Part shown: in pieces, positions 1 through 64,000 of the stretch | Numbering within the stretch: position 1 is the stretch's first letter | How the letters are laid out: each line of letters starts with the position of its first letter | Assembly: GCF_007858975.2 (NCBI RefSeq) | Contig: NZ_CP042220.2 | Span: forward strand, 3,410,001 to 3,474,000 | Length of the DNA: 64,000 nt | Direction: 5' to 3' | Source of the DNA: Dickeya poaceiphila | Lineage (GTDB): Bacteria; Pseudomonadota; Gammaproteobacteria; Enterobacterales; Enterobacteriaceae | Position numbers and translations under genes: made by a program | Notes under the pieces: model-generated | Told to the model about the DNA's origin: nothing | Seen by the model: the letters and a program-made list of their open reading frames with translations, nothing else | Database searches by the model: none

Positions 1-860
1 TGTAGATAACGGCCATCTTTCTTGAGACCAATCTCAGCATACTCTTGCGAAGGGGTGCGGATCGCTTTTTTCAGTGCCGAAACATACGTCTCCAGACTGT
101 TGAAGGTAATGCCAAGATTACTCTGCGACTTATTGGTGTACCCCAAATCGCTCAGACGTAATGACGTAGCATACGGCAAATAGAGCATCCCTTTTTCAGA
201 ACGCTCAAACGGCAGGTGAGTGTCTTTACCCTGCAGGAAAGATGAGCAGATTGCCGGAGAGGCGCCAAACAGATACGGGATCACCCAACCGAACCGATAG
301 TAGTTACGAATCAGTTGAAAGTATCCGGCAGATATCGCTTCCTTGCCGCTGATAGCATCAGTAATACCATCACGGGCCTGCCAAAATGACAACGGTAGCG
401 AAAAGTTATAATGCACACCGGAAATGGTCTGCATCAATGCGCCATACCGATTCTTCAACCCTTCACGGTATAGTGTTTTGAAACGGCCAATATTCGACGA
501 GCCATATTGCGCAAGCTCGATGTTCTGCCCTGCTTCAATAAAACAAGGCATACTCAGCGGCCACATGCGCTCATCACCCAGATGGCGGGCGACATAACGA
601 TGAATATCACGCAAAAAAGCGAGAAGGTGATCAATATCCTTGTCAACCGGCGTAATGAATTCCAGCAGCGTCTCAGCGAAATCCGTAGTAATCCAGGGAT
701 GGGTCAACGCCGCCCCTAGCTTCTCTGGATGCCCTGTTGTCGCCAGATGTCCATTTGCCATCACACGCAGTGTTTCACGCTCAATACCACGCTGGATCCC
801 TGCTATAGACTGAGGATGTTTTTCCAGCCAGGACAGCGCTTTTGATACGTCCGGGATCAA
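1..860 (-). CDS. gshA: Glutamate-cysteine ligase GshA (5' part; gene runs off the window)
   Basis: GshA joins L-glutamate and L-cysteine with ATP, the first and rate-limiting step of glutathione synthesis in the cytoplasm. About 286 N-terminal codons are present; the E. coli protein has about 518. The start is read as TTG at 860-858 (Ile-Pro-Asp-Val-Ser follows, as in E. coli, which also starts at TTG), with a strong GGAGGT ribosome site at 865-870. Internal segments such as ETLRV-, [14 protein letters not shown] and [13 protein letters not shown] motifs read in this frame. It lies directly downstream of yqaA in the same orientation, the usual enterobacterial order. Family assignment is firm; the C-terminal half is not visible. 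Confidence 0.95.
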
Positions 861-940
861 ATTGACCTCCAGCTATGAAGATATAGTCATGTTAATAAGA
901 ATGATGGATGCTATATGGGGACAACAATCGTGATTACAAC

Positions 941-1369
941 TCACCCGGTTCCCATCGTCCATTTCAGTGTCACGACAGCCAAGATCAGGTAGCGCAACGT
1001 TTTTCCAATAAAAATACAGATTACTGAACCCGCCCATGGCATCCGCAGCCATCCCGCCAATACACACAATATATCGCCGACTATCGGCACCCAGCTAAAT
1101 AATAACGCCGCCGTACCGTAACGCTGCAGCCAGCAACGCGCGGTGTCTAAGCCTTTTTGCGGTTTGAGTTCAGGGACCAGACGCCCAACAATAATATTGG
1201 TAACTCCTCCTAACGTATTACCGATAGAAGCAATCAAAATCAGTAATAAAGGGCTGGCACTGTGGGTCAATAGTAACGATACCAATACAACTTCAGAGCT
1301 GCCCGGCAGCAGCGTCGCGCTCAGAAAACTACTCCAGAACAAAGAAAACAGCGCCAGAGACTCATTCAC
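941..1369 (-). CDS. yqaA: YqaA family inner membrane protein
   Basis: A 142-residue DedA/VTT-like membrane protein with the same length as E. coli YqaA. It shows several hydrophobic segments, a small-residue rich N-terminal re-entrant type segment (TLLPGSSEVVLV) and GNTLGG, typical of the SNARE-associated/VTT group. DedA-like proteins are linked to lipid scrambling or proton-dependent membrane homeostasis; the exact role of YqaA is not known. The start is GTG at 1369, overlapping the yqaB stop by four bases, so the two are translationally coupled. Operon yqaB-yqaA-gshA is inferred from orientation and the short gap (80 bases) to gshA. Confidence 0.92.
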   Translation of the reverse strand: MNESLALFSLFWSSFLSATLLPGSSEVVLVSLLLTHSASPLLLILIASIGNTLGGVTNIIVGRLVPELKPQKGLDTARCWLQRYGTAALLFSWVPIVGDILCVLAGWLRMPWAGSVICIFIGKTLRYLILAVVTLKWTMGTG

Positions 1370-1935
1370 AGCGTTCTTACGTCAATCACGTCCATACCAG
1401 CGCTGGCAGCAGCACGAATGCCAAAATCAGCGTCTTCAAACACCACGCAATGTTCGGGAACCACATGGATTAATGCTGCACAACGCAGGAACGTATCCGG
1501 GAAGGGTTTATGTCGCAGAACATCATCAGCACCAACTAGTGCAGAGAAATAATCACGCAAGCCAAGATGGCGCAGCAAACGCTCAGCCAGGCCATGTGTA
1601 CTTCCAGTACCAACAGCCATCGGACGACGCCCATAATAAGCTTTGACGACCTCGATTAACGGCAGAGGCTGTACGGTATCCATTAGAATGGTTTCAGTCA
1701 GTGACGCTTTTTCTGCTGCCAAGACATGCGGATCAAGGTCCGACTGGTTGTGATTAAGAATTACCTCGGCGATACGCCAGGTCGGCGCACCATTTAGTGC
1801 CGTCATGGCATTGTTGTCATAACTCATACCATACTTTGCCAGTACCTGCTGCCATGCCTGACAATGGGCCGACTCCGTATCGAGGATAGTTCCATCCATG
1901 TCAAAGATGAGGCCTTGATAGCGATCGTACATCAT
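1366..1935 (-). CDS. yqaB: Fructose-1-phosphate/6-phosphogluconate phosphatase YqaB (HAD family)
   Basis: A 189-residue HAD-superfamily phosphatase. Motif I is FDMDGTILDT near residue 11 (nucleophile Asp and acid/base Asp), motif II is the VGTGS stretch, and motif III/IV is HKPFPD ... VFEDADFGIRAA. E. coli YqaB is 188 residues and removes phosphate from fructose-1-phosphate and 6-phosphogluconate. The start ATG at 1935 has GGAGTC seven bases upstream; a second ATG follows immediately. It is the first gene of the likely yqaB-yqaA-gshA unit and is separated from the upstream tRNA genes by 179 bases. Confidence 0.95.
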   Translation of the reverse strand: MMYDRYQGLIFDMDGTILDTESAHCQAWQQVLAKYGMSYDNNAMTALNGAPTWRIAEVILNHNQSDLDPHVLAAEKASLTETILMDTVQPLPLIEVVKAYYGRRPMAVGTGSTHGLAERLLRHLGLRDYFSALVGADDVLRHKPFPDTFLRCAALIHVVPEHCVVFEDADFGIRAAASAGMDVIDVRTL

Positions 1936-2114
1936 GACTCCGTACCCACCGAAAGAGACGACTACTTTAACGCAAAGTCAAAACGTTGTCGCTTACTCAA
2001 TAACCATAATAAAAACAGTAGAATATAAACATAGAGCAGTGGAAAGGCATTGATTTTATATTACGAAATAACAGAGTAGAGGCAGGAAGGATTAAGACGA
2101 TACGAAAACCAAGA

Positions 2115-2191
2115 TGGTGCATCCGGGAGGATTCGAACCTCCGACCGCTCGGTTCGTAGCCGAGTACTCTATCCAGCTGAGCTACGGATGC
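2115..2191 (-). tRNA. tRNA-Arg (anticodon ACG)
   Basis: A 77-base cloverleaf including encoded 3' CCA. The acceptor stem GCATCCG/CGGATGC, D-arm AGCTCAGCTGGATAGAGT, anticodon loop CTACGAA and T-arm GGAGGTTCGAATCCTCC are all present. It is the last of three identical copies in the direction of transcription, corresponding to the argV/argY/argQ cluster between csrA and yqaB in E. coli. The encoded A34 is normally deaminated to inosine by TadA. Confidence 0.98.
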
Positions 2192-2248
2192 ATTGTAGAA
2201 ACAATCAAGAATATAAATTTACAACAAGAGGAAACCGCATCAGGAGAA

Positions 2249-2325
2249 TGGTGCATCCGGGAGGATTCGAACCTCCGACCGCTCGGTTCGTAGCCGAGTA
2301 CTCTATCCAGCTGAGCTACGGATGC
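2249..2325 (-). tRNA. tRNA-Arg (anticodon ACG), second copy
   Basis: Identical over all 77 bases to the copy at 2115-2191, with encoded CCA. The 57-base spacer between them is unrelated in sequence to the next spacer, so only the tRNA bodies are conserved. Confidence 0.98.
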
Positions 2326-2403
2326 ATTTCAAGTAATGACTGAAAACGTTTCTTAAATTGTATTACCGACAATAGTCACTGCCATAAAACGCGCTACATT
2401 AAA

Positions 2404-2480
2404 TGGTGCATCCGGGAGGATTCGAACCTCCGACCGCTCGGTTCGTAGCCGAGTACTCTATCCAGCTGAGCTACGGATGC
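2404..2480 (-). tRNA. tRNA-Arg (anticodon ACG), third copy
   Basis: Identical to the two downstream copies, 77 bases with encoded CCA. It starts only seven bases after the tRNA-Ser gene, so the two are almost certainly processed from one precursor. Confidence 0.98.
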
Positions 2481-2487
2481 AATTTAA

Positions 2488-2580
2488 TGGCGGTGAGGGA
2501 GGGATTCGAACCCTCGATGCAGCTTTTGACCGCATACTCCCTTAGCAGGGGAGCGCCTTCAGCCTCTCGGCCACCTCACC
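2488..2580 (-). tRNA. serV: tRNA-Ser (anticodon GCT)
   Basis: A 93-base class II tRNA with the long variable arm, acceptor stem GGTGAGG/CCTCACC, anticodon loop CTGCTAA (GCT) and encoded CCA. It is the promoter-proximal tRNA of the serV-arg cluster, as in E. coli. Confidence 0.98.
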
Positions 2581-2859
2581 GTACCGACTAGTAATCACTG
2601 AATTTTACTTTTATTCAGCGCTCACCTGTCTGCGTGGCGCACATATTACTTTCCCGGCCTTATAAGTCAAACAATTTTTCCGATATCAGTTCCGTTTGAA
2701 CACTTCGCACCCAACAAGAACAGATTAACAACAAAAAGCCTGCTTTATCACTCATAAAACAACCAGTTACTTCTGTTCACCGTAGCAATGCACCAGGTGA
2801 CCATTTACTGGTCAAAAAAGGAAACTCAGGGAGCCGACGAAAACAGCAGAACAACAACA

Positions 2860-2881
2860 GCGCCTCGCCAACACGAGACGC
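2860..2881 (-). terminator. Rho-independent terminator after csrA
   Basis: On the minus strand GCGTCTCG, a six-base loop and CGAGGCGC form a stem with one G-T pair, followed by a T-rich tract. It begins about 8 bases after the csrA stop. Confidence 0.7.
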
Positions 2882-2888
2882 TATTCAG

Positions 2889-3074
2889 TCAGTAGGAGGT
2901 GGGTTGAGATTTCTCTGCCTGGATACGCTGGTAGATCTCTTCACGATGTACAGACACTTCTTTCGGCGCATTCACACCGATACGAACCTGATTGCCCTTT
3001 ACTCCTAGTACGGTAACCGTAACCTCATCGCCAATCATGAGGGTTTCGCCAACTCGACGAGTTAAAATAAGCAT
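2889..3074 (-). CDS. csrA: Carbon storage regulator CsrA (RsmA)
   Basis: CsrA is a small dimeric RNA-binding protein that binds GGA motifs in mRNA leaders and blocks or changes translation; in soft-rot bacteria (as RsmA) it represses extracellular enzymes and quorum-sensing output. The 61-residue protein shows the family sequence [15 protein letters not shown], the RNA-contacting [10 protein letters not shown] helix start, and Arg44 in the VHREE motif. Length equals E. coli CsrA. AAGGAG lies 8 bases before the ATG. It has its own terminator and lies between alaS and the tRNA-Ser gene, the standard order. Confidence 0.98.
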
Positions 3075-3333
3075 TCTTTGCTCCTTGAAAGATTATAAAG
3101 AGTCAGGTCACTCCATTCTCCCGTCATTATCCATCATGGGCGGGGAAAACGTAAACCTGGATGACAAAAATGTCTCATCATCGCACTCATTGTTTGTTAC
3201 TAATGTTCAGTTTAGTCGATATAAGACAGCTTGCGCTTTTTGTTATCACAACCAGACATCGCCTCACAGTTCATCTCTGGAACCCCACAGATGGACTATT
3301 AATCAGTCTTGTTTATGGGCATCCTTACCGTAA
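3075..3333. other. csrA upstream region
   Basis: About 260 bases between csrA and the alaS terminator, without a supported gene. In E. coli this interval carries several csrA promoters, including RpoS-dependent ones; I cannot pinpoint individual promoters here. Confidence 0.4.
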
Positions 3334-3374
3334 GCAAAAAACGCCAAAACCACTCATAGGCATGGCGTTTTTGC
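3334..3374 (-). terminator. Terminator after alaS
   Basis: GCAAAAAACGCCA at 3334-3346 pairs with TGGCGTTTTTGC at 3363-3374. The arms carry their own A and T tracts, so it can act in both directions; it lies 23 bases after the alaS stop. Confidence 0.75.
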
Positions 3375-3396
3375 CGAGATAACACGTATTTAGTAT

Positions 3397-6024
<2,628 letters not shown>

Positions 6025-6161
6025 AATTGTCCTGAAATCAAGCTAAAAGAACAGTCGCGGGCAAGGTGGATGCAACATACTGACGTGACCGAGCCAAACG
6101 CGAACAAAAAAGTGGGAATAAGATAAATTTTCTTAGGTGGGAAGTAAAATCCCGTATGCGT

Positions 6162-6650
6162 TCAATCGGAAAAATTCATATATACCGACTGAATTTCATC
6201 GTGGGAAAAACCGCGATAAAGCAAATAACGCTGAACTTTGGCACGCTCCTGCCAGGTGATTGGCAATGGTGAGCCGAATTTGCGGTTCGCCACTGTTCGC
6301 GCTTGCGAATACCAATCGATATTGCAGGACTGCAACGCCATACGTTGGATTGATTTATCAATTCCCCGCTGACTGAGTTCGGCACAGATACGCTGCGTAC
6401 CATACCCTTTACGACAGCGGCCATGAATATAACGCTGGGCGTAGCGCTCATCATCCAGCCAGCCTTGTTGCCGACAACTGGCTACCACCTGCTCGATTTG
6501 CTTATTCAATTCAGATAATGCATAGCATTCATCTGCGTTATCGCATTCGAGGTTTGTCTGCAAATACGCCGCAATGTTGCGGCGTAATTCTATCTCGCTG
6601 TGATCTCGCACAGCCAGCACATTCATCGCATAGCGGAGTATGTTAGACAT
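6162..6650 (-). CDS. recX: Regulatory protein RecX
   Basis: RecX binds RecA filaments and limits their growth and activity. About 162 residues; conserved features are VLAVRDHSEIELRRNIA (first three-helix repeat), GWLDDERYAQRYIHGRCRKGYG in the middle, and FLLYRGF-like RYLLYRGFSHDEIQ at the C-terminus. Upstream in-frame starts exist at 6686 (GTG, almost touching recA) and 6659 (ATG); 6650 is preferred because GGA lies 8 bases upstream. It follows recA by about 40 bases in the same orientation, and SOS co-expression by read-through from recA is the family norm. The C-terminal start point is uncertain by a few codons only. Confidence 0.92.
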   Translation of the reverse strand: MSNILRYAMNVLAVRDHSEIELRRNIAAYLQTNLECDNADECYALSELNKQIEQVVASCRQQGWLDDERYAQRYIHGRCRKGYGTQRICAELSQRGIDKSIQRMALQSCNIDWYSQARTVANRKFGSPLPITWQERAKVQRYLLYRGFSHDEIQSVYMNFSD

Positions 6651-6692
6651 GCCTGTCATCCAAAGAATGTGCTGTGCGCGCCACACCGACTA

Positions 6693-7769
6693 TTAAAAGT
6701 CGTCGTTAAGTTCGCCAGCCGCTTCCTCATCATACTCAGCACTTTCGCCACTAACATTCGGCACGGCGTCATTATCCTTGTGCAGCAATAATTCACGTAA
6801 CTTCTTATCGAGTTCAGTAGAAATGGCCGGATTATCCTTCAGGAAATTGCAGGCATTAGCCTTACCCTGACCAATTTTATCGCCGTTGTAACTGTACCAA
6901 GCACCGGCTTTTTCAATCAGCTTGTACTTCACACCCAGATCAACCAACTCACCAAAGGTATTAATCCCTTCGCCATAAAGAATCTGGAATTCGGCCTGTT
7001 TGAACGGGGCAGCAACCTTGTTCTTCACAACTTTGACTCTGGTTTCGCTGCCAACGACCTCTTCGCCTTCCTTTATCGAACCGATGCGGCGGATATCCAG
7101 ACGAACAGAAGCGTAGAATTTCAGCGCATTCCCACCGGTCGTGGTTTCCGGGTTACCGAACATCACACCAATCTTCATACGGATCTGGTTGATAAAGATC
7201 AGCAGCGTATTGGATTGTTTCAGGTTACCAGCCAGTTTACGCATAGCCTGACTCATCATGCGCGCTGCCAGCCCCATGTGTGAATCGCCGATTTCCCCTT
7301 CGATCTCAGCTTTCGGTGTCAGCGCAGCTACGGAGTCAACAATGATCACATCCACGGCACCAGAACGCGCCAGCGCATCACAAATCTCCAGTGCCTGTTC
7401 ACCCGTGTCTGGCTGAGAACACAGCAAATTGTCGATATCTACTCCTAACTTCTTGGCGTAGATCGGGTCTAGCGCGTGCTCGGCATCAATGAACGCACAG
7501 GTTTTCCCCTCACGCTGTGCCGCAGCAATCACTTGCAACGTCAGCGTGGTTTTACCAGAGGATTCTGGGCCATAGATTTCAACAATACGCCCCATTGGCA
7601 AACCACCAACACCCAGAGCGATATCGAGCGACAAGGAACCCGTGGAGATCGTTTCAACATCCATTGAGCGATCTTCGCCCAAACGCATGATAGAACCTTT
7701 GCCGAATTGTTTTTCGATCTGCCCCAACGCCGCCGCCAGTGCCTTTTGCTTGTTCTCATCAATAGCCAT
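6693..7769 (-). CDS. recA: Recombinase RecA
   Basis: RecA forms filaments on single-stranded DNA, catalyses strand exchange and triggers LexA self-cleavage. The 358-residue protein has Walker [10 protein letters not shown] at 66-74, Walker [11 protein letters not shown], loop L1 [16 protein letters not shown], loop L2 [15 protein letters not shown] and an acidic C-terminal tail ([14 protein letters not shown]) that modulates activity. AGGAG precedes the ATG. A perfect LexA box lies about 80 bases upstream, so SOS control is expected. Confidence 0.99.
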
Positions 7770-7850
7770 TTCTACTCCTGTCGCGCAGCCTGATGCTGCC
7801 TCTACGCTGTTGCTTATTCATGACTCACAGAAACCAATAGGCTCATTATA

Positions 7851-7866
7851 CTGTATACGTATACAG
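7851..7866 (-). promoter_or_regulatory. LexA (SOS) box of recA
   Basis: CTGTATACGTATACAG is a perfect 16-base palindrome fitting CTG-N10-CAG. It sits 82-97 bases upstream of the recA start, in the promoter region, and just 13 bases downstream of the pncC stop. Confidence 0.93.
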
Positions 7867-7879
7867 CATCAAGCCTATT

Positions 7880-8371
7880 TTATAAAAATCTATCTAACAG
7901 CGTCTGCAAGGCAAAAGCTACCGCCTGCAGCCGAACATCATGGCGATCACCGTCAAACTGCACTCGCTGAGTCAGACTGTTGCCATCTTTATCGTTAAAG
8001 CCGAACCATACGGTTCCTACGGGCTTGTCCGGCGTTCCACCGTCGGGACCGGCAATACCACTGACTGATACGGCAACATTTGCGCCGGAACGGCTCAGTG
8101 CTCCCGCCGCCATTTCACTCACCACTTCACAGCTCACCGCGCCAAACTGTTCCAGGGTATTTACCTGCACGCCAAGCAGCGCCTGTTTAGCCTGATTGCT
8201 GTAAGTCACAAAACCATAGTCAAACCATCCTGAACTGCCGGCCACATCAGTGATAGTCTTCGCCAACCATCCACCGGTACAAGATTCAGCACAGGTCATT
8301 TTCGCCTGACGCGCCTTAAGGCGCTCTCCCACCCGCACGCTTAGTCGCAACACTTCTGCTTCTGTCATCAC
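7880..8371 (-). CDS. pncC: Nicotinamide-nucleotide amidohydrolase PncC (CinA C-terminal family)
   Basis: PncC deamidates nicotinamide mononucleotide to nicotinic acid mononucleotide in pyridine nucleotide recycling. The 163 residues form a stand-alone CinA C-terminal domain: TCAESCTGGWLAK near the N-terminus carries the catalytic Ser/Cys region, followed by YSNQAKQALLGV, ALSRSGANVAVSVSGIAGPDGG and KPVGTVWFGF. Start ATG at 8371 with a second ATG directly after it. The position upstream of recA is conserved in enterobacteria, where the gene was called ygaD. Confidence 0.95.
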   Translation of the reverse strand: MMTEAEVLRLSVRVGERLKARQAKMTCAESCTGGWLAKTITDVAGSSGWFDYGFVTYSNQAKQALLGVQVNTLEQFGAVSCEVVSEMAAGALSRSGANVAVSVSGIAGPDGGTPDKPVGTVWFGFNDKDGNSLTQRVQFDGDRHDVRLQAVAFALQTLLDRFL

Positions 8372-8616
8372 GATGTCCCGTTTTCTTTAATTGCGGCAAT
8401 TGCGGCTCAATATAATCGGCGCATTCCTCCTCAGGGTAGCATTTTTCCTGTTGCTCTCTTATTGATTAACAGGAATGCGAAGCAGCACGCAACATGACAC
8501 TCAATGTTGTCGTATTATTGTCACCATGCCTGTATATGCTTGATACACAATAATAACGGCGATAGCGTTTTTACGACATGCATGCCCCGCCTCGGGGCTT
8601 TTTTATTGGTGCTATA
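8372..8616. other. Intergenic region upstream of pncC
   Basis: No protein gene seen. It contains the pncC promoter region and, near its right end, a plus-strand terminator at 8584-8608 with no plus-strand gene to its left. A possible promoter (TTGTCA, 17-base spacer, TGATAC) at about 8516-8544 would give a short RNA of roughly 60 nucleotides ending at that terminator; this is weak. Confidence 0.35.
8584..8608 (+). terminator. Orphan Rho-independent terminator
   Basis: GCCCCG, three-base loop, CGGGGC, then TTTTTTATT on the plus strand. The only gene to its left, pncC, is transcribed the other way. Confidence 0.8.
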
Positions 8617-8776
8617 ACCCGTCATATTTCAAGTTGCAGGACAACACGCTCGCGTGTTGAACAACGCAACGCACTGGTCCTTTAGGACAAGGCCCATTAG
8701 AAACTTGTCACGCGGCAAGTGAGTGACAACGCTGCCGGAAGCAAAGTTGAACAAGGCTGGCAATGACCCCACAAGG
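8617..8776. repeat. Palindromic repeat family copy 1, left part
   Basis: Begins with ACCCGTCATATTTCAAGTTG, the family end sequence, and continues with CAGGACAACACGCTCGCGTG. The element is split by the IS10-like insertion; its right end resumes at 9955 and finishes with the inverted end (ACCTGCAATTTGAAGTACGA) near 10000. Other copies are at 18849-18945 and 47743-47940, and a fragment at 10523-10582. Confidence 0.8.
8768..8776. repeat. Target site duplication, left copy
   Basis: CCCACAAGG directly before the left IS end; the same nine bases follow the right IS end at 9946-9954. Nine bases is the IS10/IS50 group size. Confidence 0.85.
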
Positions 8777-9945
8777 CTGAGGGATCCCCAGAAAACAAGA
8801 CAGGCATAGAGTTTTATGATCTACTGATTTTCGCCAAAAAATTCAATGAGATCACCCTATGCCTGTCCGTAAAGTATGCCAGACTTTTTTCCGTAACGCT
8901 TTAGCTTCAACGCATCAATATCGACAACATGCGCTTATTGATTCTACCGCCGCGTTGATAAGCGGTGCGACGCTTTCACTCACCTGCATCGGGCGTTATT
9001 TACCCGGCCCTGCTCGCGTGAAAGATAAAATAAAACGGGTTGACCGCCTTTTGGGAAACACTGCGCTTCATAACGATATCCCGAAAATATTTAATCAGAT
9101 TACATCCATGATGACCAAAAACATGCCGTGGTGTGTTATTGCCGTCGACTGGAGTGGCTATCCCTCTCAGGTTTTTCATGTCCTGCGTGCAAGTCTTGTC
9201 TGTGATGGTCGCGCTATCCCCTTGATGAGTCAGGCAGTTCCGTCAGAAAAGCAAAACAATATTTTGATACAGAAGGCCTTTCTTGACGCGCTTGCCAGCG
9301 CCATAGCCCCACAAATGAAAGTCACCCTCATCACCGACGCGGGCTTCCACAATGAATGGTTTCGGCATATCAAAGCACTGGGATGGGACTTTATTGGCCG
9401 AATCCGGGGAAACGTAAAATTTTGCCTTCATCATGGCCCGGAACACTGGCTGAACGTGAAAGACTGTGCCGGGACAGCGCGGGCGGAATATCTGGGAACA
9501 GGTACGCTGGCGCGTTCAAAAAAAGCGCAATGCGATGGACATTTTTACCTTCACAAGAAAGCGTCAAAAGGGAGAAAAAGCAAACGTGCCAGAGGGAAAC
9601 CGGGCTATCCGACCGTGGAAAAAGAGCAACGTGCGTCAGCCAAAGAGCCGTGGCTGATATTTACCAACACAGATGAATTTAAGCCCCGTGAAATCATGAA
9701 GCTCTACAGCAGGAGAATGCAGATTGAACAAAACTTTCGTGATGAAAAGAGTGAGAGATTTGGTTTTGGCTTACGCGCCTGTGGAAGCAAAACGGTATCG
9801 TTTTTGACACTGACGGAAAATGTACTGCGGCATTCACCACGAATAATCGGGCGGGTGAAACTGGAGAGTATTTTAGCCCAACTCACCAGCACCTACCGAA
9901 GCATGATGCTGGTTTATTAGCGGTGATTTTGTGGGGATCCCTCAG
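8777..9945 (+). mobile_element. IS4-family, IS10-type insertion sequence (1,169 bp, probably defective)
   Basis: The ends are inverted repeats beginning CTGAGGGATCCCCA (14 identical bases at 8777-8790 and 9932-9945), very similar to the IS10 end CTGAGAGATCCCC. A nine-base target duplication flanks it. It carries one transposase gene. IS10 itself is 1,329 bp; this element is about 160 bp shorter, which agrees with the shortened C-terminal part of the transposase. It inserted into a palindromic repeat element. Confidence 0.93.
8859..9920 (+). CDS. IS10-type transposase with probable internal deletion
   Basis: A 353-residue DDE transposase of the IS4 family that would cut and paste the surrounding element. 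Catalytic residues are in place: Asp97 (VIAVDWSG), Asp160 (LITDAGFHN) and Glu290 in a perfect Y-(2)-R-(3)-E-(6)-K signature (Tyr283, Arg286, Glu290, Lys297). From memory the IS10 protein has 402 residues; here FGFGLRACGSK (to residue 311) runs directly into a segment matching the far C-terminus (NVLRHS), so about 40 residues of the C-terminal all-alpha region appear missing without loss of frame. Activity is therefore doubtful. ATG 8859 is the only sensible start. Confidence 0.9.
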   Translation: MPVRKVCQTFFRNALASTHQYRQHALIDSTAALISGATLSLTCIGRYLPGPARVKDKIKRVDRLLGNTALHNDIPKIFNQITSMMTKNMPWCVIAVDWSGYPSQVFHVLRASLVCDGRAIPLMSQAVPSEKQNNILIQKAFLDALASAIAPQMKVTLITDAGFHNEWFRHIKALGWDFIGRIRGNVKFCLHHGPEHWLNVKDCAGTARAEYLGTGTLARSKKAQCDGHFYLHKKASKGRKSKRARGKPGYPTVEKEQRASAKEPWLIFTNTDEFKPREIMKLYSRRMQIEQNFRDEKSERFGFGLRACGSKTVSFLTLTENVLRHSPRIIGRVKLESILAQLTSTYRSMMLVY

Positions 9946-9954
9946 CCCACAAGG
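9946..9954. repeat. Target site duplication, right copy
   Basis: CCCACAAGG, identical to 8768-8776. Confidence 0.85.
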
Positions 9955-10008
9955 GCGATGCACAGGGATGGGCCGAGTAATACCTGCAATTTGAAGTACG
10001 ACATGTCA
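9955..10008. repeat. Palindromic repeat family copy 1, right part
   Basis: Continues the repeat cut by the IS; GGGATGGGCCGAGTAATA is shared with copy 18849-18945 (GGGATGAGCCGAGTAATA), and the end ACCTGCAATTTGAAGTACGA is the inverted partner of the left end. Confidence 0.75.
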
Positions 10009-10170
10009 TAGAGCATTTAAAAAACATATTGAGCCATCCCTGCCTCTGACCATTTTTTTGAAACAAAAATCAATACCATTACCTTTTAAATGAATTTTTA
10101 TTTCCCCACATGATTGTACCCTGATAAATTATTTTTATTTCACAATAAGCAGAATCGGTAATATATATAA

Positions 10171-10196
10171 AAAAAACCCACCAACCGGTGGGCAAA
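10171..10196 (-). terminator. Minus-strand intrinsic terminator (cluster member 1)
   Basis: Minus strand reads GCCCACCGGTTGGTGGG followed by eight T. The stem is CCCACC/GGTGGG. Confidence 0.75.
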
Positions 10197-10368
10197 GCTA
10201 TTGAGTTTTTCAACAGCAAAAGATTAGTAGTACTGGCACGACAGTTATCCATCCACTGCGTATTTATAAATTTACCAGCCATTCCTTAAAATAACCTTAG
10301 TTTTTCCTTCATCTAATGAAAATTGATAAAAACAAAAAAAACGAAGTAACGCTATGTATTTAAAAAGC

Positions 10369-10397
10369 AAAAAAAAAGCCCACCATAATGGTGGGCA
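10369..10397 (-). terminator. Minus-strand intrinsic terminator (cluster member 2)
   Basis: Minus strand reads GCCCACCATTATGGTGGGC followed by nine T; a strong terminator with no recognised gene before it. A GGCGG/CCGCC hairpin lies about 70 bases upstream at 10442-10460. Confidence 0.8.
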
Positions 10398-10522
10398 AAA
10401 TGACACTATTCTCTGGCATGAAGCATCCTGAAGACACAGGTCGGCGGTTTTCCTCCGCCTGTAAACAATTCTATGATATGAATATTAAGCCAACATTAGG
10501 AGCAATAAAAATATATCTCCTA

Positions 10523-10582
10523 ACGCAGGACAACACGCTCGCGTGTTGAACAACGCAATGCGCTGGTCCATTAGGACAAGGC
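10523..10582. repeat. Fragment of the palindromic repeat family
   Basis: About 60 bases (GCAGGACAACACGCTCGCGT onward) nearly identical to 8636-8695 of repeat copy 1, without the terminal sequences. Confidence 0.75.
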
Positions 10583-10716
10583 AGCTGACACCTCTCACTT
10601 CCCCACTCACTTGAAATAAGCAGGGAATTTCGGCCTTGCCATCTGTTTGCCACTGGCATCACTCTTAGTATATGCACTGTAATGCAATCATTCGCTTATA
10701 GAAAACAGTACACATA

Positions 10717-10746
10717 AAAAGAAAAGCCCACCTAACGGTGGGCAAA
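10717..10746 (-). terminator. Minus-strand intrinsic terminator (cluster member 3)
   Basis: Minus strand reads GCCCACCGTTAGGTGGGC followed by TTTTCTTTTT. Confidence 0.75.
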
Positions 10747-10937
10747 TATCATATTATTATAAAAAAAAACCCCGGTGTTTTGCGCAACAAAGTGATTACT
10801 TAAAAACAAAATTACACCATAGAGATTAAATAAACCTTAAAAAAATCGGGCATTTTATTTTTATGTGACAATAAAAACATAAAGATCACAAACTCAAAAA
10901 ATGGCTAATAATACTCATCGTCATTATCATCAGAAAA

Positions 10938-10966
10938 CAAAAAGCCCATCAGTGGATGGGCTAAAA
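10938..10966 (-). terminator. Minus-strand intrinsic terminator (cluster member 4)
   Basis: Minus strand reads AGCCCATCCACTGATGGGCT followed by TTTTG and T-rich sequence; A-rich on the other side, so possibly bidirectional. Confidence 0.7.
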
Positions 10967-11340
10967 AATAATGAACATCGAAAGTACTCTAGTAACATGG
11001 CACAGCAGTCAATTAACTCTAATTAAAAGGATAACAGAAACTCAGCAGTCTGCCCGAAAATCAGTCACTATTCTCCGTTTTTGTGAGTGCACGCATTCTC
11101 TCCAGCCTCATGCAGGCAACAGCACCATGCATCTTAATGCAGTGCCGCCAATTTTTATTTCCTGCGGGTTTGCAGGTTTCCCCAGGCATCACGTACACTC
11201 GCCAGAAGAGATAACTGTACGTCAATACCACAAACTGATTGGGTCGGACTTTAATCACTCTACCGATATTACGTACGATAATAGCGGTATATCAGCTGTT
11301 TAAGGTGCTGTTTAAGATGACATAAAAGGGAGAAGACAAC

Positions 11341-11850
11341 ATGCCATCAACATTTTTACGCGGGCTTGGCATGACGGATAGCCACGCTGATGAACTCAGC
11401 AGTTCACTGATCATTCATCAGCCAGCTGAAGTGCTATTTGATTTATGGCGCAAACCCGAAACGCTACCGGTGTTGATGAACCATGTCGCCCATATCGACA
11501 TCATCAATCGTACAGATTCTCTGTGGCGAATGAAAGCGCCCTTCGGCCAGTATATCGAATGGCGGGCGCGTATAATCGATGAACAACCCGGTCAGTTCAT
11601 CCACTGGCGCTCACTACCAGGCGCCAGAATTCCCAATGAAGGTCGCCTCTCATTTCGTCCCGCTCCAAACGGCAAAGGCACCGCTGTGACTCTCAGCATT
11701 CGTTTCGATCCACCTGGTGGTTTTCTGGGACGAACCATCAGCCAGATGTTTCAACTGCTGCCCAAAGAAATGCTGCATAAGACGTTGTTACGTTTCAAAC
11801 AAATAGCGGAACACCCTGATCCCATGCACTCTCCTGACCAAGAGTCATAA
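11341..11850 (+). CDS. SRPBCC-fold (polyketide cyclase/dehydrase-like) protein
   Basis: A 169-residue soluble protein with the START/SRPBCC pattern: an N-terminal strand (SSLIIHQPAEVLFDLWRKPETLPVLMNHV), the W-R-M-K-A strand, a central beta sheet (IDEQPGQFIHWRSL) and a long C-terminal helix (KEMLHKTLLRFKQIAE). Such proteins bind hydrophobic ligands in a helix-grip cavity; some act in stress or polyketide/ubiquinone chemistry. No catalytic residue can be named. GGGAGA lies 10 bases before the ATG. It is a single gene converging on cybB, with a shared hairpin between them. Confidence 0.75.
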   Translation: MPSTFLRGLGMTDSHADELSSSLIIHQPAEVLFDLWRKPETLPVLMNHVAHIDIINRTDSLWRMKAPFGQYIEWRARIIDEQPGQFIHWRSLPGARIPNEGRLSFRPAPNGKGTAVTLSIRFDPPGGFLGRTISQMFQLLPKEMLHKTLLRFKQIAEHPDPMHSPDQES

Positions 11851-11854
11851 AAAA

Positions 11855-11884
11855 ACGGGCGGCGGGTAAAGCCCCGCCGCCCGT
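11855..11884 (-). terminator. Terminator between SRPBCC gene and cybB
   Basis: ACGGGCGGCGG and CCGCCGCCCGT form an 11-pair stem. The minus strand has a run of T after it, so it mainly ends cybB transcription. Confidence 0.8.
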
Positions 11885-11908
11885 CATTCATAATGACGCC
11901 AATGACGA

Positions 11909-12442
11909 TTATTTCTTGCCTGGCATCATTCGCAGCAACGTATTATCACGCACCACATAGTGATGATACAGCGCAGCCACCGCATGGAGTCCTACCAGAA
12001 AATACCCCGCGTTGGCGATCAGTTCATGGATGCTCAGCAATGTGTGTCTGATATCGTCATTCGGTTCTGCAGCAATCGGCATCGCAATACCGAATACCGA
12101 CCAGTCTGCGCCGCGGTAGTACATCCCCAGCACACCCAGCACCGGCAACGCCAGGAATATCAGATAAAGAAAACCATGCACCGCATGAGAGATAATCACT
12201 ATCAACCGATCAGGCTGTGGCGAGATCGGCGGAGTAGGATAACGAAAGCGCTGCACCATCCGCAGGACCATCAGCACCCACACGGATACACCGCAACTGT
12301 AATGAATAGTCGACATCAGTAATCTTGCATTACTCCCTCTGGGAGCAAAGCCACGCAGCTCCATCGCTGCGTAAGTAGCCACCACCAGCACGAGTGCCAA
12401 CCAGTGCAAGACTATCTGGGATGAATGATACCTGGTCTTCAT
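11909..12442 (-). CDS. cybB: Cytochrome b561 CybB
   Basis: A 177-residue di-haem b-type cytochrome of the inner membrane; E. coli CybB (176 residues) oxidises superoxide and passes electrons to ubiquinone. Four hydrophobic segments are visible, with haem-ligand histidines in the expected helices (IVLHWLAL, STIHYSCG, LSIHELIA, LVGLHAVAALYHHY). The ATG at 12442 (MKTRYHSSQ) is chosen over an upstream in-frame start at 12466 because GGGAA lies 7 bases before it and the family begins this way. Confidence 0.93.
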   Translation of the reverse strand: MKTRYHSSQIVLHWLALVLVVATYAAMELRGFAPRGSNARLLMSTIHYSCGVSVWVLMVLRMVQRFRYPTPPISPQPDRLIVIISHAVHGFLYLIFLALPVLGVLGMYYRGADWSVFGIAMPIAAEPNDDIRHTLLSIHELIANAGYFLVGLHAVAALYHHYVVRDNTLLRMMPGKK

Positions 12443-12583
12443 GGAATTCCCTCTCTGTATAAGCATACAAACACAACTAGTGTGATCTATAACCGATACA
12501 GACTACCTTCGCTCTATTAAGCCAACATTAGTTTTTGGCAGACTACCGCAAGATTTATTTGCGGACATAAAAATCCTACGGAC

Positions 12584-12613
12584 AAAAAAATCCCGCCTTA
12601 CTCGAAGGCGGGA
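12584..12613 (-). terminator. Minus-strand terminator without adjacent gene
   Basis: TCCCGCCTT, five-base loop, AAGGCGGGA with seven T on the minus strand. The nearest minus-strand gene upstream ends 310 bases away at 12925; 12614-12924 holds no supported gene, so either a long 3' untranslated region or an unrecognised RNA ends here. Confidence 0.75.
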
Positions 12614-12924
12614 AAACAACATACTCTCTGACAGGGATGAATAACACAACATCAACAAGGGTTGATACAAACATTACCAGCTTCAGTGTATAGAACTGTC
12701 ATTGGTCGGTAAGGTTGATTGATAGGATGTAAGTCGAATTTGGCGGGGACAATATTGCCGAACAGGCAATGCCACACTGGGAAAATGAGAAAAGTGCGAG
12801 GGGACGAGAAAAAAGTAGGTAAATAGTATTGGACCGAGCGTCCCCCGCTCACGCAATAGCAGCAAAGAGTATGACTATTGGGACACCCTCACCATCATTT
12901 ACCTCGACAAATCACACATAGCCA

Positions 12925-13578
12925 TTACTCCTCCGGCGGATAACGGTAATCCCACCGGAAAAAACCGTGATCCTGGAACGAACCAGACAGTAACGACTGT
13001 TTTCGCGTTTTGACATAGTTTGGCGGCGGACAGGTTACATTGCACATCCAGTATCCTGGAAACCACCCTTCCATACCAGGCAATCGTGCCATTCGTGTAT
13101 CGAACGGATTAAGTTCCGGCAACGAGTAGTAAACAAATTCGCCAATAGAGTGTTCAATCCACTCCTCAGCGCTGCCCAATTCCGACAAGGGATTGGGGTG
13201 CAACGGCGAACGGGCCAGATCAACAAACTCCTTGACGTGATTCATTGACCAACCGCAAAACTCCAGCGAACGCGGCCTTTCCGCCATTTCGTACAATCTA
13301 TCTACCGAAAGTGACGGCAACGGATCAGGCTGCTCTGGAAAAAATTCATTGTGTTTTTGCAGACATAACAACAGATAGGACGCCACCAGCGCCCCTAGCT
13401 GATGGATAACCAGCGCCGGATGCTCGCCAGCGCCGCCGCCGATAATCAAATTGTCTGGCGTACATGAAAAATCATCCGCTTCCCAGGGAGAATCAGTCAC
13501 CTCTTCGAGCGGATGATAGATTGGCAATCCGTTCAGGAAGCCAACCAGTTCGTGTTTGATGGTATCGATATAACTCAT
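12925..13578 (-). CDS. Hypothetical protein (217 aa)
   Basis: Not recognised. A soluble, acidic, aromatic-rich protein (many Trp, Tyr, Phe and Pro), without signal peptide or membrane segment. It starts MSYIDTIKHELVGFLNG and ends with a WDYRYPP segment. The composition resembles small cytoplasmic immunity-type proteins of polymorphic toxin systems, but no toxin gene lies next to it, so this is only a guess. Start ATG at 13578 with a plausible GGTAAC site; the frame is intact and codon use looks normal. Confidence 0.6.
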   Translation of the reverse strand: MSYIDTIKHELVGFLNGLPIYHPLEEVTDSPWEADDFSCTPDNLIIGGGAGEHPALVIHQLGALVASYLLLCLQKHNEFFPEQPDPLPSLSVDRLYEMAERPRSLEFCGWSMNHVKEFVDLARSPLHPNPLSELGSAEEWIEHSIGEFVYYSLPELNPFDTRMARLPGMEGWFPGYWMCNVTCPPPNYVKTRKQSLLSGSFQDHGFFRWDYRYPPEE

Positions 13579-14681
<1,103 letters not shown>

Positions 14682-15047
14682 TTGATAAAATTTGATTAAT
14701 AGCGTTTCAGGGCATCAATAATTCCGCGTTGCCCTCCTGATCCTACGGCGCCCCCATAGCACATTACTCACGCTATGAGGGGCTGTCTTCTGACTAAATC
14801 TTATTCCGATCCATAGAAGAAAATTTGAACAGACTTGTGCTATGGTAGCAATCCACTTGATACAAACCATGGTCAAAAAACACCGCCTTATGCCGGCAAG
14901 GTCGCACCGTGTCCCCTGGACTTCCAGACCGCCCTGTAGATGAAAAGTGACGCAGGCATCGAGTGGGCGGGGAGATCAGTGCTGGCTGTCGGTTGCCGTC
15001 ATACGGTTTCTATCAAACAGTCACCGTCGAACAAAGGAGTCAAGGTG

Positions 15048-15542
15048 ATGCAAGATGATGAAATCAATGCTGACGATCTATGGGAACGCCCCGGTTTCCT
15101 CATTCGTCGCTTAAATCAGATCCACCATACGATATTCTTTGAAGCACTCAAAGGTGAGCTTACTCCGCTGCAATACGGTCTTCTGGCGGTAGTCAACGCC
15201 AGAGGCGGGCAGGACCAGACCACGCTCGGCGCTGAGCTGGGAACCGACCGCACCACGCTGACCAGCACCATTGAGCAACTGGAACTCAAGGGGTATGTCC
15301 GGCGCGCAACTCACTATTCCGACCGCCGCCGCAAAATGGTCGAAATTACGCTCAAGGGAAGAAAAATTCTGAATAAAACCTCTGCCGACATGCATCGGGC
15401 ACAGATAAAATTACTGGCACCGCTGCCACTCGCCTCAAGAAAAACCTTTATTCAGATGATGAGAACACTGGTTGAAGGCAACAACCACTACGGTAGTGTA
15501 CCTATCAAGCGCTTTACATCGCAGGTAGCATCACTGGACTGA
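15048..15542 (+). CDS. MarR-family transcriptional regulator
   Basis: About 164 residues with the winged-helix MarR core: dimerisation helix (FLIRRLNQIHHTIFFEAL), TPLQYGLLAVV, recognition helix in TTLGAELGTDRTTLTSTIEQLELKGYV, wing RATHYSDRRRKMVEITLKGR. MarR proteins usually repress neighbouring genes and are released by phenolic or oxidant ligands; some (SlyA, OhrR, HucR) respond to redox stress. The catalase gene lies 440 bases downstream. ATG 15048 (or GTG 15045) is preferred since AAAGGAG precedes it; the frame is open 108 bases further upstream without a good site. Target genes cannot be told from sequence. Confidence 0.85.
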   Translation: MQDDEINADDLWERPGFLIRRLNQIHHTIFFEALKGELTPLQYGLLAVVNARGGQDQTTLGAELGTDRTTLTSTIEQLELKGYVRRATHYSDRRRKMVEITLKGRKILNKTSADMHRAQIKLLAPLPLASRKTFIQMMRTLVEGNNHYGSVPIKRFTSQVASLD

Positions 15543-15983
15543 ATATCGTACCGGAAAGCCTGTTTTTCCAAAGCATCGCGGTCTTTCCGGTACGCCTCGC
15601 CAACCGCTCCATTCTTTTCCCGTATTGTCCGTGGTGCCCATCACTCTTTTACCTATTCCCTATGAAAGACATTCCTATTAATTCGATAGAAATAACTGCC
15701 ATTATCCATTATGTAAAAAACGGTAAAGTGTTTACAGTTGCTGTAGGCATTTAAGACTCTCCAGTAACAGCGACGGTTAACCATACCGCCGACCAGACGG
15801 AACACCATATCCCGTCATGACGACAGGTAAAGACCGGTAAACCGCATTCACCAACAGAGCACCCGTATTATCGACGTCTCTGATGGAGAATCTTCTCTGC
15901 TTATAGCTTCGAGCAGTGCAATGGAACCACAGCAATAACCAAACCTATTGTTGTTAAAAATCATACGGAAAATGAGGAAAGTT
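15543..15983. other. Intergenic region before the catalase gene
   Basis: About 440 bases with no supported gene. Presumably holds the catalase promoter; no clear OxyR site could be assigned. Confidence 0.3.
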
Positions 15984-17531
15984 ATGAGCAATCACACCGC
16001 CACATATCGTGTTCCCAGCTGGAAAAAATCGCTGGTGATCGTATCGTCGCTGTTGACGGCCTATCCTGTGCTGGCAGATACCCTGACCCGCGACAACGGC
16101 GCACCGGTAGGCGACAACCAGAACTCGCAAACCGCCGGCCCGAACGGTCCGGTTGTGCTACAGGATGTGCAGTTGCTGCAAAAACTGCAACGTTTTGATC
16201 GTGAACGTATTCCTGAGCGTGTAGTCCATGCCCGCGGTACCGGCGCACACGGCACATTTACCGCTACAGCAGATATTTCGGACTTGACCATCGCCGAGGT
16301 GTTCAAAAAAGGCAGCGCAACCCCGGTATTCGTACGTTTCTCCAGTGTGGTACATGGCAATCACTCCCCGGAGACCCTGCGCGACCCGCGCGGCTTCGCC
16401 ACCAAGTTCTACACCACCCAAGGCAATTGGGATCTGGTAGGCAACAACTTCCCCACCTTTTTCATTCGTGATGCCATCAAATTTCCGGACATGGTGCACG
16501 CGTTCAAGCCAGATCCTCGTACCAATCAGGATAATGACGGACGCCGGTTTGATTTCTTCTCACACGTTCCGGAATCTATCCGTACCCTGACTTTGCTTTA
16601 CTCCAACGAAGGCACACCGGCCAGCTATCGCAATATGGACGGCAACAGCGTCCATGCCTACAAGCTGGTCAATGCCAAAGGGGAAGTGCATTACGTCAAA
16701 TTCCACTGGAAGACGCTGCAAGGCGTGAAAAACCTCGATCCCAAACAGGTAGAGGACGTTCAGGGCAAAGATTACAGCCATCTGACTAACGATCTGGTCG
16801 CGGCCATCAACCGCGGCGACTACCCGAAATGGGATCTCTACATTCAGGTACTGACACCGGGCGACCTGGCTAAGTTTGATTTCGACCCGCTGGACGCCAC
16901 CAAAATCTGGCCGGGTGTACCCGAACGTAAAATCGGCCAGATGGTGCTGAACAAGAACCCGGACAACTTCTTCCAGGAAACCGAGCAGGTCGCCATGGCC
17001 CCCTCGAATCTGGTCCCTGGCATCGAACCGTCTGAAGATCGTCTGCTGCAAGGCCGCCTGTTCGCCTATGCCGATACCCAGATGTACCGGCTCGGCGCGA
17101 ACGGCCTGAGCTTACCGATCAATGCTCCGCTGAAAAAAGCCAACAACATCAATCAGGATGGCAGCCTGAACAGTGGCCATACGCAAGACAACGGAGTGAA
17201 CTACCAACCAAGCCGCCTGTATCCACGCGAAGAGCTGGTTTCCGCCCGCTACAGCCAGACACCGCTCAGCGGCACCACCCAGCAGCGTAAGATCCAAAAA
17301 GAGCAGAACTTCAAACAGACCGGCGAACTGTATCGTTCTTACAGCAAGAAAGATCAGGATGATCTGGTGCAAAGCCTGGGTTCTGCTCTGGCGATGGCCG
17401 ATACCGAAAGCAAAACCATCATGCTTTCCTATTTCTACAAGGCTGACGCGACCTACGGCACTCGTCTGACCGCCGTCGCCAAAGGCGACCTGAGCAAAGT
17501 GCAGTCACTAGCCAGCAAACTGGCTGACTAA
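15984..17531 (+). CDS. katB: Periplasmic haem catalase (KatB-like)
   Basis: A 515-residue monofunctional catalase that breaks down hydrogen peroxide. A Sec signal peptide is visible (KK ... SLVIVSSLLTAYPVLA, cleavage before DTLTRDNG), so the enzyme is exported. Catalytic His is in RVVHARGTGAHG, the Asn in NNFPTFFIRD, the proximal haem Tyr in RLFAYADTQMYRLG. Length fits small-subunit catalases plus a signal peptide. ATG 15984 is chosen because GAGGAAAG lies 5 bases upstream; an upstream TTG frame adds 12 residues. An ankyrin protein gene follows after 60 bases, the same pairing as Pseudomonas katB-ankB. Confidence 0.92.
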   Translation: MSNHTATYRVPSWKKSLVIVSSLLTAYPVLADTLTRDNGAPVGDNQNSQTAGPNGPVVLQDVQLLQKLQRFDRERIPERVVHARGTGAHGTFTATADISDLTIAEVFKKGSATPVFVRFSSVVHGNHSPETLRDPRGFATKFYTTQGNWDLVGNNFPTFFIRDAIKFPDMVHAFKPDPRTNQDNDGRRFDFFSHVPESIRTLTLLYSNEGTPASYRNMDGNSVHAYKLVNAKGEVHYVKFHWKTLQGVKNLDPKQVEDVQGKDYSHLTNDLVAAINRGDYPKWDLYIQVLTPGDLAKFDFDPLDATKIWPGVPERKIGQMVLNKNPDNFFQETEQVAMAPSNLVPGIEPSEDRLLQGRLFAYADTQMYRLGANGLSLPINAPLKKANNINQDGSLNSGHTQDNGVNYQPSRLYPREELVSARYSQTPLSGTTQQRKIQKEQNFKQTGELYRSYSKKDQDDLVQSLGSALAMADTESKTIMLSYFYKADATYGTRLTAVAKGDLSKVQSLASKLAD

Positions 17532-17591
17532 CTGAACGTCGCCGCCTGAGCACATTGTTCAGGCGGCACCAACGACCAGGGAATCGTCATC

Positions 17592-18185
17592 ATGAAACCA
17601 CTTCGTCTCATTTTTTGCCTGTTGGCGTTAGCCCAGGCAACGGCCCAGGCACAACAGCCTGTTGCCCCGGTAACGTCATCGCCCTCTATTGTCGCTAACG
17701 TCGCGCCTTCGACGACAGATGAACGGCAGATTCAAAACCAGCTCAATCAGTATTTATGGGATGCCGCCCGCAATGGCAACGACGCCGTGCTTCAGGAATT
17801 CGTCAGCGCCGGTTATAACCTAAATGCCCGTGATGACAAGGGCTTTACTGCGGTCATTCTGGCGGCTTATCACGGCCATTACGACACGGTATCACTGCTT
17901 CTCAACCACGGCGCTGACCCTTGCCTGCAGGATAGTCGCGGTAATACCGCGCTGATGGGAGCAGTGTTCAAAGGCGAGCTGAAAATTGCTCACTTGTTGC
18001 TGAATGCAAAATGTAGCCCGGATACCCGCAATAATGCCGGACAAACCGCCGCGATGTACGCATCACTGTTTCAGCGCACAGAAATTCTTAAAGCGTTGCA
18101 GGAAAAAGGCGCGGATATGAATGCTACCGATGCGATGGGCAACAGCGTGCAAGCGTTAGGGAAAGGGGAAGTGAAAGGGCAATAA
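17592..18185 (+). CDS. ankB: Exported ankyrin-repeat protein, AnkB-like
   Basis: A 197-residue protein with a signal peptide (LIFCLLALAQATAQA) and about four ankyrin repeats from residue 56 to the C-terminus (DDKGFTAVILAAYHGHYDTV, SRGNTALMGAVFKGELKIA, NAGQTAAMYASLFQRTEIL). In Pseudomonas aeruginosa AnkB is needed for full activity of the exported catalase KatB; the gene order and signal peptide here support the same role. It starts 60 bases after the catalase stop and shares a terminator at 18210-18246, so the two are likely one operon. Confidence 0.88.
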   Translation: MKPLRLIFCLLALAQATAQAQQPVAPVTSSPSIVANVAPSTTDERQIQNQLNQYLWDAARNGNDAVLQEFVSAGYNLNARDDKGFTAVILAAYHGHYDTVSLLLNHGADPCLQDSRGNTALMGAVFKGELKIAHLLLNAKCSPDTRNNAGQTAAMYASLFQRTEILKALQEKGADMNATDAMGNSVQALGKGEVKGQ

Positions 18186-18209
18186 CCGAAGCCTATCAGC
18201 TAAAGCAAC

Positions 18210-18246
18210 ACGCCCCGCATGAATCAATAACCTTCAGGCGGGGCGT
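18210..18246 (+). terminator. Terminator of the katB-ankB unit
   Basis: ACGCCCCGC and GCGGGGCGT form a nine-pair stem with a 19-base loop, followed by a weak T tract. Confidence 0.65.
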
Positions 18247-18272
18247 ATATTATCAGACTGGGTTAGCATTAT

Positions 18273-18368
18273 TCAGTCATTCCATTTAGGACTCAGAAAG
18301 GCGGCCAGAAATCCCGGTACAACGATAACGGCCAGTATCGCTAAATAAACGGTAACTTGTTCGAGCAT
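18273..18368 (-). CDS. mgtS: MgtS-like 31-residue membrane microprotein
   Basis: A 31-residue single-span protein starting MLEQVTVYLAILAVIVV and ending GFLAAFLSPKWND. It lines up end to end with E. coli MgtS (31 residues, C-terminal GFLAAYFSHKWDD). MgtS sits in the inner membrane, stabilises the magnesium transporter MgtA and acts on PitA, and is made under low magnesium. A perfect AGGAGGT lies 6 bases before the ATG. In E. coli it is under PhoPQ; no full PhoP box is evident here. It converges on the katB-ankB terminator. The similarity was judged by eye. Confidence 0.85.
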   Translation of the reverse strand: MLEQVTVYLAILAVIVVPGFLAAFLSPKWND

Positions 18369-19127
18369 AACAACCTCCTACATCAACATGTAAAACGACC
18401 TCATAGTTCAACTACACATTCACTGACTACTCATTCACTACTACACCATGATTTTATCGGTAGAATGTTAAGCAAACATTAATGTCTCTTTGATGAATAA
18501 GAAATCGGATCAGGACGAAAATGGAAAAACTCGACGGTTTGATGACCTTTCTCACGCTTCCGTCAGCCTATTTTGCCATTAAACCTCACCGTGACCTTAG
18601 ACCTGACGTTGCACAGGCCACCCAAAGGTTTACCACTCCTAATTACTCTACGAAACTAATATCAAATAAAATAATACACACCAATATGTATTTATACCGT
18701 AATATCGATTATTGATAATAATAAAAACGTATAGTTATTGTCAGGAAACCAATAAACAAAAAACAAAATGTAATAAATTTTGACAATCAACACCTGACAA
18801 CATTTACTTAAAAAAGTAAGAAAAAAATGAACCATAAAAAACAGTTCTACCCTAAATAATTCGAGTTGCAGGCAGGCGGCAAAGCTCTGGGATGAGCCGA
18901 GTAATAAAGCCAACGCACCTGCAACGTGAAGTATGACGGGTATATAAGCCTTCGCATCACGTCAATAACACGTTTTCAATCCAGGTAATCAATAACAACG
19001 CGTGGATAACTACGCCTGTTTAACACGTCATTCCGGTAGTTGGCACCTGAAACATGACAGGAATAACGCGTTTTCATTACACACGAGTGACATCAGCTGT
19101 GCATCGTTATTACATGGAGAAAACAGG
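18369..19127. other. Region between the mgtS-like gene and the multicopper oxidase
   Basis: About 760 bases. It holds the 5' region of the mgtS-like gene, with a 14-15 base tandem motif at 18411-18449 (ACTACACATTCACTG, ACTACTCATTCACT, then a partial third copy), AT-rich sequence at 18650-18840, and repeat copy 18849-18945. A 64-codon plus frame at 18521 has no recognisable features and is not called. Confidence 0.4.
18849..18945. repeat. Palindromic repeat family copy 2 (97 bp)
   Basis: Ends are inverted: left ACCCTAAATAATTCGAGTTG with CAGG, right CCTGCAACGTGAAGTATGAC then GGGTATAT. The interior GGGATGAGCCGAGTAATAAAG is shared with copy 1. No coding capacity. Confidence 0.85.
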
Positions 19128-21227
19128 GTGAAAAAACGATTATTACTTAACTCAGTGGTGATGCTGTTGGGTATTTATTTACCCGCAACGCAGGCGGCAG
19201 AAACCACCAACGAACCACCAGCCAACGCGTTTATGAATCCGCCGGTACTGACGGAGTCGTCGGTAAAACCCGTGGGAACGCTGTATCTGAAAAAACCGGA
19301 CGCCTCAGCGCCGCATTCCGGTCGGGAACGCGTGCTTGATCTGAAAATACAATATACCGAAGGGGTCATCCGCAACCCGACTCAGGGCCACGCCGATAAA
19401 GTACGGCTGCGCAGTTACAGCGGTACCGGCATCGATCCGTACCATCCGTTCGTTGCTCCAACGATTGAAGCCACACCCGGCGATACCGTCAGAATCCGGT
19501 TGAACAACCAGCTACCGCCAGATCCTGACTGCTCGGCCCAACATACCACGCCTAATACGCCGCATTGCTTTAACAGCACCAATCTGCACAGCCACGGTTT
19601 ATGGGTCAGTCCGTCGGGCAATAGCGACAACGTGTTGCTTACCATTAATCCGGGAGTGACATTCGAATACGAATACAATATTCCAGCCGATCATCCAGCG
19701 GGAACCTTCTGGTATCACCCGCACAATCATGGATCTACGGCGTTGCAAGTAGGTAGCGGCATGGCTGGCGCACTGATCATTCGCGGTGATCGCCAGCCGA
19801 CCACCACCACTAATGGTGATATCGATACACTGCTGACTACCACAGACGGCAAACCTCTGCCGGAACGGTTACTGGTGTTTGAACAGATTCCGTATGCCTG
19901 CTTTAAGGATGGCAAGCTGAAAACCAGGCCAGATCCTGAAAACCCAGGTAAAACCATTATCGACTGGTCTTGTGCCCCCGGAGAGATTGGCGAAGTCAAT
20001 TCCTACGATCAATTCGCCCCCGGCGTTTGGGAGCAATCCGGTCGTTTTACCACGGTGAATGGCCGGGTACGCCCACTATTTAGCCATGTGGAAGCCGGTA
20101 AAGTAGAGCGCTGGCGTCTGATACACGCTGGGGTGCGCGAAACCATCAAGGTAGAATTCCGCAAACTCAATAGCAGCGACTTTTTCTCCAGGGAAAAAAC
20201 TCTGGGAGCTGCCGATCAGGACCGTTTCGTACGCGATCTTTGTACTGGCGCGCCAGTCCCTTACGCGGTTATCGCGGCTGACGGTTTGACTATGTCACAG
20301 GCGCAACCCCAAACCGACATCACCATGCAACCGGGGTATCGTAACGACTTGCTGCTCAACTTCCCGGAGGAAGGGATCTACTGCATTGTTAATCCGCCGG
20401 TTTCTGCTGCGGATAATGTATCTCGCTCAGAAAAGCAGCGCTCAGTACTCGGTTTTGTACGGGTCAAAGGTGGACATGCCGTCACCGACCCCATTGCGGC
20501 AACAACCGCTTATCTGGCCGAGCGTGCCGGGAAAACCTATCATCCCACCGCGCTGGCCGACAGCATCCGCCACGACCTGAACAACGGTTTCAGGCTGACA
20601 AAATTCACTCCTCATCCACCCATTACCGATAAAGAAGTAGCGGGTTCCCCCGTTCAGCAATTGGTCTTCTACATCAAGCTGCCCGCAAAAGACGCCAGTG
20701 CCCCGCCCCTTTTCGAAGTCGGCAATGCCTTCAATGTCGAGAAACTCAGCGATGGCACGTTCAATCCACAGGGAGCCAAACCCTATTCCCCGCATCAGAT
20801 TGATCGCTCGCTGGTGTTAGGCAGCGCACAGGAATGGCAACTACGTTCCTACTTCGTCAGTCACCCGTTTCATATCCACGTCAATCCCTTCGAAATCATC
20901 AAAATCATTGACCCGAAAGGTAATGACGTCAGTTTACCGGGAGCCAAAGAAGCGGATGGTTCCGTTTCCCAATACGCCGGGCTAAAAGGAGTATGGAAAG
21001 ATACGATTTGGGTTAAAAGCAACGTGCCGCCAACGGAACAGCTCTCATCGCAGACACCGCCGCTGGATAAAATCTATACCCTTTATATCCGTACCCGTTA
21101 TGAACGCTATATTGGGGAATTCGTACTGCATTGCCATATCCTTGACCATGAAGATCAGGGCATGATGCAGAATGTCATGATTGGGTTGCCTGACGGCAAC
21201 GGTGGTCTGGCTCAGGGACACCATTAG
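19128..21227 (+). CDS. Exported multicopper oxidase
   Basis: A 699-residue secreted laccase-type oxidase. After a signal peptide (VKKRLLLNSVVMLLGIYLPATQA) all four copper-binding signatures are present: NLHSHGLW, FWYHPHNHGS, HPFHIHVNPFE and HCHILDHEDQGMM, which bind one type 1 and the type 2/3 trinuclear copper site. Such enzymes oxidise phenols or metals (Cu(I), Mn(II)) with reduction of oxygen to water. The length is greater than CueO. The GTG at 19128 is preferred (AACAGG and GGAG upstream, signal peptide directly after it) over an extended frame beginning at 19002. Substrate unknown. A strong hairpin follows the gene. Confidence 0.88.
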   Translation: MKKRLLLNSVVMLLGIYLPATQAAETTNEPPANAFMNPPVLTESSVKPVGTLYLKKPDASAPHSGRERVLDLKIQYTEGVIRNPTQGHADKVRLRSYSGTGIDPYHPFVAPTIEATPGDTVRIRLNNQLPPDPDCSAQHTTPNTPHCFNSTNLHSHGLWVSPSGNSDNVLLTINPGVTFEYEYNIPADHPAGTFWYHPHNHGSTALQVGSGMAGALIIRGDRQPTTTTNGDIDTLLTTTDGKPLPERLLVFEQIPYACFKDGKLKTRPDPENPGKTIIDWSCAPGEIGEVNSYDQFAPGVWEQSGRFTTVNGRVRPLFSHVEAGKVERWRLIHAGVRETIKVEFRKLNSSDFFSREKTLGAADQDRFVRDLCTGAPVPYAVIAADGLTMSQAQPQTDITMQPGYRNDLLLNFPEEGIYCIVNPPVSAADNVSRSEKQRSVLGFVRVKGGHAVTDPIAATTAYLAERAGKTYHPTALADSIRHDLNNGFRLTKFTPHPPITDKEVAGSPVQQLVFYIKLPAKDASAPPLFEVGNAFNVEKLSDGTFNPQGAKPYSPHQIDRSLVLGSAQEWQLRSYFVSHPFHIHVNPFEIIKIIDPKGNDVSLPGAKEADGSVSQYAGLKGVWKDTIWVKSNVPPTEQLSSQTPPLDKIYTLYIRTRYERYIGEFVLHCHILDHEDQGMMQNVMIGLPDGNGGLAQGHH

Positions 21228-21242
21228 CCACTCACCACTCAC

Positions 21243-21270
21243 AAAGCGGCTGGTCGAGCCAGCCGCTTTT
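21243..21270 (+). terminator. Terminator of the multicopper oxidase gene
   Basis: AAAGCGGCTGG, loop TCGA, CCAGCCGCTTTT. Confidence 0.8.
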
Positions 21271-21840
21271 AACTACTCACATCGCACCTCCTGTATTAGA
21301 CATAAACCTTCAAACCGTTTTAACCATGAATAAAATCATTGCGCTACTCCGGTGGTTATAAATAACGAGTCTCCCTCACATTTCGCATAATTTATATTCC
21401 GCAGGCCACTGATGTCCTCGCTGAAAAACACGCCAAATATCCATATCATTCCTATACACCTGGAATAAAAAGCGCGCTATGAATCAATACACCACTACTC
21501 ACCCTATTTCATCAGACGTAATAAATACCACTAGTTAAAAAACATGACGCCGATAACAGAATACAGCACGCCTATGCCTGACACCGAAAAAATGACTTAA
21601 AACAATATTTGCGTGGGGTCACAGATTCCCTGCTGATGGCCATTTTATCCATAAGATCAGCGAATACGCCCTGACCCTCTTCCCATGACAAAAACTACTG
21701 TTTTGTTATGAACGTTGAGTGGAGGAAAAATAATGCCGCCTGTCGTATCCCGATACAGGCGACAATGTTGAATACCCAATAATACCGCTGTCCCCAAGAA
21801 CGAAAACCGATAGCCAATGATTACCAGAGAGGACACTTTT
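21271..21840. other. Upstream region of ytfQ
   Basis: 570 bases without a supported gene; presumably the ytfQ promoter and 5' region. No perfect CRP site seen. Confidence 0.3.
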
Positions 21841-22797
21841 ATGTGGAAACGCGTCATTTTAGCTTCAGCTGTATGTGCGTCACTGTCATCAGTCGCGCTG
21901 GCAGCGCCATTGACAGTGGGATTTTCTCAAGTCGGATCGGAATCAGGCTGGCGCGCGGCTGAAACGACCGTGGCCAAAGAGCAGGCAAAAGCGCGCGGTA
22001 TTAACCTGAAAATTGCCGATGCCCAGCAAAAACAGGAGAACCAGATCAAAGCAGTACGCTCCTTTATCGCACAAGGGGTGGACGCTATTTTCATTGCTCC
22101 CGTGGTAGCAACCGGCTGGGAACCCGTGCTGAAAGAAGCCAAAGAAGCCAGGATACCAGTAATTCTGCTAGACCGCGGTATTGACGTCAAAGACGACTCG
22201 CTTTATCTCACTACCGTACGCGCCGACAATATCAAAGAAGGGGCATTAATTGGCGAATGGCTGATTAAAACCGAAAACGGCAAAACCTGTAATGTCGTTC
22301 AATTAGAAGGCACCGTCGGCGCCAGCGTCGCCATTGACCGTAAAAAAGGGTTTGAAGACGCTATCGCTAAAACACCGAATATTAAAATTATCCGTTCCCA
22401 GTCTGGCGACTTTACCCGTAGCGGCGGCAAACAGGTAATGGAAAGTTTTATCAAGTCAGAGAATAACGGCAAAAATATCTGCATGGTTTTCGCCCATAAC
22501 GACGATATGGTGATCGGCGCCATTCAGGCTATTAAGGAAGCGGGGTTAAAACCGGGAAAAGATATTCTGACCGGATCGATTGACGGTGTGCCGGATATTT
22601 TCCGTGCCATGCTGGCAAACGAGGCTAATGTCTCGGTTGAACTGACGCCAAATATGGCCGGGCCGGCATTTGATGCGCTGGAAAAATATAAAAAGGATGG
22701 CACATTGCCAGCCAAACTGATTCTGACGCCGTCCACCCTATTTAAACCAGACAGCGCACAGGCTGAGCTCGATAAGAAAAAGAACATGGGATATTGA
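21841..22797 (+). CDS. ytfQ: Galactofuranose ABC transporter, periplasmic binding protein YtfQ
   Basis: A 318-residue periplasmic binding protein (type I fold) with signal peptide MWKRVILASAVCASLSSVALA. It matches E. coli YtfQ almost throughout (AAPLTVGFSQVGSESGWRAA, NQIKAVRSFIAQGVDAIFIAP, GTVGASVAIDRKKGF, VFAHNDDMVIGAIQAIKEAG, DILTGSIDGVPDIF). E. coli YtfQ binds galactofuranose and galactopyranose. ATG 21841 follows GAGAGGACAC and is chosen over an in-frame start at 21817. It is the first gene of ytfQ-ytfR-ytfT-yjfF. Confidence 0.97.
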   Translation: MWKRVILASAVCASLSSVALAAPLTVGFSQVGSESGWRAAETTVAKEQAKARGINLKIADAQQKQENQIKAVRSFIAQGVDAIFIAPVVATGWEPVLKEAKEARIPVILLDRGIDVKDDSLYLTTVRADNIKEGALIGEWLIKTENGKTCNVVQLEGTVGASVAIDRKKGFEDAIAKTPNIKIIRSQSGDFTRSGGKQVMESFIKSENNGKNICMVFAHNDDMVIGAIQAIKEAGLKPGKDILTGSIDGVPDIFRAMLANEANVSVELTPNMAGPAFDALEKYKKDGTLPAKLILTPSTLFKPDSAQAELDKKKNMGY

Positions 22798-22863
22798 TAG
22801 CTCACCACCGCCATGGCCACTACCGCCATGGCGGACATCGCCTGTTTTGTGAGGGAGAATCGC

Positions 22864-24366
22864 ATGAACGGTTTCGACAACCAGGAAATCTTGCGTACGG
22901 AAGGGCTGAGCAAAATTTTTCCTGGGGTGAAAGCACTGGACAAGGTCGATTTCAGCCTGCGGCGCGGGGAAATCATGGCATTGCTGGGGGAAAATGGCGC
23001 GGGCAAATCTACGCTTATCAAAACGCTCACCGGCGTATACCAACGCGATGCGGGCACTATCTATCTCGAAGGTCAGCCCATTTCACCGAAAAATACCGCT
23101 CACGCCCAGCAACTGGGCATCGGCACGGTATATCAGGAAGTTAACCTGCTGCCCAATCTGTCAGTGGCGGATAACCTGTTTATTGGCCGCGAACCCAGAC
23201 GCTTCGGATTACTGCAACGCACCGAGATGGAAAAGCGCGCAGAAGCGCTGATGTCCTCCTATGGCTTCGAACTGGATGTCCGCGAACCGCTGAACCGCTT
23301 TTCCGTGGCGATGCAGCAAATCGTCGCCATCTGCCGCGCCATTGACCTGTCCGCCAGGGTGTTAATCCTCGACGAACCTACCGCCAGTCTTGACACTCAG
23401 GAAGTAGAGATGCTGTTCACCCTGATGCGTCAACTGCGCGATCAGGGCGTCAGTCTGATCTTCGTCACGCATTTTCTCGACCAGGTTTATCAGGTGACCG
23501 ACCGCATTACCGTGCTGCGCAACGGCGCATTCGTCGGCACCCACGACACGGCATCGCTGCCGCAGATAGAACTGGTAAAAATGATGCTGGGCCGCGAACT
23601 GGAGCAGAACGCGCTGCAACGCGCCGGACGCACGTTGCTGAGCGACAAGCCGGTAGTGGAATTCAAAGGCTACGGCAAAAAAGGGGTGATTGAACCATTC
23701 GAACTGGCGGTACGGCCTGGTGAAATCGTCGGTCTTGCCGGGTTGCTGGGTTCCGGGCGCACAGAAACCGCCGAAGTGATCTTCGGCATCAAACCAGCTG
23801 ATCGCGGTGAAGCGGTGATCAAAGGCAAATCGCAGACGTTGCGCTCGCCGCATCAGGCCTCCTGCCTTGGCATCGGTTTTTGCCCGGAAGATCGCAAAAC
23901 CGACGGCATTATCGCTGCCGCGTCGGTACGGGAGAATATCATTCTGGCGCTGCAAGCCCAGCGCGGCTGGCTACGCCCCATACCCCGCAAGGAGCAGCTA
24001 GCCATTGCCGAGCGATTCATTCGCCAGCTTGGCATCCGCACCCCAAGCGCCGATCAACCCATCGAATTGCTGTCCGGCGGTAACCAACAGAAAGTGCTGT
24101 TGTCCCGCTGGCTGCTGACCAAGCCGCAATTCCTGATCCTGGATGAACCGACCCGCGGCATCGACGTCGGCGCTCATGCCGAGATCATCCGGTTGATCGA
24201 AAGTCTGTGCGCCAATGGGCTGGCGCTGCTGGTGATCTCGTCCGAACTGGAAGAACTGGTGGGGTACGCCGACCGGGTACTGATTATGCGTGACCGGCAG
24301 CAGGTGGCGGAAATCCCGCTCGACCAGCTATCCGTTTCCGCCATCATGAATGCCATCGCGGCATAA
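22864..24366 (+). CDS. ytfR: Sugar ABC transporter ATP-binding protein YtfR
   Basis: A 500-residue tandem ABC ATPase of the CUT2 type that powers galactofuranose uptake. The first nucleotide-binding domain has Walker A GENGAGKST near 42 and Walker B ILILDEPTASLD; its signature region is degenerate (NRFSVAMQQ). The second has a degenerate Walker A (GLLGSGRTE), signature LSGGNQQK and Walker B FLILDEPTRGID. This pairing is normal for CUT2 proteins. ATG 22864 has GAGGGAGA upstream and gives the E. coli length; an upstream frame extension is not used. The gap to ytfQ is 66 bases. Confidence 0.96.
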   Translation: MNGFDNQEILRTEGLSKIFPGVKALDKVDFSLRRGEIMALLGENGAGKSTLIKTLTGVYQRDAGTIYLEGQPISPKNTAHAQQLGIGTVYQEVNLLPNLSVADNLFIGREPRRFGLLQRTEMEKRAEALMSSYGFELDVREPLNRFSVAMQQIVAICRAIDLSARVLILDEPTASLDTQEVEMLFTLMRQLRDQGVSLIFVTHFLDQVYQVTDRITVLRNGAFVGTHDTASLPQIELVKMMLGRELEQNALQRAGRTLLSDKPVVEFKGYGKKGVIEPFELAVRPGEIVGLAGLLGSGRTETAEVIFGIKPADRGEAVIKGKSQTLRSPHQASCLGIGFCPEDRKTDGIIAAASVRENIILALQAQRGWLRPIPRKEQLAIAERFIRQLGIRTPSADQPIELLSGGNQQKVLLSRWLLTKPQFLILDEPTRGIDVGAHAEIIRLIESLCANGLALLVISSELEELVGYADRVLIMRDRQQVAEIPLDQLSVSAIMNAIAA

Positions 24367-24379
24367 GGAGGGCATAGTG

Positions 24380-25417
24380 ATGCCTCGATCACTGAGCAAG
24401 CCGGGTTCTGATAAACACCCGTTTCGCTGGCCGTCATTACGGTTTTCACAGGGTATGCCGCAGATAGCCGCGCTGGCGCTGGTACTGCTGGTAGACAGCC
24501 TGGTCGCCAGCCACTTTTTCCAGATTGTCGTGCAGGATGGCCGCTTGTTCGGTAGCCCCATCGATATCCTTAACCGTGCCGCACCGGTGGCGTTGCTGGC
24601 GATCGGCATGACGCTGGTGATCGCCACCGGCGGCATTGACCTGTCGGTCGGGGCGATTATGGCGATTTCCGGGGCGGTTGCAGCATCGCTCACCGTACAA
24701 GGCTACAGCCTGTCGGTAGTGCTGCTGGCGGCGCTCGGCGTCGGCATGTTGGCCGGGTTGTGGAACGGTATTCTGGTTGCTGTCCTGAAGATTCAGCCAT
24801 TCGTCGCTACCTTGATCCTGATGGTAGCCGGGCGCGGTATCGCCCAGTTGATTACCGCCGGGCAGATAGTCACCTTCAACTCGCCGCCGCTGGCATGGCT
24901 TGGCAGCGGCGCGCTATTCTACTTCCCAACGCCGGTCATCATTGCGCTGGTCACACTGCTGTTGTTCTGGTTGCTGGTGCGGCGCACCGCGCTGGGGCTG
25001 TTCATCGAATCAGTGGGGATCAACATCCGGGCGGCGAAAAACGCCGGGGTCAGTACCCGCGCCATGGTGACCATGACGTATATACTGAGCGGGCTGTGTG
25101 CCGCCATCGCCGGGGTGATCGTCACCGCCGATATTCGGGGTGCTGATGCCAACAACGCCGGTCTGTGGCTGGAGATGGACGCCATTCTCGCCGTGGTGAT
25201 CGGTGGCGGTTCGCTGATGGGTGGTCGCTTCAACATGGTACTTTCCGTGTTAGGCGCGCTGATTATTCAGGGCATGAACACCGGTATTCTGCTGTCAGGT
25301 TTTCCACCGGAGCTCAATCAGGTGGTGAAAGCCGTCGTGGTATTGTGCGTACTGGTCGTCCAGTCGCCACGTTTTGTGACCTTGCTGAAAGGAGCTGGCC
25401 GCCATGATAAAGCGTAA
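24380..25417 (+). CDS. ytfT: Sugar ABC transporter permease YtfT
   Basis: A 345-residue inner membrane permease with about eight to ten hydrophobic segments, pairing with YjfF to form the channel of the galactofuranose importer. Typical CUT2 permease text: LNRAAPVALLAIGMTLVIATGGIDLSVG (quoted in part), AAKNAGVSTRAM, DAILAVVIGGGSLMGG. AAGGAGGG precedes; GTG at 24377 is an equally good start. It starts 13 bases after ytfR and its 3' end overlaps yjfF by 14 bases. Confidence 0.95.
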   Translation: MPRSLSKPGSDKHPFRWPSLRFSQGMPQIAALALVLLVDSLVASHFFQIVVQDGRLFGSPIDILNRAAPVALLAIGMTLVIATGGIDLSVGAIMAISGAVAASLTVQGYSLSVVLLAALGVGMLAGLWNGILVAVLKIQPFVATLILMVAGRGIAQLITAGQIVTFNSPPLAWLGSGALFYFPTPVIIALVTLLLFWLLVRRTALGLFIESVGINIRAAKNAGVSTRAMVTMTYILSGLCAAIAGVIVTADIRGADANNAGLWLEMDAILAVVIGGGSLMGGRFNMVLSVLGALIIQGMNTGILLSGFPPELNQVVKAVVVLCVLVVQSPRFVTLLKGAGRHDKA

Positions 25418-26396
25418 CTTGCCGCTGATGATCACACTGGCGGTATTCGTGCTTGGGTACCTGTACTGCCTGACGCAATTTCCAGGTTTCGCCTCCACGC
25501 GTGTCATCTGCAACATTCTTACCGATAATGCCTTTCTGGGTATTGTCGCCGTCGGCATGACCTTTGTGATCCTCTCCGGCGGTATCGACCTGTCCGTCGG
25601 GTCGGTGATCGCGTTTACCGGCGTGTTCCTCGCCAAAGCCATCGGCATGTGGGGACTGTCGCCGCTGGTGGCGTTCCCGTTGATCCTGCTGATGGGGTGC
25701 GCCTTTGGCGCATTCATGGGCCTGCTCATCGATGCGTTAAAAATCCCGGCGTTTATTATCACGCTGGCGGGAATGTTCTTTCTGCGCGGCGCCAGCTATC
25801 TGGTATCGAAAGAATCCCTGCCGATTAACCACCCGATCTACGAGACGCTCTCCAGTCTGGCATGGACTATCCCCGGCGGCGGTCGGCTCAGCGCCATGGG
25901 GCTGTTGATGCTGATGGTGGTCGCCGTCGGCATCGTGCTGGCGCGCCATACCCGCTTCGGCAATCAGGTTTACGCCATCGGCGGCAACAGCACCTCCGCC
26001 AACCTGATGGGTATTTCCACCCGCAGCACCACCATTCGCATTTACATGCTGTCCACCGGGCTGGCGACCCTCGCCGGGATCGTATTCTCCATTTATACCT
26101 CGGCAGGTTATGCGCTGGCGGGTGTTGGGGTCGAGCTGGACGCCATCGCCTCGGTGGTGATCGGCGGCACGCTGCTGAGCGGCGGCGTCGGCACCGTACT
26201 CGGCACGCTGTTCGGCGTGGCGATTCAGGGGTTGATTCAGACCTACATCAACTTTGACGGCACGCTCAGTTCCTGGTGGACCAAGATTGCCATCGGCATA
26301 TTGCTGTTTGTATTCATTGCCCTGCAACGCGGCCTGACCGCACTGTGGGAAAACCGCCAGAACGCGCCGGTAAAACGTGTCGTCCCGCACGGATAA
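25404..26396 (+). CDS. yjfF: Sugar ABC transporter permease YjfF
   Basis: A 330-residue CUT2 permease, the second membrane subunit of the YtfQRT-YjfF importer. Shared motifs are GMTFVILSGGIDLSVGSV, YAIGGNSTSANLMGIST and DAIASVVIGGTLLSGG. ATG 25404 has AAAGGAGCTGG upstream, inside the end of ytfT, so translation is coupled. Length matches E. coli (331). Confidence 0.95.
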   Translation: MIKRNLPLMITLAVFVLGYLYCLTQFPGFASTRVICNILTDNAFLGIVAVGMTFVILSGGIDLSVGSVIAFTGVFLAKAIGMWGLSPLVAFPLILLMGCAFGAFMGLLIDALKIPAFIITLAGMFFLRGASYLVSKESLPINHPIYETLSSLAWTIPGGGRLSAMGLLMLMVVAVGIVLARHTRFGNQVYAIGGNSTSANLMGISTRSTTIRIYMLSTGLATLAGIVFSIYTSAGYALAGVGVELDAIASVVIGGTLLSGGVGTVLGTLFGVAIQGLIQTYINFDGTLSSWWTKIAIGILLFVFIALQRGLTALWENRQNAPVKRVVPHG

Positions 26397-26785
26397 CGGC
26401 AGAACCGATCACCCTCCCCCATACGCAGGTGTGAAAAACGTAGGTGTGAGATGCCCCACAAGGCCTCACCCTACGTTTGTACTCGTCTGACGCACCTACG
26501 CGCCTTTAGCCCAACGTCGCACACCTGCGGCAAACTTGCTATTGGCCGGAATACGCCTATGTTTGAATACAGGAACAGCGCATATTGTCATCGGGCAACG
26601 ACCCGCATAGCGCTTTTCGACCTTGCCACCCTTCGCTTTCCTTTCTTCACACCACCAGGTTGTACGTTGTTCGAACATAACGATATGAGGTTACCGTCAG
26701 CACGGTACTTAGCCTGTGCAACGTTTTTTTCGGGTGGCGATACTTCACTGTTCGACATTGACACGTTCTATCGAGAGGAAATGTT
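26397..26785. other. Intergenic region before the decarboxylase gene
   Basis: 389 bases with no supported gene; likely carries the promoter of the downstream gene. No operator recognised. Confidence 0.3.
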
Positions 26786-28207
26786 ATGACGCATACCAAA
26801 AGCCGCACAACAAGTACACCTGAAGCAGAACAGTCGCCACATTACGAAAGCAGCGGACACAGCCTGCTTACCCTGGATAACGCCGGGCCGATCCAGATGG
26901 GATTTTGGGTACCCAACCGGGTATGGGCTACCGCAAAATTCCTGATACCACTGCGCGAGCATATCGCCAACAAGAAACATACCAATACCCTGACGCCAAT
27001 GCAGCCGGTGCTCCAGAACTTTAAAAACTGGGTGACCAACCACAGCGTCTACCGCATGTGGCTCAATAGCATGATCGAACAATCCAACGCCTATGTTGCT
27101 TCTCTGCCCGAATCCACCCGCAAGCAGATCAGCGACGATGGCGATGCGACCTGGATAGACAGCTACGACAGCTTCTTCGAGATCCTCAACGAAATCATCA
27201 CCACCTCACCGTCGTTCAACACCACCGTACAAGTCGGGACTCCGATGAATGCGTTTCTGGCGGTGGCAATGGGGACAGAAGCAGGCGTGGCACTGTTCCA
27301 CGACGCTACGTTCAATCAGCAGTTCCGCCAGATGTTGGACGCCTGGAACACCTTCCTGAAAAGCAGCGCCTCACTCGACAAACTCGATATCGAGCAACCG
27401 GAAAAACCCGGCTCCTGGATCTCCAAAGCCGCATATCAGGCCGGCGTCTGGCACCAGATGCAGCACGATCCCAACCGACCGGGCTACGGTTTCGCCAGCT
27501 GGAACGATTTCTTTATCCGTCAGTTCGTACCCGGCGCGCGCCCATTCCAGGGCGATCCAAACACCCAGATAGATATCGGCTGCGAAACCACACCGTGGCG
27601 ATATGCTGACCAGTTGCAGTTGGAGAGCCGATTCTGGGTCAAAGACATCCCCTATTCACTGCTCGATCTGTTCGGTGGACAGCGGCAATGGGCCAAACTG
27701 TTCGAAGGAGGGCAGCTTTATCAAGGGTTCCTCTCCGCCACCCACTATCATCGCTGGAACTCGCCGCTAGACGGTTTTCTGGTGCGTTCCTGGGTTGAAC
27801 CGGGTACTTATTTTGCTCAGCGTCCTGGGCAGGGCGAAAATCAGGGCACCTGGGAAGGCACTGAGTCACAACCGTACCTCGGCCATGTGGCCGCACGCGC
27901 GGTGTTTATCTTCCGGCACAAGACCTGTGGTTATGTGGCGCTAATCTGCATCGGCATGGTGGAAGTTTCCAGCTGTGTGATCGAACCCAGCACCTTTATC
28001 GTTGAAGAAAGCGCCGAGCCGGTTAGCATCACGCGCGGCGTCGAAATCGGTCACTTCGAGTTCGGCGGCTCGACCCACATGATGATCTTCCAGAAAGATC
28101 GAGTAGCGTTGGAAAAATGGGCCATCGACGCCGTCAGTCACCGCAACGATAAAAACCCCATCCCGCTTGGCAGCGTGATCGCCACTGCGCGGGATAGCAA
28201 AGGCTAA
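26786..28207 (+). CDS. Phosphatidylserine-decarboxylase-like protein (predicted pyruvoyl amino acid decarboxylase)
   Basis: A 473-residue protein with an N-terminal helical PSD-associated domain (about 30-230) and a C-terminal PSD catalytic domain. The family residues are visible: THYHRWNSP with His320/His322, and the self-cleavage motif FGGST with Ser429, which would become the pyruvoyl group; cleavage would give a small alpha chain of about 45 residues. There is no signal peptide or membrane anchor, unlike the true Psd. This architecture resembles the fungal tryptophan decarboxylase PsiD, a PSD relative acting on a free amino acid. The substrate cannot be told. The eutE-like and eutR-like genes follow; a strong terminator separates it from eutE. 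GAGAGGAA precedes ATG 26786. Confidence 0.82.
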   Translation: MTHTKSRTTSTPEAEQSPHYESSGHSLLTLDNAGPIQMGFWVPNRVWATAKFLIPLREHIANKKHTNTLTPMQPVLQNFKNWVTNHSVYRMWLNSMIEQSNAYVASLPESTRKQISDDGDATWIDSYDSFFEILNEIITTSPSFNTTVQVGTPMNAFLAVAMGTEAGVALFHDATFNQQFRQMLDAWNTFLKSSASLDKLDIEQPEKPGSWISKAAYQAGVWHQMQHDPNRPGYGFASWNDFFIRQFVPGARPFQGDPNTQIDIGCETTPWRYADQLQLESRFWVKDIPYSLLDLFGGQRQWAKLFEGGQLYQGFLSATHYHRWNSPLDGFLVRSWVEPGTYFAQRPGQGENQGTWEGTESQPYLGHVAARAVFIFRHKTCGYVALICIGMVEVSSCVIEPSTFIVEESAEPVSITRGVEIGHFEFGGSTHMMIFQKDRVALEKWAIDAVSHRNDKNPIPLGSVIATARDSKG

Positions 28208-28220
28208 TCAGCACCCACAT

Positions 28221-28258
28221 CGGGTTTCGGCTGCGGCCTGGGCCACAGCCGAAACCCG
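28221..28258 (+). terminator. Terminator of the PSD-like gene
   Basis: CGGGTTTCGGCTG and CAGCCGAAACCCG form a perfect 13-pair stem with a 12-base loop. Confidence 0.8.
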
Positions 28259-28671
28259 CATCATCGTCCGATGATTTCTTTTCTGTTAATCGATGGTTCT
28301 TTTTTCGTGATCTCTTTCAACCTTTACGCCGACTTGCCGAATTTTGTTATTCGCTTTGACCTGCCGTTGCCACAATGACCACAAGTCAACACAGGAAACA
28401 CCGGGCCGCCCCATCAGAACAGGCGCGGCATTAAAATGGAAGGGTTCTCTCAGGGATGAGAATCCTCCGGGCGCGGCACAATCCTTCTGGCTTCCCTGGT
28501 TGGAATGGCGCCCTCTGCGCGTACCAAGCCGAACGCAGCCGGACTTGAATAATACGCCGAATCCGCATCCGTACTTTTTCCGTACTTTTGGCCACGGCAC
28601 TGTTGATCAACGCCATGTAAACCGATGATCAGCGTGGTTTAAACAAGTTACATAACAAGAGGATAGACCCT
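28259..28671. other. Upstream region of the eutE-like gene
   Basis: 413 bases without a supported gene. Presumably contains the promoter and the EutR-type control site; none can be placed with confidence. Confidence 0.3.
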
Positions 28672-30051
28672 ATGGAACACTCCGTGATCGAACCGACCGT
28701 ACCGATGCCCACCCCGGTGATGTTTGATGCACCGAGCGGTATTTTCGACTCGCTTGACGACGCGGTTCAGGCTGCAACGCACGCTCAGCAGCAATTGAGC
28801 AGCGTCGAACTACGTCAACAGGTGATTAAGGCGATTCGGGTTGCTGGCGAGCGCTATGCTCAGGTACTGGCGGAAATGGCAGTGGCCGAAACCGGCATGG
28901 GACGCGTGGTCGATAAGTACATCAAGAACGTGTCGCAGGCGCGCCATACGCCGGGAATCGAGTGCCTGTCGGCGGAAGTGCTGACCGGCGACAACGGGTT
29001 GACGCTGATCGAAAACGCGCCATGGGGGGTCGTGGCGTCGGTCACACCCTCTACCAACCCGGCAGCGACGGTAATCAACAATGCCATCAGCATGATCGCA
29101 GCGGGCAACAGCGTGGTGTTCGCCCCTCATCCGTCGGCGAAACATGTATCGCTGCGTACCATCAGCCTGCTCAACAAAGCGATTGTCGCCACCGGCGGCC
29201 CGGAGAACCTGCTGGTCAGCGTCTTCGAACCCAACATTGAAACCGCGCAACGTCTGTTTTGCTACCCCGGCATCGGCCTGCTGGTGGTCACCGGCGGCGA
29301 AGCGGTGGTGGAAGCGGCACGCAAACATACCGACAAACGGCTGATTGCCGCCGGAGCGGGTAACCCACCGGTAGTGGTGGATGAAACCGCGGACATTCCG
29401 AAAGCGGCCCGCGCCATCGTTAAAGGCGCTTCATTCGACAACAACATCATCTGTGCCGACGAGAAGGTATTGATCGTAGTGGACAGCGTGGCTGATGCTT
29501 TGCTGGCAGAAATGCAGCACAACCATGCCGTGCTGCTCACACCGGAACAAACCGAACAATTGCTGCCGGTGCTGTTGAGCGATATCGACCCGCAGGGTAA
29601 AGGTCGCGTCAACCGCGATTATGTTGGCCGCGATGCCGCTAAACTTGCTGCGGCTATTGGTCTGGAAGTCAGTGAACATACCCGCCTGCTATTGGCTGAA
29701 ACCGACGCCAGCCACCCGTTCGCCATCACTGAACTGATGATGCCGGTACTGCCGGTAGTGCGGGTGAAAAACGTGGATGACGCCATCGCGCTGGCGCTTA
29801 CGCTGGAAAACGGCTGTCGCCACACTGCCGCGATGCACTCCACCAATATCAGGAATCTGAACCGTATGGCGAACGCCATCAACACCAGTATTTTCGTCAA
29901 AAACGGCCCTTGTATCGCCGGGCTGGGGCTGGGCGGCGAAGGCTGGACCTCGATGACCATCTCGACGCCGACCGGTGAAGGCGTGACCTCGGCCCGCACC
30001 TTTGTTCGCCTGCGGCGCTGTGTGCTGGTGGATATGTTCCGTATCGCCTGA
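28672..30051 (+). CDS. eutE: Acetaldehyde dehydrogenase (CoA-acylating), EutE-like
   Basis: A 459-residue CoA-acylating aldehyde dehydrogenase that converts acetaldehyde, CoA and NAD+ to acetyl-CoA. Most of the sequence matches EutE: TGDNGLTLIENAPWGVVASV, GGEAVVEAARKH, KRLIAAGAGNPPVVVDETAD and the active-site DNNIICADEK with Cys261. The N-terminus is divergent (MEHSVIEPTVPMPTPVMFD) and lacks the amphipathic helix that targets PduP/EutE into microcompartments. No shell, ammonia-lyase or alcohol dehydrogenase genes are near. AAGAGGATAG precedes the ATG. A terminator follows at 30069. Confidence 0.92.
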   Translation: MEHSVIEPTVPMPTPVMFDAPSGIFDSLDDAVQAATHAQQQLSSVELRQQVIKAIRVAGERYAQVLAEMAVAETGMGRVVDKYIKNVSQARHTPGIECLSAEVLTGDNGLTLIENAPWGVVASVTPSTNPAATVINNAISMIAAGNSVVFAPHPSAKHVSLRTISLLNKAIVATGGPENLLVSVFEPNIETAQRLFCYPGIGLLVVTGGEAVVEAARKHTDKRLIAAGAGNPPVVVDETADIPKAARAIVKGASFDNNIICADEKVLIVVDSVADALLAEMQHNHAVLLTPEQTEQLLPVLLSDIDPQGKGRVNRDYVGRDAAKLAAAIGLEVSEHTRLLLAETDASHPFAITELMMPVLPVVRVKNVDDAIALALTLENGCRHTAAMHSTNIRNLNRMANAINTSIFVKNGPCIAGLGLGGEGWTSMTISTPTGEGVTSARTFVRLRRCVLVDMFRIA

Positions 30052-30068
30052 ATGGGGTCGCTGCGTTA

Positions 30069-30095
30069 TTGCCGCTGGTTAACCTCCAGCGGCAA
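30069..30095 (+). terminator. Terminator of eutE
   Basis: TTGCCGCTGG, seven-base loop, CCAGCGGCAA; perfect ten-pair stem, weak T tract. Confidence 0.65.
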
Positions 30096-30317
30096 CATCA
30101 CCACGTAACCGGACATAAAGGAGATAAACAGAGGACGAGAAAGCAACGGACGGGTCATATCAGAATAAGGCTAAATGTGCTTTAGCGCCTGTTCCTCCCC
30201 AATCGAATGCCGTATAACGAGCTAATGTATGGGTCTGCCTGAGTGTCGTCCACCGACATGGCGCAGCCATCATGCAGAGTGGACCCCGCCCGACATTGTC
30301 ACGGAGGTGAGCTGACG

Positions 30318-31361
30318 ATGAAACACAATCCGGTCAACCTGCATCATCTGGATGCAGAGCACCGTCTCCCGGCAACAACGCCAGTGTCGCCAGACGATAA
30401 CATACACCAATGTCAGACACAGGATGTCTACGCCCAATCCCGCACCATTACCGCCTGGCAGCAGATTTATGACCAGGTTTCGCCGGGGCATTTCACAGGG
30501 GAATTACGAGAAATTCTGCTCGATGGCATCCAGCTTTGCCACGAATACACCAGTCTGGCGTTGCGCCAGTCCTGCATGATATGGCCGGATTCCTTCTGGT
30601 TCGGTATTCCCGCCCGCCATGCAGGAACCGGCTTCATCGGTTCTTATCCCATCAGCAACAGTGCGATTGCCGTCAGCCCCGGAGGTAAAGAATTCGAGCT
30701 GAACACGCCGGATGACTACGCCATTCTGGGCGTGGCTATCTCCCGCGACGAACTGCTGCAATACACCGATGTGCTGGAAGAACCGGAGCCATTGACCCGC
30801 CTGCTGGCGCAAAGCTCCACCTTACTGGTGGAGCCGCACAGGCGCGAGATCTTCTGGTCGTTTGTACGCGAAGCGCTGTGGTATGGCTGCAACGAGCCGC
30901 AACGTCTGCAACATAGCAATGCGGTCAAAGTACTGAAACACAATCTGCTGACTACGGTGATTTCGTTTCTGGAAAGCGCCCAACCAGCCGATGTCAACAC
31001 TGCACATACCGGCAGACGCATCGGCTACCGCAGCCTGATTGGCTGCGCCAGAGAATATGTACTCAGCCAGCAGTCGGAACCGGTCACGGTGCTTGACCTG
31101 TGCCGCCGCCTGCATGTCAGCCGCCGCACGCTGCAAAACGCATTCTGCGATGTGATGGGCTGCGGTCCTAACGCCTGGCTGAAGATGATCCGCCTCAACG
31201 CGGTACGTCGTGAGCTGGTCAGCCCCTACTCCCGTCATCACACCGTGCAGGATGCCGCGATGCAATGGGGCTTCTGGCACCTGAGCCAGTTCGCCTGCGA
31301 CTACCAGCGACTGTTTGGTGAAAAGCCCTCGGTGACGCTCAAGGCTCGATTAGCAGGATAA
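30318..31361 (+). CDS. eutR: AraC-family regulator, EutR-like
   Basis: A 347-residue AraC/XylS activator. In E. coli and Salmonella EutR (350 residues) senses ethanolamine plus adenosylcobalamin and turns on the eut operon. Strong matches are ITAWQQIYDQVSPGHFTGE, LALRQSCMIWPDSFWFGIPA, the first helix-turn-helix SEPVTVLDLCRRLHVSRRTLQ and NAWLKMIRLNAVRRELVSP, and MQWGFWHLSQFACDYQRLFGEKPS at the C-terminus (read in parts). ATG 30318 with GGAGGTGAG upstream is preferred; the frame is open to 30243. It likely controls eutE and perhaps the PSD-like gene upstream. Confidence 0.92.
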   Translation: MKHNPVNLHHLDAEHRLPATTPVSPDDNIHQCQTQDVYAQSRTITAWQQIYDQVSPGHFTGELREILLDGIQLCHEYTSLALRQSCMIWPDSFWFGIPARHAGTGFIGSYPISNSAIAVSPGGKEFELNTPDDYAILGVAISRDELLQYTDVLEEPEPLTRLLAQSSTLLVEPHRREIFWSFVREALWYGCNEPQRLQHSNAVKVLKHNLLTTVISFLESAQPADVNTAHTGRRIGYRSLIGCAREYVLSQQSEPVTVLDLCRRLHVSRRTLQNAFCDVMGCGPNAWLKMIRLNAVRRELVSPYSRHHTVQDAAMQWGFWHLSQFACDYQRLFGEKPSVTLKARLAG

Positions 31362-31428
31362 GTGAAAACAACTGTAAGCTGAAATAAGGAAGGTAGGTAT
31401 TGCCGGATTTTCATCCGGCAAGCCTGGA

Positions 31429-32406
31429 TCACGCATTCAGCGCATCAAACGCGCGACGGATATCGTCTTGCGGCAGTCGGATACCGATAAACACCATCAC
31501 GCTCTCACGCGGTTCATCCGCGTGCCATGCCCGGTCCCAGTCGGCGCTGTAAAGCCGTTGCACCCCCTGAAACAGCAGGCGGCGGTCATCGCCGTTAATC
31601 GCCAGAACGCCTTTATAGCGCAATAGATTATCGGCGCAATTCACCAGCAACTGCTCCATCACCGCCGATACCGCCGCCATATCTACCGGACGCGTCAGTT
31701 GCACCACCAGCGAGGTGATGGCGTTATCCTGCTCGATTAATGGCCGGAAACGCGGCTGAGAAATCTGTAGCTGATCATTGAGCATGAAACCATCGACGCC
31801 GAAGATCTGGCGGTGGTCGATCTGACCGTTCACCACCCGATACAGGCTGGCACGGGCGTTGATACGCGCCAGTCTCTCCTCCAGTGCCTGCGTCTCACCT
31901 GCCAGATCAGTCTTGGTCAGCAATATCCGGTCAGCGTAGCCTACCTGCGCCTGTGCTACGGTGTGCCGGTTCAGTTGGTCATCGGCGTGCACCGCATCTA
32001 CCAGCGCAATCACGCCATCCAACAGGAAGCGTTGGCTCAGGCGTTCGTCAGAAAAAAAGGTTTGAATCACCGGCCCCGGATCGGCCATACCGGTACATTC
32101 GATCACCAGCCGGTCAAACGCCAGCTCGCCGCTGTCGATGCCGTCCAGCAGTTCATGCAGCGCATCGGACAGCTCATTCGCGCTGCTACAGCAGATACAC
32201 CCATTGCTGAGCGTGGTGATACGGGTCGCCCGGTCGCCCAGCAGGGCATCATCAATCGCCACCGCACCGAATTCATTTTCAATCACAGCGATCTTTTCAC
32301 CGTGGTCGGCATACAACAGGTGCCGCAGTAGCGTGGTTTTACCCGCGCCGAGAAAGCCGGTAAGAATAGTTGCGGGTAATACCGCTGCCGGTAATGAATG
32401 GGTCAT
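31429..32406 (-). CDS. yjiA: GTP-binding metallochaperone YjiA (COG0523/CobW family)
   Basis: A 325-residue G3E-family P-loop GTPase. Walker A is GFLGAGKTTLL near 17-27, the family metal-binding CICC motif is in LSNGCICCSS, base specificity is NKxD-like LTKTDL, and a C-terminal CobW_C domain follows. E. coli YjiA binds transition metals such as zinc and cobalt and is thought to be a metal carrier; its target is unknown. Same orientation and order btsT-yjiX-yjiA as in E. coli, so co-transcription is likely. Confidence 0.93.
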   Translation of the reverse strand: MTHSLPAAVLPATILTGFLGAGKTTLLRHLLYADHGEKIAVIENEFGAVAIDDALLGDRATRITTLSNGCICCSSANELSDALHELLDGIDSGELAFDRLVIECTGMADPGPVIQTFFSDERLSQRFLLDGVIALVDAVHADDQLNRHTVAQAQVGYADRILLTKTDLAGETQALEERLARINARASLYRVVNGQIDHRQIFGVDGFMLNDQLQISQPRFRPLIEQDNAITSLVVQLTRPVDMAAVSAVMEQLLVNCADNLLRYKGVLAINGDDRRLLFQGVQRLYSADWDRAWHADEPRESVMVFIGIRLPQDDIRRAFDALNA

Positions 32407-32436
32407 AATCGAAAAAACTCCTTCGCCCCTGGCGCG

Positions 32437-32640
32437 TCAACAGCACCGAAAACCGCCTTTGCCGCTGCCGCCATAGCGCGCCTGCTGGCGTTCACGGAAA
32501 AACTCCTCATAGCTCATGACATCCTGGTCCGGGTGGTTAGTCTGCATATGCTGCACGTAGTTGTCATAATCCGGGATGCCCACCAGCATTCTGGCGGCCT
32601 GCCCCAGATATTTTCCCGCTTTACCAAGATTTCCGAACAT
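32437..32640 (-). CDS. yjiX: YbdD/YjiX family small protein
   Basis: A 67-residue protein typical of the YbdD/YjiX family that always follows a CstA-type transporter gene. Conserved text: [34 protein letters not shown] and the cysteine-ending GGFRCC tail. In E. coli the paralogue pairs are btsT-yjiX and cstA-ybdD, and the small protein is thought to be required for pyruvate transport by its partner. It lies 101 bases after btsT and 30 before yjiA. Confidence 0.95.
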
Positions 32641-32741
32641 ATCGCCCTCTCTTCGTATGAGCGCCTGTAGTATGAGCCGACAAATATAAGCGCCGACAGG
32701 CCCGCACAGGTGCCTGTCGGCGGTATGTTCCTCACCGTCTG

Positions 32742-34889
32742 TTAATGATGGGAAGAAATCTTCACGCCACCTTCCGGCACCGGTACATAAGGCGTTTCCC
32801 GGTCGGAACGCTCCGACTGGTTACGTTCCCGCAACGCTGTACGAATACCATAGAAGATTATGCTATACACCACCACCAGGAACACCACGCTCAGCACCGC
32901 ATTGGTGTAGTTGTTAACAACGATGTGATGCATGTTGGCAATCTGCTGCGCGCTCAGATCCGTCCCTTCGGCAATGCGCTGTTTGTAAACGCGCGCCAGG
33001 TACAGGAACCCTTCCATCTGGGGATTATTGCTAAACAACTTCAGGCCCAGCGCCCAAGTGGTGCAAATCAGCAGCCAGACTGCCGGCAGCACCGTTACCC
33101 AGATATAACGCGTACGTTTCATCTTGATCAGCACCACGGTGCCCAGCACTAGCGCTACGGCGGCCAGCATCTGGTTGGAGATGCCGAACAGCGGCCACAA
33201 GCTCTTGACGCCACCCAGCGGATCGACCACGCCCTGATACAACAGGTAGCCCCACAGGCCGACGCAACCGGCAGTACCAACAATACCGGCGATCAGCGAA
33301 TCGGTCTTTTTCAGGAATGGTACGAAGTTACCCAGCAGGTCCTGCAACATAAAGCGGCCAGAGCGGGTACCGGCGTCCAGCGCGGTCAGAATAAACAGCG
33401 CTTCAAACAAGATTCCGAAGTGATACCAGAAACCCATGTTGGCGCTCGGAATGATCTGGTGGAACACATGGGCGATACCCACCGCCAGCGTTGGCGCGCC
33501 ACCGGCACGGTTGAGCACCGACGGTTCGCCGATGTCTTTCGCCGTTTGCAGGATCTGCTCCGGCGAAATCACAAACCCCCAGGCACTGACAGTGGCGGCG
33601 GCCTGTGCGGTGACATCATGCAATTGCGCCATAATCGCCGGCGCATTCGCGCCGCCTAGCTCGTGCAGGTTAGGCATGGTGATACCCAGCCCAACCGGCG
33701 GGGTGTTCATCGCAAAGTACAAACCCGGCTCAATAATCGACGCCGCAACCAGCGCCATAATGGCAACGAAAGATTCCATCAGCATCGCGCCATAACCGAT
33801 AAAGCGGGCGTCGGTTTCGTTAGCCAGTAGTTTCGGCGTCGTGCCGGATGCAATCAGCGCATGGAAGCCGGACACCGCGCCGCAGGCGATAGTAATAAAC
33901 AGGAATGGGAACAGCGCGCCTTTCCACACCGGACCGGTGCCGTCGATAAACTGCGTGATCGACGGCATTTTCAGCTCAGGATTGATGATCACGATGCCAA
34001 TCGCCAGACCGACGATCACCCCAATTTTCAGGAACGTCGCCAGATAGTCGCGCGGCGCCAGAATCAACCACACCGGCAGCAGCGCAGAAATAAACGCATA
34101 ACCGATCAGCGCAAAAGTGATGGTCGTATCCTTGAAGGTCAGTGCCGGCCCCCAGTACGGGTCGTGAGCGATGACGCCGCCAAACCAGATGGCCAGCAGC
34201 AGCAGCACGATACCAATCACCGAGACTTCCCCCACCCGACCAGGACGCAGGAAGCGCATATAAATGCCCATAAACAGTGCGATAGGCACGGTGGAGCAAA
34301 CGGTAAACACACCCCATGGGCTTTCCGCCAGCGCTTTCACCACGATCAACGCCAGTACCGCCAGAATAATGATCATAATCAGGAAGCAGCCGAACAGCGC
34401 GATAGTGCCGGGCACCGGCCCCATTTCCTCTTTGATCATTTCCCCAAGCGATACGCCATTGCGGCGGGTTGACATGAACAGCACCATGAAGTCCTGCACG
34501 GCACCGGCCAACACCACCCCGGCCAGCAGCCACAGCGTGCCGGGCAGGTAGCCCATCTGAGCCGCCAGCACCGGTCCCACCAGCGGGCCAGCGCCGGCAA
34601 TCGCCGCAAAGTGGTGACCGAACAACACATTGCGGTTGGTCGGCACATAGTTAAGCCCGTCATTGTTAACCACTGCCGGCGTGGCGCGGTTAGCGTCAAG
34701 TTGCATCACCTTACGGGCGATATACAGGCTGTAATAACGGTAAGCCACCAGGTAGACCGCCACCGAGGCGACCACTATCCACATGGCGCTGACGTGCTCA
34801 CCGCGACGCAGCGCGACCACCCCCAGGCAACATGCCCCAATGAACCCCAGCAACGCCCAGGGAAGATGCCTGAGAAGTTTATCTTTCAT
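32742..34889 (-). CDS. btsT: Pyruvate/proton symporter BtsT (CstA family)
   Basis: A 715-residue inner membrane protein with about 16-18 hydrophobic segments, the size of E. coli BtsT (716). BtsT takes up pyruvate with protons under nutrient limitation. The CstA signatures are present: [41 protein letters not shown] and [16 protein letters not shown] (in parts). The next genes in the direction of transcription are yjiX and yjiA; directly upstream are btsR and btsS in the same orientation. Three regularly spaced candidate BtsR sites lie 94-141 bases upstream of the start. Confidence 0.96.
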
Positions 34890-34982
34890 AGCGTTTACCC
34901 TTCTTATAATGTCGTTATTAATGATGTAGTCACGTTTCGTGACTGTAAGCGGGCCACAAGTGGGGTCATAGCTGAATTTGGG

Positions 34983-35030
34983 TAAGTGGTCGGATAAGCC
35001 GATGACCGGTCACATATCAGGATAAGCGGT
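34983..35030 (-). promoter_or_regulatory. Candidate BtsR binding sites upstream of btsT
   Basis: On the minus strand ACCGCTTA (35030-35023), ACCGGTCA (35010-35003) and ACCACTTA (34990-34983) recur at exactly 20-base intervals. The reported E. coli BtsR (YehT) motif is a direct repeat of ACC[G/A]CT[C/T]A with a 13-base spacer, so the element matches well in sequence and closely in spacing. It is located 94-141 bases before the btsT start. Confidence 0.7.
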
Positions 35031-35187
35031 GAAGAATTTTTACTTAATTTGAAGCAATTCACCCTGCAGTGAGCAACAGACGAGATGTCATGCCAACGCG
35101 TATTCACGCATCGGCCAAACAAGAAGCTAACAAGGCAACAGCAGCAAACACAGAAGACAGGCAACGCAGACAATTGCCGGGAGCGGT

Positions 35188-35913
35188 TCAGCCTTTGAGG
35201 CCAAGCCATTGCTTGAGGGTTTTCAGATAGCGACGGCTAACCGGTAACGCCAGGCCGCTTTTTAGCAGAATCTCCGCCTGGCCGCTCTCTTCCAGCCGGA
35301 TTTCGCGCAGATAGTCCATATTGACCAGATATTGCCGATGACAGCGCACCAGCGGAGTACGGCTTTCCAGCGTTTTCAGCGTCAATTCGGTAAAGCACTC
35401 CTCCCCTTGCGGCCCCGTCACGTAGACGCCGCTCTGACGTGAGCTGGCAAACTGCACCTCGCTGCTTTTCATCAGGTAGATCCGGCTATGTCCGGTGCAC
35501 GGGATGTAGTCAAGACCAACCTGATGATCAGACAATTTGTCGATACTCTGTGCTGGCCGCTCACGATGCAGATTGCGCAAGGTTTTTGCCAGCCGCTGCG
35601 GATCGATAGGTTTAAGCAGGTAATCAAACGCCTGTTCCTCAAACGCCTTGATGGCATATTCGTCGTAGGCGGTAATGAACACAATGTAGGGCATGTTGTC
35701 CGGATCGATCATGCCAATCATCTCCAGCCCACTGATACGCGGCATCTGAATATCCAGAAACACCACATCAGGATGCAAGCGGTGAATCGCGCTGATCGCC
35801 TCTATCGCGTTCGCGCACTCGCCCACCAGCTCAAGACCATCATCCTGTTCCAGCAGGCAGCGCAGGTTGTCCCGCGCCAGCGGTTCATCATCAACAATCA
35901 GTACGTTCAGCAT
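35188..35913 (-). CDS. btsR: LytTR response regulator BtsR
   Basis: A 241-residue response regulator: receiver domain ([16 protein letters not shown], phosphoacceptor Asp54 in VVFLDIQMP, Thr and Lys in TAYDEYA and YLLKPID) and a C-terminal LytTR DNA-binding domain ([22 protein letters not shown], in parts). In E. coli BtsR is activated by BtsS when pyruvate is sensed and turns on btsT. The start overlaps the btsS stop by seven bases. E. coli has btsSR away from btsT; here they are adjacent. Confidence 0.95.
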
Positions 35914-37598
35914 GGCTGGCTTTCCTCACAAGGCAGCGTCACATGGATATGGGTATAACGCTCAGGCTCACACTCCACGCTCAGGCCATAATCATTGCCA
36001 TAGCGGCTGCGAATGCGCTTATCCACCAGATTCATCCCCAGCCCGGTGCAGTTGGTTCGCGGCTGGTACAAACCAGCATTATCCTCAATGCTCAGCAACA
36101 GCCTGTCACCCTGCCGCCTGGCGCTGATGGTGATCACCCCCGTCCCCAGCAGGTGTGCCGTACCGTGTTTTATCGCGTTTTCCACCAGCGGTTGCAGTGA
36201 GAACGCCGGTAACCGCATCGACATTAACGCCTGCGGCAGGTCAAAACGAATTTGCAGCCGTTCCTGAAAGCGGGCTTTCTCAATCTGCAAATAAGCGTTC
36301 ACATGCTCTATCTCATCGGCCAGCGTAACCACTTCCTCAGAACGTTTAAGATTTTTACGGAAAAACGTCGAGAGCGACTGCACCAGTTTACCGGCCTGTT
36401 CACTATCGCGGCGAATCACCGCCAACAGCGTGTTGAGCGCGTTAAACAGGAAATGTGGATTAACCTGCGCGTGAAGCAGTTTGATTTCCGATTGCGTCAG
36501 CAACTGCTTGCTGCGCTCATACTGGCCGGCCAGAATCTGCGCGGCCAGCAGGCGGGCGATGCCTTCACCAAAGGTACGGTTGATTGAACTGAACAGCCGA
36601 TTTTTGGCCTCATACAGTTTGATGGTGCCGATCACCTGCTGATTCTCGCCGCACAGCGGGATCACCAGCGTGGACCCCAAACGGCAACCGGACTGCAACG
36701 AGCACTGGTAAGGTGTTTCATTGCCGTCGGCGTACACCACCTCGTTGTGCTCAATGGCTCGCCGGGTATGGCCCGATGCGATAGGTGTTCCCGGAAGATG
36801 GTGATCGTCGCCGATACCGATAAAGGCCAGCAGTTTTTCACGATCAGTGATCGCCACCGCGCCGATATCCATCTCCTGATAGATAACCTGCGCCACCTTC
36901 ATGCTGTTTTCTTCGTTAAACCCTTGATGCAGGATACCTTCGGTACAGGCGGCGATTTTTAATGCTCTGGCAGAAAACGCCGAGGTGTACTTTTCGAACA
37001 TGGCGCGCCGGTCCAGCAGGATTCGCATGAACATCGCCGCACCAATGCTGTTGGTAACAATCATCGGAGCGGCAATATCTTTAACCAGCCTCAGCGCATC
37101 ATCAAATGGTCGCGCCAGCAACAGAATAATCGCCATTTGCAGCAATTCGGCGATAAACGTCACCCCAGCTACGGTAAACGGGTTAAATAATCGGTCGATT
37201 CGGCCACGACGCATCAACCAACGGTGCGCCATGCCGCCCAACAGTCCCTCAACGATGGTTGATACCATGCAACTGAACGCGGTCATGCCGCCGAGCGAAT
37301 AACGGTGCAGCCCACCGGTCATCCCCACCAACACGCCAACGCCCGGCCCACCGAGCAGACCGCCCAGCACCGCCCCCATCGCGCGCGTATTGGCGATGGA
37401 GTCCTGTACATGCAGCCCGAAATAGGTCCCCATGATGCAGAACATGGAAAACATGGCATAACACAACAGTTTATGTGGCAGCCGGACCGTGACCTGCATC
37501 AACGGAATGAATAGCGGCGTTTTACTAAGCAGATAGGCGATCACCAGATACACGCACATCTGCTGGAGCAACAGTAAAACCAGTTTGAACTCATACAT
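35907..37598 (-). CDS. btsS: LytS-type sensor kinase BtsS
   Basis: A 563-residue histidine kinase and high-affinity pyruvate sensor. The N-terminus is a 5TM-LYT membrane domain ([41 protein letters not shown] in parts), then a GAF domain (about 210-350), then a HisKA_7TM-type kinase with [11 protein letters not shown] (phospho-acceptor His) and ATP-binding VENAIKHG. Very similar to E. coli YehU/BtsS in length and text. ATG 37598 is the conserved start. It opens the btsSR operon, with the dlt terminator 125 bases upstream. Confidence 0.96.
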
Positions 37599-37725
37599 GA
37601 TAGAAACTCGGACGGGGCAAAAACCGGGAACCGGGCGATTCCCTAAGACGCATACCCTACCACAAACTCACGACGTTACCTTGACGAGTTTCACTTATTT
37701 GTATACTGAGGTTCCTAAAATAAAG

Positions 37726-37749
37726 ACCCCGAATGACAACATCCGGGGT
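37726..37749 (-). terminator. Terminator of the dlt operon
   Basis: ACCCCG...CGGGGT stem with inner ATG/CAT pairs; the minus strand continues CTTTATTTT. It is 36 bases past the dltC stop. Confidence 0.75.
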
Positions 37750-37784
37750 GTTGAAAGATACAAATATTCGCCGTTTATCAAGGC

Positions 37785-38009
37785 TTAGCCACGATGCTCT
37801 TCGATGTAGCGAACCAAATCCGCCGGAGTCTTCAGAACGTTGGCGACTTCGGTCGGCGGGATCATGCAGCCGTACACGTCCTGCACTTCCAGCACCAGAT
37901 CGACCGCCAGAATCGAGTCGAGGATATCGGACTCAATCAGTTCATCATTAAACCCCACTTTACGAGATAAGACCTTTTCAAACAGGGCGAGTATTTCTTG
38001 TTCCATCAT
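37785..38009 (-). CDS. dltC: D-alanyl carrier protein DltC
   Basis: A 74-residue acyl carrier protein. The phosphopantetheine attachment Ser32 is in ILDSILAVDL, with the usual helix pattern before and after (VLEVQDVYGCMIPP). It receives D-alanine from DltA and hands it to DltB at the membrane. It is the last gene of dltDXBAC and starts 16 bases after dltA. Start is ATG 38009 or the next codon. Confidence 0.93.
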   Translation of the reverse strand: MMEQEILALFEKVLSRKVGFNDELIESDILDSILAVDLVLEVQDVYGCMIPPTEVANVLKTPADLVRYIEEHRG

Positions 38010-38024
38010 TTTTTCCTGGTGTAA

Positions 38025-39461
38025 TTAATTCGTGCGGGCATGAGTATCCAGCAACTTACGGTCAATTTTACCGTTAGGATTAAGCGGCAACGAGTCTTTA
38101 ATAATAATCTGAGAAGGCACCATATAGGGAGGAATTACCTTCGACAGCGAGGTTTTAATCGCTTCAGGGGCTAAGTGCGTCACACAGAAAGCAGCAATAC
38201 GCAAAACGCCGCCCCCTGATTTCATCAGCGGCAGGACAACGGCTTCCCTGATGTCATGCATAGCCAGCAGGCGATTTTCAATTTCATTGATCTCGATACG
38301 ATAGCCGTTGAGCTTGATCTGGCTGTCGTTACGGCCCTGACAATACAGGATACCGCCTTCTTCATAACCCAGATCGCCGGTTCGGTAGCCCCGGAATTCC
38401 TCGCTCTCCCGGCGTAACAATTTCTCCGCGTTCTCCTGAGCTAACCCAAGATAACCGCGCATCACGTTTTTACCCCAGATAATCAGCTCACCGTCCGCCG
38501 TAATTTCCATTCTGGAATCCGGCATCATCGCCCCCACCGGCAGCAGGTCCTGCTCGCTGTGCAGGATTTCATCCGTAATTTCAATCACAGTAGTAGCGAT
38601 AGTCGCTTCCGTTGGGCCATAGGAATTGAGAATTTTGGCGTGTGGGAAGCGGCGGCGTAACTGTTTTACCAGCGCTTTGTTCAACACTTCGCCAATGAAT
38701 ACGAACACGCTGAGATCAGGTAAATAGTCGCTGTTGAACTGAGGGGAGAGCAACCGTTGATAGGCAAAAGACGGCGTGGAAACCCAAACGGACACTCCGT
38801 TGATTTTCAGTCTATCCAGCCAGTTTTCCGCTGCGATATCCTCTTTCGCATTCAGAACAATGTGCCCACCGGTGGCCAGATTAGCCAGCAGCGGGATCAG
38901 GGAGAGATCGAAGCTGAATACCGCATGGTTCATCAACACCGGCAGTTCAGGCAATGAAAAATCCTGACGTACCCATTTCATGAAGTGCCACAGGCTTTCG
39001 CGGCCAATCTGCACACCTTTGGGTTTTCCGGTGCTGCCGGAGGTGAACATGATATAGGCAAGATCCTGCTCAGCTAGTACCTGCCCCACCTCACCGGTAG
39101 TCATAAACTGCTTTGTGGCCACATCGTAATAGTAAGGAGCCTTCCCCTGCTGGCAAATCTCTTTGAGCCGCTCCTGCGGATAGATGCAATCCACCGGAAT
39201 GTAGGGAATGTTATGCAACAGGCAGCTATAAATCGCTACGGCAAATTCAGCCTGCTGATGCCCGTATAACACTACCGGTGTACCGGCAGGCTGCTGGCAG
39301 TGCTGATAGCGCTGCGCCCAATCGGTCACCGCGGCGGAGAGCTGTTGCCAGGTCATCGCGTCGTCGCTACCGCTAATCGCCAACTGATGTGGATTCGCGG
39401 GCTTGAGTAATGCTGTGTGCAAGAAATCTTGCAGTTCCTTAAGCTCGGAGTGATAGTTCAT
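38025..39461 (-). CDS. dltA: D-alanine-carrier protein ligase DltA
   Basis: A 478-residue adenylate-forming enzyme that activates D-alanine with ATP and loads it onto DltC. Core motifs: A3 IMFTSGSTGKPKGVQIG, A5 NSYGPTEATI, A7 YRTGDLG, A8 GRNDSQIKLNGYRIEINEIE (in parts) and the final A10 NPNGKIDRK with the catalytic lysine. Length is slightly below the Gram-positive proteins (about 504). The start overlaps the dltB stop by four bases. Confidence 0.93.
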   Translation of the reverse strand: MNYHSELKELQDFLHTALLKPANPHQLAISGSDDAMTWQQLSAAVTDWAQRYQHCQQPAGTPVVLYGHQQAEFAVAIYSCLLHNIPYIPVDCIYPQERLKEICQQGKAPYYYDVATKQFMTTGEVGQVLAEQDLAYIMFTSGSTGKPKGVQIGRESLWHFMKWVRQDFSLPELPVLMNHAVFSFDLSLIPLLANLATGGHIVLNAKEDIAAENWLDRLKINGVSVWVSTPSFAYQRLLSPQFNSDYLPDLSVFVFIGEVLNKALVKQLRRRFPHAKILNSYGPTEATIATTVIEITDEILHSEQDLLPVGAMMPDSRMEITADGELIIWGKNVMRGYLGLAQENAEKLLRRESEEFRGYRTGDLGYEEGGILYCQGRNDSQIKLNGYRIEINEIENRLLAMHDIREAVVLPLMKSGGGVLRIAAFCVTHLAPEAIKTSLSKVIPPYMVPSQIIIKDSLPLNPNGKIDRKLLDTHARTN

Positions 39462-40579
39462 AGAGGTGACATTCCGCTAAAGATGTAAAGGGAGACAGCG
39501 GCGCTTGCCAGCGTCAGAATTCGTCCCAAAAACACAATAACTGGATAATGTAACCAGTTGCTGAGCGTCGGACTGCGTTTGGCTGACCACTGCAACATGT
39601 TGTGTGCAACAGAAATGGCGCCAAACAGCGCGCCGCTGATGATATAGTGTCGTTCAAGCCCGTTCCATGCTCCCATGCAAAACAGGGTGCAAAAAATACC
39701 AATGTTTTGTGCCAGCGTTTTGTTTTGTCTGAAAAAATCGATCTTCATCAAATTCATATAAATCGGCATAAACACCACATCCCTTAGCCATTCAGACAAG
39801 CTAATGTGGAAGCGGCGCCAGAAATCCTGCGGATTCTTAGCCAAAATGGGCATATTGAAGTTTGCCGGAATATTCAGGCCAAATAAGCGCCCGGCACCGA
39901 TAGCCATATTGCTGTAGCCGGCAAAGTCAAAATAGAGATAAGCGCTATAGGCCAACGACATAACGATGCCTACGCTTAAAGTAAACGGGCGCTGGCTCCA
40001 GGACTGAATAATCTGGGTATCTATCAGCATGGCGAATAAGAATTTCTGGATAATGCCGACAAAAATTTGCTCCATGGCAGCTAAAAACTGCTCGCGGGAG
40101 AGTGTGAAGACCTGCTTATTAATATCACTCATCCATGACCGCCAGCGGTACATCGGACCAGCCTGAATGACAAGGGGCATAAAGAGATAACAAAGATAAT
40201 TCAGGAAATTCTGACCATCTTTTTTGGTGCGGTAGAGTAATACATCAACGGCGCGGAATGTCATAAACGACAAGCCGATCATACCCCAGTGATTGTTAAG
40301 GTGTAATTTCACCAAAAACAACGGCAACAGAGTCAGGATTACTGACTGCCAGGTTTTTAACCATCCCTTCTCTTTTAGCGTAACAATAATATAAAAGCTC
40401 AGGAAAACTGCCACGGGTACAATATAATCACCCTGGAAAATATATCCCCAACCACACGCCACCAATACAGAAATAGCGGATAAATACGTCAACCGGTAAT
40501 GCAATACCCGGTTAATCAACGCAAACAGCAACGCTGATGAAAACAGAAAGAAAAAAAATGTTCCGGAGCTATACATCAT
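39458..40579 (-). CDS. dltB: Membrane-bound O-acyltransferase DltB
   Basis: A 373-residue polytopic MBOAT protein that moves D-alanyl groups across the inner membrane. The family signatures are NPQDFWRRFHISLSEWLRD and, further on, WNGLERHYIISGALFGA, with the invariant catalytic-site His in RHYII. About ten hydrophobic segments are visible. ATG 40579 is the first of two start codons, 7 bases after the dltX stop, with AAGGAT upstream. Confidence 0.93.
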   Translation of the reverse strand: MMYSSGTFFFFLFSSALLFALINRVLHYRLTYLSAISVLVACGWGYIFQGDYIVPVAVFLSFYIIVTLKEKGWLKTWQSVILTLLPLFLVKLHLNNHWGMIGLSFMTFRAVDVLLYRTKKDGQNFLNYLCYLFMPLVIQAGPMYRWRSWMSDINKQVFTLSREQFLAAMEQIFVGIIQKFLFAMLIDTQIIQSWSQRPFTLSVGIVMSLAYSAYLYFDFAGYSNMAIGAGRLFGLNIPANFNMPILAKNPQDFWRRFHISLSEWLRDVVFMPIYMNLMKIDFFRQNKTLAQNIGIFCTLFCMGAWNGLERHYIISGALFGAISVAHNMLQWSAKRSPTLSNWLHYPVIVFLGRILTLASAAVSLYIFSGMSPL

Positions 40580-40586
40580 TTATCCT

Positions 40587-40706
40587 TCAGAACTTTTGAT
40601 ATTCAAAATGCACTTTTAAGCTCATGCTGTCATCAACAGAGGTCCACGCAACGATGGTCACCGCCAGCAAGAGATAAAGAAAAAAAAGGCGAATAGCGTG
40701 TTTCAT
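40587..40706 (-). CDS. dltX: DltX microprotein (39 aa)
   Basis: A 39-residue single-span protein: MKHAIRLFFLYLLLAVTIV membrane segment, short linker, and C-terminal VHFEYQKF. The last six residues fit F-x-Y-x-x-F, the C-terminal acyl-transfer motif reported for DltX of Gram-positive bacteria, where its Tyr is proposed to carry the D-alanyl group between DltB and the acceptor. The start overlaps the dltD stop by four bases and dltB follows at 7 bases, so it is clearly inside the operon. Such a short gene is easily missed by annotation. Confidence 0.88.
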   Translation of the reverse strand: MKHAIRLFFLYLLLAVTIVAWTSVDDSMSLKVHFEYQKF

Positions 40707-41845
40707 CGTTTAAAGCTCTCAGCAATAAAGCGGTCCATCACAACCCATGCCGGGTCTGTTGGGTGCAGGCGATCCCAATTCCAGCCGTTCTGATAAGGTT
40801 GTGCATACATATCCAAATAAGGGACCTGATTTTTCTCCAGTACCGACCTGATCTGGCTATCAATGGACTGAAATTTTTCTGAATTGACAATCGCCCACGG
40901 ATTAATCGCATCAACAATCACCACAAGCTGAACGTGGCGCTCTTTGAGCAGTTTGATAGTCGCCAGAAACGCTTCCATTTGTGCCGGAAAAAGCGGCGCG
41001 TTATCCCACTCATCCTTGGTTGGATCATCATCGAAAACCGACTTGTCCATCCAGAATGTCTGCGCGCTTTGCTGACGGTACTGATTCAACTCATGGGCGT
41101 GGGCCAGTTCGTGATCCCAATCGGGAATGATGTCTGTGGCGGGTCGCTGAGGCCACGGTTGCGCAGGCTGAGGGGCAATTCCCAGCATTGCCAGCCAGTC
41201 TTTCTTTATCATTTCGCAGAAAATCGCAAACTGATAGCTCACTTCCTGCCAGATAAGTTGCGGATGCCAGCCATAAATTTTCATTTGAGCGAAAGTTAAA
41301 TGACTGAGCTCTTCTTCATTAATATGTTGCAAATAATCCACCAGCAGGGGGCGCGTCTGCGCATCCTCCATCAGGGGATTAAACATCGGTGCCGGAAAAT
41401 GGTCGGCAAAAACCGATGCAGGAATGCCATCGCCATAAAAGCTATCGGGAGCAAGTTGTAAAACAACCTTACTGTTTTCGTTAAGATCATTTTTAAAACG
41501 TGACAACAGTAAAAAATGCGCAATATTATCGATATAAATATCACCATAGGCGACTACGGGTCGATGCAGCTGGTTATTAAAGTAATTATATACTGCGTAA
41601 TATTCATCTTCAGACGTGGAAACCTCTGAAGCGCCGATGAAGAAAATTGCATTTCCTTGTAAAGCATGGGAAATGGTCGCTATTTTTTCCCGCAGCTCCT
41701 TTGGCGTTCCTTCCATGGTTTTAATCAATGGTTGAAATTTTAGCGGCGGATCAAAGCTTGTCACCAACGGGTGAACACTAAGGAACACGATGGCCAGAAC
41801 AGCCATCAAGATATGTAGGCAGAAAGTATTCTTGATTTTTATCAT
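40703..41845 (-). CDS. dltD: D-alanyl transfer protein DltD
   Basis: A 380-residue protein anchored by an N-terminal membrane helix (about 9-30) with a periplasmic SGNH-hydrolase-like domain. The nucleophile Ser is in IFFIGASEVS and the Asp/His pair in DRLHPTDPAW near the C-terminus. In Gram-positives DltD is needed for final D-alanine transfer to teichoic acid; the acceptor in Gram-negatives is not settled, as they lack teichoic acid. It is the first gene of dltDXBAC. Confidence 0.9.
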   Translation of the reverse strand: MIKIKNTFCLHILMAVLAIVFLSVHPLVTSFDPPLKFQPLIKTMEGTPKELREKIATISHALQGNAIFFIGASEVSTSEDEYYAVYNYFNNQLHRPVVAYGDIYIDNIAHFLLLSRFKNDLNENSKVVLQLAPDSFYGDGIPASVFADHFPAPMFNPLMEDAQTRPLLVDYLQHINEEELSHLTFAQMKIYGWHPQLIWQEVSYQFAIFCEMIKKDWLAMLGIAPQPAQPWPQRPATDIIPDWDHELAHAHELNQYRQQSAQTFWMDKSVFDDDPTKDEWDNAPLFPAQMEAFLATIKLLKERHVQLVVIVDAINPWAIVNSEKFQSIDSQIRSVLEKNQVPYLDMYAQPYQNGWNWDRLHPTDPAWVVMDRFIAESFKR

Positions 41846-42220
41846 AAAAGTAAAACTACATCACATCAACTTGTTTGGAATTTGTTAATTTTCATCTTTA
41901 CAGTCAATCAGCCACTGTTTTTTTTGACACTATATACCAGCCTAATCTTCAATGATGAGCGTTGCTGTGTAACGGTATGTACAGTGATTATGCCCGTTGT
42001 GTGATAACGATCCTGATTTAAAAATACTCCCCCCCTTTATTGAGTAATTGAGAAACTCATTTCACCAAATAAGGCAAATTCTCCCCCTTTATTCGCTCAA
42101 TTAATAAACCGACACGCTGAAGGCAATCGTCATCAGGCCCCCCCCCGATGGCGGTGCGCTTTACCTTCTGATTCTCCGCCTCCAACATTTAGGATAATGC
42201 CGAAGGCGGAGATGATTGAC
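41846..42220. other. Upstream region of the dlt operon
   Basis: 375 bases without a gene. It contains two C-rich stretches (CCCCCCC at about 42032 and CCCCCCCC at about 42140), a directly repeated CTCCCCC-TTTATT motif at about 42030 and 42082, and a weak hairpin (CTCCGCC/GGCGGAG, 42174-42212) that could end the RND operon. Confidence 0.35.
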
Positions 42221-45200
42221 TTATCTGTCACGCCCTTCCCACTGCATTACCAGGCTGATTGCCGCCGGTAATACCGTCAATGTCAGCAACGTAGCAACCA
42301 CCAGCCCACCGATAATGGCATAGGCCATCGGTCCCCAGAACACCTGGGTAGCGATAGGGATCATCCCCAAAATCGCCGCCAACGCCGTCAGCAGAATCGG
42401 TCGTGAGCGGTGGCGGGCCGCAAGGATAATGGCGTCGTTGGCTGGCATACCTGTCGCTGTGTTCGCATCGACCTCGCTAATCAGGATCACCGCATTACGG
42501 ATGATCATTCCCGCCAGCGCAATTACCCCCAGCAAGGCGACAAAACCCATCGGCGTCCCCGTCGGCAACATCGCCGCCACCACGCCAATCACCCCAAACG
42601 GCGCCATCAGCAGCGCCAGCATCATGCGCGAGAAGCGCTGTAACTGCACCATCAGTAAAATCAGCATCACCAGCAGCGTCACCGGCAATACCTGATACAC
42701 CGAATTGTTGCCCTTATTAGACTTCGACACCACCCCGCCTTCTTTGATGCGATAACCCGCCGGCAGCCTCGCCTGATACGCCGCTACCTGTGGTGCCAAC
42801 GTGGCTGATAGCGTCTGAGCGCGAACGCCCGGCGCCAGGTCGGTCTGCACGGTGATAAACGGCAGTCGCTGACGACGCCAGATGATCGGTTCATCTATGC
42901 CATACCGGACGGACGCTATCTGTCGCAACGGCACCCGCTGGCCATTAGCGGCGCGCAATTGCAGGCTGGCGACGGTATCCAGATCCTGACGCTCTTCATC
43001 CCGCGCACGCACCACCACCCCAACCATTCGGTTGCGATCTCGCACGCTGGTTACCGTCGTGCCGGAAAAAATGGTCGCCAGTGCGCTGGCTACATCCTGC
43101 GAGCTGATGCCGACCGCCCGCGCTTCAGTCTGGTTGATGTCAACGCGAATAGCGCGCTCTGGCTCGCCAGCGGTCAGATTGACCTCCCGTGCGCCGGGGG
43201 CGTTGCCAATCAGCGCCGCCAAACCGGTGGCATACTCACGAACTTTGCCGATATCCGGCCCGGTTACCCGATATCTGAGCGGCCAACCGACCGGTGGACC
43301 CAGTTCCAGCGGCGACACCCGCGTCACCAGATGACTGAAATCCTGCTGCAGGCGTTTTTCCAGCCGGGCGCGCAGCGCATCCCGTGCTGTTAACCCTTTT
43401 GCTACCACCACCAGTTGCGCGATGTTTTCATTCTGTAGCAACACATCCATCGGCAGATAGAAACGCACCGCGCCAGCACCGACATAGGTCGAGAAATGGT
43501 CCAGATCCGGATCGTCTTTCAGCGACTGCTCCAGCCGCACCACTTCCCGCTCAGTAGCCTGCTGCGAAGCATTGTTCGGCAGAGTCAGACTGACCAGCAG
43601 TTCCGGCCTGTCCGACGCCGGAAAAAACTCATCCTCCAATTGACCGGCGGCTACTATCGCCAGTCCCAGCAGCGCTACCGCCAGCAACAACGTACGACCG
43701 CGATAGTGCAGCGCTGCGGACAACAGCCGGTCATACGCCCGCGATAGCCGACCTGCGTGCAGTTGGTGTTTATGCGCACTCATCGTTTTTGGCAGCAGCC
43801 AGACACCAATCAGCGGCGAAAACAAGATAGCCACCACCCAGGAGCAGAGCAGCGCGATCATCACCACGATAAACAGCGAGTAGCAGTACTCGCCAGCGCT
43901 GGATGCGGCAAACCCGACCGGAATGAAGCCCGCCACCATCACCAACGTGCCGGTCAGCATCGGAAACGCGGTAGTTTCATAGGCGCGGGTGGCAGCCTGC
44001 TCGCGGGCCTCGCCCTTCTCCAGGCTGGAAACCATCGCCTCTACCGTAATCATGGCGTCATCCACCAGCAGCCCAAGCGCAATGATCAACGCGCCCAGTG
44101 AAATACGTTGCAGGCCGATGCCGGCTATTTCCATGCCAGTAAACGTCATCGCCAACACAATCGGTATCGAGGCCGCCACCACCAGCCCGGCACGACTGCC
44201 CAGCGACACGAACGACACCGCCAGTACGATTACCACCGCTTCCAGCAATACCTTAACGAAACCGTTGACCGACGATTTCACCACTGCTGACTGATCCGCC
44301 ACCTTAGTGACTTCAATACCGTATGGCAGTGATGCGCTAATCGTCGCCATCTTGCTGCGCAACGCCTGACCGAAATCCAGCATGTTTCCGGTCGGCGACA
44401 TTGAGATAGCCAGCCCGATGGCCGGTTGTCCATTCACGCGAAACGCCGGCGCTGGCGGCTCGGCTGCCTGACGATAAATAGTGGCGATATCGGTCAACGG
44501 AATAAAACGGCCACCAATGCGCAGCGTTACCTGACGCAGACTCTCTTCGGAAACAAACGCACCGCTGACCCTCAGTTCCACCTTGTCGTTTGCCGTACGG
44601 ATAGTACCTGCCGGGCTAACAGCATTCTGCGCCTGCAACGCCGCCGTCACCTGTTGCAGGTCCAGCCCCATGCCAGACAGTTGTCTGGGTGAAAATGCCA
44701 CGATGATCTGCTCGTCCTGTGCGCCCAGCACATCAATTTTGCCGATATCCGGCGTAGCAAGCAGCGCAGTGCGAATGTCATCCACCTTGTCGCGCAGCTC
44801 ACGCGGCGAGTAACCATCGGCGGTAAAGCCATATAGGGTGCCGAATGTATCGTCAAACTCATCATCGACGGCGGGTTCAGCCACCCCTTCCGGCAGACTG
44901 GGAGCAACATCCTTCATCTTTTTGCGGACGGTGTACCAGATGTCCTTTACTCTGGATGGCGGCGTATCGTCGCGCAGATTAACGAAAATCACCGCTTCGC
45001 CGGGGCGGCTATAACTCTCAAGAACATCAAGGTAAGGCGTTTCCTGTAGCTTCTTTTCCAGCACATCGGTCACGAAGCTGACGGTGTCCTGCACCGTGGC
45101 CCCCGGCCAACTGGCGGACACCACCGCTGTTTTAATGGTAAAGGCCGGATCTTCGTTGCGCGGTAACCGCTGGTAGCTCATCACGCCCGCCACCACAATC

Positions 45201-45283
45201 ACCAGCATAAAAAAAGCCACCAGTTGCTGATGAGCCAGCGCCCAGGCAGAAAAATTCCACTTTTGCTTGAATCCGGATGGCAT
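42221..45283 (-). CDS. RND-family efflux permease (AcrB/MexK-like)
   Basis: A 1,020-residue inner membrane proton/drug antiporter. Twelve membrane segments in two repeats, each followed by a large periplasmic loop; TM4 carries the proton-relay Asp pair in IALGLLVDDAMITVEAM. N-terminal RLPRNEDPAFTIKTAVVSAS is typical of the group related to MexK/VexH rather than AcrB. The start codon overlaps the last base of the adaptor stop, so the two are coupled. No outer-membrane channel gene is adjacent, so TolC is the likely partner. Substrates unknown. Confidence 0.92.
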   Translation of the reverse strand: MPSGFKQKWNFSAWALAHQQLVAFFMLVIVVAGVMSYQRLPRNEDPAFTIKTAVVSASWPGATVQDTVSFVTDVLEKKLQETPYLDVLESYSRPGEAVIFVNLRDDTPPSRVKDIWYTVRKKMKDVAPSLPEGVAEPAVDDEFDDTFGTLYGFTADGYSPRELRDKVDDIRTALLATPDIGKIDVLGAQDEQIIVAFSPRQLSGMGLDLQQVTAALQAQNAVSPAGTIRTANDKVELRVSGAFVSEESLRQVTLRIGGRFIPLTDIATIYRQAAEPPAPAFRVNGQPAIGLAISMSPTGNMLDFGQALRSKMATISASLPYGIEVTKVADQSAVVKSSVNGFVKVLLEAVVIVLAVSFVSLGSRAGLVVAASIPIVLAMTFTGMEIAGIGLQRISLGALIIALGLLVDDAMITVEAMVSSLEKGEAREQAATRAYETTAFPMLTGTLVMVAGFIPVGFAASSAGEYCYSLFIVVMIALLCSWVVAILFSPLIGVWLLPKTMSAHKHQLHAGRLSRAYDRLLSAALHYRGRTLLLAVALLGLAIVAAGQLEDEFFPASDRPELLVSLTLPNNASQQATEREVVRLEQSLKDDPDLDHFSTYVGAGAVRFYLPMDVLLQNENIAQLVVVAKGLTARDALRARLEKRLQQDFSHLVTRVSPLELGPPVGWPLRYRVTGPDIGKVREYATGLAALIGNAPGAREVNLTAGEPERAIRVDINQTEARAVGISSQDVASALATIFSGTTVTSVRDRNRMVGVVVRARDEERQDLDTVASLQLRAANGQRVPLRQIASVRYGIDEPIIWRRQRLPFITVQTDLAPGVRAQTLSATLAPQVAAYQARLPAGYRIKEGGVVSKSNKGNNSVYQVLPVTLLVMLILLMVQLQRFSRMMLALLMAPFGVIGVVAAMLPTGTPMGFVALLGVIALAGMIIRNAVILISEVDANTATGMPANDAIILAARHRSRPILLTALAAILGMIPIATQVFWGPMAYAIIGGLVVATLLTLTVLPAAISLVMQWEGRDR

Positions 45284-46428
45284 TATTTCGCCTCCGCCAG
45301 GGCGACCTTCTCACCAGCCCGCAGTTTACTCACGCCGGCGGTGACCACCTTGTCACCAACAGCAAGACCGCCTGCGACAACGATCTGTGCCTCGCTGTAA
45401 TGACGCAGAGTGATCGGTTGCAGTCGCAGCATCTGCGTCTGTGGGTCAACCACAAACACCGCTGGATTATCGCCCTGACGGGTCAACGCCGAGGCGGGTA
45501 ACTCAATAGCGCTGTTGCCGGGCAGCGTGATTCCGCCTTCCACCGTTGCGCCCAGCACCATTTCTTGCGGCGGGTCGATGAGCGAAACCCGCACCCGCCA
45601 GGTACGGGTTTCTGCATCAGCCTGCGGACTCACGTCACGCACATGTCCCTGGGTTTTGATAGCAGGATTGGACAACAATGAAACCATCACCAGCGGATCT
45701 TTCAGGCCGCTGGTAATCAAACGCTCGGAAACATTAAAAACTGCATCACGGCCTGCAAACGTCGCCAGCCGCACCACTTCCTGACCCGCATTCACCACCT
45801 GACCGGGATTGGCGCTGACCGAAGTAATCACCCCGGCAACAGGCGCGTACAACCGGGTATAACCGAGACGATCCTGAGCGGTTTTGACGCTGGCCTGCGC
45901 GCTTTCACGCACAGATACGGCTGATGCCCAGTTAGACCTTGCCTCATCCAATTGCGCACGGGAAATCGCACCGTTAGGCACCAGTTGCCTCATGCGGTTA
46001 AGGTTCTGCTCCGCCAGACGTTCCGCAGCAACCGCACGGGTCAGATCGGCTTTGGCGCTCTGCAACTGGTTTTCGCTATCACGGCTATCCAGCGTAGCGA
46101 CCACCTCGCCTTTCTTTACCATCGTCCCTACATCGACCGGGCGTGACACCACGCGTCCATCAAGACGAAATCCGAGCAAGGTTTCTTCCGCCGGGCGAAT
46201 CTCCCCGACTTGCGACAACACCTTACCGGCGGTAGACGGCTCGACGGTAACCGTGCGAACAGGGCGCAGCGGCGCAGCCGGAGGCTCACTGCTGGCACCA
46301 TCGCAGCCAGACAGCAGGCTGACAGCCAGCAACAACAAGGCTGCCAAACCGCCAGCGCGAAAAGTCACGCGTCTTCCTTGACGGGCCAGGCAATGAAGGG
46401 GAAAAAAGGTGAACTCGGTATTCATCAT
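45283..46428 (-). CDS. RND efflux periplasmic adaptor (membrane fusion lipoprotein)
   Basis: A 381-residue HlyD/AcrA-type adaptor joining the RND pump to the outer-membrane channel. A lipoprotein signal peptide ends in LLSGC near residue 42. Then a lipoyl half-motif (LGFRLDGRVVSRPVDVGTMVKKGEVVATLD, in parts), an alpha-helical hairpin (about 105-160), the second lipoyl part, and beta-barrel and membrane-proximal domains. ATG at 46428 and 46425. It is the first intact gene of the efflux operon; a broken regulator gene lies just upstream. Confidence 0.9.
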   Translation of the reverse strand: MMNTEFTFFPLHCLARQGRRVTFRAGGLAALLLLAVSLLSGCDGASSEPPAAPLRPVRTVTVEPSTAGKVLSQVGEIRPAEETLLGFRLDGRVVSRPVDVGTMVKKGEVVATLDSRDSENQLQSAKADLTRAVAAERLAEQNLNRMRQLVPNGAISRAQLDEARSNWASAVSVRESAQASVKTAQDRLGYTRLYAPVAGVITSVSANPGQVVNAGQEVVRLATFAGRDAVFNVSERLITSGLKDPLVMVSLLSNPAIKTQGHVRDVSPQADAETRTWRVRVSLIDPPQEMVLGATVEGGITLPGNSAIELPASALTRQGDNPAVFVVDPQTQMLRLQPITLRHYSEAQIVVAGGLAVGDKVVTAGVSKLRAGEKVALAEAK

Positions 46429-46532
46429 GTAAGGGGTCCTGTTACCAACTGGCTACTATTACACCACGCACATTTCCAGATTATTTCCACACTTCATCAA
46501 TAACCCGTCAAGATTGCTAAAAAAAATCGGTT

Positions 46533-46688
46533 TTATCCCAACCTATTACCGCCTATCCCGTTGGGAAACCTATAGTCAATCGTGCACATCGTCAGCAGCG
46601 CCTGAAAATTATTGCGCTTCAGGTAAGTCTCCAGCACGTTGGCAGCATCCGCGTCATCTTCAATTATCAACATGCGTTTCGGACTCAT
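46533..46688 (-). pseudogene. Response regulator remnant (N-terminal stub)
   Basis: ATG 46688 opens a frame MSPKRMLIIEDDADAANVLE then TYLKRNNFQA, the first strand and helix of a receiver domain (LIIEDDADAANVLE is the acidic-pocket segment), after which similarity stops and the frame ends at 46533 after 51 codons. The phosphoacceptor Asp strand and output domain are missing. It lies upstream of the RND adaptor in the same orientation, as BaeR-type regulators often lie beside efflux genes. Interpreted as a decayed regulator. Confidence 0.75.
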
Positions 46689-46830
46689 CGTCGTTCTCTT
46701 AATAATTCTTCATAAATTCGCCGACAGGAGAGTGATGCAGAGGTGTATACTTCAACGCCTTCGTGCAAGGAGGCACGAAAACGCCAGTATCAGGCAACAT
46801 CACTTTCCCGCTTTAAGGAGTTCCGACAGG

Positions 46831-47616
46831 ATGATAGTGCGACATATTCCCTTTTACATAGCGACTCTTTTCTTCGTCGGCAGCAACGCCTGTTGGGCTG
46901 ACGACACCGCGCCCGGTCAACAGGATGGCGTTACCCTTGGCCTCGCCGCCCACAATGCGCCGCGCTACAGCGGCTCTGATGAACGAGCCTGGGATCTACT
47001 GCCAGTGATTCAGGCCCGTCAGGGTGCCTTCTTTTTCGATACCGCTAAAGGCGCTGGCTATGACCTGCAGTTCGGACAGTTTTATCTTGAGCACACGCTG
47101 GGTTACGCCCCTGGACGTACCGACAAAAAATCCTCTTTCCGCGCAGGTTCCGACAAATTACGCGGAATGGGCAAGATTGATGGCGTATTGAACACCGCCG
47201 TGGCGCTAGGCTGGCAATTTACCGATCAGTTGTCGGTGGAAGCGAAGGCGATTCTGCCGTTGACCGACAGTCAGGGCGTGCAATATCAGGCATCGCTGAC
47301 CGACATCTTGTTCCAGAACAAATCGGATACGCTGGGCGCACAGGGCACATTGCTGTTCGGCGACGCGCGTTATAACAATCTGTTTTACGGCGTCAGCCAG
47401 CAGCAGAGCCAAAACTCCGGTTATCGCGCCTATCAGGCCGAAAGCGGTTTGTACGGTCAGTCTGTTTCGCTGTTCTGGATGCATCAGTTTGACCCACACT
47501 GGGCTGCTACGCTCAGCGGCAGTTATACCCGCCTGAACGATAAAGCATCAGACAGCCCCATCGTGTTTAGCGCCAATCAGAGCGAGGGCACGTTTGCGGT
47601 AACGTATACGTTTTAG
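46831..47616 (+). CDS. MipA/OmpV family outer membrane protein
   Basis: A 261-residue outer membrane beta-barrel protein with signal peptide MIVRHIPFYIATLFFVGSNA then CWA-DD cleavage site, alternating strands throughout and a C-terminal Phe (FAVTYTF) as needed for BAM assembly. MipA of E. coli binds MltA and PBP1B; OmpV relatives are linked to osmotic or antimicrobial stress. ATG 46831 has AAGGAG 11 bases upstream and opens directly into the signal peptide; the frame is open much further upstream without support. Confidence 0.9.
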   Translation: MIVRHIPFYIATLFFVGSNACWADDTAPGQQDGVTLGLAAHNAPRYSGSDERAWDLLPVIQARQGAFFFDTAKGAGYDLQFGQFYLEHTLGYAPGRTDKKSSFRAGSDKLRGMGKIDGVLNTAVALGWQFTDQLSVEAKAILPLTDSQGVQYQASLTDILFQNKSDTLGAQGTLLFGDARYNNLFYGVSQQQSQNSGYRAYQAESGLYGQSVSLFWMHQFDPHWAATLSGSYTRLNDKASDSPIVFSANQSEGTFAVTYTF

Positions 47617-48234
47617 GTCGCGCCCCGCGCCCCGTATCATGCGTGATCATAAGCTATCCATATGAGTTGACTGTCATATGGCCGTATAACCGGGCGGGGT
47701 TCCTGCACATAGCGACTTCGTCTGGTATGTTCTGCCAGGTTTTATACCCAAAATAATTCGAGTTGCAGGAAGGCGGCAAGAGAGTGACAAATTCGTTGGA
47801 AACGAATTTGACCAGCCAACGGCTGGCCTCCGGTGAGAGACAGGATGTCTCTCATTTCATCCCGATGAGCTTACTCAGGTAAGTGATTCGGTGAGCGAAC
47901 GCCGCCAACACACCTGCAACTTGAAATATGACGGGTATATCTATTAAAAGACATTTCATATTTACCTTAATCCACCATTATTTTTTGCTGTCTATGCGTT
48001 TCCCCCACCCCCATCATTTGGCCGGTGACAATTGAAAATTCCACTTAATATTCGAATAAAAATAAATAATTAGAAAAAATCACAACAGCACAAAAAAGCT
48101 AAACAGAGAGACAACAGAACGAGAAATGTTGATTATGAAATTGAAAACCTGGAACCTCATGAAATAGAATGTCACCGTTGTACCTGAGTGCGATTCATAC
48201 AACACTACCCTTTACATAAAATGGTCTTAACATT
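47617..48234. other. Region between the MipA/OmpV gene and the dehydrogenase
   Basis: 618 bases without a protein gene. It holds a CCATATGA/TCATATGG hairpin at 47659-47682, palindromic repeat copy 3 at 47743-47940, and AT-rich upstream sequence of the next gene. Confidence 0.5.
47743..47940. repeat. Palindromic repeat family copy 3 (about 198 bp)
   Basis: The longest complete copy. Left end ACCCAAAATAATTCGAGTTG, right end CAACTTGAAATATGACGGGT, again inverted. Interior hairpins include CAAATTCGTTGGAAACGAATTTG (stem CAAATTCGTT/AACGAATTTG) and GAGAGACAGGATGTCTCTC. Confidence 0.85.
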
Positions 48235-49344
48235 ATGAAAAAAATCCTCATCACCGGGGCCACCGGTTTCCTGGGCGGTGCGATTATGGAAAAAGCGCTT
48301 CAGGACAAGCAGATTGAAAATATATTTATGCTGGTCAGAGCGGAGACTAAACAAGATGGTCTTGAACGAATCTTAAATAACCTGCGTAAATTTGATATTT
48401 CGGAATTATCATTATCTCGTTTAACACAAGATAATATTATTATTGGCAATTTGGCCGAACCCGACTCTTTCCTTCAGCATCCAGCACTGGATAGCATCAC
48501 GCATGTCATCAACAGCGCAGCAATTGCCTCTTTTGGCAATAATCCGTTGATCTGGAAAGTGAATGTAGAAGGCACACTGGCGTTTGCCAAACGCATGAGC
48601 CAGGTTAAATCACTGCGTAAATTCATTCAGGTCGGCACTGCAATGTCCTGCGTACCGGATCAAGACCAGGTGGTGGTGGAATGCGGCCAGTTGGATACGG
48701 AAAAATCGCACATCGTCGAATACACCCTGTCCAAAGCTACCATTGAAAACCTGATGCGTGAGCACTGCCCAGCCATGCCGCTACTGATTGTGCGCCCGTC
48801 TATTATCGTCGGCCATTCGCGTCTGGGCTGTAAGCCTTCCAGCAGCATCTACTGGGTGTTCGAAATGGCGATGAAACTGAAGAGATTCATGTGCTCGCTT
48901 GATGACAAAATCGACGTCATCCCGGTGGATTTCTGCGCTGAAGCAATCCTGATGCTGCTGAACTCAGAGCAGGCGGTTAATGATATCTACCATATTTCCG
49001 CCGGCGAAGCTTCCAGCGTAAGTTTCAGCGAAGTGGACCAGGCAATGGCACTGGCAGCGTCGCGTCCTCCTATGGGGGAAGACTACCGCCAGGTGAGTTA
49101 TCACGATCTTATCAAGCTGCGCAGCAGCTTCAGCGATCTATACGGACCTTGCAACGAGCGTCTGATGCTGCGTGCGATGCGTCTGTACGGCTCGTTTGCC
49201 CAGTTAAACGTAAAGTTCAGCAACCGCAAACTGTTGCAACTGGGCATGAAAAACCCGCCGCGCTTTACTGAATACGTGGATAAGTGTGTGGAAACCACCC
49301 GCCAGTACAGTGTGCCAGAACTGATGACGGTAGATTTTAAATAA
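48235..49344 (+). CDS. Extended SDR / thioester-reductase-like NAD(P)-dependent enzyme
   Basis: A 369-residue extended short-chain dehydrogenase of the NAD_binding_4 (thioester reductase, male-sterility) type. Cofactor motif GATGFLGGAI at 8-17, VNVEGTLAFAKR, the catalytic Tyr-x-x-x-Lys in EYTLSKATIE, then LLIVRPSIIVGHSR. Such domains reduce acyl thioesters to aldehydes or act as reductases in lipid or natural-product pathways; here it is free-standing with no carrier or synthetase gene next to it. ATG 48235 follows an AT-rich leader with a weak ribosome site. Substrate unknown. Confidence 0.82.
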   Translation: MKKILITGATGFLGGAIMEKALQDKQIENIFMLVRAETKQDGLERILNNLRKFDISELSLSRLTQDNIIIGNLAEPDSFLQHPALDSITHVINSAAIASFGNNPLIWKVNVEGTLAFAKRMSQVKSLRKFIQVGTAMSCVPDQDQVVVECGQLDTEKSHIVEYTLSKATIENLMREHCPAMPLLIVRPSIIVGHSRLGCKPSSSIYWVFEMAMKLKRFMCSLDDKIDVIPVDFCAEAILMLLNSEQAVNDIYHISAGEASSVSFSEVDQAMALAASRPPMGEDYRQVSYHDLIKLRSSFSDLYGPCNERLMLRAMRLYGSFAQLNVKFSNRKLLQLGMKNPPRFTEYVDKCVETTRQYSVPELMTVDFK

Positions 49345-49670
49345 TCTCGTTCACCACCCAGCCCTGCTATCACCGCCGGAGATAGCAGGGCAAGTACAGA
49401 TTAAATCAGACCATCTTCCCGCGTTTTACTACTCATTAATCCGCTTTGTATCGATAAATCTGTTTAGTATCGACCAGTAAAGAAATATCTTTTCGATAAT
49501 AACCGACAAAAAACAGCTGCCGCAAAAAACATTCCCGCAAAGAAAGAAATACAAAAATGAAACAGCGTAACGGATAATATTAATCCGACACCGTATTACA
49601 AATCGGATTGAAAATAGATAACCTGCTGCTTATAAAACAGTTACCGAACCCATTCTAAAGCAAAAATAAT

Positions 49671-49702
49671 GTTTTAATGATTGCCGAGGCAATCATTAAA
49701 AC
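49671..49702. repeat. Perfect 32-base inverted repeat
   Basis: GTTTTAATGATTGCC, two bases (GA), GGCAATCATTAAAAC: fifteen perfectly paired bases on each arm. It lies immediately beyond the terminator of the minus-strand gene; it ends in A/T tracts so might act as a second terminator. Confidence 0.85.
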
Positions 49703-49704
49703 AA

Positions 49705-49725
49705 CGCCCTGCAATTGGCAGGGCG
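49705..49725 (-). terminator. Terminator of the 49750-50577 gene
   Basis: CGCCCTGC/GCAGGGCG stem with TTGTTTT on the minus strand, 25 bases after the stop. Confidence 0.75.
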
Positions 49726-49749
49726 TATGAGTTATCAGGCAAGGATATT

Positions 49750-50577
49750 TCACGCCTCATTGATAGGCTGGCGGGAGCCAGGGCAAACCAGTTGCCTGCT
49801 CTTAATGTGATACATCTCCAGATTGGGCCGCAGGAAAAACGCCATTTCCCACGGGTTCTTATTGATGAACGCATGACGAACTTCTTCAAACAACGGCGTC
49901 GCCGGGTCAATCAGATGCGCATCACCTTCAATCAGGGTGTAATTCCATTCGATTGAACGCTCAAAAGTGTAATGTGAGCGCTCATCCATAGCGAAAAAGC
50001 AGTGTGGGTTACGTTTAAGCAGTTTGGATTTGAACGTTTCCGGAAAGGTAATCAGGAAAATATCGTCCTCGACGGAGGAGAGAAACGCCAGTACCGTGGT
50101 ATGCGGCTGTTGCTCCGCCATCGTCACCAACACACCGACTTTATTGGTAAAATCTTTACGCTCGGTATCCGGCAGTGCGGTCATCGATGTAAACGGCACG
50201 GGTCGTTCAGGCCGATTATCGGTTGGGAACACATAGCCCGGCTCACGAATATCCACGACCGGCGTGAAGCCATGCAGCAACAGGCATTCGCGCGGCGCCA
50301 GAATCACCCAGTCTTCATCCACGCTGACGACCCGGCCTTTATACGACGCACGATATACAGAAATATTGGCATCAAACTCATCAACACCGGTACGATTATC
50401 AAGGTGCACCGTCGCTAAATCCCCTGCCGTCAGCTCATGTCCTTTCGGGAAAAACACCCGCAGGCTGTTGTCGGCACGCGGATAAACCCCGCAAATATGA
50501 ATTACCACATTTCCTTGTTGGTAACAGGCCAGCACCCCCAGCACCTGTTTGCCCAGATACGTCGTCAGAAGACTCAT
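49750..50577 (-). CDS. FMN-binding split-barrel (pyridoxamine 5'-phosphate oxidase-like) protein
   Basis: A 275-residue protein in two parts. Residues 1-125 form a beta-rich domain of unknown type (LGKQVLGVLACYQQGNVVIH, FFPKGHELTAGDLATVHLDN in parts). Residues 140-260 resemble the FMN-binding split barrel of pyridoxamine phosphate oxidase-like enzymes (TTVLAFLSSVEDDIFLITFP, KLLKRNPHCFFAMDERSHYTFERS in parts). General redox enzyme; no substrate assigned. Single gene with its own terminator; start ATG 50577. The N-terminal domain makes it longer than usual family members. Confidence 0.65.
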   Translation of the reverse strand: MSLLTTYLGKQVLGVLACYQQGNVVIHICGVYPRADNSLRVFFPKGHELTAGDLATVHLDNRTGVDEFDANISVYRASYKGRVVSVDEDWVILAPRECLLLHGFTPVVDIREPGYVFPTDNRPERPVPFTSMTALPDTERKDFTNKVGVLVTMAEQQPHTTVLAFLSSVEDDIFLITFPETFKSKLLKRNPHCFFAMDERSHYTFERSIEWNYTLIEGDAHLIDPATPLFEEVRHAFINKNPWEMAFFLRPNLEMYHIKSRQLVCPGSRQPINEA

Positions 50578-50920
50578 GTTGCAGCACCTTAATTTATTAT
50601 TTTCGTACCGAATACGTCAGGCTATGGCTATGTGTAAAGCTAAAGCCGCCGTTAGCGTCGGCTGGCAGAACGTGGCCCGTCAACCGCCATTGTCGTTTCC
50701 ACCCTATGCGAGCAACAGATTGACTGTCAAGGCGTTTAGGGTCTTTACCACCGTACTGATTGATGTGTGAATTTCACTCACATGTTCGTGATTTTTTCGT
50801 CAGCGATCTTCATTCGGCACTCAGGTATGTCCGCCTCAGAAAAACCAATAAACACGATGAGGCGACATCCTGATGTTGCTCCAATAACCGGGATGTATAT
50901 CGGTAAACGCTGTCCGTACG
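50578..50920. other. Intergenic region
   Basis: 343 bases between two minus-strand genes. No supported gene or site; short frames here overlap the NUDIX gene and lack coding character. Confidence 0.35.
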
Positions 50921-51376
50921 CTAACGCGGCGATGATGGTAATGACAAAAAATACTCAAGATAGTCGCGGTACTCATCACCCAGTGTCGGTAACGCCTGAA
51001 GATCGAAGAAACGTACATCGTGCGATTCAGTTTTATCTACCACGATATCTCCCTGCCAGTCACGGGAGACATACAAGGCCGTGATGACGTAGATTTGGTC
51101 CTGATTCGGTAAGGTAAAAAAGTGCCTGGGACCAGAGAACATTTTCAGAAAATCGAGTGAGTTCAGTTGCAAGCCGGTTTCTTCGCGCACCTCCCGGATC
51201 GCCGCCTCCTCCAGCGACTCGCCCAGCTCCAGCAAACCACCGGGTAACCCCCAAAAGCCCTCCAGCCGATGCTGTAGCAATACGTGTCCGTACGCGTTTA
51301 GCACAATCACATTAGATCCTGCCAGCATTAACGGACGATGCCCAATCAGCTGGCGCATTTCCTGCACATAATTCAT
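50921..51376 (-). CDS. NUDIX hydrolase
   Basis: A 151-residue NUDIX protein that hydrolyses nucleoside diphosphates linked to another group. The Nudix box GGLLELGESLEEAAIREVREETGL (positions about 40-63, quoted by its pattern G-x5-E-x7-REVREE-x-G) is complete with the metal-binding glutamates. ATG 51376 is chosen since AGGAGGAG lies 6 bases before it; the frame is open for 56 codons further up without support. The substrate cannot be told. Confidence 0.88.
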   Translation of the reverse strand: MNYVQEMRQLIGHRPLMLAGSNVIVLNAYGHVLLQHRLEGFWGLPGGLLELGESLEEAAIREVREETGLQLNSLDFLKMFSGPRHFFTLPNQDQIYVITALYVSRDWQGDIVVDKTESHDVRFFDLQALPTLGDEYRDYLEYFLSLPSSPR

Positions 51377-51671
51377 TGCGTTCTCCTCCTGATTCACTCC
51401 TTCCGAGCAAGGTACTGCTGGTGCATGACAGTAGTGTGAGCAAGCCGCTGTCATGACCGCGGCTTGCTCTGGTAGCCATGATGCCAATCGAGAGCGGACT
51501 GTATCACAGCCCGAAAATAGCACCGTTATTACCGGATATAACACATGTCCGATTGGAATAAGGGCTGACTGGTCTGCTCCGTAGCAGACTTGTATGATGG
51601 CAAATAAATAACAGGCTACCTAATAGGTTAGCCCTCATCTATACAGGCACAGCCTGCCCACCGAGGATGTT

Positions 51672-53933
51672 ATGACAATCAAGCGTTATCCACATCTCGC
51701 CCATTGGGGCGCATTCACCGCAGTCGTTGAGGACGGTCGGCTTATCCGCTGCGAACCGTTTGCCAGCGATCCAGACCCGTCGCCCATGCTTGATTCCATC
51801 GTACCACTGATCTATTCCGACAAGCGTATTTGCAAACCGGCGGTGCGCCGCTCCTGGCTTGCGAAACGCGAACACAGCGATCGCTCGCTGCGCGGCAAGG
51901 AACCGTTCATCGAGGTGGAATGGGATCTGGCGTTGGATCTGGTGGCGGAAGAAAACCGCCGGGTACGTGACCGCTACGGCGCTGACGGCCTGTTCGCCGG
52001 GTCATATGGCTGGTCTTCCGCCGGACGTTTTCATCATGCCCGCTCACAAGTGCGGCGTTTCTATTTCTCCGGCGGCGGCGCAGTAGACCAGACCGGCAAT
52101 TACAGTTGGGGAGCCGCACAATTTTTCCTGCCATATGTGATAGGCACTTTCCACCCGTTGACCGGCAAAGTCACTGAGTGGCGTAGCGTGGCGGATCACT
52201 GTGAGCTGTTCATTGCCTTTGGCGGACTGGCGCTGAAAAACGCTCAGGTAGCTTCCGGCGGTGCCGGGCATCACACGCTAAAACCGGCGCTTGAGAAACT
52301 GGTAGCGCGCGGCATTCCGGTTATCAACATCAGCCCGATGCGGGACGACTGCCCGGCGTTCGTCAACGCAGAGTGGATTCCTATCCGCCCAAATACCGAC
52401 GTGGCGCTGATGCTGGCGTTGGGCTACGAGATCCAACGACGGGACGCGGAAGATCACGATTTTCTTGCACGCCACTGTGTCGGTTACCCGCAATTGCGCG
52501 ATTATCTCACTGGCCGCAGCGACGGCATCGCCAAAACCCCGGAATGGGCCAGCGCCATCACCGGTATCCCGGCGGCACGCATCGAAAAACTGGCTCAGCA
52601 GTTGCTCGGCATACGCAGCTTTATTACCTGTTCTTATTCAGTACAACGCGCCCATCGTGGCGAGCAGCCTTACTGGATGATGATTGCGCTGTCCGCCATG
52701 CTCGGCCAGGTAGGATTACCCGGCGGTGGCTTCTCTTTTGGTCACGGTTCGATGAACAGCGTCGGCAACGAACGCATGACATCGCCAGCCCCCGCCTCGC
52801 CGTCCGTACCTAACCCCGGTCAGTCGATTCCGGTCGCACGTATCGCCGACATGTTGCTGCACCCCGGCGAAGCCTACACCTTCTGCGGCGAGCAGCGTAC
52901 TTACCCCGATATCCATCTGATTCACTGGGCCGGCGGCAATCCGTTCCACCATCACCAGCAGCTCAACCGACTGGTGGAAGGCTGGCAGCGCCCGGATACG
53001 GTCATCGTGCAGGATATCGTCTGGACTGCCGCCGCGCAGATGGCCGATATCGTGCTGCCTGCCACCAGTTCGCTGGAAAGAAACGATATAGGCGGTTCCT
53101 CGCGTGACCGTTTCGTGTTCGCCATGCATCAGGCGATTGCACCGCAGCATCAGGCCCGCCATGACTACGACATCTTCAGCGAACTGGCCCAGCGTCTGGG
53201 CTACGGTGAAACATTCACCCACGGAGGCCGTACCGAGCGGCAGTGGCTGGAATCAATGTACCTTGCCTGTCGGGAACGTCAGGGCCGTGCAGGCGAAGCA
53301 TGGCCTGATTTTGACGGTTTCTGGCAACAAGGATACGTAGATATTCCGATGGATGATCAACCGTTCGTGTTTTTCGACGCATTCCGCCGCGACCCGACGG
53401 CTCATCCGCTCAACACACCCAGCGGTAAAATCGAGCTATTCAGCAGCACCATCGCCGATTACCGTTACCCGGATTTCGCGCCGCACCCGCAATGGCAGCC
53501 ACCGGTGGAATGGCTGGGCTCTGAAGCCACACAACGCTGGCCGCTGCACTTTATCTCCATCCAGCCGGCTGATCGGCTGCACAGCCAACTCGGCAGCACA
53601 CCGCACGTCGCCGCCAACAAAACTGCCGGACACGAAACCCTGTACATGCACCCTCAGGACGCCGCCGTGCGCGGCATTCACCACGGTGAGCGGGTGGAAG
53701 TGCGTAACGAACGCGGACGCATTTACGCCGGGGTGGAGGTGACCGACGGCGTCACGCCGGGGGTAGTGATCATGGCGACCGGCGCCTGGTTTGATCCGGG
53801 TTTCGGTCAGGCGCAATGGCACGCGGTGGAACAGTCCGGCAATGCCAACGTGCTGACCCACGATATCGGCACATCACCGTTAACCCAGGGCCCCAACGCC
53901 ATGAGTTGTCTGGTGGACGTGATCGCACTCTGA
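51672..53933 (+). CDS. Molybdopterin-dependent oxidoreductase, biotin/DMSO sulfoxide reductase-like
   Basis: A 753-residue enzyme of the DMSO reductase family, closest in layout to BisC/TorZ. Visible: N-terminal AHWGAFTAVVEDG, LFAGSYGWSSAGRFHHA, GNYSWGAAQ with the probable Mo-ligand serine, pterin-binding NISPMRDDCP and WAGGNPFHHH, ADIVLPATSSLERND, and the C-terminal HPQDAAVRGIHHGERVEV. No twin-arginine signal and no N-terminal Fe-S cysteines, so it is a cytoplasmic single-cofactor enzyme. Likely reduces S- or N-oxides (for example biotin or methionine sulfoxide). GAGGATGTT precedes ATG 51672. Confidence 0.85.
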   Translation: MTIKRYPHLAHWGAFTAVVEDGRLIRCEPFASDPDPSPMLDSIVPLIYSDKRICKPAVRRSWLAKREHSDRSLRGKEPFIEVEWDLALDLVAEENRRVRDRYGADGLFAGSYGWSSAGRFHHARSQVRRFYFSGGGAVDQTGNYSWGAAQFFLPYVIGTFHPLTGKVTEWRSVADHCELFIAFGGLALKNAQVASGGAGHHTLKPALEKLVARGIPVINISPMRDDCPAFVNAEWIPIRPNTDVALMLALGYEIQRRDAEDHDFLARHCVGYPQLRDYLTGRSDGIAKTPEWASAITGIPAARIEKLAQQLLGIRSFITCSYSVQRAHRGEQPYWMMIALSAMLGQVGLPGGGFSFGHGSMNSVGNERMTSPAPASPSVPNPGQSIPVARIADMLLHPGEAYTFCGEQRTYPDIHLIHWAGGNPFHHHQQLNRLVEGWQRPDTVIVQDIVWTAAAQMADIVLPATSSLERNDIGGSSRDRFVFAMHQAIAPQHQARHDYDIFSELAQRLGYGETFTHGGRTERQWLESMYLACRERQGRAGEAWPDFDGFWQQGYVDIPMDDQPFVFFDAFRRDPTAHPLNTPSGKIELFSSTIADYRYPDFAPHPQWQPPVEWLGSEATQRWPLHFISIQPADRLHSQLGSTPHVAANKTAGHETLYMHPQDAAVRGIHHGERVEVRNERGRIYAGVEVTDGVTPGVVIMATGAWFDPGFGQAQWHAVEQSGNANVLTHDIGTSPLTQGPNAMSCLVDVIAL

Positions 53934-53974
53934 AGCCACTTACGATAAGCAGAAAAAACGCGGCGGAAGAAAAA

Positions 53975-53997
53975 ACGCCCCCGGTGGTCGGGGGCGC
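53975..53997 (-). terminator. Terminator between the molybdoenzyme gene and yqhA
   Basis: CGCCCCCG/CGGGGGCG stem; six T on the minus strand, 24 bases after the yqhA stop. The GC-rich stem may also serve the convergent gene. Confidence 0.8.
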
Positions 53998-54020
53998 TTC
54001 ACATCAACATACCGTTTTCA

Positions 54021-54554
54021 TCAACGCTTATCGTGAGCGTTATCAGCACCGTGATGGGCATGATGGTCGTGACGAGACAGCCAGTCCAGATAGCCCATCA
54101 CAAAAGCAGACAACACAAACGTCAGGTGGATTATCACATACCACATCAACTTGTTGTCCGGCACGTTTTTGGCATCCATAAACACCCGCAGCAAGTGGAT
54201 GGACGAAATCGCCACGATCGAGGCCGCCACTTTGTTTTTCAACGAACTGGCATCCATTTTTCCCAGCCAGTTCAGTTTCTCCTTGTCCTCGCCGATATCC
54301 AGTGCCGATACAAAGTTTTCATAGCCGGAAAACATCACCATGACCAGCAGCCCGCCCACCAGCGTCATATCCACCAGTGACAGCAGTGTCAGGATCAAAT
54401 CAGATTCTTCAATGGAAAAAATGTTCGGCAGAACCAGCCAGATTTCTTCAAAGAATTTGATAGCCAGCGCCAGTAATCCCAGCGACAGCCCCAGATAAAC
54501 CGGAGCCAGCAGCCACCGTGCAGCGTACATCGTATTTTCCAGAAAACGTTCCAT
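54021..54554 (-). CDS. yqhA: UPF0114 inner membrane protein YqhA
   Basis: A 177-residue membrane protein with four hydrophobic segments, close to E. coli YqhA (164 residues): [71 protein letters not shown]. Function unknown. The C-terminus has an added His/Asp-rich tail ([15 protein letters not shown]). ATG 54554 matches the family start; an in-frame ATG three codons upstream is less likely. Confidence 0.93.
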
Positions 54555-55285
54555 AGCGCCCATCAGGTACAGGTTTGAGAGAAATGCATAATAACGAAAA
54601 ACGCCGCAAGGGTGTTATTCAATTGTTTACCGATATAGTGTGTTGATTTTTAATAACATTAACTACATTTCGCCACATTATACCGACAATTGCCCAGACG
54701 CAGCCACGTAGCGCCAGAATCAACAAACGGTACTCATCTGAGCGCCGCTGCCACATGGCAACAGTGATATCACGCTGGAACCAGGGGAAAAAATCATACC
54801 AGCAGGCTAATAAAACAAAAACGCTGCGCATAAGCGCAGCGTCATAAAAGGGAAAATACGGCGTATTTTCTACGCCTCCCTGAAGCGATAACACATCCGT
54901 TCTCGGTTCCCTGGTGTCGGATGTATGGATATTTACGTCAGTGACGTCAGAAGCAATGATTAGTCTATTTAATTATATCTTATGGTTATTAGCGGTTATT
55001 CGCGTTATGCACATTAATTAATTTCATTAAACCTTATAGCAATAAAAACAGGTAAGTCAACAAATTAATATACACATTATGATCTTTAATGTTCATTTTT
55101 CATAGTTCCCTTACAGGAACCAACAATCCACTGAATAAATCCATACGATTTCTCGCGTTTTTTCCCGTCTCAACCGCCCACGACACGCCAGGACAGCTAA
55201 CTTTTTCTACCTGATGGGGATAGGTGAAACTAACGCGTTATCGTAAGATGAACCTGTCTGAGAACTGACCTGAGAAGGGACGCCC
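54555..55285. other. Region between yqhA and the XRE-regulator operon
   Basis: About 730 bases without a convincing gene. A strong minus-strand terminator at 54815-54842 has no gene before it; 54843-55000 on the minus strand may encode a small RNA, with an internal GCGTA...TACGC hairpin at about 54855-54872. The rest is AT-rich. Confidence 0.4.
54815..54842 (-). terminator. Orphan minus-strand terminator
   Basis: ACGCTGCGC, loop TTAT, GCGCAGCGT followed by TTTTGTTTTATT on the minus strand. Confidence 0.8.
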
Positions 55286-55900
55286 ATGAAAACAACCAAT
55301 GCTCAGCGCAAAACTAATATCATTAAAAATATTGAATATCTGATGCGTACCAGAGGCGAAACCAAAGCCTCATTTTCTAATCGTACAGGTGTAACACGTA
55401 CCACTATCTACAAAATTCTTGAAGGTAGGGTCAATAAGGTTCAGCAATCTACCATCAATCGCATCTCCGACTTCTTCGGCGTGTCCTGCGAGGAAATTGA
55501 AGATTACGATCTGGAAAAGGTTGAACGTCTGAACAACACCATCTCTTTTGACGGGAACAAAAATCCGGCGGCAATTCCTGTTATCCCGCAGTCACAATTA
55601 TTATCAGTACGGCAACACAAGATTGGCCAGTTAGTGGTTCAATATCCATTAACCTGGTTTTTCGCAGAAGAAGCCAACATGGTGGCGGTGAAGATCGAAT
55701 CACCGATTGGCGATATCTTCAATCCCGGCGCGTTGCTGCTCATCCGTAGGCCGCCGGCGCTGGTACCCAATACGCCGATGCTCTGCCACTCTCCTGCTGC
55801 GGGATTTTTCATCGAAACCCCGGATTCGCTGGACATAGCGGACAAAAAGCGCCCGGAGGACACCATCCTGCTGGGTTATATCATAGAGGAAAGGATATAG
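55286..55900 (+). CDS. XRE-family regulator with LexA/S24-like C-terminal domain
   Basis: A 204-residue regulator. Helix-turn-helix at about 25-65 (TKASFSNRTGVTRTTIYKIL, INRISDFFGVSCEEIEDYD). The C-terminal half (about 105-204) resembles the LexA/phage repressor fold (AVKIESPIGDIFNPGALLLI ... ILLGYIIEERI), but the catalytic Ser/Lys pair is not clear, so self-cleavage is not claimed. It is the first gene of a three-gene unit with a VUT transporter and queF, and most likely regulates it. AAGGGA precedes the ATG. The stop lies inside a 14-base tandem duplication (55883-55910). Confidence 0.8.
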   Translation: MKTTNAQRKTNIIKNIEYLMRTRGETKASFSNRTGVTRTTIYKILEGRVNKVQQSTINRISDFFGVSCEEIEDYDLEKVERLNNTISFDGNKNPAAIPVIPQSQLLSVRQHKIGQLVVQYPLTWFFAEEANMVAVKIESPIGDIFNPGALLLIRRPPALVPNTPMLCHSPAAGFFIETPDSLDIADKKRPEDTILLGYIIEERI

Positions 55901-55910
55901 AGGAAAGGAT
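55883..55910 (+). repeat. 14-base perfect tandem duplication at a gene junction
   Basis: ATAGAGGAAAGGAT occurs twice in a row. The first copy and part of the second encode the end of the XRE regulator; each copy holds a GAGGAAAGGA ribosome-binding sequence for the next gene at 55915. Confidence 0.95.
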
Positions 55911-55914
55911 ATAA

Positions 55915-56790
55915 ATGGATGCAAACAAGAAGTTCAAGCTGCTGGGGTTCAACCACAGCGGCGAGTTGTCCGCTAATATCATGGTGTTATCGACCGGCAA
56001 GATGATCCACATGGATCTCAAGGAGCTGGTTGATAGCGAAATCTCTGATGATCTGAGTCGGCACGAACTTAATGCATTGTACAAAAAGCTCTACGCCGGC
56101 AAAGACATCACTACCGCCTATGACATCAGCGACAGGAACGAACGCTCCTGGTATGCCTATCTTCTGATCACGGTGATGTTAAGCGTCATCTATATTTTTT
56201 CGAACGTCGCCGGTTCCAAACCCATTTTCATCCCCTCGCTGAACATGGTGGTTCCAGTCGCAATATTTATCTATCCCTTCACCTTCATACTGGTAGATAT
56301 CCTCAATGAATTCTACGGATTACGTCTTGCCCGGCGTACCATTTACGTCGCGTTCTTCTCCAACCTGTTCTTTGTGCTCAGCTTGTGGTGCACCAGCCTG
56401 ATTCCCAGCCTGCCGGAATGGGAATTTGGGAAAACGTACAATGGCATAACTGAAAGCATCATGTCCGTGCTGGTCGCCTCATCGCTGGCTTACCTGATCT
56501 CTGAAAACATCAATGCCTGGGTGCTGCACAAAATCAAGATCATGACCAAGTCCCGCTATTTGTTCATCCGCGTGATCACCAGCACCGTCACCGCCTCTGC
56601 CGTCGATAGTGTGATTTTCTGCATCATTGCGTTTTATAATGTGCTGAGTTTTGACGTGATCCGCACCATGATCCTGTCACAATTTCTGATCAAAGTGGTG
56701 TATGCGGTGTTGGGCGTCGGCCCTATTTACGGTACCCGCAAGCTGTTCAGAAAATACATTCATACCGTAACTGTACCAGCAAGGAACTGA
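55915..56790 (+). CDS. VUT-family (queuosine precursor-type) membrane transporter
   Basis: A 291-residue protein with a cytoplasmic N-terminal extension of about 80 residues, then six hydrophobic segments of the YhhQ/VUT (QueT-like vitamin uptake) family: [76 protein letters not shown]. YhhQ of E. coli carries preQ0/preQ1. The queF gene follows after 5 bases, which supports a deazaguanine substrate. The N-terminal part has a short domain ([20 protein letters not shown]) that is unusual for the family and could be regulatory. ATG 55915 has AGGAAAGG upstream. Confidence 0.82.
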
Positions 56791-56795
56791 GCGAT

Positions 56796-57638
56796 ATGCA
56801 TATTACAGAACACGATAGCATTACCCATCTGGGGGTGCGCTCCAGCTACCCGGACAAATACGACCCGACACTGCTGGAAGCGCTGCCGCGCGCTCGTGGC
56901 CGTGACCTTATCGGCTTGACCGGGTCAGCCCTGCCGTTTGACGGCTACGATTTGTGGACCGCCTTCGAACTGTCGTGGCTCAACCGTAAGGGAAAACCGC
57001 TGGTGGGCATCGCCGAATTCATCATCCCGGCCAGTTCGGAAAACCTGATCGAGTCCAAATCATTCAAGCTGTATCTTAACAGCTTCAACCAGACCCGTTT
57101 TCAGGATATCGGCGAAGTACACGCCACGTTAATCAAGGATCTGTCCGCCGCCGCCAACGGCGACGTCAAGGTGACGCTGTACCCAGGGCTGACCGGCTAT
57201 CCGTCACAGATCGACACCCTGCCCGGCATCAACATTGACGAGCTGGATATCGAAGTGAACGATTACGGCTTCAATCCCGATTATTTGCAGCACGCGGTGC
57301 GTGATAATGCGCCGCACGTTAGCGAAACGCTGTGCTCCAACCTGCTGAAATCCAACTGTCTGGTTACCTACCAGCCGGACTGGGGCAGCGTGGTCATCAA
57401 ATACGAAGGCCGGCAAATCGACCAGGAAGCGTTGCTGCGTTACCTGATCTCATTCCGCCAGCACAATGAATTCCACGAACAGTGCGTTGAGCGCATCTTC
57501 AATGACCTCAAACGTTACTGCCAGCCGGAAAAATTGACCGTGTTCGCCCGTTATACGCGTCGCGGCGGTCTGGACATTAACCCGTTCCGCAGCGACTTCG
57601 AAACTGAAGCCGCTACCGGTCGTCTGGTTCGTCAGTAA
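56796..57638 (+). CDS. queF: NADPH-dependent 7-cyano-7-deazaguanine reductase QueF
   Basis: A 280-residue bimodular QueF (E. coli 282) that reduces preQ0 to preQ1 in queuosine synthesis. The N-terminal half carries the NADPH-binding [17 protein letters not shown] motif, the C-terminal half the catalytic Cys188 in [16 protein letters not shown] with its acid Asp in QPDWG. GDLKVT-like and [15 protein letters not shown] segments complete the tunnel fold. Start ATG 56796, 5 bases after the transporter. The 3' end overlaps the 3' end of dmlR by 26 bases on the other strand. Confidence 0.96.
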
Positions 57639-58566
57639 TGCCCTGCGCCTCTCCATCGTCGGGGAGGCGCAGCCCCTCACCTTGCGGTAAATACTGTTTC
57701 AACCAGGCGATAAACGCCGAAATACGCGCCGGTACATGCCGACGCTGCTGATAAACCGCGTAAATATCCGCTTCCGGCATGATGTAATCCGGCAACAGCG
57801 CCACCAGTTCACCGCTGGCCAGCCAGGGGCGCACATCCCACAACGAACGCAAAATAATGCCGTGCCCGTCCAGCGCGTAGCGCATGATCACCTCGCCATC
57901 GTTGGCGGAAAGATTGCCGAAAGCGCGATGGGTAAACTCGTGGCCATCACGATAAAAACGCCATAAGCCGTAATCGCTCTCATACTGACGCAACACCAGA
58001 CAATTGTGGTCGGCAAGGTCAGCCACTGTCTTTGGTGTACCACAACGCGCCAGATACACGGGTGAGGCACACAGTACTCGCGGGTTTGCCATTAACCGAT
58101 GTGCGACCAATCGGGAGTCTGGCGGTGCACCGAAGCGAATATCAATATCGACACCGGCATCCAGCATATTGAGTGGCTGACTGGTGAGCTGCAACTGCAC
58201 TTCCAGTTCCGGGTGCAGGCGGGCAAATTCGGAAATCAGCGGCGCGATATGCCGGCGCCCGAAACCGAACGACGCATTCACGGTCAACCGTCCGCGCAGC
58301 GTCAGTTGGTTACGGCGCACCTGACTTTCCAGTTCCTCTATTTCATGCAAAATCGGCAGCGCACCGTCAGCGTATAACTGCCCTTCCGGCGTCAAATCCA
58401 GCCGTCGGGTAGTACGCCTGATCAGTTGCACCCCCAGCCGTTGCTCCAGTTGCGTCAAACGTTTACTGACAGCCGGCAGCGACAGACCACGTTCACGCGC
58501 CACCGCCGTCAGGCTACCGAGCGCGGCGATGCGGCTGAAGAACAACAAATCATCGATTGAACGCAT
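57613..58566 (-). CDS. dmlR: LysR-type regulator DmlR-like
   Basis: A 317-residue LysR regulator: winged helix at 1-60 ([24 protein letters not shown], [24 protein letters not shown]) and an effector domain from about 90. It is divergent from dmlA, and in E. coli DmlR activates dmlA for growth on D-malate. The C-terminal tail (after residue 300, acidic) is extended and overlaps the queF stop. Start ATG 58566. A 120-base divergent promoter region is shared with dmlA and should carry the T-N11-A operator; none was placed with certainty. Confidence 0.87.
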
Positions 58567-58686
58567 TTATTCTTCTCTTTTATTCAACAATGCCTTTACC
58601 GGAAGCGAAATTGTTTACACCAAATAGAGTAAATACACTCTCTGTTATCCGAGTGCAATCGTTCAAAAAAACGTTCAGGAGTTGTC

Positions 58687-59772
58687 ATGTCTCAACCACA
58701 TTACCGTATCGCTGTTATTCCCGGCGATGGCATCGGCAAGGAAGTGATTCCGGAAGGAGTACGGGTACTGAGCCGTACTGCCGAGCTGTTTAATCTCAAG
58801 CTGGAGTGGGAATGGTTTGATTTCGCCAGCGCCGATTACTACCTCCAGCACGGCAAAATGATGCCGGATAACTGGTTTGCGCTGCTCAAAGGCTTCGATG
58901 CCATCTACTTCGGTGCAGTGGGCTGGCCGGAAGTGGTGCCGGATCATGTGTCGCTGTGGCAGTCGTTGCTGTTATTTCGCCGTGAATTCGACCAGTACGT
59001 CAATTTGCGCCCCTGCCGCCTGATGCCGGGTGTGAAAGCACCGCTGGCTGGCCGCCAACCCGGCGATATCGACTTTTACATCGTGCGTGAAAATACCGAA
59101 GGCGAGTATTCCAGCGTCGGCGGTAAGATGTTCGCCGGCACCGAACGCGAAGTGGTGATTCAGGAAACGGTGATGACCCGTGTCGGCGTTGATCGCATCC
59201 TCAAATTCGCCTATGAACTGGCAATGCGACGCCCGAAAAAACACCTGACCTCAGCCACAAAATCCAACGGCATCGCCATCACCATGCCGTACTGGGACAG
59301 CCGCGTCGCCGAAATGGGTACCCACTATCCGGAAGTGAAGGTGGACAAATACCACATTGATATTCTTACCGCCAACTTCGTGCTGCACCCGGACTGGTTC
59401 GACGTGGTGGTCGCCAGCAACCTGTTCGGCGATATTTTGTCCGACCTTGGCCCAGCTTGTACCGGCACCATCGGCATTGCGCCGTCGGCCAACATCAATC
59501 CGGACCGCACGTTCCCCAGCCTGTTTGAGCCGGTACACGGCTCAGCGCCAGATATCGCCGGCAAAGGCATCGCCAACCCCATCGGTCAAATCTGGTGCGG
59601 GGCGATGATGCTGGAACACCTGGGTCATTGCGACGCCGGCGCAGCGGTACTCAGTGCAATTGAACGTGTGCTGGAACAAGGGCCGGAAAATGCACCGTTA
59701 ACACGAGACCTTGGCGGCAGCGGCAGCACGGCGGCGCTGGGTAAGGCGATTGCACAGGCTGTGCGCTGCTAA
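58687..59772 (+). CDS. dmlA: D-malate/tartrate dehydrogenase DmlA
   Basis: A 361-residue beta-decarboxylating dehydrogenase that converts D-malate to pyruvate with NAD+ (also tartrate or 3-isopropylmalate with lower activity). Family residues: IPGDGIGKEVIPEG, FRREFDQYVNLRP (substrate arginines), the metal-binding SNLFGDILSDLG and the NAD-binding PVHGSAPDIAGKGIANP stretch. Length equals E. coli DmlA. AGGAG lies 8 bases before ATG 58687. Regulated by the divergent dmlR. Confidence 0.94.
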   Translation: MSQPHYRIAVIPGDGIGKEVIPEGVRVLSRTAELFNLKLEWEWFDFASADYYLQHGKMMPDNWFALLKGFDAIYFGAVGWPEVVPDHVSLWQSLLLFRREFDQYVNLRPCRLMPGVKAPLAGRQPGDIDFYIVRENTEGEYSSVGGKMFAGTEREVVIQETVMTRVGVDRILKFAYELAMRRPKKHLTSATKSNGIAITMPYWDSRVAEMGTHYPEVKVDKYHIDILTANFVLHPDWFDVVVASNLFGDILSDLGPACTGTIGIAPSANINPDRTFPSLFEPVHGSAPDIAGKGIANPIGQIWCGAMMLEHLGHCDAGAAVLSAIERVLEQGPENAPLTRDLGGSGSTAALGKAIAQAVRC

Positions 59773-59810
59773 ACGCATCAGTATGCAGTAACAACCAGCT
59801 CGAAAAACAA

Positions 59811-59835
59811 GAAGGCCGCTGTCATAGCGGCCTTC
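59811..59835. terminator. Terminator, copy A (shared by dmlA and the 59935 gene)
   Basis: GAAGGCCGCT, loop GTCAT, AGCGGCCTTC. The minus strand continues TTGTTTTTC, the plus strand lacks a T tract. Identical, apart from one base in the A-tract, to copy B at 60717-60741. Confidence 0.8.
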
Positions 59836-59934
59836 AGACTATCACAAGGTAAATATTGCACGTTTACGTAGGTTGAAGTTACATCAGGCTGCTGATTTGT
59901 CTCGTTTGCGTTCAGCCACCAGTACGACCCCTTT

Positions 59935-60552
59935 TCATGATTCATTCGGCGCAAGGCTCCAGATGTCGCTCTCTGGGATACTGTGTCCATCGTATCGGAC
60001 GCGTTCACCGTCATACGGCCAGAAAGCACGCCGTTCTGAGTCGAACACAAACACATCAATGCCAATCTCTTTACGTGCCATACGCGCCCACAATGCCTTC
60101 CCGCCAGGGAATTGAAGGTTATCACTTACCAGCACAATACCGTCATTAATGAGTGCTTTATACATAGCACTGGCGACATTGGCATTTCGTTCGCGCTTGG
60201 TGACAATCACGCCTTCAACCTGCGCAGAATGCGCATTCATCGGCTGCAGATTCTCGTAATAACCGATGACAGCCAGAATGGTTTCGGTTTCATCGTCGCT
60301 GTTACGGGATTTCAGGTCAATCTTTGCTACCACAACATGCCGTAAATCACCAGCAACGTCATCGGGTTCGCCATATATGGCAACGGCATGGTGTTGATCA
60401 TTGTGAATATAAATATCCACAGCTCGACCGTTTACACTCGTTTCGCCAATTTTCCGGTATTCCCGCGCCATAGTGGCAGGGCTATATGACATAGGAATAA
60501 TCGCCATATCAAAACTCCCGCTATCGTTGAGAACTGGTGACATTGTAAGCAT
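59935..60552 (-). CDS. Orphan protein, possible GNAT-like fold
   Basis: A 205-residue protein that I do not recognise with certainty. Hydrophilic, no signal or membrane segment. The segment VEGVIVTKRERNANVASAMYKALI then DNLQFPGGKALWARMAR (positions about 112-160) looks like the acetyl-CoA-binding half of a GNAT acetyltransferase and resembles phage or plasmid-borne proteins of that kind. After the TGA the frame stays open for 16 more codons (KGVVLVAERKRDKSAA) to a second TGA at 59884-59886, so the original gene may have been longer. It lies between two copies of one terminator. Start ATG 60552 with AACAGG upstream. Confidence 0.55.
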   Translation of the reverse strand: MLTMSPVLNDSGSFDMAIIPMSYSPATMAREYRKIGETSVNGRAVDIYIHNDQHHAVAIYGEPDDVAGDLRHVVVAKIDLKSRNSDDETETILAVIGYYENLQPMNAHSAQVEGVIVTKRERNANVASAMYKALINDGIVLVSDNLQFPGGKALWARMARKEIGIDVFVFDSERRAFWPYDGERVRYDGHSIPESDIWSLAPNES

Positions 60553-60602
60553 AGCCTGTTGTAGTTGTTGGGATTGATAATATCAAACATCATGCCTATC
60601 TA

Positions 60603-60701
60603 TTAGCCATTTAAGCGAGAGTAGCAAAACGCGCGTGTTAACGCTGCGTCCGACCATAACGCAATAACCCAGGAGCATATACATAAGATGAATATGTTCA
60701 T
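60603..60701 (-). CDS. Possible 32-residue hydrophobic peptide
   Basis: A short frame MNIFILCICSWVIALWSD followed by a polar tail, lying directly after terminator copy B on the minus strand. The hydrophobic start suits a membrane microprotein, but there is no strong ribosome site (GGGT only) and no family known to me. Low confidence. Confidence 0.25.
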   Translation of the reverse strand: MNIFILCICSWVIALWSDAALTRAFCYSRLNG

Positions 60702-60716
60702 ACCCAACGAAAACAA

Positions 60717-60741
60717 GAAGGCCGCTGTCATAGCGGCCTTC
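60717..60741 (-). terminator. Terminator, copy B (after the azuC-like gene)
   Basis: GAAGGCCGCT, loop, AGCGGCCTTC, then TTGTTTTCG on the minus strand; 27 bases after the microprotein stop. Confidence 0.85.
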
Positions 60742-60768
60742 TGTTTAATTCTGATCTGCTCAGAGCAA

Positions 60769-60846
60769 TTAATGCATACCACCCAGCGGGATGTCTTTAT
60801 AGGCATTGATATAAGCGACCAGAAGTTTTTTCAGTAAATTACGCAT
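60769..60846 (-). CDS. azuC: AzuC-like 25-residue microprotein (likely dual-function RNA)
   Basis: A 25-residue amphipathic peptide beginning MRNLLKKLLVAYINAY and ending KDIPLGGMH. It lines up with E. coli AzuC (28 residues, core LRKILKSMFNNYCKTFKDVPPGNM). In E. coli the azuCR RNA both encodes AzuC, which binds glycerol-3-phosphate dehydrogenase GlpD at the membrane, and acts as a base-pairing RNA; it is carbon-source and CRP controlled. AAGGTG lies 7 bases before the ATG. A promoter, a perfect CRP site and a terminator surround it, giving a transcript of roughly 170 nucleotides. Similarity judged by eye. Confidence 0.8.
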   Translation of the reverse strand: MRNLLKKLLVAYINAYKDIPLGGMH

Positions 60847-60887
60847 GTTGATCACCTTGGTTGACGAGAGAATTTGTGAACTTTCTG

Positions 60888-60945
60888 GTAAAAGATTGTA
60901 CGTTTTGTTGAATGTCAGCGCAATGTTTTTGTGATTCAAATCACA
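60888..60945 (-). promoter_or_regulatory. CRP site and promoter of the azuC-like gene
   Basis: The minus strand has TGTGATTTGAATCACA (60945-60930), a perfect TGTGA-N6-TCACA CRP site, then -35 TTGCGC, a 17-base spacer and -10 TACAAT (60900-60895), with the start expected near 60888. The CRP site centre would be near -49.5, between the usual activating positions, so repression or complex control is possible. Confidence 0.82.
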
Positions 60946-61191
60946 AAAAAAATCATATGACATTCTGACCTTCCCGATTTACCCCGCAATACAACCTGGT
61001 CAACCGGTTAATCCTGTGCAGCGTCGTTGCAACCAAAAGCATATGAATAACCGGGTTTGGATTATTCTTTGATCTATAAAATTATTTCCCGGCTAAGACA
61101 AAAGCCGCCATACTATCAATGCCGCGTCATTCAGTGCGGCACTGCCGCGGGGGGCGCCCCACCCTTTCACTGACGATGTAAAACCTGCCCT
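60946..61191. other. Upstream region of mdtG
   Basis: About 245 bases between the azuC-like promoter and mdtG; includes a GC-rich CGCGGGGGGCGCCCCACC stretch at about 61146. No gene seen. A Mar/Sox/Rob box could be expected but was not identified. Confidence 0.3.
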
Positions 61192-62385
61192 ATGGAAACC
61201 TGGAAACTCAACCTTTTCTCCGCCTGGCTGGGATGCTTTTTTACCGGCATGGCCATGAGTCAGATATTGCCGTTCCTGCCGCTCTATATCGAACATCTCG
61301 GCGTCAGCGATCACACCGCCCTTAATTTATGGTCAGGACTGGTGTTCAGTTCGGCATTTTTGGTTTCAGCCATTGTTGCGCCGATATGGGGCAGCCTGGC
61401 TGATCGCAAAGGCCGCAAGCTGATGCTGCTGCGCGCTGCGCTCGGCATGTCGCTGATCATGGGGCTACAAGGCATGGCGACCAATGTCTGGCAACTGTTC
61501 ATGCTGCGTGCACTGATGGGGCTGACCTCCGGTTACATTCCTAACGCCATGGCGCTGATTGCCTCGCAGGTGCCGCGCAATCGCAGCGGCTGGGCGCTAG
61601 GTACGCTATCCACCGGGCAGGTGGCAGGCGTGCTGATTGGTCCATTACTCGGTGGTTTCATGGCCGATACCATCGGCCTGCGCATGGTGTTTTTCGTTAC
61701 CTCCGCCATGCTGTTTATCTGCTTTCTGATCACGCTGTTCGCCATCCGCGAAAACGCGATTACCGTCAGTAAAAAAACACAGCTCAGTGGCCGGGCGGTA
61801 TTCGCCTCGCTGCCTTATCCGCTACTGATTATCAGCCTGTGCTTCACCACGATGATGATTCAGATGGCGAACGGTTCCATCAGCCCAATCCTGACGCTGT
61901 TTATCCGTGACCTCACTCCCGGCACGGATAACATCGCCTTTATCAGCGGCGTTATCGCCGCCGTGCCGGGGGTGTCTGCGCTGTTATCAGCCCCTCGTCT
62001 TGGCCGCTTAGGGGACCGCATTGGCTCTCAACGGGTGTTGATCGTGGCGCTGTTTTTGTGCGCACTGCTGTTTTTCCTGATGTCGGCGGTGCAAAGCTCG
62101 GTCCAGCTCGGTCTGTTGCGCTTCGCGCTGGGGTTCGCCGATGGCGCGCTGATGCCTGCCGTACAGGCGCTGCTGGTGAAATACAGCAGCCAGCAGGTCA
62201 CCGGGCGCATTTTCGGTTATAACCAATCCTGTATGTATCTTGGCAACGTGGTAGGGCCGCTGCTCGGCTCTACCGTTTCCGCCACGCTGGGTTACCGCTG
62301 GGTGTTTATGGTGACTGCAATGCTGGTCGTGATTAACGGCATCCAGTTGATGGTAAGTTTCGCTCGTCTGCCGAAAAAAGCCTGA
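61192..62385 (+). CDS. mdtG: MFS multidrug efflux protein MdtG
   Basis: A 397-residue major facilitator with twelve membrane segments. Signature loops: [20 protein letters not shown] (between TM2 and TM3), [26 protein letters not shown], and [15 protein letters not shown] in the second half. It follows E. coli MdtG (408 residues) closely; MdtG gives resistance to fosfomycin and deoxycholate in E. coli. Start ATG 61192 has only a weak ribosome site. A terminator follows. Confidence 0.9.
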
Positions 62386-62394
62386 CCGTTTTCC

Positions 62395-62424
62395 GGGAAG
62401 CCGGGCTTCGGCTTCCCGTTTTCA
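62395..62424 (+). terminator. Terminator of mdtG
   Basis: CGGGAAGCC and GGCTTCCCG stem with TTTTC after it. Confidence 0.8.
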
Positions 62425-62528
62425 TCACCGCATCTCAGATTATTCATACGGCTTTCATGTTTCTGTCATTCTCATCGCCAAAGATAGCGCCTGTGCAAAC
62501 GTATGCACTCCTGACAAAAGGCGCTCAC

Positions 62529-62573
62529 TATGTTTGGCAAGAATATGTTTGGCAAAAATACATCTGGCAACAC
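62529..62573 (+). repeat. 15-base tandem triplication at the start of a binding protein gene
   Basis: TATGTTTGGCAAGAA, TATGTTTGGCAAAAA, TACATCTGGCAACAC: three 15-base units, the first two differing by one base, encoding a FGKN(M)/TSGN repeat and creating two alternative ATG starts. Confidence 0.9.
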
Positions 62574-63810
62574 CACTGGTTCACACAGCAAACACTCCTT
62601 TTCCCGCCTGCTGCTCGCCGCCGGTCTGGCCTGCAGCATGGCATCGCAGGCTGCCGACCTGATCATCGCCGGACGCGATGACGTTTACGGCAAAGCACTC
62701 GACAGCACGCTGGCCCGTTTCCAGCAACAGCACCCTGGCAAGCAGATCGAACTGCTGAAACTGCCCTACGCCAACCTGTATGAAAAACTGGTGATTTCCC
62801 TGCGGGAAAACGCCTCATCCTACGACCTGATGTTGATGGACGACAGCTGGAGTCCGGAATTCGCCGGTAACGGCTGGCTGCAACCCTTGCCAGAAAGCCT
62901 GCAAAGCAGCGACTTCATTCCTGCGGTACTGAATGTCTCGCGCGTGCCGGAAAACAGCGGCCCGGCGTACAGCCTGCCGGTAGTCGGTAACGTGGCGATG
63001 TTCGCTTATCGCCAGGACCTGTTCGATAAACACCAGCTCAAAGCGCCCACCAGCTGGGATGCCGTATTAAGCGATGCCAAAACCCTGCAACAGCAGGAGC
63101 CAGGCGTCTCCGGCGTGGTGTTCCGCGGCATGAAGGGCAACCCGATTGTGTCCGGCTTTATGCCGATGCTGTGGGCCTACGGCGGCAATGTGGTCACCAA
63201 TGGCAAAGCCTCGCTGGACTCTGCGCAAGCACTACAGGCACTCAATACCCTCAAGGCGCTGAAAGCCTTCGCGCCGACCGGGGTTGAGGTGTACAACGCC
63301 GCCGATGTGCGTCAGGCGATGGAGCAAGGTAAAGCGGCGATGGCGATCGAAGTATGGCCAGCCTGGGCTTCGACGCTGGACGACGCAGATAAATCCAAAG
63401 TGGTCGGCAAAATGACGCTGCAACCAGCACCGGGGCAGAACGCCGGTCCGTCGCCGATGCTGGGTATCTGGCAGATGGCTATCGCCAAAAACAGCCAGCA
63501 TAGCGAACTGGCACAGCAGTTTCTGAGCTACCTCACCAGCGCGGAAAACCAGAAAGCGCTGGCGCTGGAACTGGGACTGCCGCCAACCCGTCGCAGCGTC
63601 TATCAGGATGCGCAAGTGGTGCAGAAGTACCGTTGGTATCCGGCACAACTGGCGGCGCTGGAAGCGGGCAAGGCGCGTCCGCGCATTCGCAACTGGCAGG
63701 AAGTGGAAAGCATCCTCGGCGACTACCTGCAACTGGCGTTGATGGATCAGATGCCGGCACAAGTGGCGTTACAGCAGGCCAATCAGAAGATTGCGCAGGT
63801 ACTGAAGTAA
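62530..63810 (+). CDS. CUT1-type ABC transporter, extracellular solute-binding protein
   Basis: A 426-residue periplasmic binding protein (type II, MalE-like SBP_bac_1). After an unusual polar N-terminus (MFGKNMFGKNTSGNTTGSHS) comes a signal peptide (SRLLLAAGLACSMASQA) with cleavage before ADLIIAGR. The body has typical text (YEKLVISLRENASSYDLMLMDD, SGFMPMLWAYGGNVV, WPAWASTL). Ligand probably a sugar or polyol, not identifiable. AAAAGGCG precedes ATG 62530; an internal ATG at 62545 lies in the repeated unit. First gene of an importer operon with a permease gene after 58 bases. Confidence 0.88.
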   Translation: MFGKNMFGKNTSGNTTGSHSKHSFSRLLLAAGLACSMASQAADLIIAGRDDVYGKALDSTLARFQQQHPGKQIELLKLPYANLYEKLVISLRENASSYDLMLMDDSWSPEFAGNGWLQPLPESLQSSDFIPAVLNVSRVPENSGPAYSLPVVGNVAMFAYRQDLFDKHQLKAPTSWDAVLSDAKTLQQQEPGVSGVVFRGMKGNPIVSGFMPMLWAYGGNVVTNGKASLDSAQALQALNTLKALKAFAPTGVEVYNAADVRQAMEQGKAAMAIEVWPAWASTLDDADKSKVVGKMTLQPAPGQNAGPSPMLGIWQMAIAKNSQHSELAQQFLSYLTSAENQKALALELGLPPTRRSVYQDAQVVQKYRWYPAQLAALEAGKARPRIRNWQEVESILGDYLQLALMDQMPAQVALQQANQKIAQVLK

Positions 63811-63868
63811 CCAGCACAGAAATCACCGTTGTCGGGCGGGCTACGGCCTGCCCATTCAAGGACACCCC

Positions 63869-64000
63869 ATGCATTTTGATTCCCGCTGGCAACGCTGGCT
63901 GCTGCTGATGCCCGCCGCCGTGCTGTTGCTGCTACTGACGCTCTATCCTATCGGCCAGATGTTGCTTTACTCCTTCAGCAAGGTGGATTACGCCGCTGCC
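63869..64000 (+). CDS. ABC transporter permease, MalF-type (5' part)
   Basis: The first 44 codons: a short polar N-terminus MHFDSRWQRW, then a membrane helix (LLLMPAAVLLLLLTLYPIGQ) and MLLYSFSKVDYAAA, the standard start of CUT1 sugar permeases. AAGGACACC lies before ATG 63869. The gene is cut by the window end. Confidence 0.85.
   Translation, partial: MHFDSRWQRWLLLMPAAVLLLLLTLYPIGQMLLYSFSKVDYAAA

Follow-up and report, generated by a model that had tools for sequence, protein, structure and literature searches.

Three genes lie in a row on the plus strand of the window, as we call the whole 64,000-nucleotide stretch of Dickeya poaceiphila DNA analysed here: a relative of phosphatidylserine decarboxylase, an EutE-type aldehyde dehydrogenase and an EutR-type regulator. 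Do they serve one pathway? The initial annotation had joined them in a reduced ethanolamine-type module. Open reading frames and Pfam and NCBIfam scores confirmed the identity and common strand of the three genes, and the features of the locus are as follows.

26397..26785, plus strand: region between yjfF and the decarboxylase gene; its leader, at about 26530-26785, is well conserved (alignment of 8 sequences)
26786..28207, plus strand: PSDC-domain decarboxylase, predicted pyruvoyl type (Pfam, relatives' names, PDB sequence matches, model and fold comparison, dN/dS)
28221..28258, plus strand: inverted repeat with 18-nt arms, 94% complementary, a possible transcription stop
28276..28671, plus strand: conserved eutE upstream region, likely promoter or regulatory (alignment of 8 Dickeya loci)
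28672..30051, plus strand: eutE, acylating acetaldehyde dehydrogenase type, 459 aa (NF011927 at 694 bits, N-termini, dN/dS 0.032-0.055)
30318..31361, plus strand (listed ORF from 30243): eutR, AraC-type regulator (NF007522 at 599.7 bits, identity to EutR of EutB-bearing genomes)

All three genes are intact and under purifying selection, and none has the look of decay. In comparisons with other Dickeya, and for the decarboxylase also with Musicola, dN/dS of the decarboxylase gene was 0.034-0.084; the corresponding ranges were 0.032-0.055 (eutE), 0.052-0.086 (eutR) and 0.011-0.086 (genes neighbouring the trio). Our preferred reading, for which we put the chances at about even, is that the locus holds two independent units, an amino acid decarboxylase (best guess arginine) and a remnant of an eut operon consisting of eutE and eutR.

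The decarboxylase (473 aa) carries two Pfam domains above cut-off, PSDC (PF12588, 116.6 bits) and PS_Dcarbxylase (PF02666, 92.7 bits), and its sequence contains the GGST site with Ser429 and the THYHRW motif (residues 319-324) that had been described for it. G428, S429 and H322 were invariant both in 58 sequences including the window's and in an alignment of 87 rows, these being the G-S cleavage site and the catalytic histidine; self-processing to a pyruvoyl enzyme is predicted. A structure model reached a pLDDT of 79.9 (an earlier one built from 25 close sequences was poor, at 62.8, and was set aside); its top fold match was PsiD, and the PsiD fold was present including the N-terminal domain. 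The nearest solved relatives are fungal, namely PsiD, which acts on tryptophan, and an arginine decarboxylase of Aspergillus oryzae, with the phosphatidylserine decarboxylase of E. coli much more distant. These sequence and fold matches in the PDB speak for a PsiD-like enzyme acting on a free amino acid, as initially suggested, and such a substrate is well supported. That the amino acid is a basic one is moderately supported. To choose between arginine and tryptophan, we compared the 246 alignment columns in which the arginine enzyme and PsiD differ (L158 was dropped as too divergent): conserved residues of the window family agreed with the arginine enzyme in 26 columns and with PsiD in 23, from which we read no preference.

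Gene neighbourhoods were more informative in some relatives. The window family is sporadic. Its members at 40 loci in named records share 59-95% identity with the window protein, and they are spread over Proteobacteria, Acidobacteria, Bacteroidetes, an actinobacterial MAG and others; no relative was found on viral contigs. A tally of 116 neighbouring genes at 35 loci found no gene family in more than six members; it used crude gene calling, dropped neighbours of >900 or <90 residues, left out L071, L072, L073, L075, L083, L084, L085 and L122, and obtained no neighbour from L101. A C69 peptidase gene lies 3' of the decarboxylase in Musicola, Prodigiosinella, one Dickeya genome (G008) and a Dactylosporangium MAG. 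At a single locus of the 40 (L114; 65% identical and inside the window clade of our tree), the decarboxylase gene follows aguB and aguA and precedes an antiporter-like ORF. The AguA (agmatine deiminase) of L114 scored 548 bits (cut-off: 382); the antiporter ORF is incomplete (361 residues, closed by a stop codon 92 bases short of the end of the contig) and scored 379 bits (cut-off: 409).

The same company is kept by a distant subfamily, whose members share about 32% identity with the window protein and which is set on a long, strongly supported branch, at whose split long branches meet, so that the tree should be read with caution. In Utexia (G329) the order is aguB-aguA-antiporter-decarboxylase, and Winslowiella (G425) has aguB-aguA-PotE-decarboxylase as well as a second antiporter-decarboxylase pair. 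Genes of this subfamily also adjoin an antiporter in G064 and G162 (Pantoea), on an Enterobacter plasmid and on a Photobacterium plasmid. Antiporters were found beside the gene in two of eight plasmid neighbourhoods, the other six listing none in gene tables that are incomplete, and beside 5 of 16 distant-type genes in the genome stretches compared, the other 11 genes giving no antiporter match by tblastn. Between L114 and G329, AguA, AguB and the antiporter are 69-78% identical and the decarboxylases 31%, a pattern that looks as if one decarboxylase had been replaced by another of equal function.

The arrangement of aguB, aguA and antiporter beside relatives favours arginine over serine, the substrate put forward initially, and supports arginine weakly to moderately. 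Unit 1 would thus be a PSDC/PsiD-group decarboxylase that processes itself to the pyruvoyl form and acts on a free, most likely basic, amino acid, with conversion of arginine to agmatine as our best guess. AguA and AguB of the same genome would then convert the agmatine to putrescine; their genes are situated elsewhere, away from the decarboxylase, and in some relatives the C69 peptidase encoded 3' of the decarboxylase could supply the amino acid.

Several results count against arginine. The residue comparison gives no preference, the agu cluster occurs at one window-family locus in 40 and with an incomplete antiporter ORF, and most of the distant-type genes viewed show no antiporter beside them. 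Two wider links, whose outcomes also speak against it, were considered and dropped. Co-occurrence does not support a general association of AguA with the decarboxylase: AguA exceeded its cut-off in 13 of the 40 window-family genomes, 12 of them Pectobacteriaceae or Pseudomonas, and lineage may explain this. Of 52 genomes tested for SpeA, 30 exceeded the cut-off, among them every one of the nine genus genomes and the four antiporter-bearing genomes G064, G162, G329 and G425; the L114 genome (G824), which is possibly incomplete, did not. With SpeA in all nine genus genomes, Dickeya needs no further arginine decarboxylase for putrescine, and we rejected the idea that the gene substitutes for a missing SpeA there.

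Less likely is that the enzyme takes some other free amino acid, either an aromatic one such as tryptophan, or lysine, ornithine or histidine, and has no link to agmatine. This reading draws on PsiD as the top fold match, on sequences that do not separate arginine and tryptophan enzymes, on the PotE-type putrescine-ornithine antiporter paired with one of the distant relatives in G425, and on the remaining antiporters, which also score on the ornithine and histamine models, below those cut-offs. However, aguA and aguB beside members of two subfamilies point to agmatine, and in four full-length cases the antiporter scores above the threshold set for the basic amino acid/polyamine subfamily.

Turning to the second unit, the dehydrogenase scored 694.2 bits (cut-off: 403) with NF011927 (PRK15398, 'aldehyde dehydrogenase'), which we take to be the EutE-type group, its match starting at position 30 of 465 in the profile; Cys261 lies within ICADEK. 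Its identity as EutE is well supported because it is 78.7% identical to a gene of G010 that shares a 20 kb stretch with EutB and EutR. The G010 protein starts with what is presumably a targeting helix; the window protein and those of 7 of 7 Dickeya relatives begin differently, confirming that EutE is here without its N-terminal stretch. The listed eutR ORF (30243-31361) encodes 372 aa from a GTG codon; since the profile match begins at residue 26, the ATG at 30318 is the likely start (347 aa). The score with the EutR equivalog NF007522 was far above its cut-off of 319.

Searches of the complete 4.32 Mb genome for EutB, EutC and BMC shell domains (PF00936) gave no match to any of them, and the E. 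coli control was positive in each case. The absences recorded for the window thus extend to the whole genome, which excludes a split pathway as far as EutBC is concerned. A missing shell alone would not be decisive, since short eut operons without a shell exist, according to excerpts of a published account (PMC5821096); with EutB, EutC and shell all missing from a complete genome, we conclude that the pathway was lost. EutR exceeded its cut-off in 14 of 117 relatives' genomes, and all eight of these within the genus are without EutB, whereas all six outside it have EutB. In G010 a relative of eutE lies upstream of EutB and eutR lies downstream, all on one strand, so that one internal deletion would leave eutE-eutR. 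We propose that unit 2 arose in this way and was retained under selection, probably as an acetaldehyde-consuming enzyme controlled by a regulator whose signal has possibly changed. EutE could consume acetaldehyde from other sources. In its DNA-binding (HTH) part, EutR shares 69-74% identity with the EutR proteins of five genomes that have EutB; in the sensor part it shares 48-52% with them, versus 60-93% among the five themselves, and this greater divergence means that the ligand or signal may have changed. An Rfam search of 26300-31500 returned no RNA family and hence no cobalamin riboswitch in that interval, and the available excerpt of PMC3486870 holds nothing on eut genes of Dickeya.

It is also conceivable, if rather unlikely, that eutE-eutR is kept for signalling, with EutR sensing ethanolamine from host membranes and controlling genes elsewhere while EutE is a passenger or detoxifier. 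In EHEC and Salmonella, EutR switches on genes that do not belong to eut, even when ethanolamine is not broken down (excerpts of PMC5821096), which sets a precedent for its retention as a sensor, and the dN/dS values of 0.03-0.09 for eutR and eutE agree with this. Against it stands the diverged sensor part with its possible change of ligand. This explanation is compatible with two independent units and does not exclude them.

Whether the two units belong together was judged from their linkage in relatives. The initial annotation had named lost linkage in relatives as what would refute its module, and such loss was found in part. The decarboxylase stands directly before eutE-eutR in six of nine genus genomes; order and strand are kept in seven, once (Dickeya G008) with a C69-family peptidase gene (PF03577) between decarboxylase and eutE. 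In Dickeya G006, eutE-eutR is present and the decarboxylase gene is represented, in the expected position, by no more than a short and weak similarity to its 3' end, and in G001 neither the decarboxylase nor EutR exceeds its cut-off. Outside Dickeya, Musicola (G022) has ytfQRT-yjfF-decarboxylase-C69, with no EutR over the cut-off, and the 20 kb examined around the decarboxylase contain neither eutE nor eutR. G022 is assigned to Musicola through a protein identical to P0001 over 473 residues. In Prodigiosinella (G065), the decarboxylase-C69 pair at 1.77 Mb is about 0.46 Mb away from EutB, which lies at 2.23 Mb, and again no EutR is over the cut-off.

The eutE upstream region is conserved in 8 of 8 Dickeya loci aligned, including G006, which has no decarboxylase, and G008, with its intervening C69 gene; we regard eutE-eutR as a unit of its own, preceded by this conserved region. 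The decarboxylase has a different leader, which is also present in Musicola in a DNA alignment of 8 sequences. This leader overlaps a 112-aa ORF (26451-26789) that is probably not a gene, with split or weak matches in relatives and no Pfam match. Downstream of the decarboxylase, 28205-28290 folds at -36.8 kcal/mol (z -5.9); the inverted repeat within it was not listed by a terminator scan and is not clearly kept in all relatives. The gap at 28208-28671 contained no C69 remnants detectable by tblastn.

The trio is thus probably two unrelated units side by side rather than one pathway. A single module, in which the decarboxylase makes the amine sensed by EutR (ethanolamine from serine) and EutE removes the aldehyde formed later, is very unlikely: the order kept in most of the genus and a corrinoid adenosyltransferase family member in the genome are in its favour, but no ammonia-lyase links ethanolamine to acetaldehyde, the units are apart in G006, Musicola and Prodigiosinella and interrupted in G008, and they have separate conserved upstream regions, with a strong hairpin after the decarboxylase in the window.

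Least probable of all is a phosphatidylserine decarboxylase paralogue making phosphatidylethanolamine, to which the PF02666 domain and the name phosphatidylserine decarboxylase (family) borne by relatives would point, but the protein falls far under the NCBIfam equivalog cut-offs (best 71.8 bits vs 371; TIGR00163, 44.4 vs 111.75), is much closer to soluble amino acid decarboxylases, and coexists with a second, distant match (G000:C1:532193-532840) taken as the ordinary psd gene.

The decarboxylase family is the more interesting part of the locus: it bears the name of a lipid enzyme but is probably something else. The family is large, with 7202 of 8000 scored candidates matching the distant subfamily at E <= 0.001; among 120 matches listed, all carry both domains, and the names given by their sources, where there are any, are phosphatidylserine decarboxylase or family member. 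More tentatively than for the locus itself, and with somewhat less than an even chance in our estimate, we suggest that the bacterial PSDC-domain 'phosphatidylserine decarboxylase family proteins' are widespread pyruvoyl decarboxylases of basic amino acids (arginine) that work with antiporters and AguA-AguB as polyamine and acid-stress modules and have been passed singly from one phylum to another; the gene in Dickeya would be a free-standing member. Should the family act on free amino acids, the reconstructed lipid and polyamine pathways of many genomes would have to be revised. We found no paper in the open-licence literature that treats this bacterial family as an amino acid decarboxylase. 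Excerpts of a 2025 survey of gut bacteria give three known groups of pyruvoyl amino acid decarboxylases, with histidine and aspartate named, and pyruvoyl arginine decarboxylases of <200 residues, and do not mention phosphatidylserine (PMC12484125). The kind of enzyme is already known, since PDB titles record a PSD-fold arginine decarboxylase in a fungus. The eutE-eutR remnant, for its part, offers a natural test of EutR function without ethanolamine breakdown.

Compared with characterized systems, the window protein is 29.7% identical to the A. oryzae arginine decarboxylase (PDB 9jer, 9jf5; function according to the PDB titles), a fungal enzyme, whereas the window protein is bacterial and known here from its sequence. 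Its identity to PsiD, the L-tryptophan decarboxylase of Psilocybe (PDB 8zia, 8x4q), is 30.5%, and the cleavage motif of PsiD is GGSS (PMC6121855) in place of GGST. With the E. coli phosphatidylserine decarboxylase (PDB 7cnw) it has the catalytic domain and a GST cleavage site in common, and His322 aligns with His144 of that enzyme, which is required for activity according to an excerpt of its description (PMC7952604). In its setting the gene differs from the decarboxylase-antiporter pairs and the agmatine deiminase pathway: relatives adjoin antiporters and aguA-aguB, and the window gene adjoins neither. The second unit has EutE and EutR family membership in common with the eut operon of enteric bacteria, in the relative order seen in G010, but differs from it in a genome without EutB, EutC and shell and in an EutE without the N-terminal stretch.

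Upstream of the decarboxylase gene lies a galactofuranose ABC transporter set, which precedes it in seven of the nine Dickeya genomes compared and in Musicola.

21817-26396, ytfQ-ytfR-ytfT-yjfF galactofuranose ABC transporter set, above NCBIfam cut-offs
26436-26478, inverted repeat AAACGTAGGTGTGAG ... CTCACCCTACGTTT, 3' of yjfF
31429-37598, minus strand, yjiA GTPase, CstA-type pyruvate/proton symporter, then two more genes

The inverted repeat is retained across most aligned Dickeya and is likely the terminator of the transporter operon. In the minus-strand group, the symporter scores under its equivalog cut-off, and the two genes that follow are, we assume, btsR-btsS.

A C69-family peptidase lies immediately 3' of the decarboxylase in Pectobacteriaceae and in one actinobacterial MAG. 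The compared pairs of these adjacent peptidases are 59-91% identical; the following were located at loci carrying decarboxylase relatives.

L071, 8009-9697, C69-family peptidase
L075, 8242-9930, C69-family peptidase
L085, 11522-13213, C69-family peptidase
L103, 3985-5637, C69-family peptidase

Pseudomonas chlororaphis PCL1601 (G799, locus L089) carries the decarboxylase and an agmatine deiminase (AguA) above cut-off; by profile score, with assembly gaps possible, it has no arginine decarboxylase (SpeA) above cut-off, in which the other eight Pseudomonas genomes differ. Six loci of a single genus (L151-L156, g95) each carry a PSDC decarboxylase, and genes a few kb away, from the resemblance of their starts, are presumably carbamate kinase and ornithine carbamoyltransferase.

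Two PSDC decarboxylases oriented toward one another occupy 2980-10893 of L149, in one of the genomes carrying the distant subfamily (G425). One is preceded by aguB-aguA and a PotE-type antiporter, the other by a basic amino acid/polyamine antiporter, and the two perhaps act on different substrates.

What the first reader, a model, noticed from the sequence alone, without database searches (positions are those of the whole stretch)
26786..31361. PSD-like decarboxylase beside EutE and EutR: a reduced ethanolamine-type module
Seen: a soluble phosphatidylserine-decarboxylase-like protein (GGST self-cleavage site at Ser429, THYHRW), then a nearly full EutE without the microcompartment targeting helix, then an EutR-like AraC regulator, all on the plus strand. 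Known: EutR senses ethanolamine with adenosylcobalamin; EutE makes acetyl-CoA from acetaldehyde; PSD relatives such as PsiD decarboxylate free amino acids. Inference: the decarboxylase may turn serine (or another amino acid) into the amine sensed by EutR, with EutE removing the aldehyde formed later. The ammonia-lyase EutBC and shell genes are absent here, so the pathway is either split or new.
Basis: partly seen in the sequence, partly recalled or inferred. Interest (0 to 1): 0.75.

Follow-up and report, generated by a model that had tools for sequence, protein, structure and literature searches.

The report
Pruned ethanolamine operon, plus unrelated decarboxylase
A plant-rotting bacterium seems to have cut the usual ethanolamine gene set down to one enzyme and its switch, and probably makes that enzyme's substrate by a vitamin-B12-free route encoded elsewhere in its genome; the decarboxylase next door looks like a separate gene.

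Summary
(1) eutE-eutR is a pruned eut operon. A block upstream of eutE (28299-28380) matches the eutS promoter of full eut operons (CRP-like site, TGCCGAATTTTGTTATT box, -10-like element). The exact box occurs once in each of 8 searched genus genomes with eutR, always before eutE, and not in the ninth, which lacks eutR. Both genes are under purifying selection. EutB is absent from all 9. (2) The likely acetaldehyde source lies elsewhere in the genome: an ethanolamine permease beside an APH-type kinase, and a protein closest to ethanolamine-phosphate phospho-lyase. All 14 kinase-bearing genomes among 77 have the lyase; one has regulator, kinase, permease and lyase together. This predicts B12-independent ethanolamine breakdown ending in cytosolic EutE. 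Activities are inferred, and I found no such box at permease/kinase or lyase genes. (3) The decarboxylase is PsiD-type, found across phyla; eutE/eutR lie near it in 2 of 50 named loci, both Dickeya, and a C69-type peptidase in three Pectobacteriaceae. A review reports that Erwinia chrysanthemi eutR is plant-induced and needed for spread; this suggests a testable basis.

The parts
26786..28207 (+). PsiD-type pyruvoyl decarboxylase gene (PSDC + PS_Dcarbxylase), read as separate from the eut unit; substrate unknown
28221..28258 (+). Strong hairpin just after the decarboxylase stop (13-pair stem; -36.5 kcal/mol for the 68-nt stretch folded), a possible transcript end; by eye not kept as such in relatives
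   Evidence: alignment
28299..28380 (+). Promoter block homologous to the eutS promoter (P1) of full eut operons
28306..28321 (+). CRP-like CGTGATCTCTTTCAAC inside the P1-type promoter (the CRP reading is recalled, not tested)
28335..28351 (+). Presumed EutR box TGCCGAATTTTGTTATT; one exact copy of the pattern in each of 8 eutR-bearing genus genomes, none in G001
28371..28376 (+). -10-like CACAAT of the P1-type promoter
28438..28460 (+). Leader element GGAAGGGTTCTCTCAGGGATGAG, nearly invariant in 8 genomes; role unknown
28672..30051 (+). eutE: CoA-acylating acetaldehyde dehydrogenase without the conserved N-terminus of microcompartment EutE
30318..31361 (+). eutR: AraC-family ethanolamine-type regulator (ATG start)

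Best explanation
eutE-eutR is the remnant, still in use, of a canonical eut operon: the eut promoter P1, eutE and eutR were kept, and the genes normally between them (shell, cofactor, ammonia-lyase and other genes) are gone. EutR activates P1, which drives eutE and then eutR. EutE, free in the cytosol, turns acetaldehyde into acetyl-CoA. The acetaldehyde most likely comes from ethanolamine by a B12-independent route encoded elsewhere in the same genome: ethanolamine permease, an APH-family kinase giving phosphoethanolamine, then a PLP phospho-lyase giving acetaldehyde, ammonia and phosphate. The decarboxylase upstream is an independent gene that happens to lie next to the unit. Shown here: gene content, promoter homology, purifying selection, absence of EutB, co-occurrence of kinase and lyase. 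Inferred: enzyme substrates, EutR binding and ligand, and flux from lyase to EutE.
For: P1 homology: the best 16-nt stretch of the G031 eutS promoter has 47 of 48 matches in three Dickeya upstream regions (G000, G004, G008 of 8), control maximum 35 in 30 single-base shuffles; 18 of 18 identical to G031 by blastn, E 4.7e-4; all 8 Dickeya and 3 canonical sites listed. Exact pattern once in each of 8 eutR-bearing genus genomes, always upstream of eutE, 0 in G001. Median pairwise dN/dS (own NG86 script): eutE 0.038, eutR 0.071, 28 pairs each. No EutB in 9 of 9 genus genomes searched. Permease TIGR00908 619.6 bits, cut-off 381.75, divergent from the kinase. Lyase: best PDB hits are ethanolamine-phosphate phospho-lyase 6tor (361.7 bits) and phospholyase 5g4i (325.1), next 179.2. 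Kinase in 14 of 77 genomes (own included), all 14 with the lyase (Fisher p 1.8e-14; genus collapsed to one, 6 of 6, p 5.8e-8). In G024 AraC-kinase and permease-lyase are contiguous. EutR and kinase go together (8 of 11 EutR genomes, p 1.8e-5), but those 8 are one genus.
Against: No EutR-type box was found at the permease/kinase or lyase loci of the genus, so the two halves share no visible regulation. G001, G024 and G028 have kinase and lyase without a EutE of this type or EutR, so EutE is not obligatory for the route. Dickeya EutR is more diverged (54-58% identity) from three canonical EutRs than these are from each other (65-76%), so its ligand may differ. The kinase's best PDB hit is called only 'aminoglycoside phosphotransferase' (6ef6). 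None of 14 kinase genomes has EutB, but p is 0.06, and 0.33 with the genus collapsed. Whether the genome supplies adenosylcobalamin was not tested. No significant relics of the lost eut genes were found (best E 0.047), so pruning is read from promoter homology and gene order only. In Dickeya the lyase is unlinked to permease and kinase.
Confidence: 0.6

Rival explanations
1. The reader's module: the PSD-like enzyme decarboxylates serine (or another amino acid) to the amine sensed by EutR, and EutE removes the aldehyde formed later.
For: Adjacency and strand in 6 of 9 genus genomes, plus a seventh (G008) with another gene in between; statistical association in 77 genomes, p 1.0e-6, from one genus; PsiD-type fold compatible with free amino acid substrates.
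Against: Unlinked in G006 and G022; eutE/eutR near it in 2 of 50 named loci, both Dickeya; P1-type promoter before eutE; a C69-type peptidase gene follows it in G008, G022 and L147; neighbour clustering shows no constant partner.
Confidence: 0.05
2. EutE-EutR deals with acetaldehyde of other origin, such as plant ethanol and acetaldehyde in oxygen-poor rotting tissue, threonine or deoxyribose breakdown; ethanolamine is not involved as carbon source.
For: No EutR-type box at the ethanolamine permease, kinase or lyase loci; EutE shares no locus with them; G001, G024 and G028 have kinase and lyase without this EutE.
Against: A permease scoring as ethanolamine equivalog in this genome, with homologs at 92% or more in the 8 other genus genomes, and a phospho-lyase in all 9; EutR of other enterics answers ethanolamine (PMC5821096, passages).
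Confidence: 0.2
3. EutR is kept mainly as a host-signal regulator of other genes (virulence or fitness); eutE is carried along.
For: Review: Erwinia chrysanthemi eutR is upregulated during infection and its loss stops spread in the plant; EutR of E. coli and Salmonella controls non-eut genes (PMC5821096, passages).
Against: The only exact site of the pattern in each of 8 genomes lies before eutE; eutE has the lower dN/dS of the two. A diverged box at other targets could have been missed.
Confidence: 0.15
4. Decaying leftover of a lost eut operon with no present function.
For: The other eut genes are not found in the window and EutB not in the genome; G001 lacks the pair altogether.
Against: dN/dS 0.038 and 0.071, open frames in 8 of 8 genomes, box exact in 8 of 8.
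Confidence: 0.03

Closest known systems
Long eut operon (eutSPQTDMNEJGHABCLKR; gene names recalled) of enteric bacteria, as in G031, G010, G042
   Same: Homologous P1 promoter with the same box, EutE (78-79%), EutR (54-58%), eutR last in line
   Different: No EutBC, shell or accessory genes found in the window; EutE lacks the conserved N-terminus; about 295 nt between -10-like element and eutE, against a box 63-73 nt before eutS
Short eut operons without microcompartment (permease, eutBC, sometimes eutR; PMC5821096 and PMC9397018, passages)
   Same: Presumably cytosolic, Eat-type permease in the genome, EutR
   Different: Short operons keep eutBC; here EutB is absent from the genome
Ethanolamine kinase / phosphoethanolamine phospho-lyase route (Jones, Faulkner and Turner 1973 for Erwinia, recalled; human ETNPPL 6tor, bacterial 5g4i)
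   Same: Phospho-lyase by best PDB match, kinase and permease present
   Different: Here apparently joined to EutE-EutR of a pruned eut operon; substrates not assayed
PsiD-type pyruvoyl decarboxylases (PsiD 8x4q, Aspergillus arginine decarboxylase 9jer)
   Different: 26-31% identity, substrate unknown, bacterial family of its own

Membership tests
EutR (NF007522) | Score over curated cut-off | tested here: met
   599.7 bits, cut-off 319
EutR (NF007522) | Cognate box at a eut promoter | tested here: met
   Same box as before eutS in 3 of 3 full operons looked at, and before eutE in 8 of 8; that it is the EutR site is inferred, binding not tested
EutR (NF007522) | Responds to ethanolamine plus adenosylcobalamin | not testable with these tools
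   Needs an assay
EutE | Sequence family and active-site cysteine region | tested here: met
   PRK15398 694.2 bits, cut-off 403; FDNNIICADEK identical in 4 of 4 aligned EutE; which Cys is catalytic is recalled
EutE | N-terminal microcompartment signal | tested here: not met
   Conservation starts at residue ~20-23
Canonical eut operon | EutB present | tested here: not met
   0 of 1 own genome, 0 of 9 genus genomes searched; of 14 control genomes only E. coli rings
Canonical eut operon | Shell and accessory genes beside it | tested here: not met
   tblastn of 17 eut proteins from G031 against the window, L208 and L211: only eutE and eutR significant; rest of the genome not searched for shell genes
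Phosphatidylserine decarboxylase | Score over an NCBIfam PSD equivalog cut-off | tested here: not met
   4 models match, best 71.8 bits with cut-off 371; another PSD-like gene, presumably psd, at C1:532193
PsiD-type decarboxylase fold | Fold and motifs | tested here: met
PsiD-type decarboxylase fold | Amino acid substrate | not testable with these tools
   Needs an assay
Phosphoethanolamine phospho-lyase | Closest to proven phospho-lyases among class III aminotransferase-fold proteins | tested here: met
   361.7 and 325.1 bits against 179.2 for the next; the 6 other PF00202 proteins score as other enzymes
Phosphoethanolamine phospho-lyase | Activity on phosphoethanolamine | not testable with these tools
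   Needs an assay
Ethanolamine permease (TIGR00908) | Score over curated cut-off | tested here: met
   619.6 bits, cut-off 381.75

The most novel reading that the evidence does not exclude
In Dickeya the B12-linked ethanolamine sensor-promoter pair EutR/P1 has outlived the B12 enzyme it evolved with: one kept enzyme, EutE, now serves as the last step of a B12-free kinase/phospho-lyase pathway, and the single exact EutR-type box in the genome would mean that the reported plant-spread phenotype of eutR runs through eutE alone. EutR may then have lost its need for adenosylcobalamin.
Probability: 0.35. Interest if true: 0.75.

Novelty: new variant of a known kind. Interest (0 to 1): 0.58.

Why it matters
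The eut regulator is textbook for coupling ethanolamine and B12. Here it is retained, with its promoter, in a genus where no EutB was found. That makes it possible to ask whether EutR still needs B12 when nothing known downstream does, and it offers a concrete metabolic reading (acetaldehyde to acetyl-CoA, fed by phosphoethanolamine) for the reported requirement of eutR for spread of Erwinia chrysanthemi in plants. It also assigns candidate genes to a kinase/phospho-lyase ethanolamine route that the passages I saw of two reviews do not list.

Tried and rejected
A functional link between decarboxylase and eutE/eutR was tested by gene order, by 50 named loci and by neighbour clustering in 48 of the 50 loci (L182 and L193 left out). 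The largest neighbour cluster was ABC-transporter ATPases in 10 of 48 loci at differing positions; others stayed within Pseudomonas or Kordia. A C69-type peptidase follows in G008, G022 and L147; only the G008 protein was scanned (PF03577 167.4 bits, cut-off 23; NCBIfam C69 150.2 bits, below its cut-off 250), the other two were recognised by near-identical N-termini and length. Several of the 50 loci are short contigs, so absence of a neighbour is weak there. The ORF picker chose the opposite strand over PSD-like in L114r; the gene is there.

A riboswitch or other Rfam family: none with E up to 1 in 20000-36000. Promoter and terminator pattern scans of 26300-31500 gave no more than shuffles (1 against 2.9, 6 against 5.7). 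Conserved leader hairpin: folds better than shuffles in G000 only (z -2.8); not in G002 or G004, and the G007 stretch I folded did not hold the whole element; not claimed.

Shared EutR control of the whole pathway: a weight-matrix scan of permease/kinase and lyase loci found no convincing site (best 16.4, at the 5' end of an unrelated gene in L211, against 34.3-39.0 for the sites the matrix was built from). Sites with 1-2 mismatches are near background (in all 5-11 per genome against 3-8 for the reversed pattern) and were not used. Avoidance of EutB by kinase genomes is not significant.

Rows dropped before counts: for the lyase, 17 of 77 genomes pass E 1e-50; I counted the 15 with at least 75% identity and left out G020 (33%) and G073 (41%). 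In G034 kinase and lyase are both in pieces but counted as present. The G022 kinase has one in-frame stop and is counted as present. Of six APH-family proteins only two were scanned with NCBIfam.

Not tested: B12 supply, shell genes and EutC in the whole genome, and gene order around eutR in Pectobacterium, Brenneria and others (protein names only). No paper on this unit in Dickeya, or on kinase/lyase genes there, showed up in searches; these cover open-licence PMC papers only. Papers seen as passages: PMC5821096, PMC3486870, PMC6529630, PMC9397018, PMC8154272. Any other paper: search listing only. Yang 2004 was seen only as cited in PMC5821096; Jones, Faulkner and Turner 1973 is recalled.
Full report
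Observation. The three genes are present, open and on one strand. Family models place them as a PSDC + PS_Dcarbxylase protein, an EutE-type aldehyde dehydrogenase and EutR. The self-cleavage motif GGST (Ser429) and THYHRW are as reported. The eutR start is better put at ATG 30318. Named relatives show the genus to be Dickeya: two unnamed genus genomes (G002, G003) have contigs of the same length as records of Dickeya oryzae ZYY5 (327125) and Dickeya undicola 2B12 (61209).

Are they one module? I think not. Among the 9 genus genomes searched (G000-G008), PSD-like is in 7 and eutE and eutR in 8. PSD-like directly precedes eutE in 6; in G008 a further gene lies between; on the stretches fetched G006 has eutE-eutR without PSD-like or ytf genes and G001 has neither; G022 (another genus, probably Musicola from the 90% match P0001) has ytf-PSD-like without eutE/eutR. 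The gene between in G008 is a C69-family peptidase, and a gene of near-identical start and length follows PSD-like by ~100 bp in G022 and in Prodigiosinella (L147). In 50 loci of named genomes eutE and eutR lie near PSD-like only in the two Dickeya ones; clustering of neighbours in 48 of those loci gave no constant partner. On the other side, PSD-like and EutR are associated over 77 genomes (p 1.0e-6), but the 7 shared genomes are one genus.

The eutE-eutR unit. EutE is 78-79% identical to EutE of three full operons from residue ~23 on, with no conserved targeting N-terminus; EutR is 54-58% identical. None of the 9 genus genomes searched has EutB, while 14 of the 77 genomes have it. Median pairwise dN/dS is 0.038 (eutE) and 0.071 (eutR) over 28 pairs each. 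Upstream of eutE a block is kept in all 8 genomes, G006 included. It is homologous to the eutS promoter of the full operons of G031, G010 and G042: a CRP-like site at 28306-28321, the box at 28335-28351 and a -10-like CACAAT at 28371-28376. The best 16-nt stretch scores 47 of 48 over three Dickeya regions against a control maximum of 35 in 30 shuffles. [quoted passage not shown] that this box is the EutR site is my inference. A pattern search of the 9 genomes gives one exact site in each of the 8 with eutR, always before eutE, and none in G001. No significant relics of 15 other eut proteins were found nearby (best E 0.047). So the unit looks like P1-eutE-eutR of a eut operon whose other genes were lost.

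Where does acetaldehyde come from? Of seven class III aminotransferase-fold proteins in the genome, six score as ArgD-, GabT-, BioA-, putrescine-, diaminobutyrate- and HemL-type. The seventh (C1:2509058-2510395) matches human ethanolamine-phosphate phospho-lyase (361.7 bits) and a bacterial phospholyase (325.1) far above the next (179.2). Of six APH-family proteins one, without NCBIfam match at E 1e-20, lies divergently beside an ethanolamine permease (TIGR00908, 619.6 bits, cut-off 381.75) and before an AraC-type regulator gene. Kinase, lyase and permease are in all 9 genus genomes searched. Kinase is in 14 of 77 genomes, all with lyase (15 of 77), p 1.8e-14, or 6 of 6 with the genus collapsed, p 5.8e-8. 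In G024 regulator-kinase and permease-lyase are contiguous (L261), and in G012 second, more distant copies of kinase (41%) and lyase (46%) abut (L262). This is the kinase/phospho-lyase route that I recall for Erwinia from the 1970s literature; the review passages I saw do not list it, and 'phosphoethanolamine' occurs in neither main text.

Against a tight link: I found no such box at permease/kinase or lyase loci, which have other regulator genes nearby; G001, G024 and G028 have the route without this EutE or EutR; the kinase's substrate is unproven. So I hold the pruned-operon reading firmly (about 0.9) and the feeding of EutE by the phospho-lyase moderately (about 0.6).

Significance. PMC5821096 (passage) reports that eutR of Erwinia chrysanthemi (now Dickeya, recalled) is upregulated during infection and that its loss prevents spread in the plant. 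EutR entries are listed for Dickeya zeae, D. dianthicola and D. undicola; that the studied strain has this same arrangement is inferred from the genus. The present anatomy suggests looking for that effect in eutE first.

Noticed in passing
window 26786-28207; L145-L194: The PsiD-type decarboxylase is 62-79% identical in records of many bacterial phyla without constant neighbours, which suggests gene transfer and an unknown widespread reaction.
   Followed up: partly
window 28438-28460 and 28565-28578: Two short elements in the eutE leader (GGAAGGGTTCTCTCARGGATGAG and GCATCCGTACTTTT) are nearly invariant in 8 genomes although the rest of the leader varies; the GGA motif recalls CsrA/RsmA sites (recalled, untested).
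   Followed up: partly
L114:10243-11931 (-), L147, L115: A C69-type peptidase gene follows the decarboxylase by ~100 bp in G008, G022 and Prodigiosinella and is not between decarboxylase and eutE in the 6 other Dickeya genomes that have both.
   Followed up: partly
L114 and L115, upstream of the decarboxylase: G008 and G022 have an extra, repeat-like stretch at the same spot in the decarboxylase promoter region.
   Followed up: no
L201 / G000:C1:2509058-2510395; L208:6052-8825: Likely phosphoethanolamine phospho-lyase, and an ethanolamine permease-kinase pair, at two separate places of the genome.
   Followed up: yes
window 31429-34889 (-): yjiA and cstA homologs follow eutR on the other strand and were seen in all 9 genus genomes; the interval before yjiA is variable in content.
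   Followed up: partly
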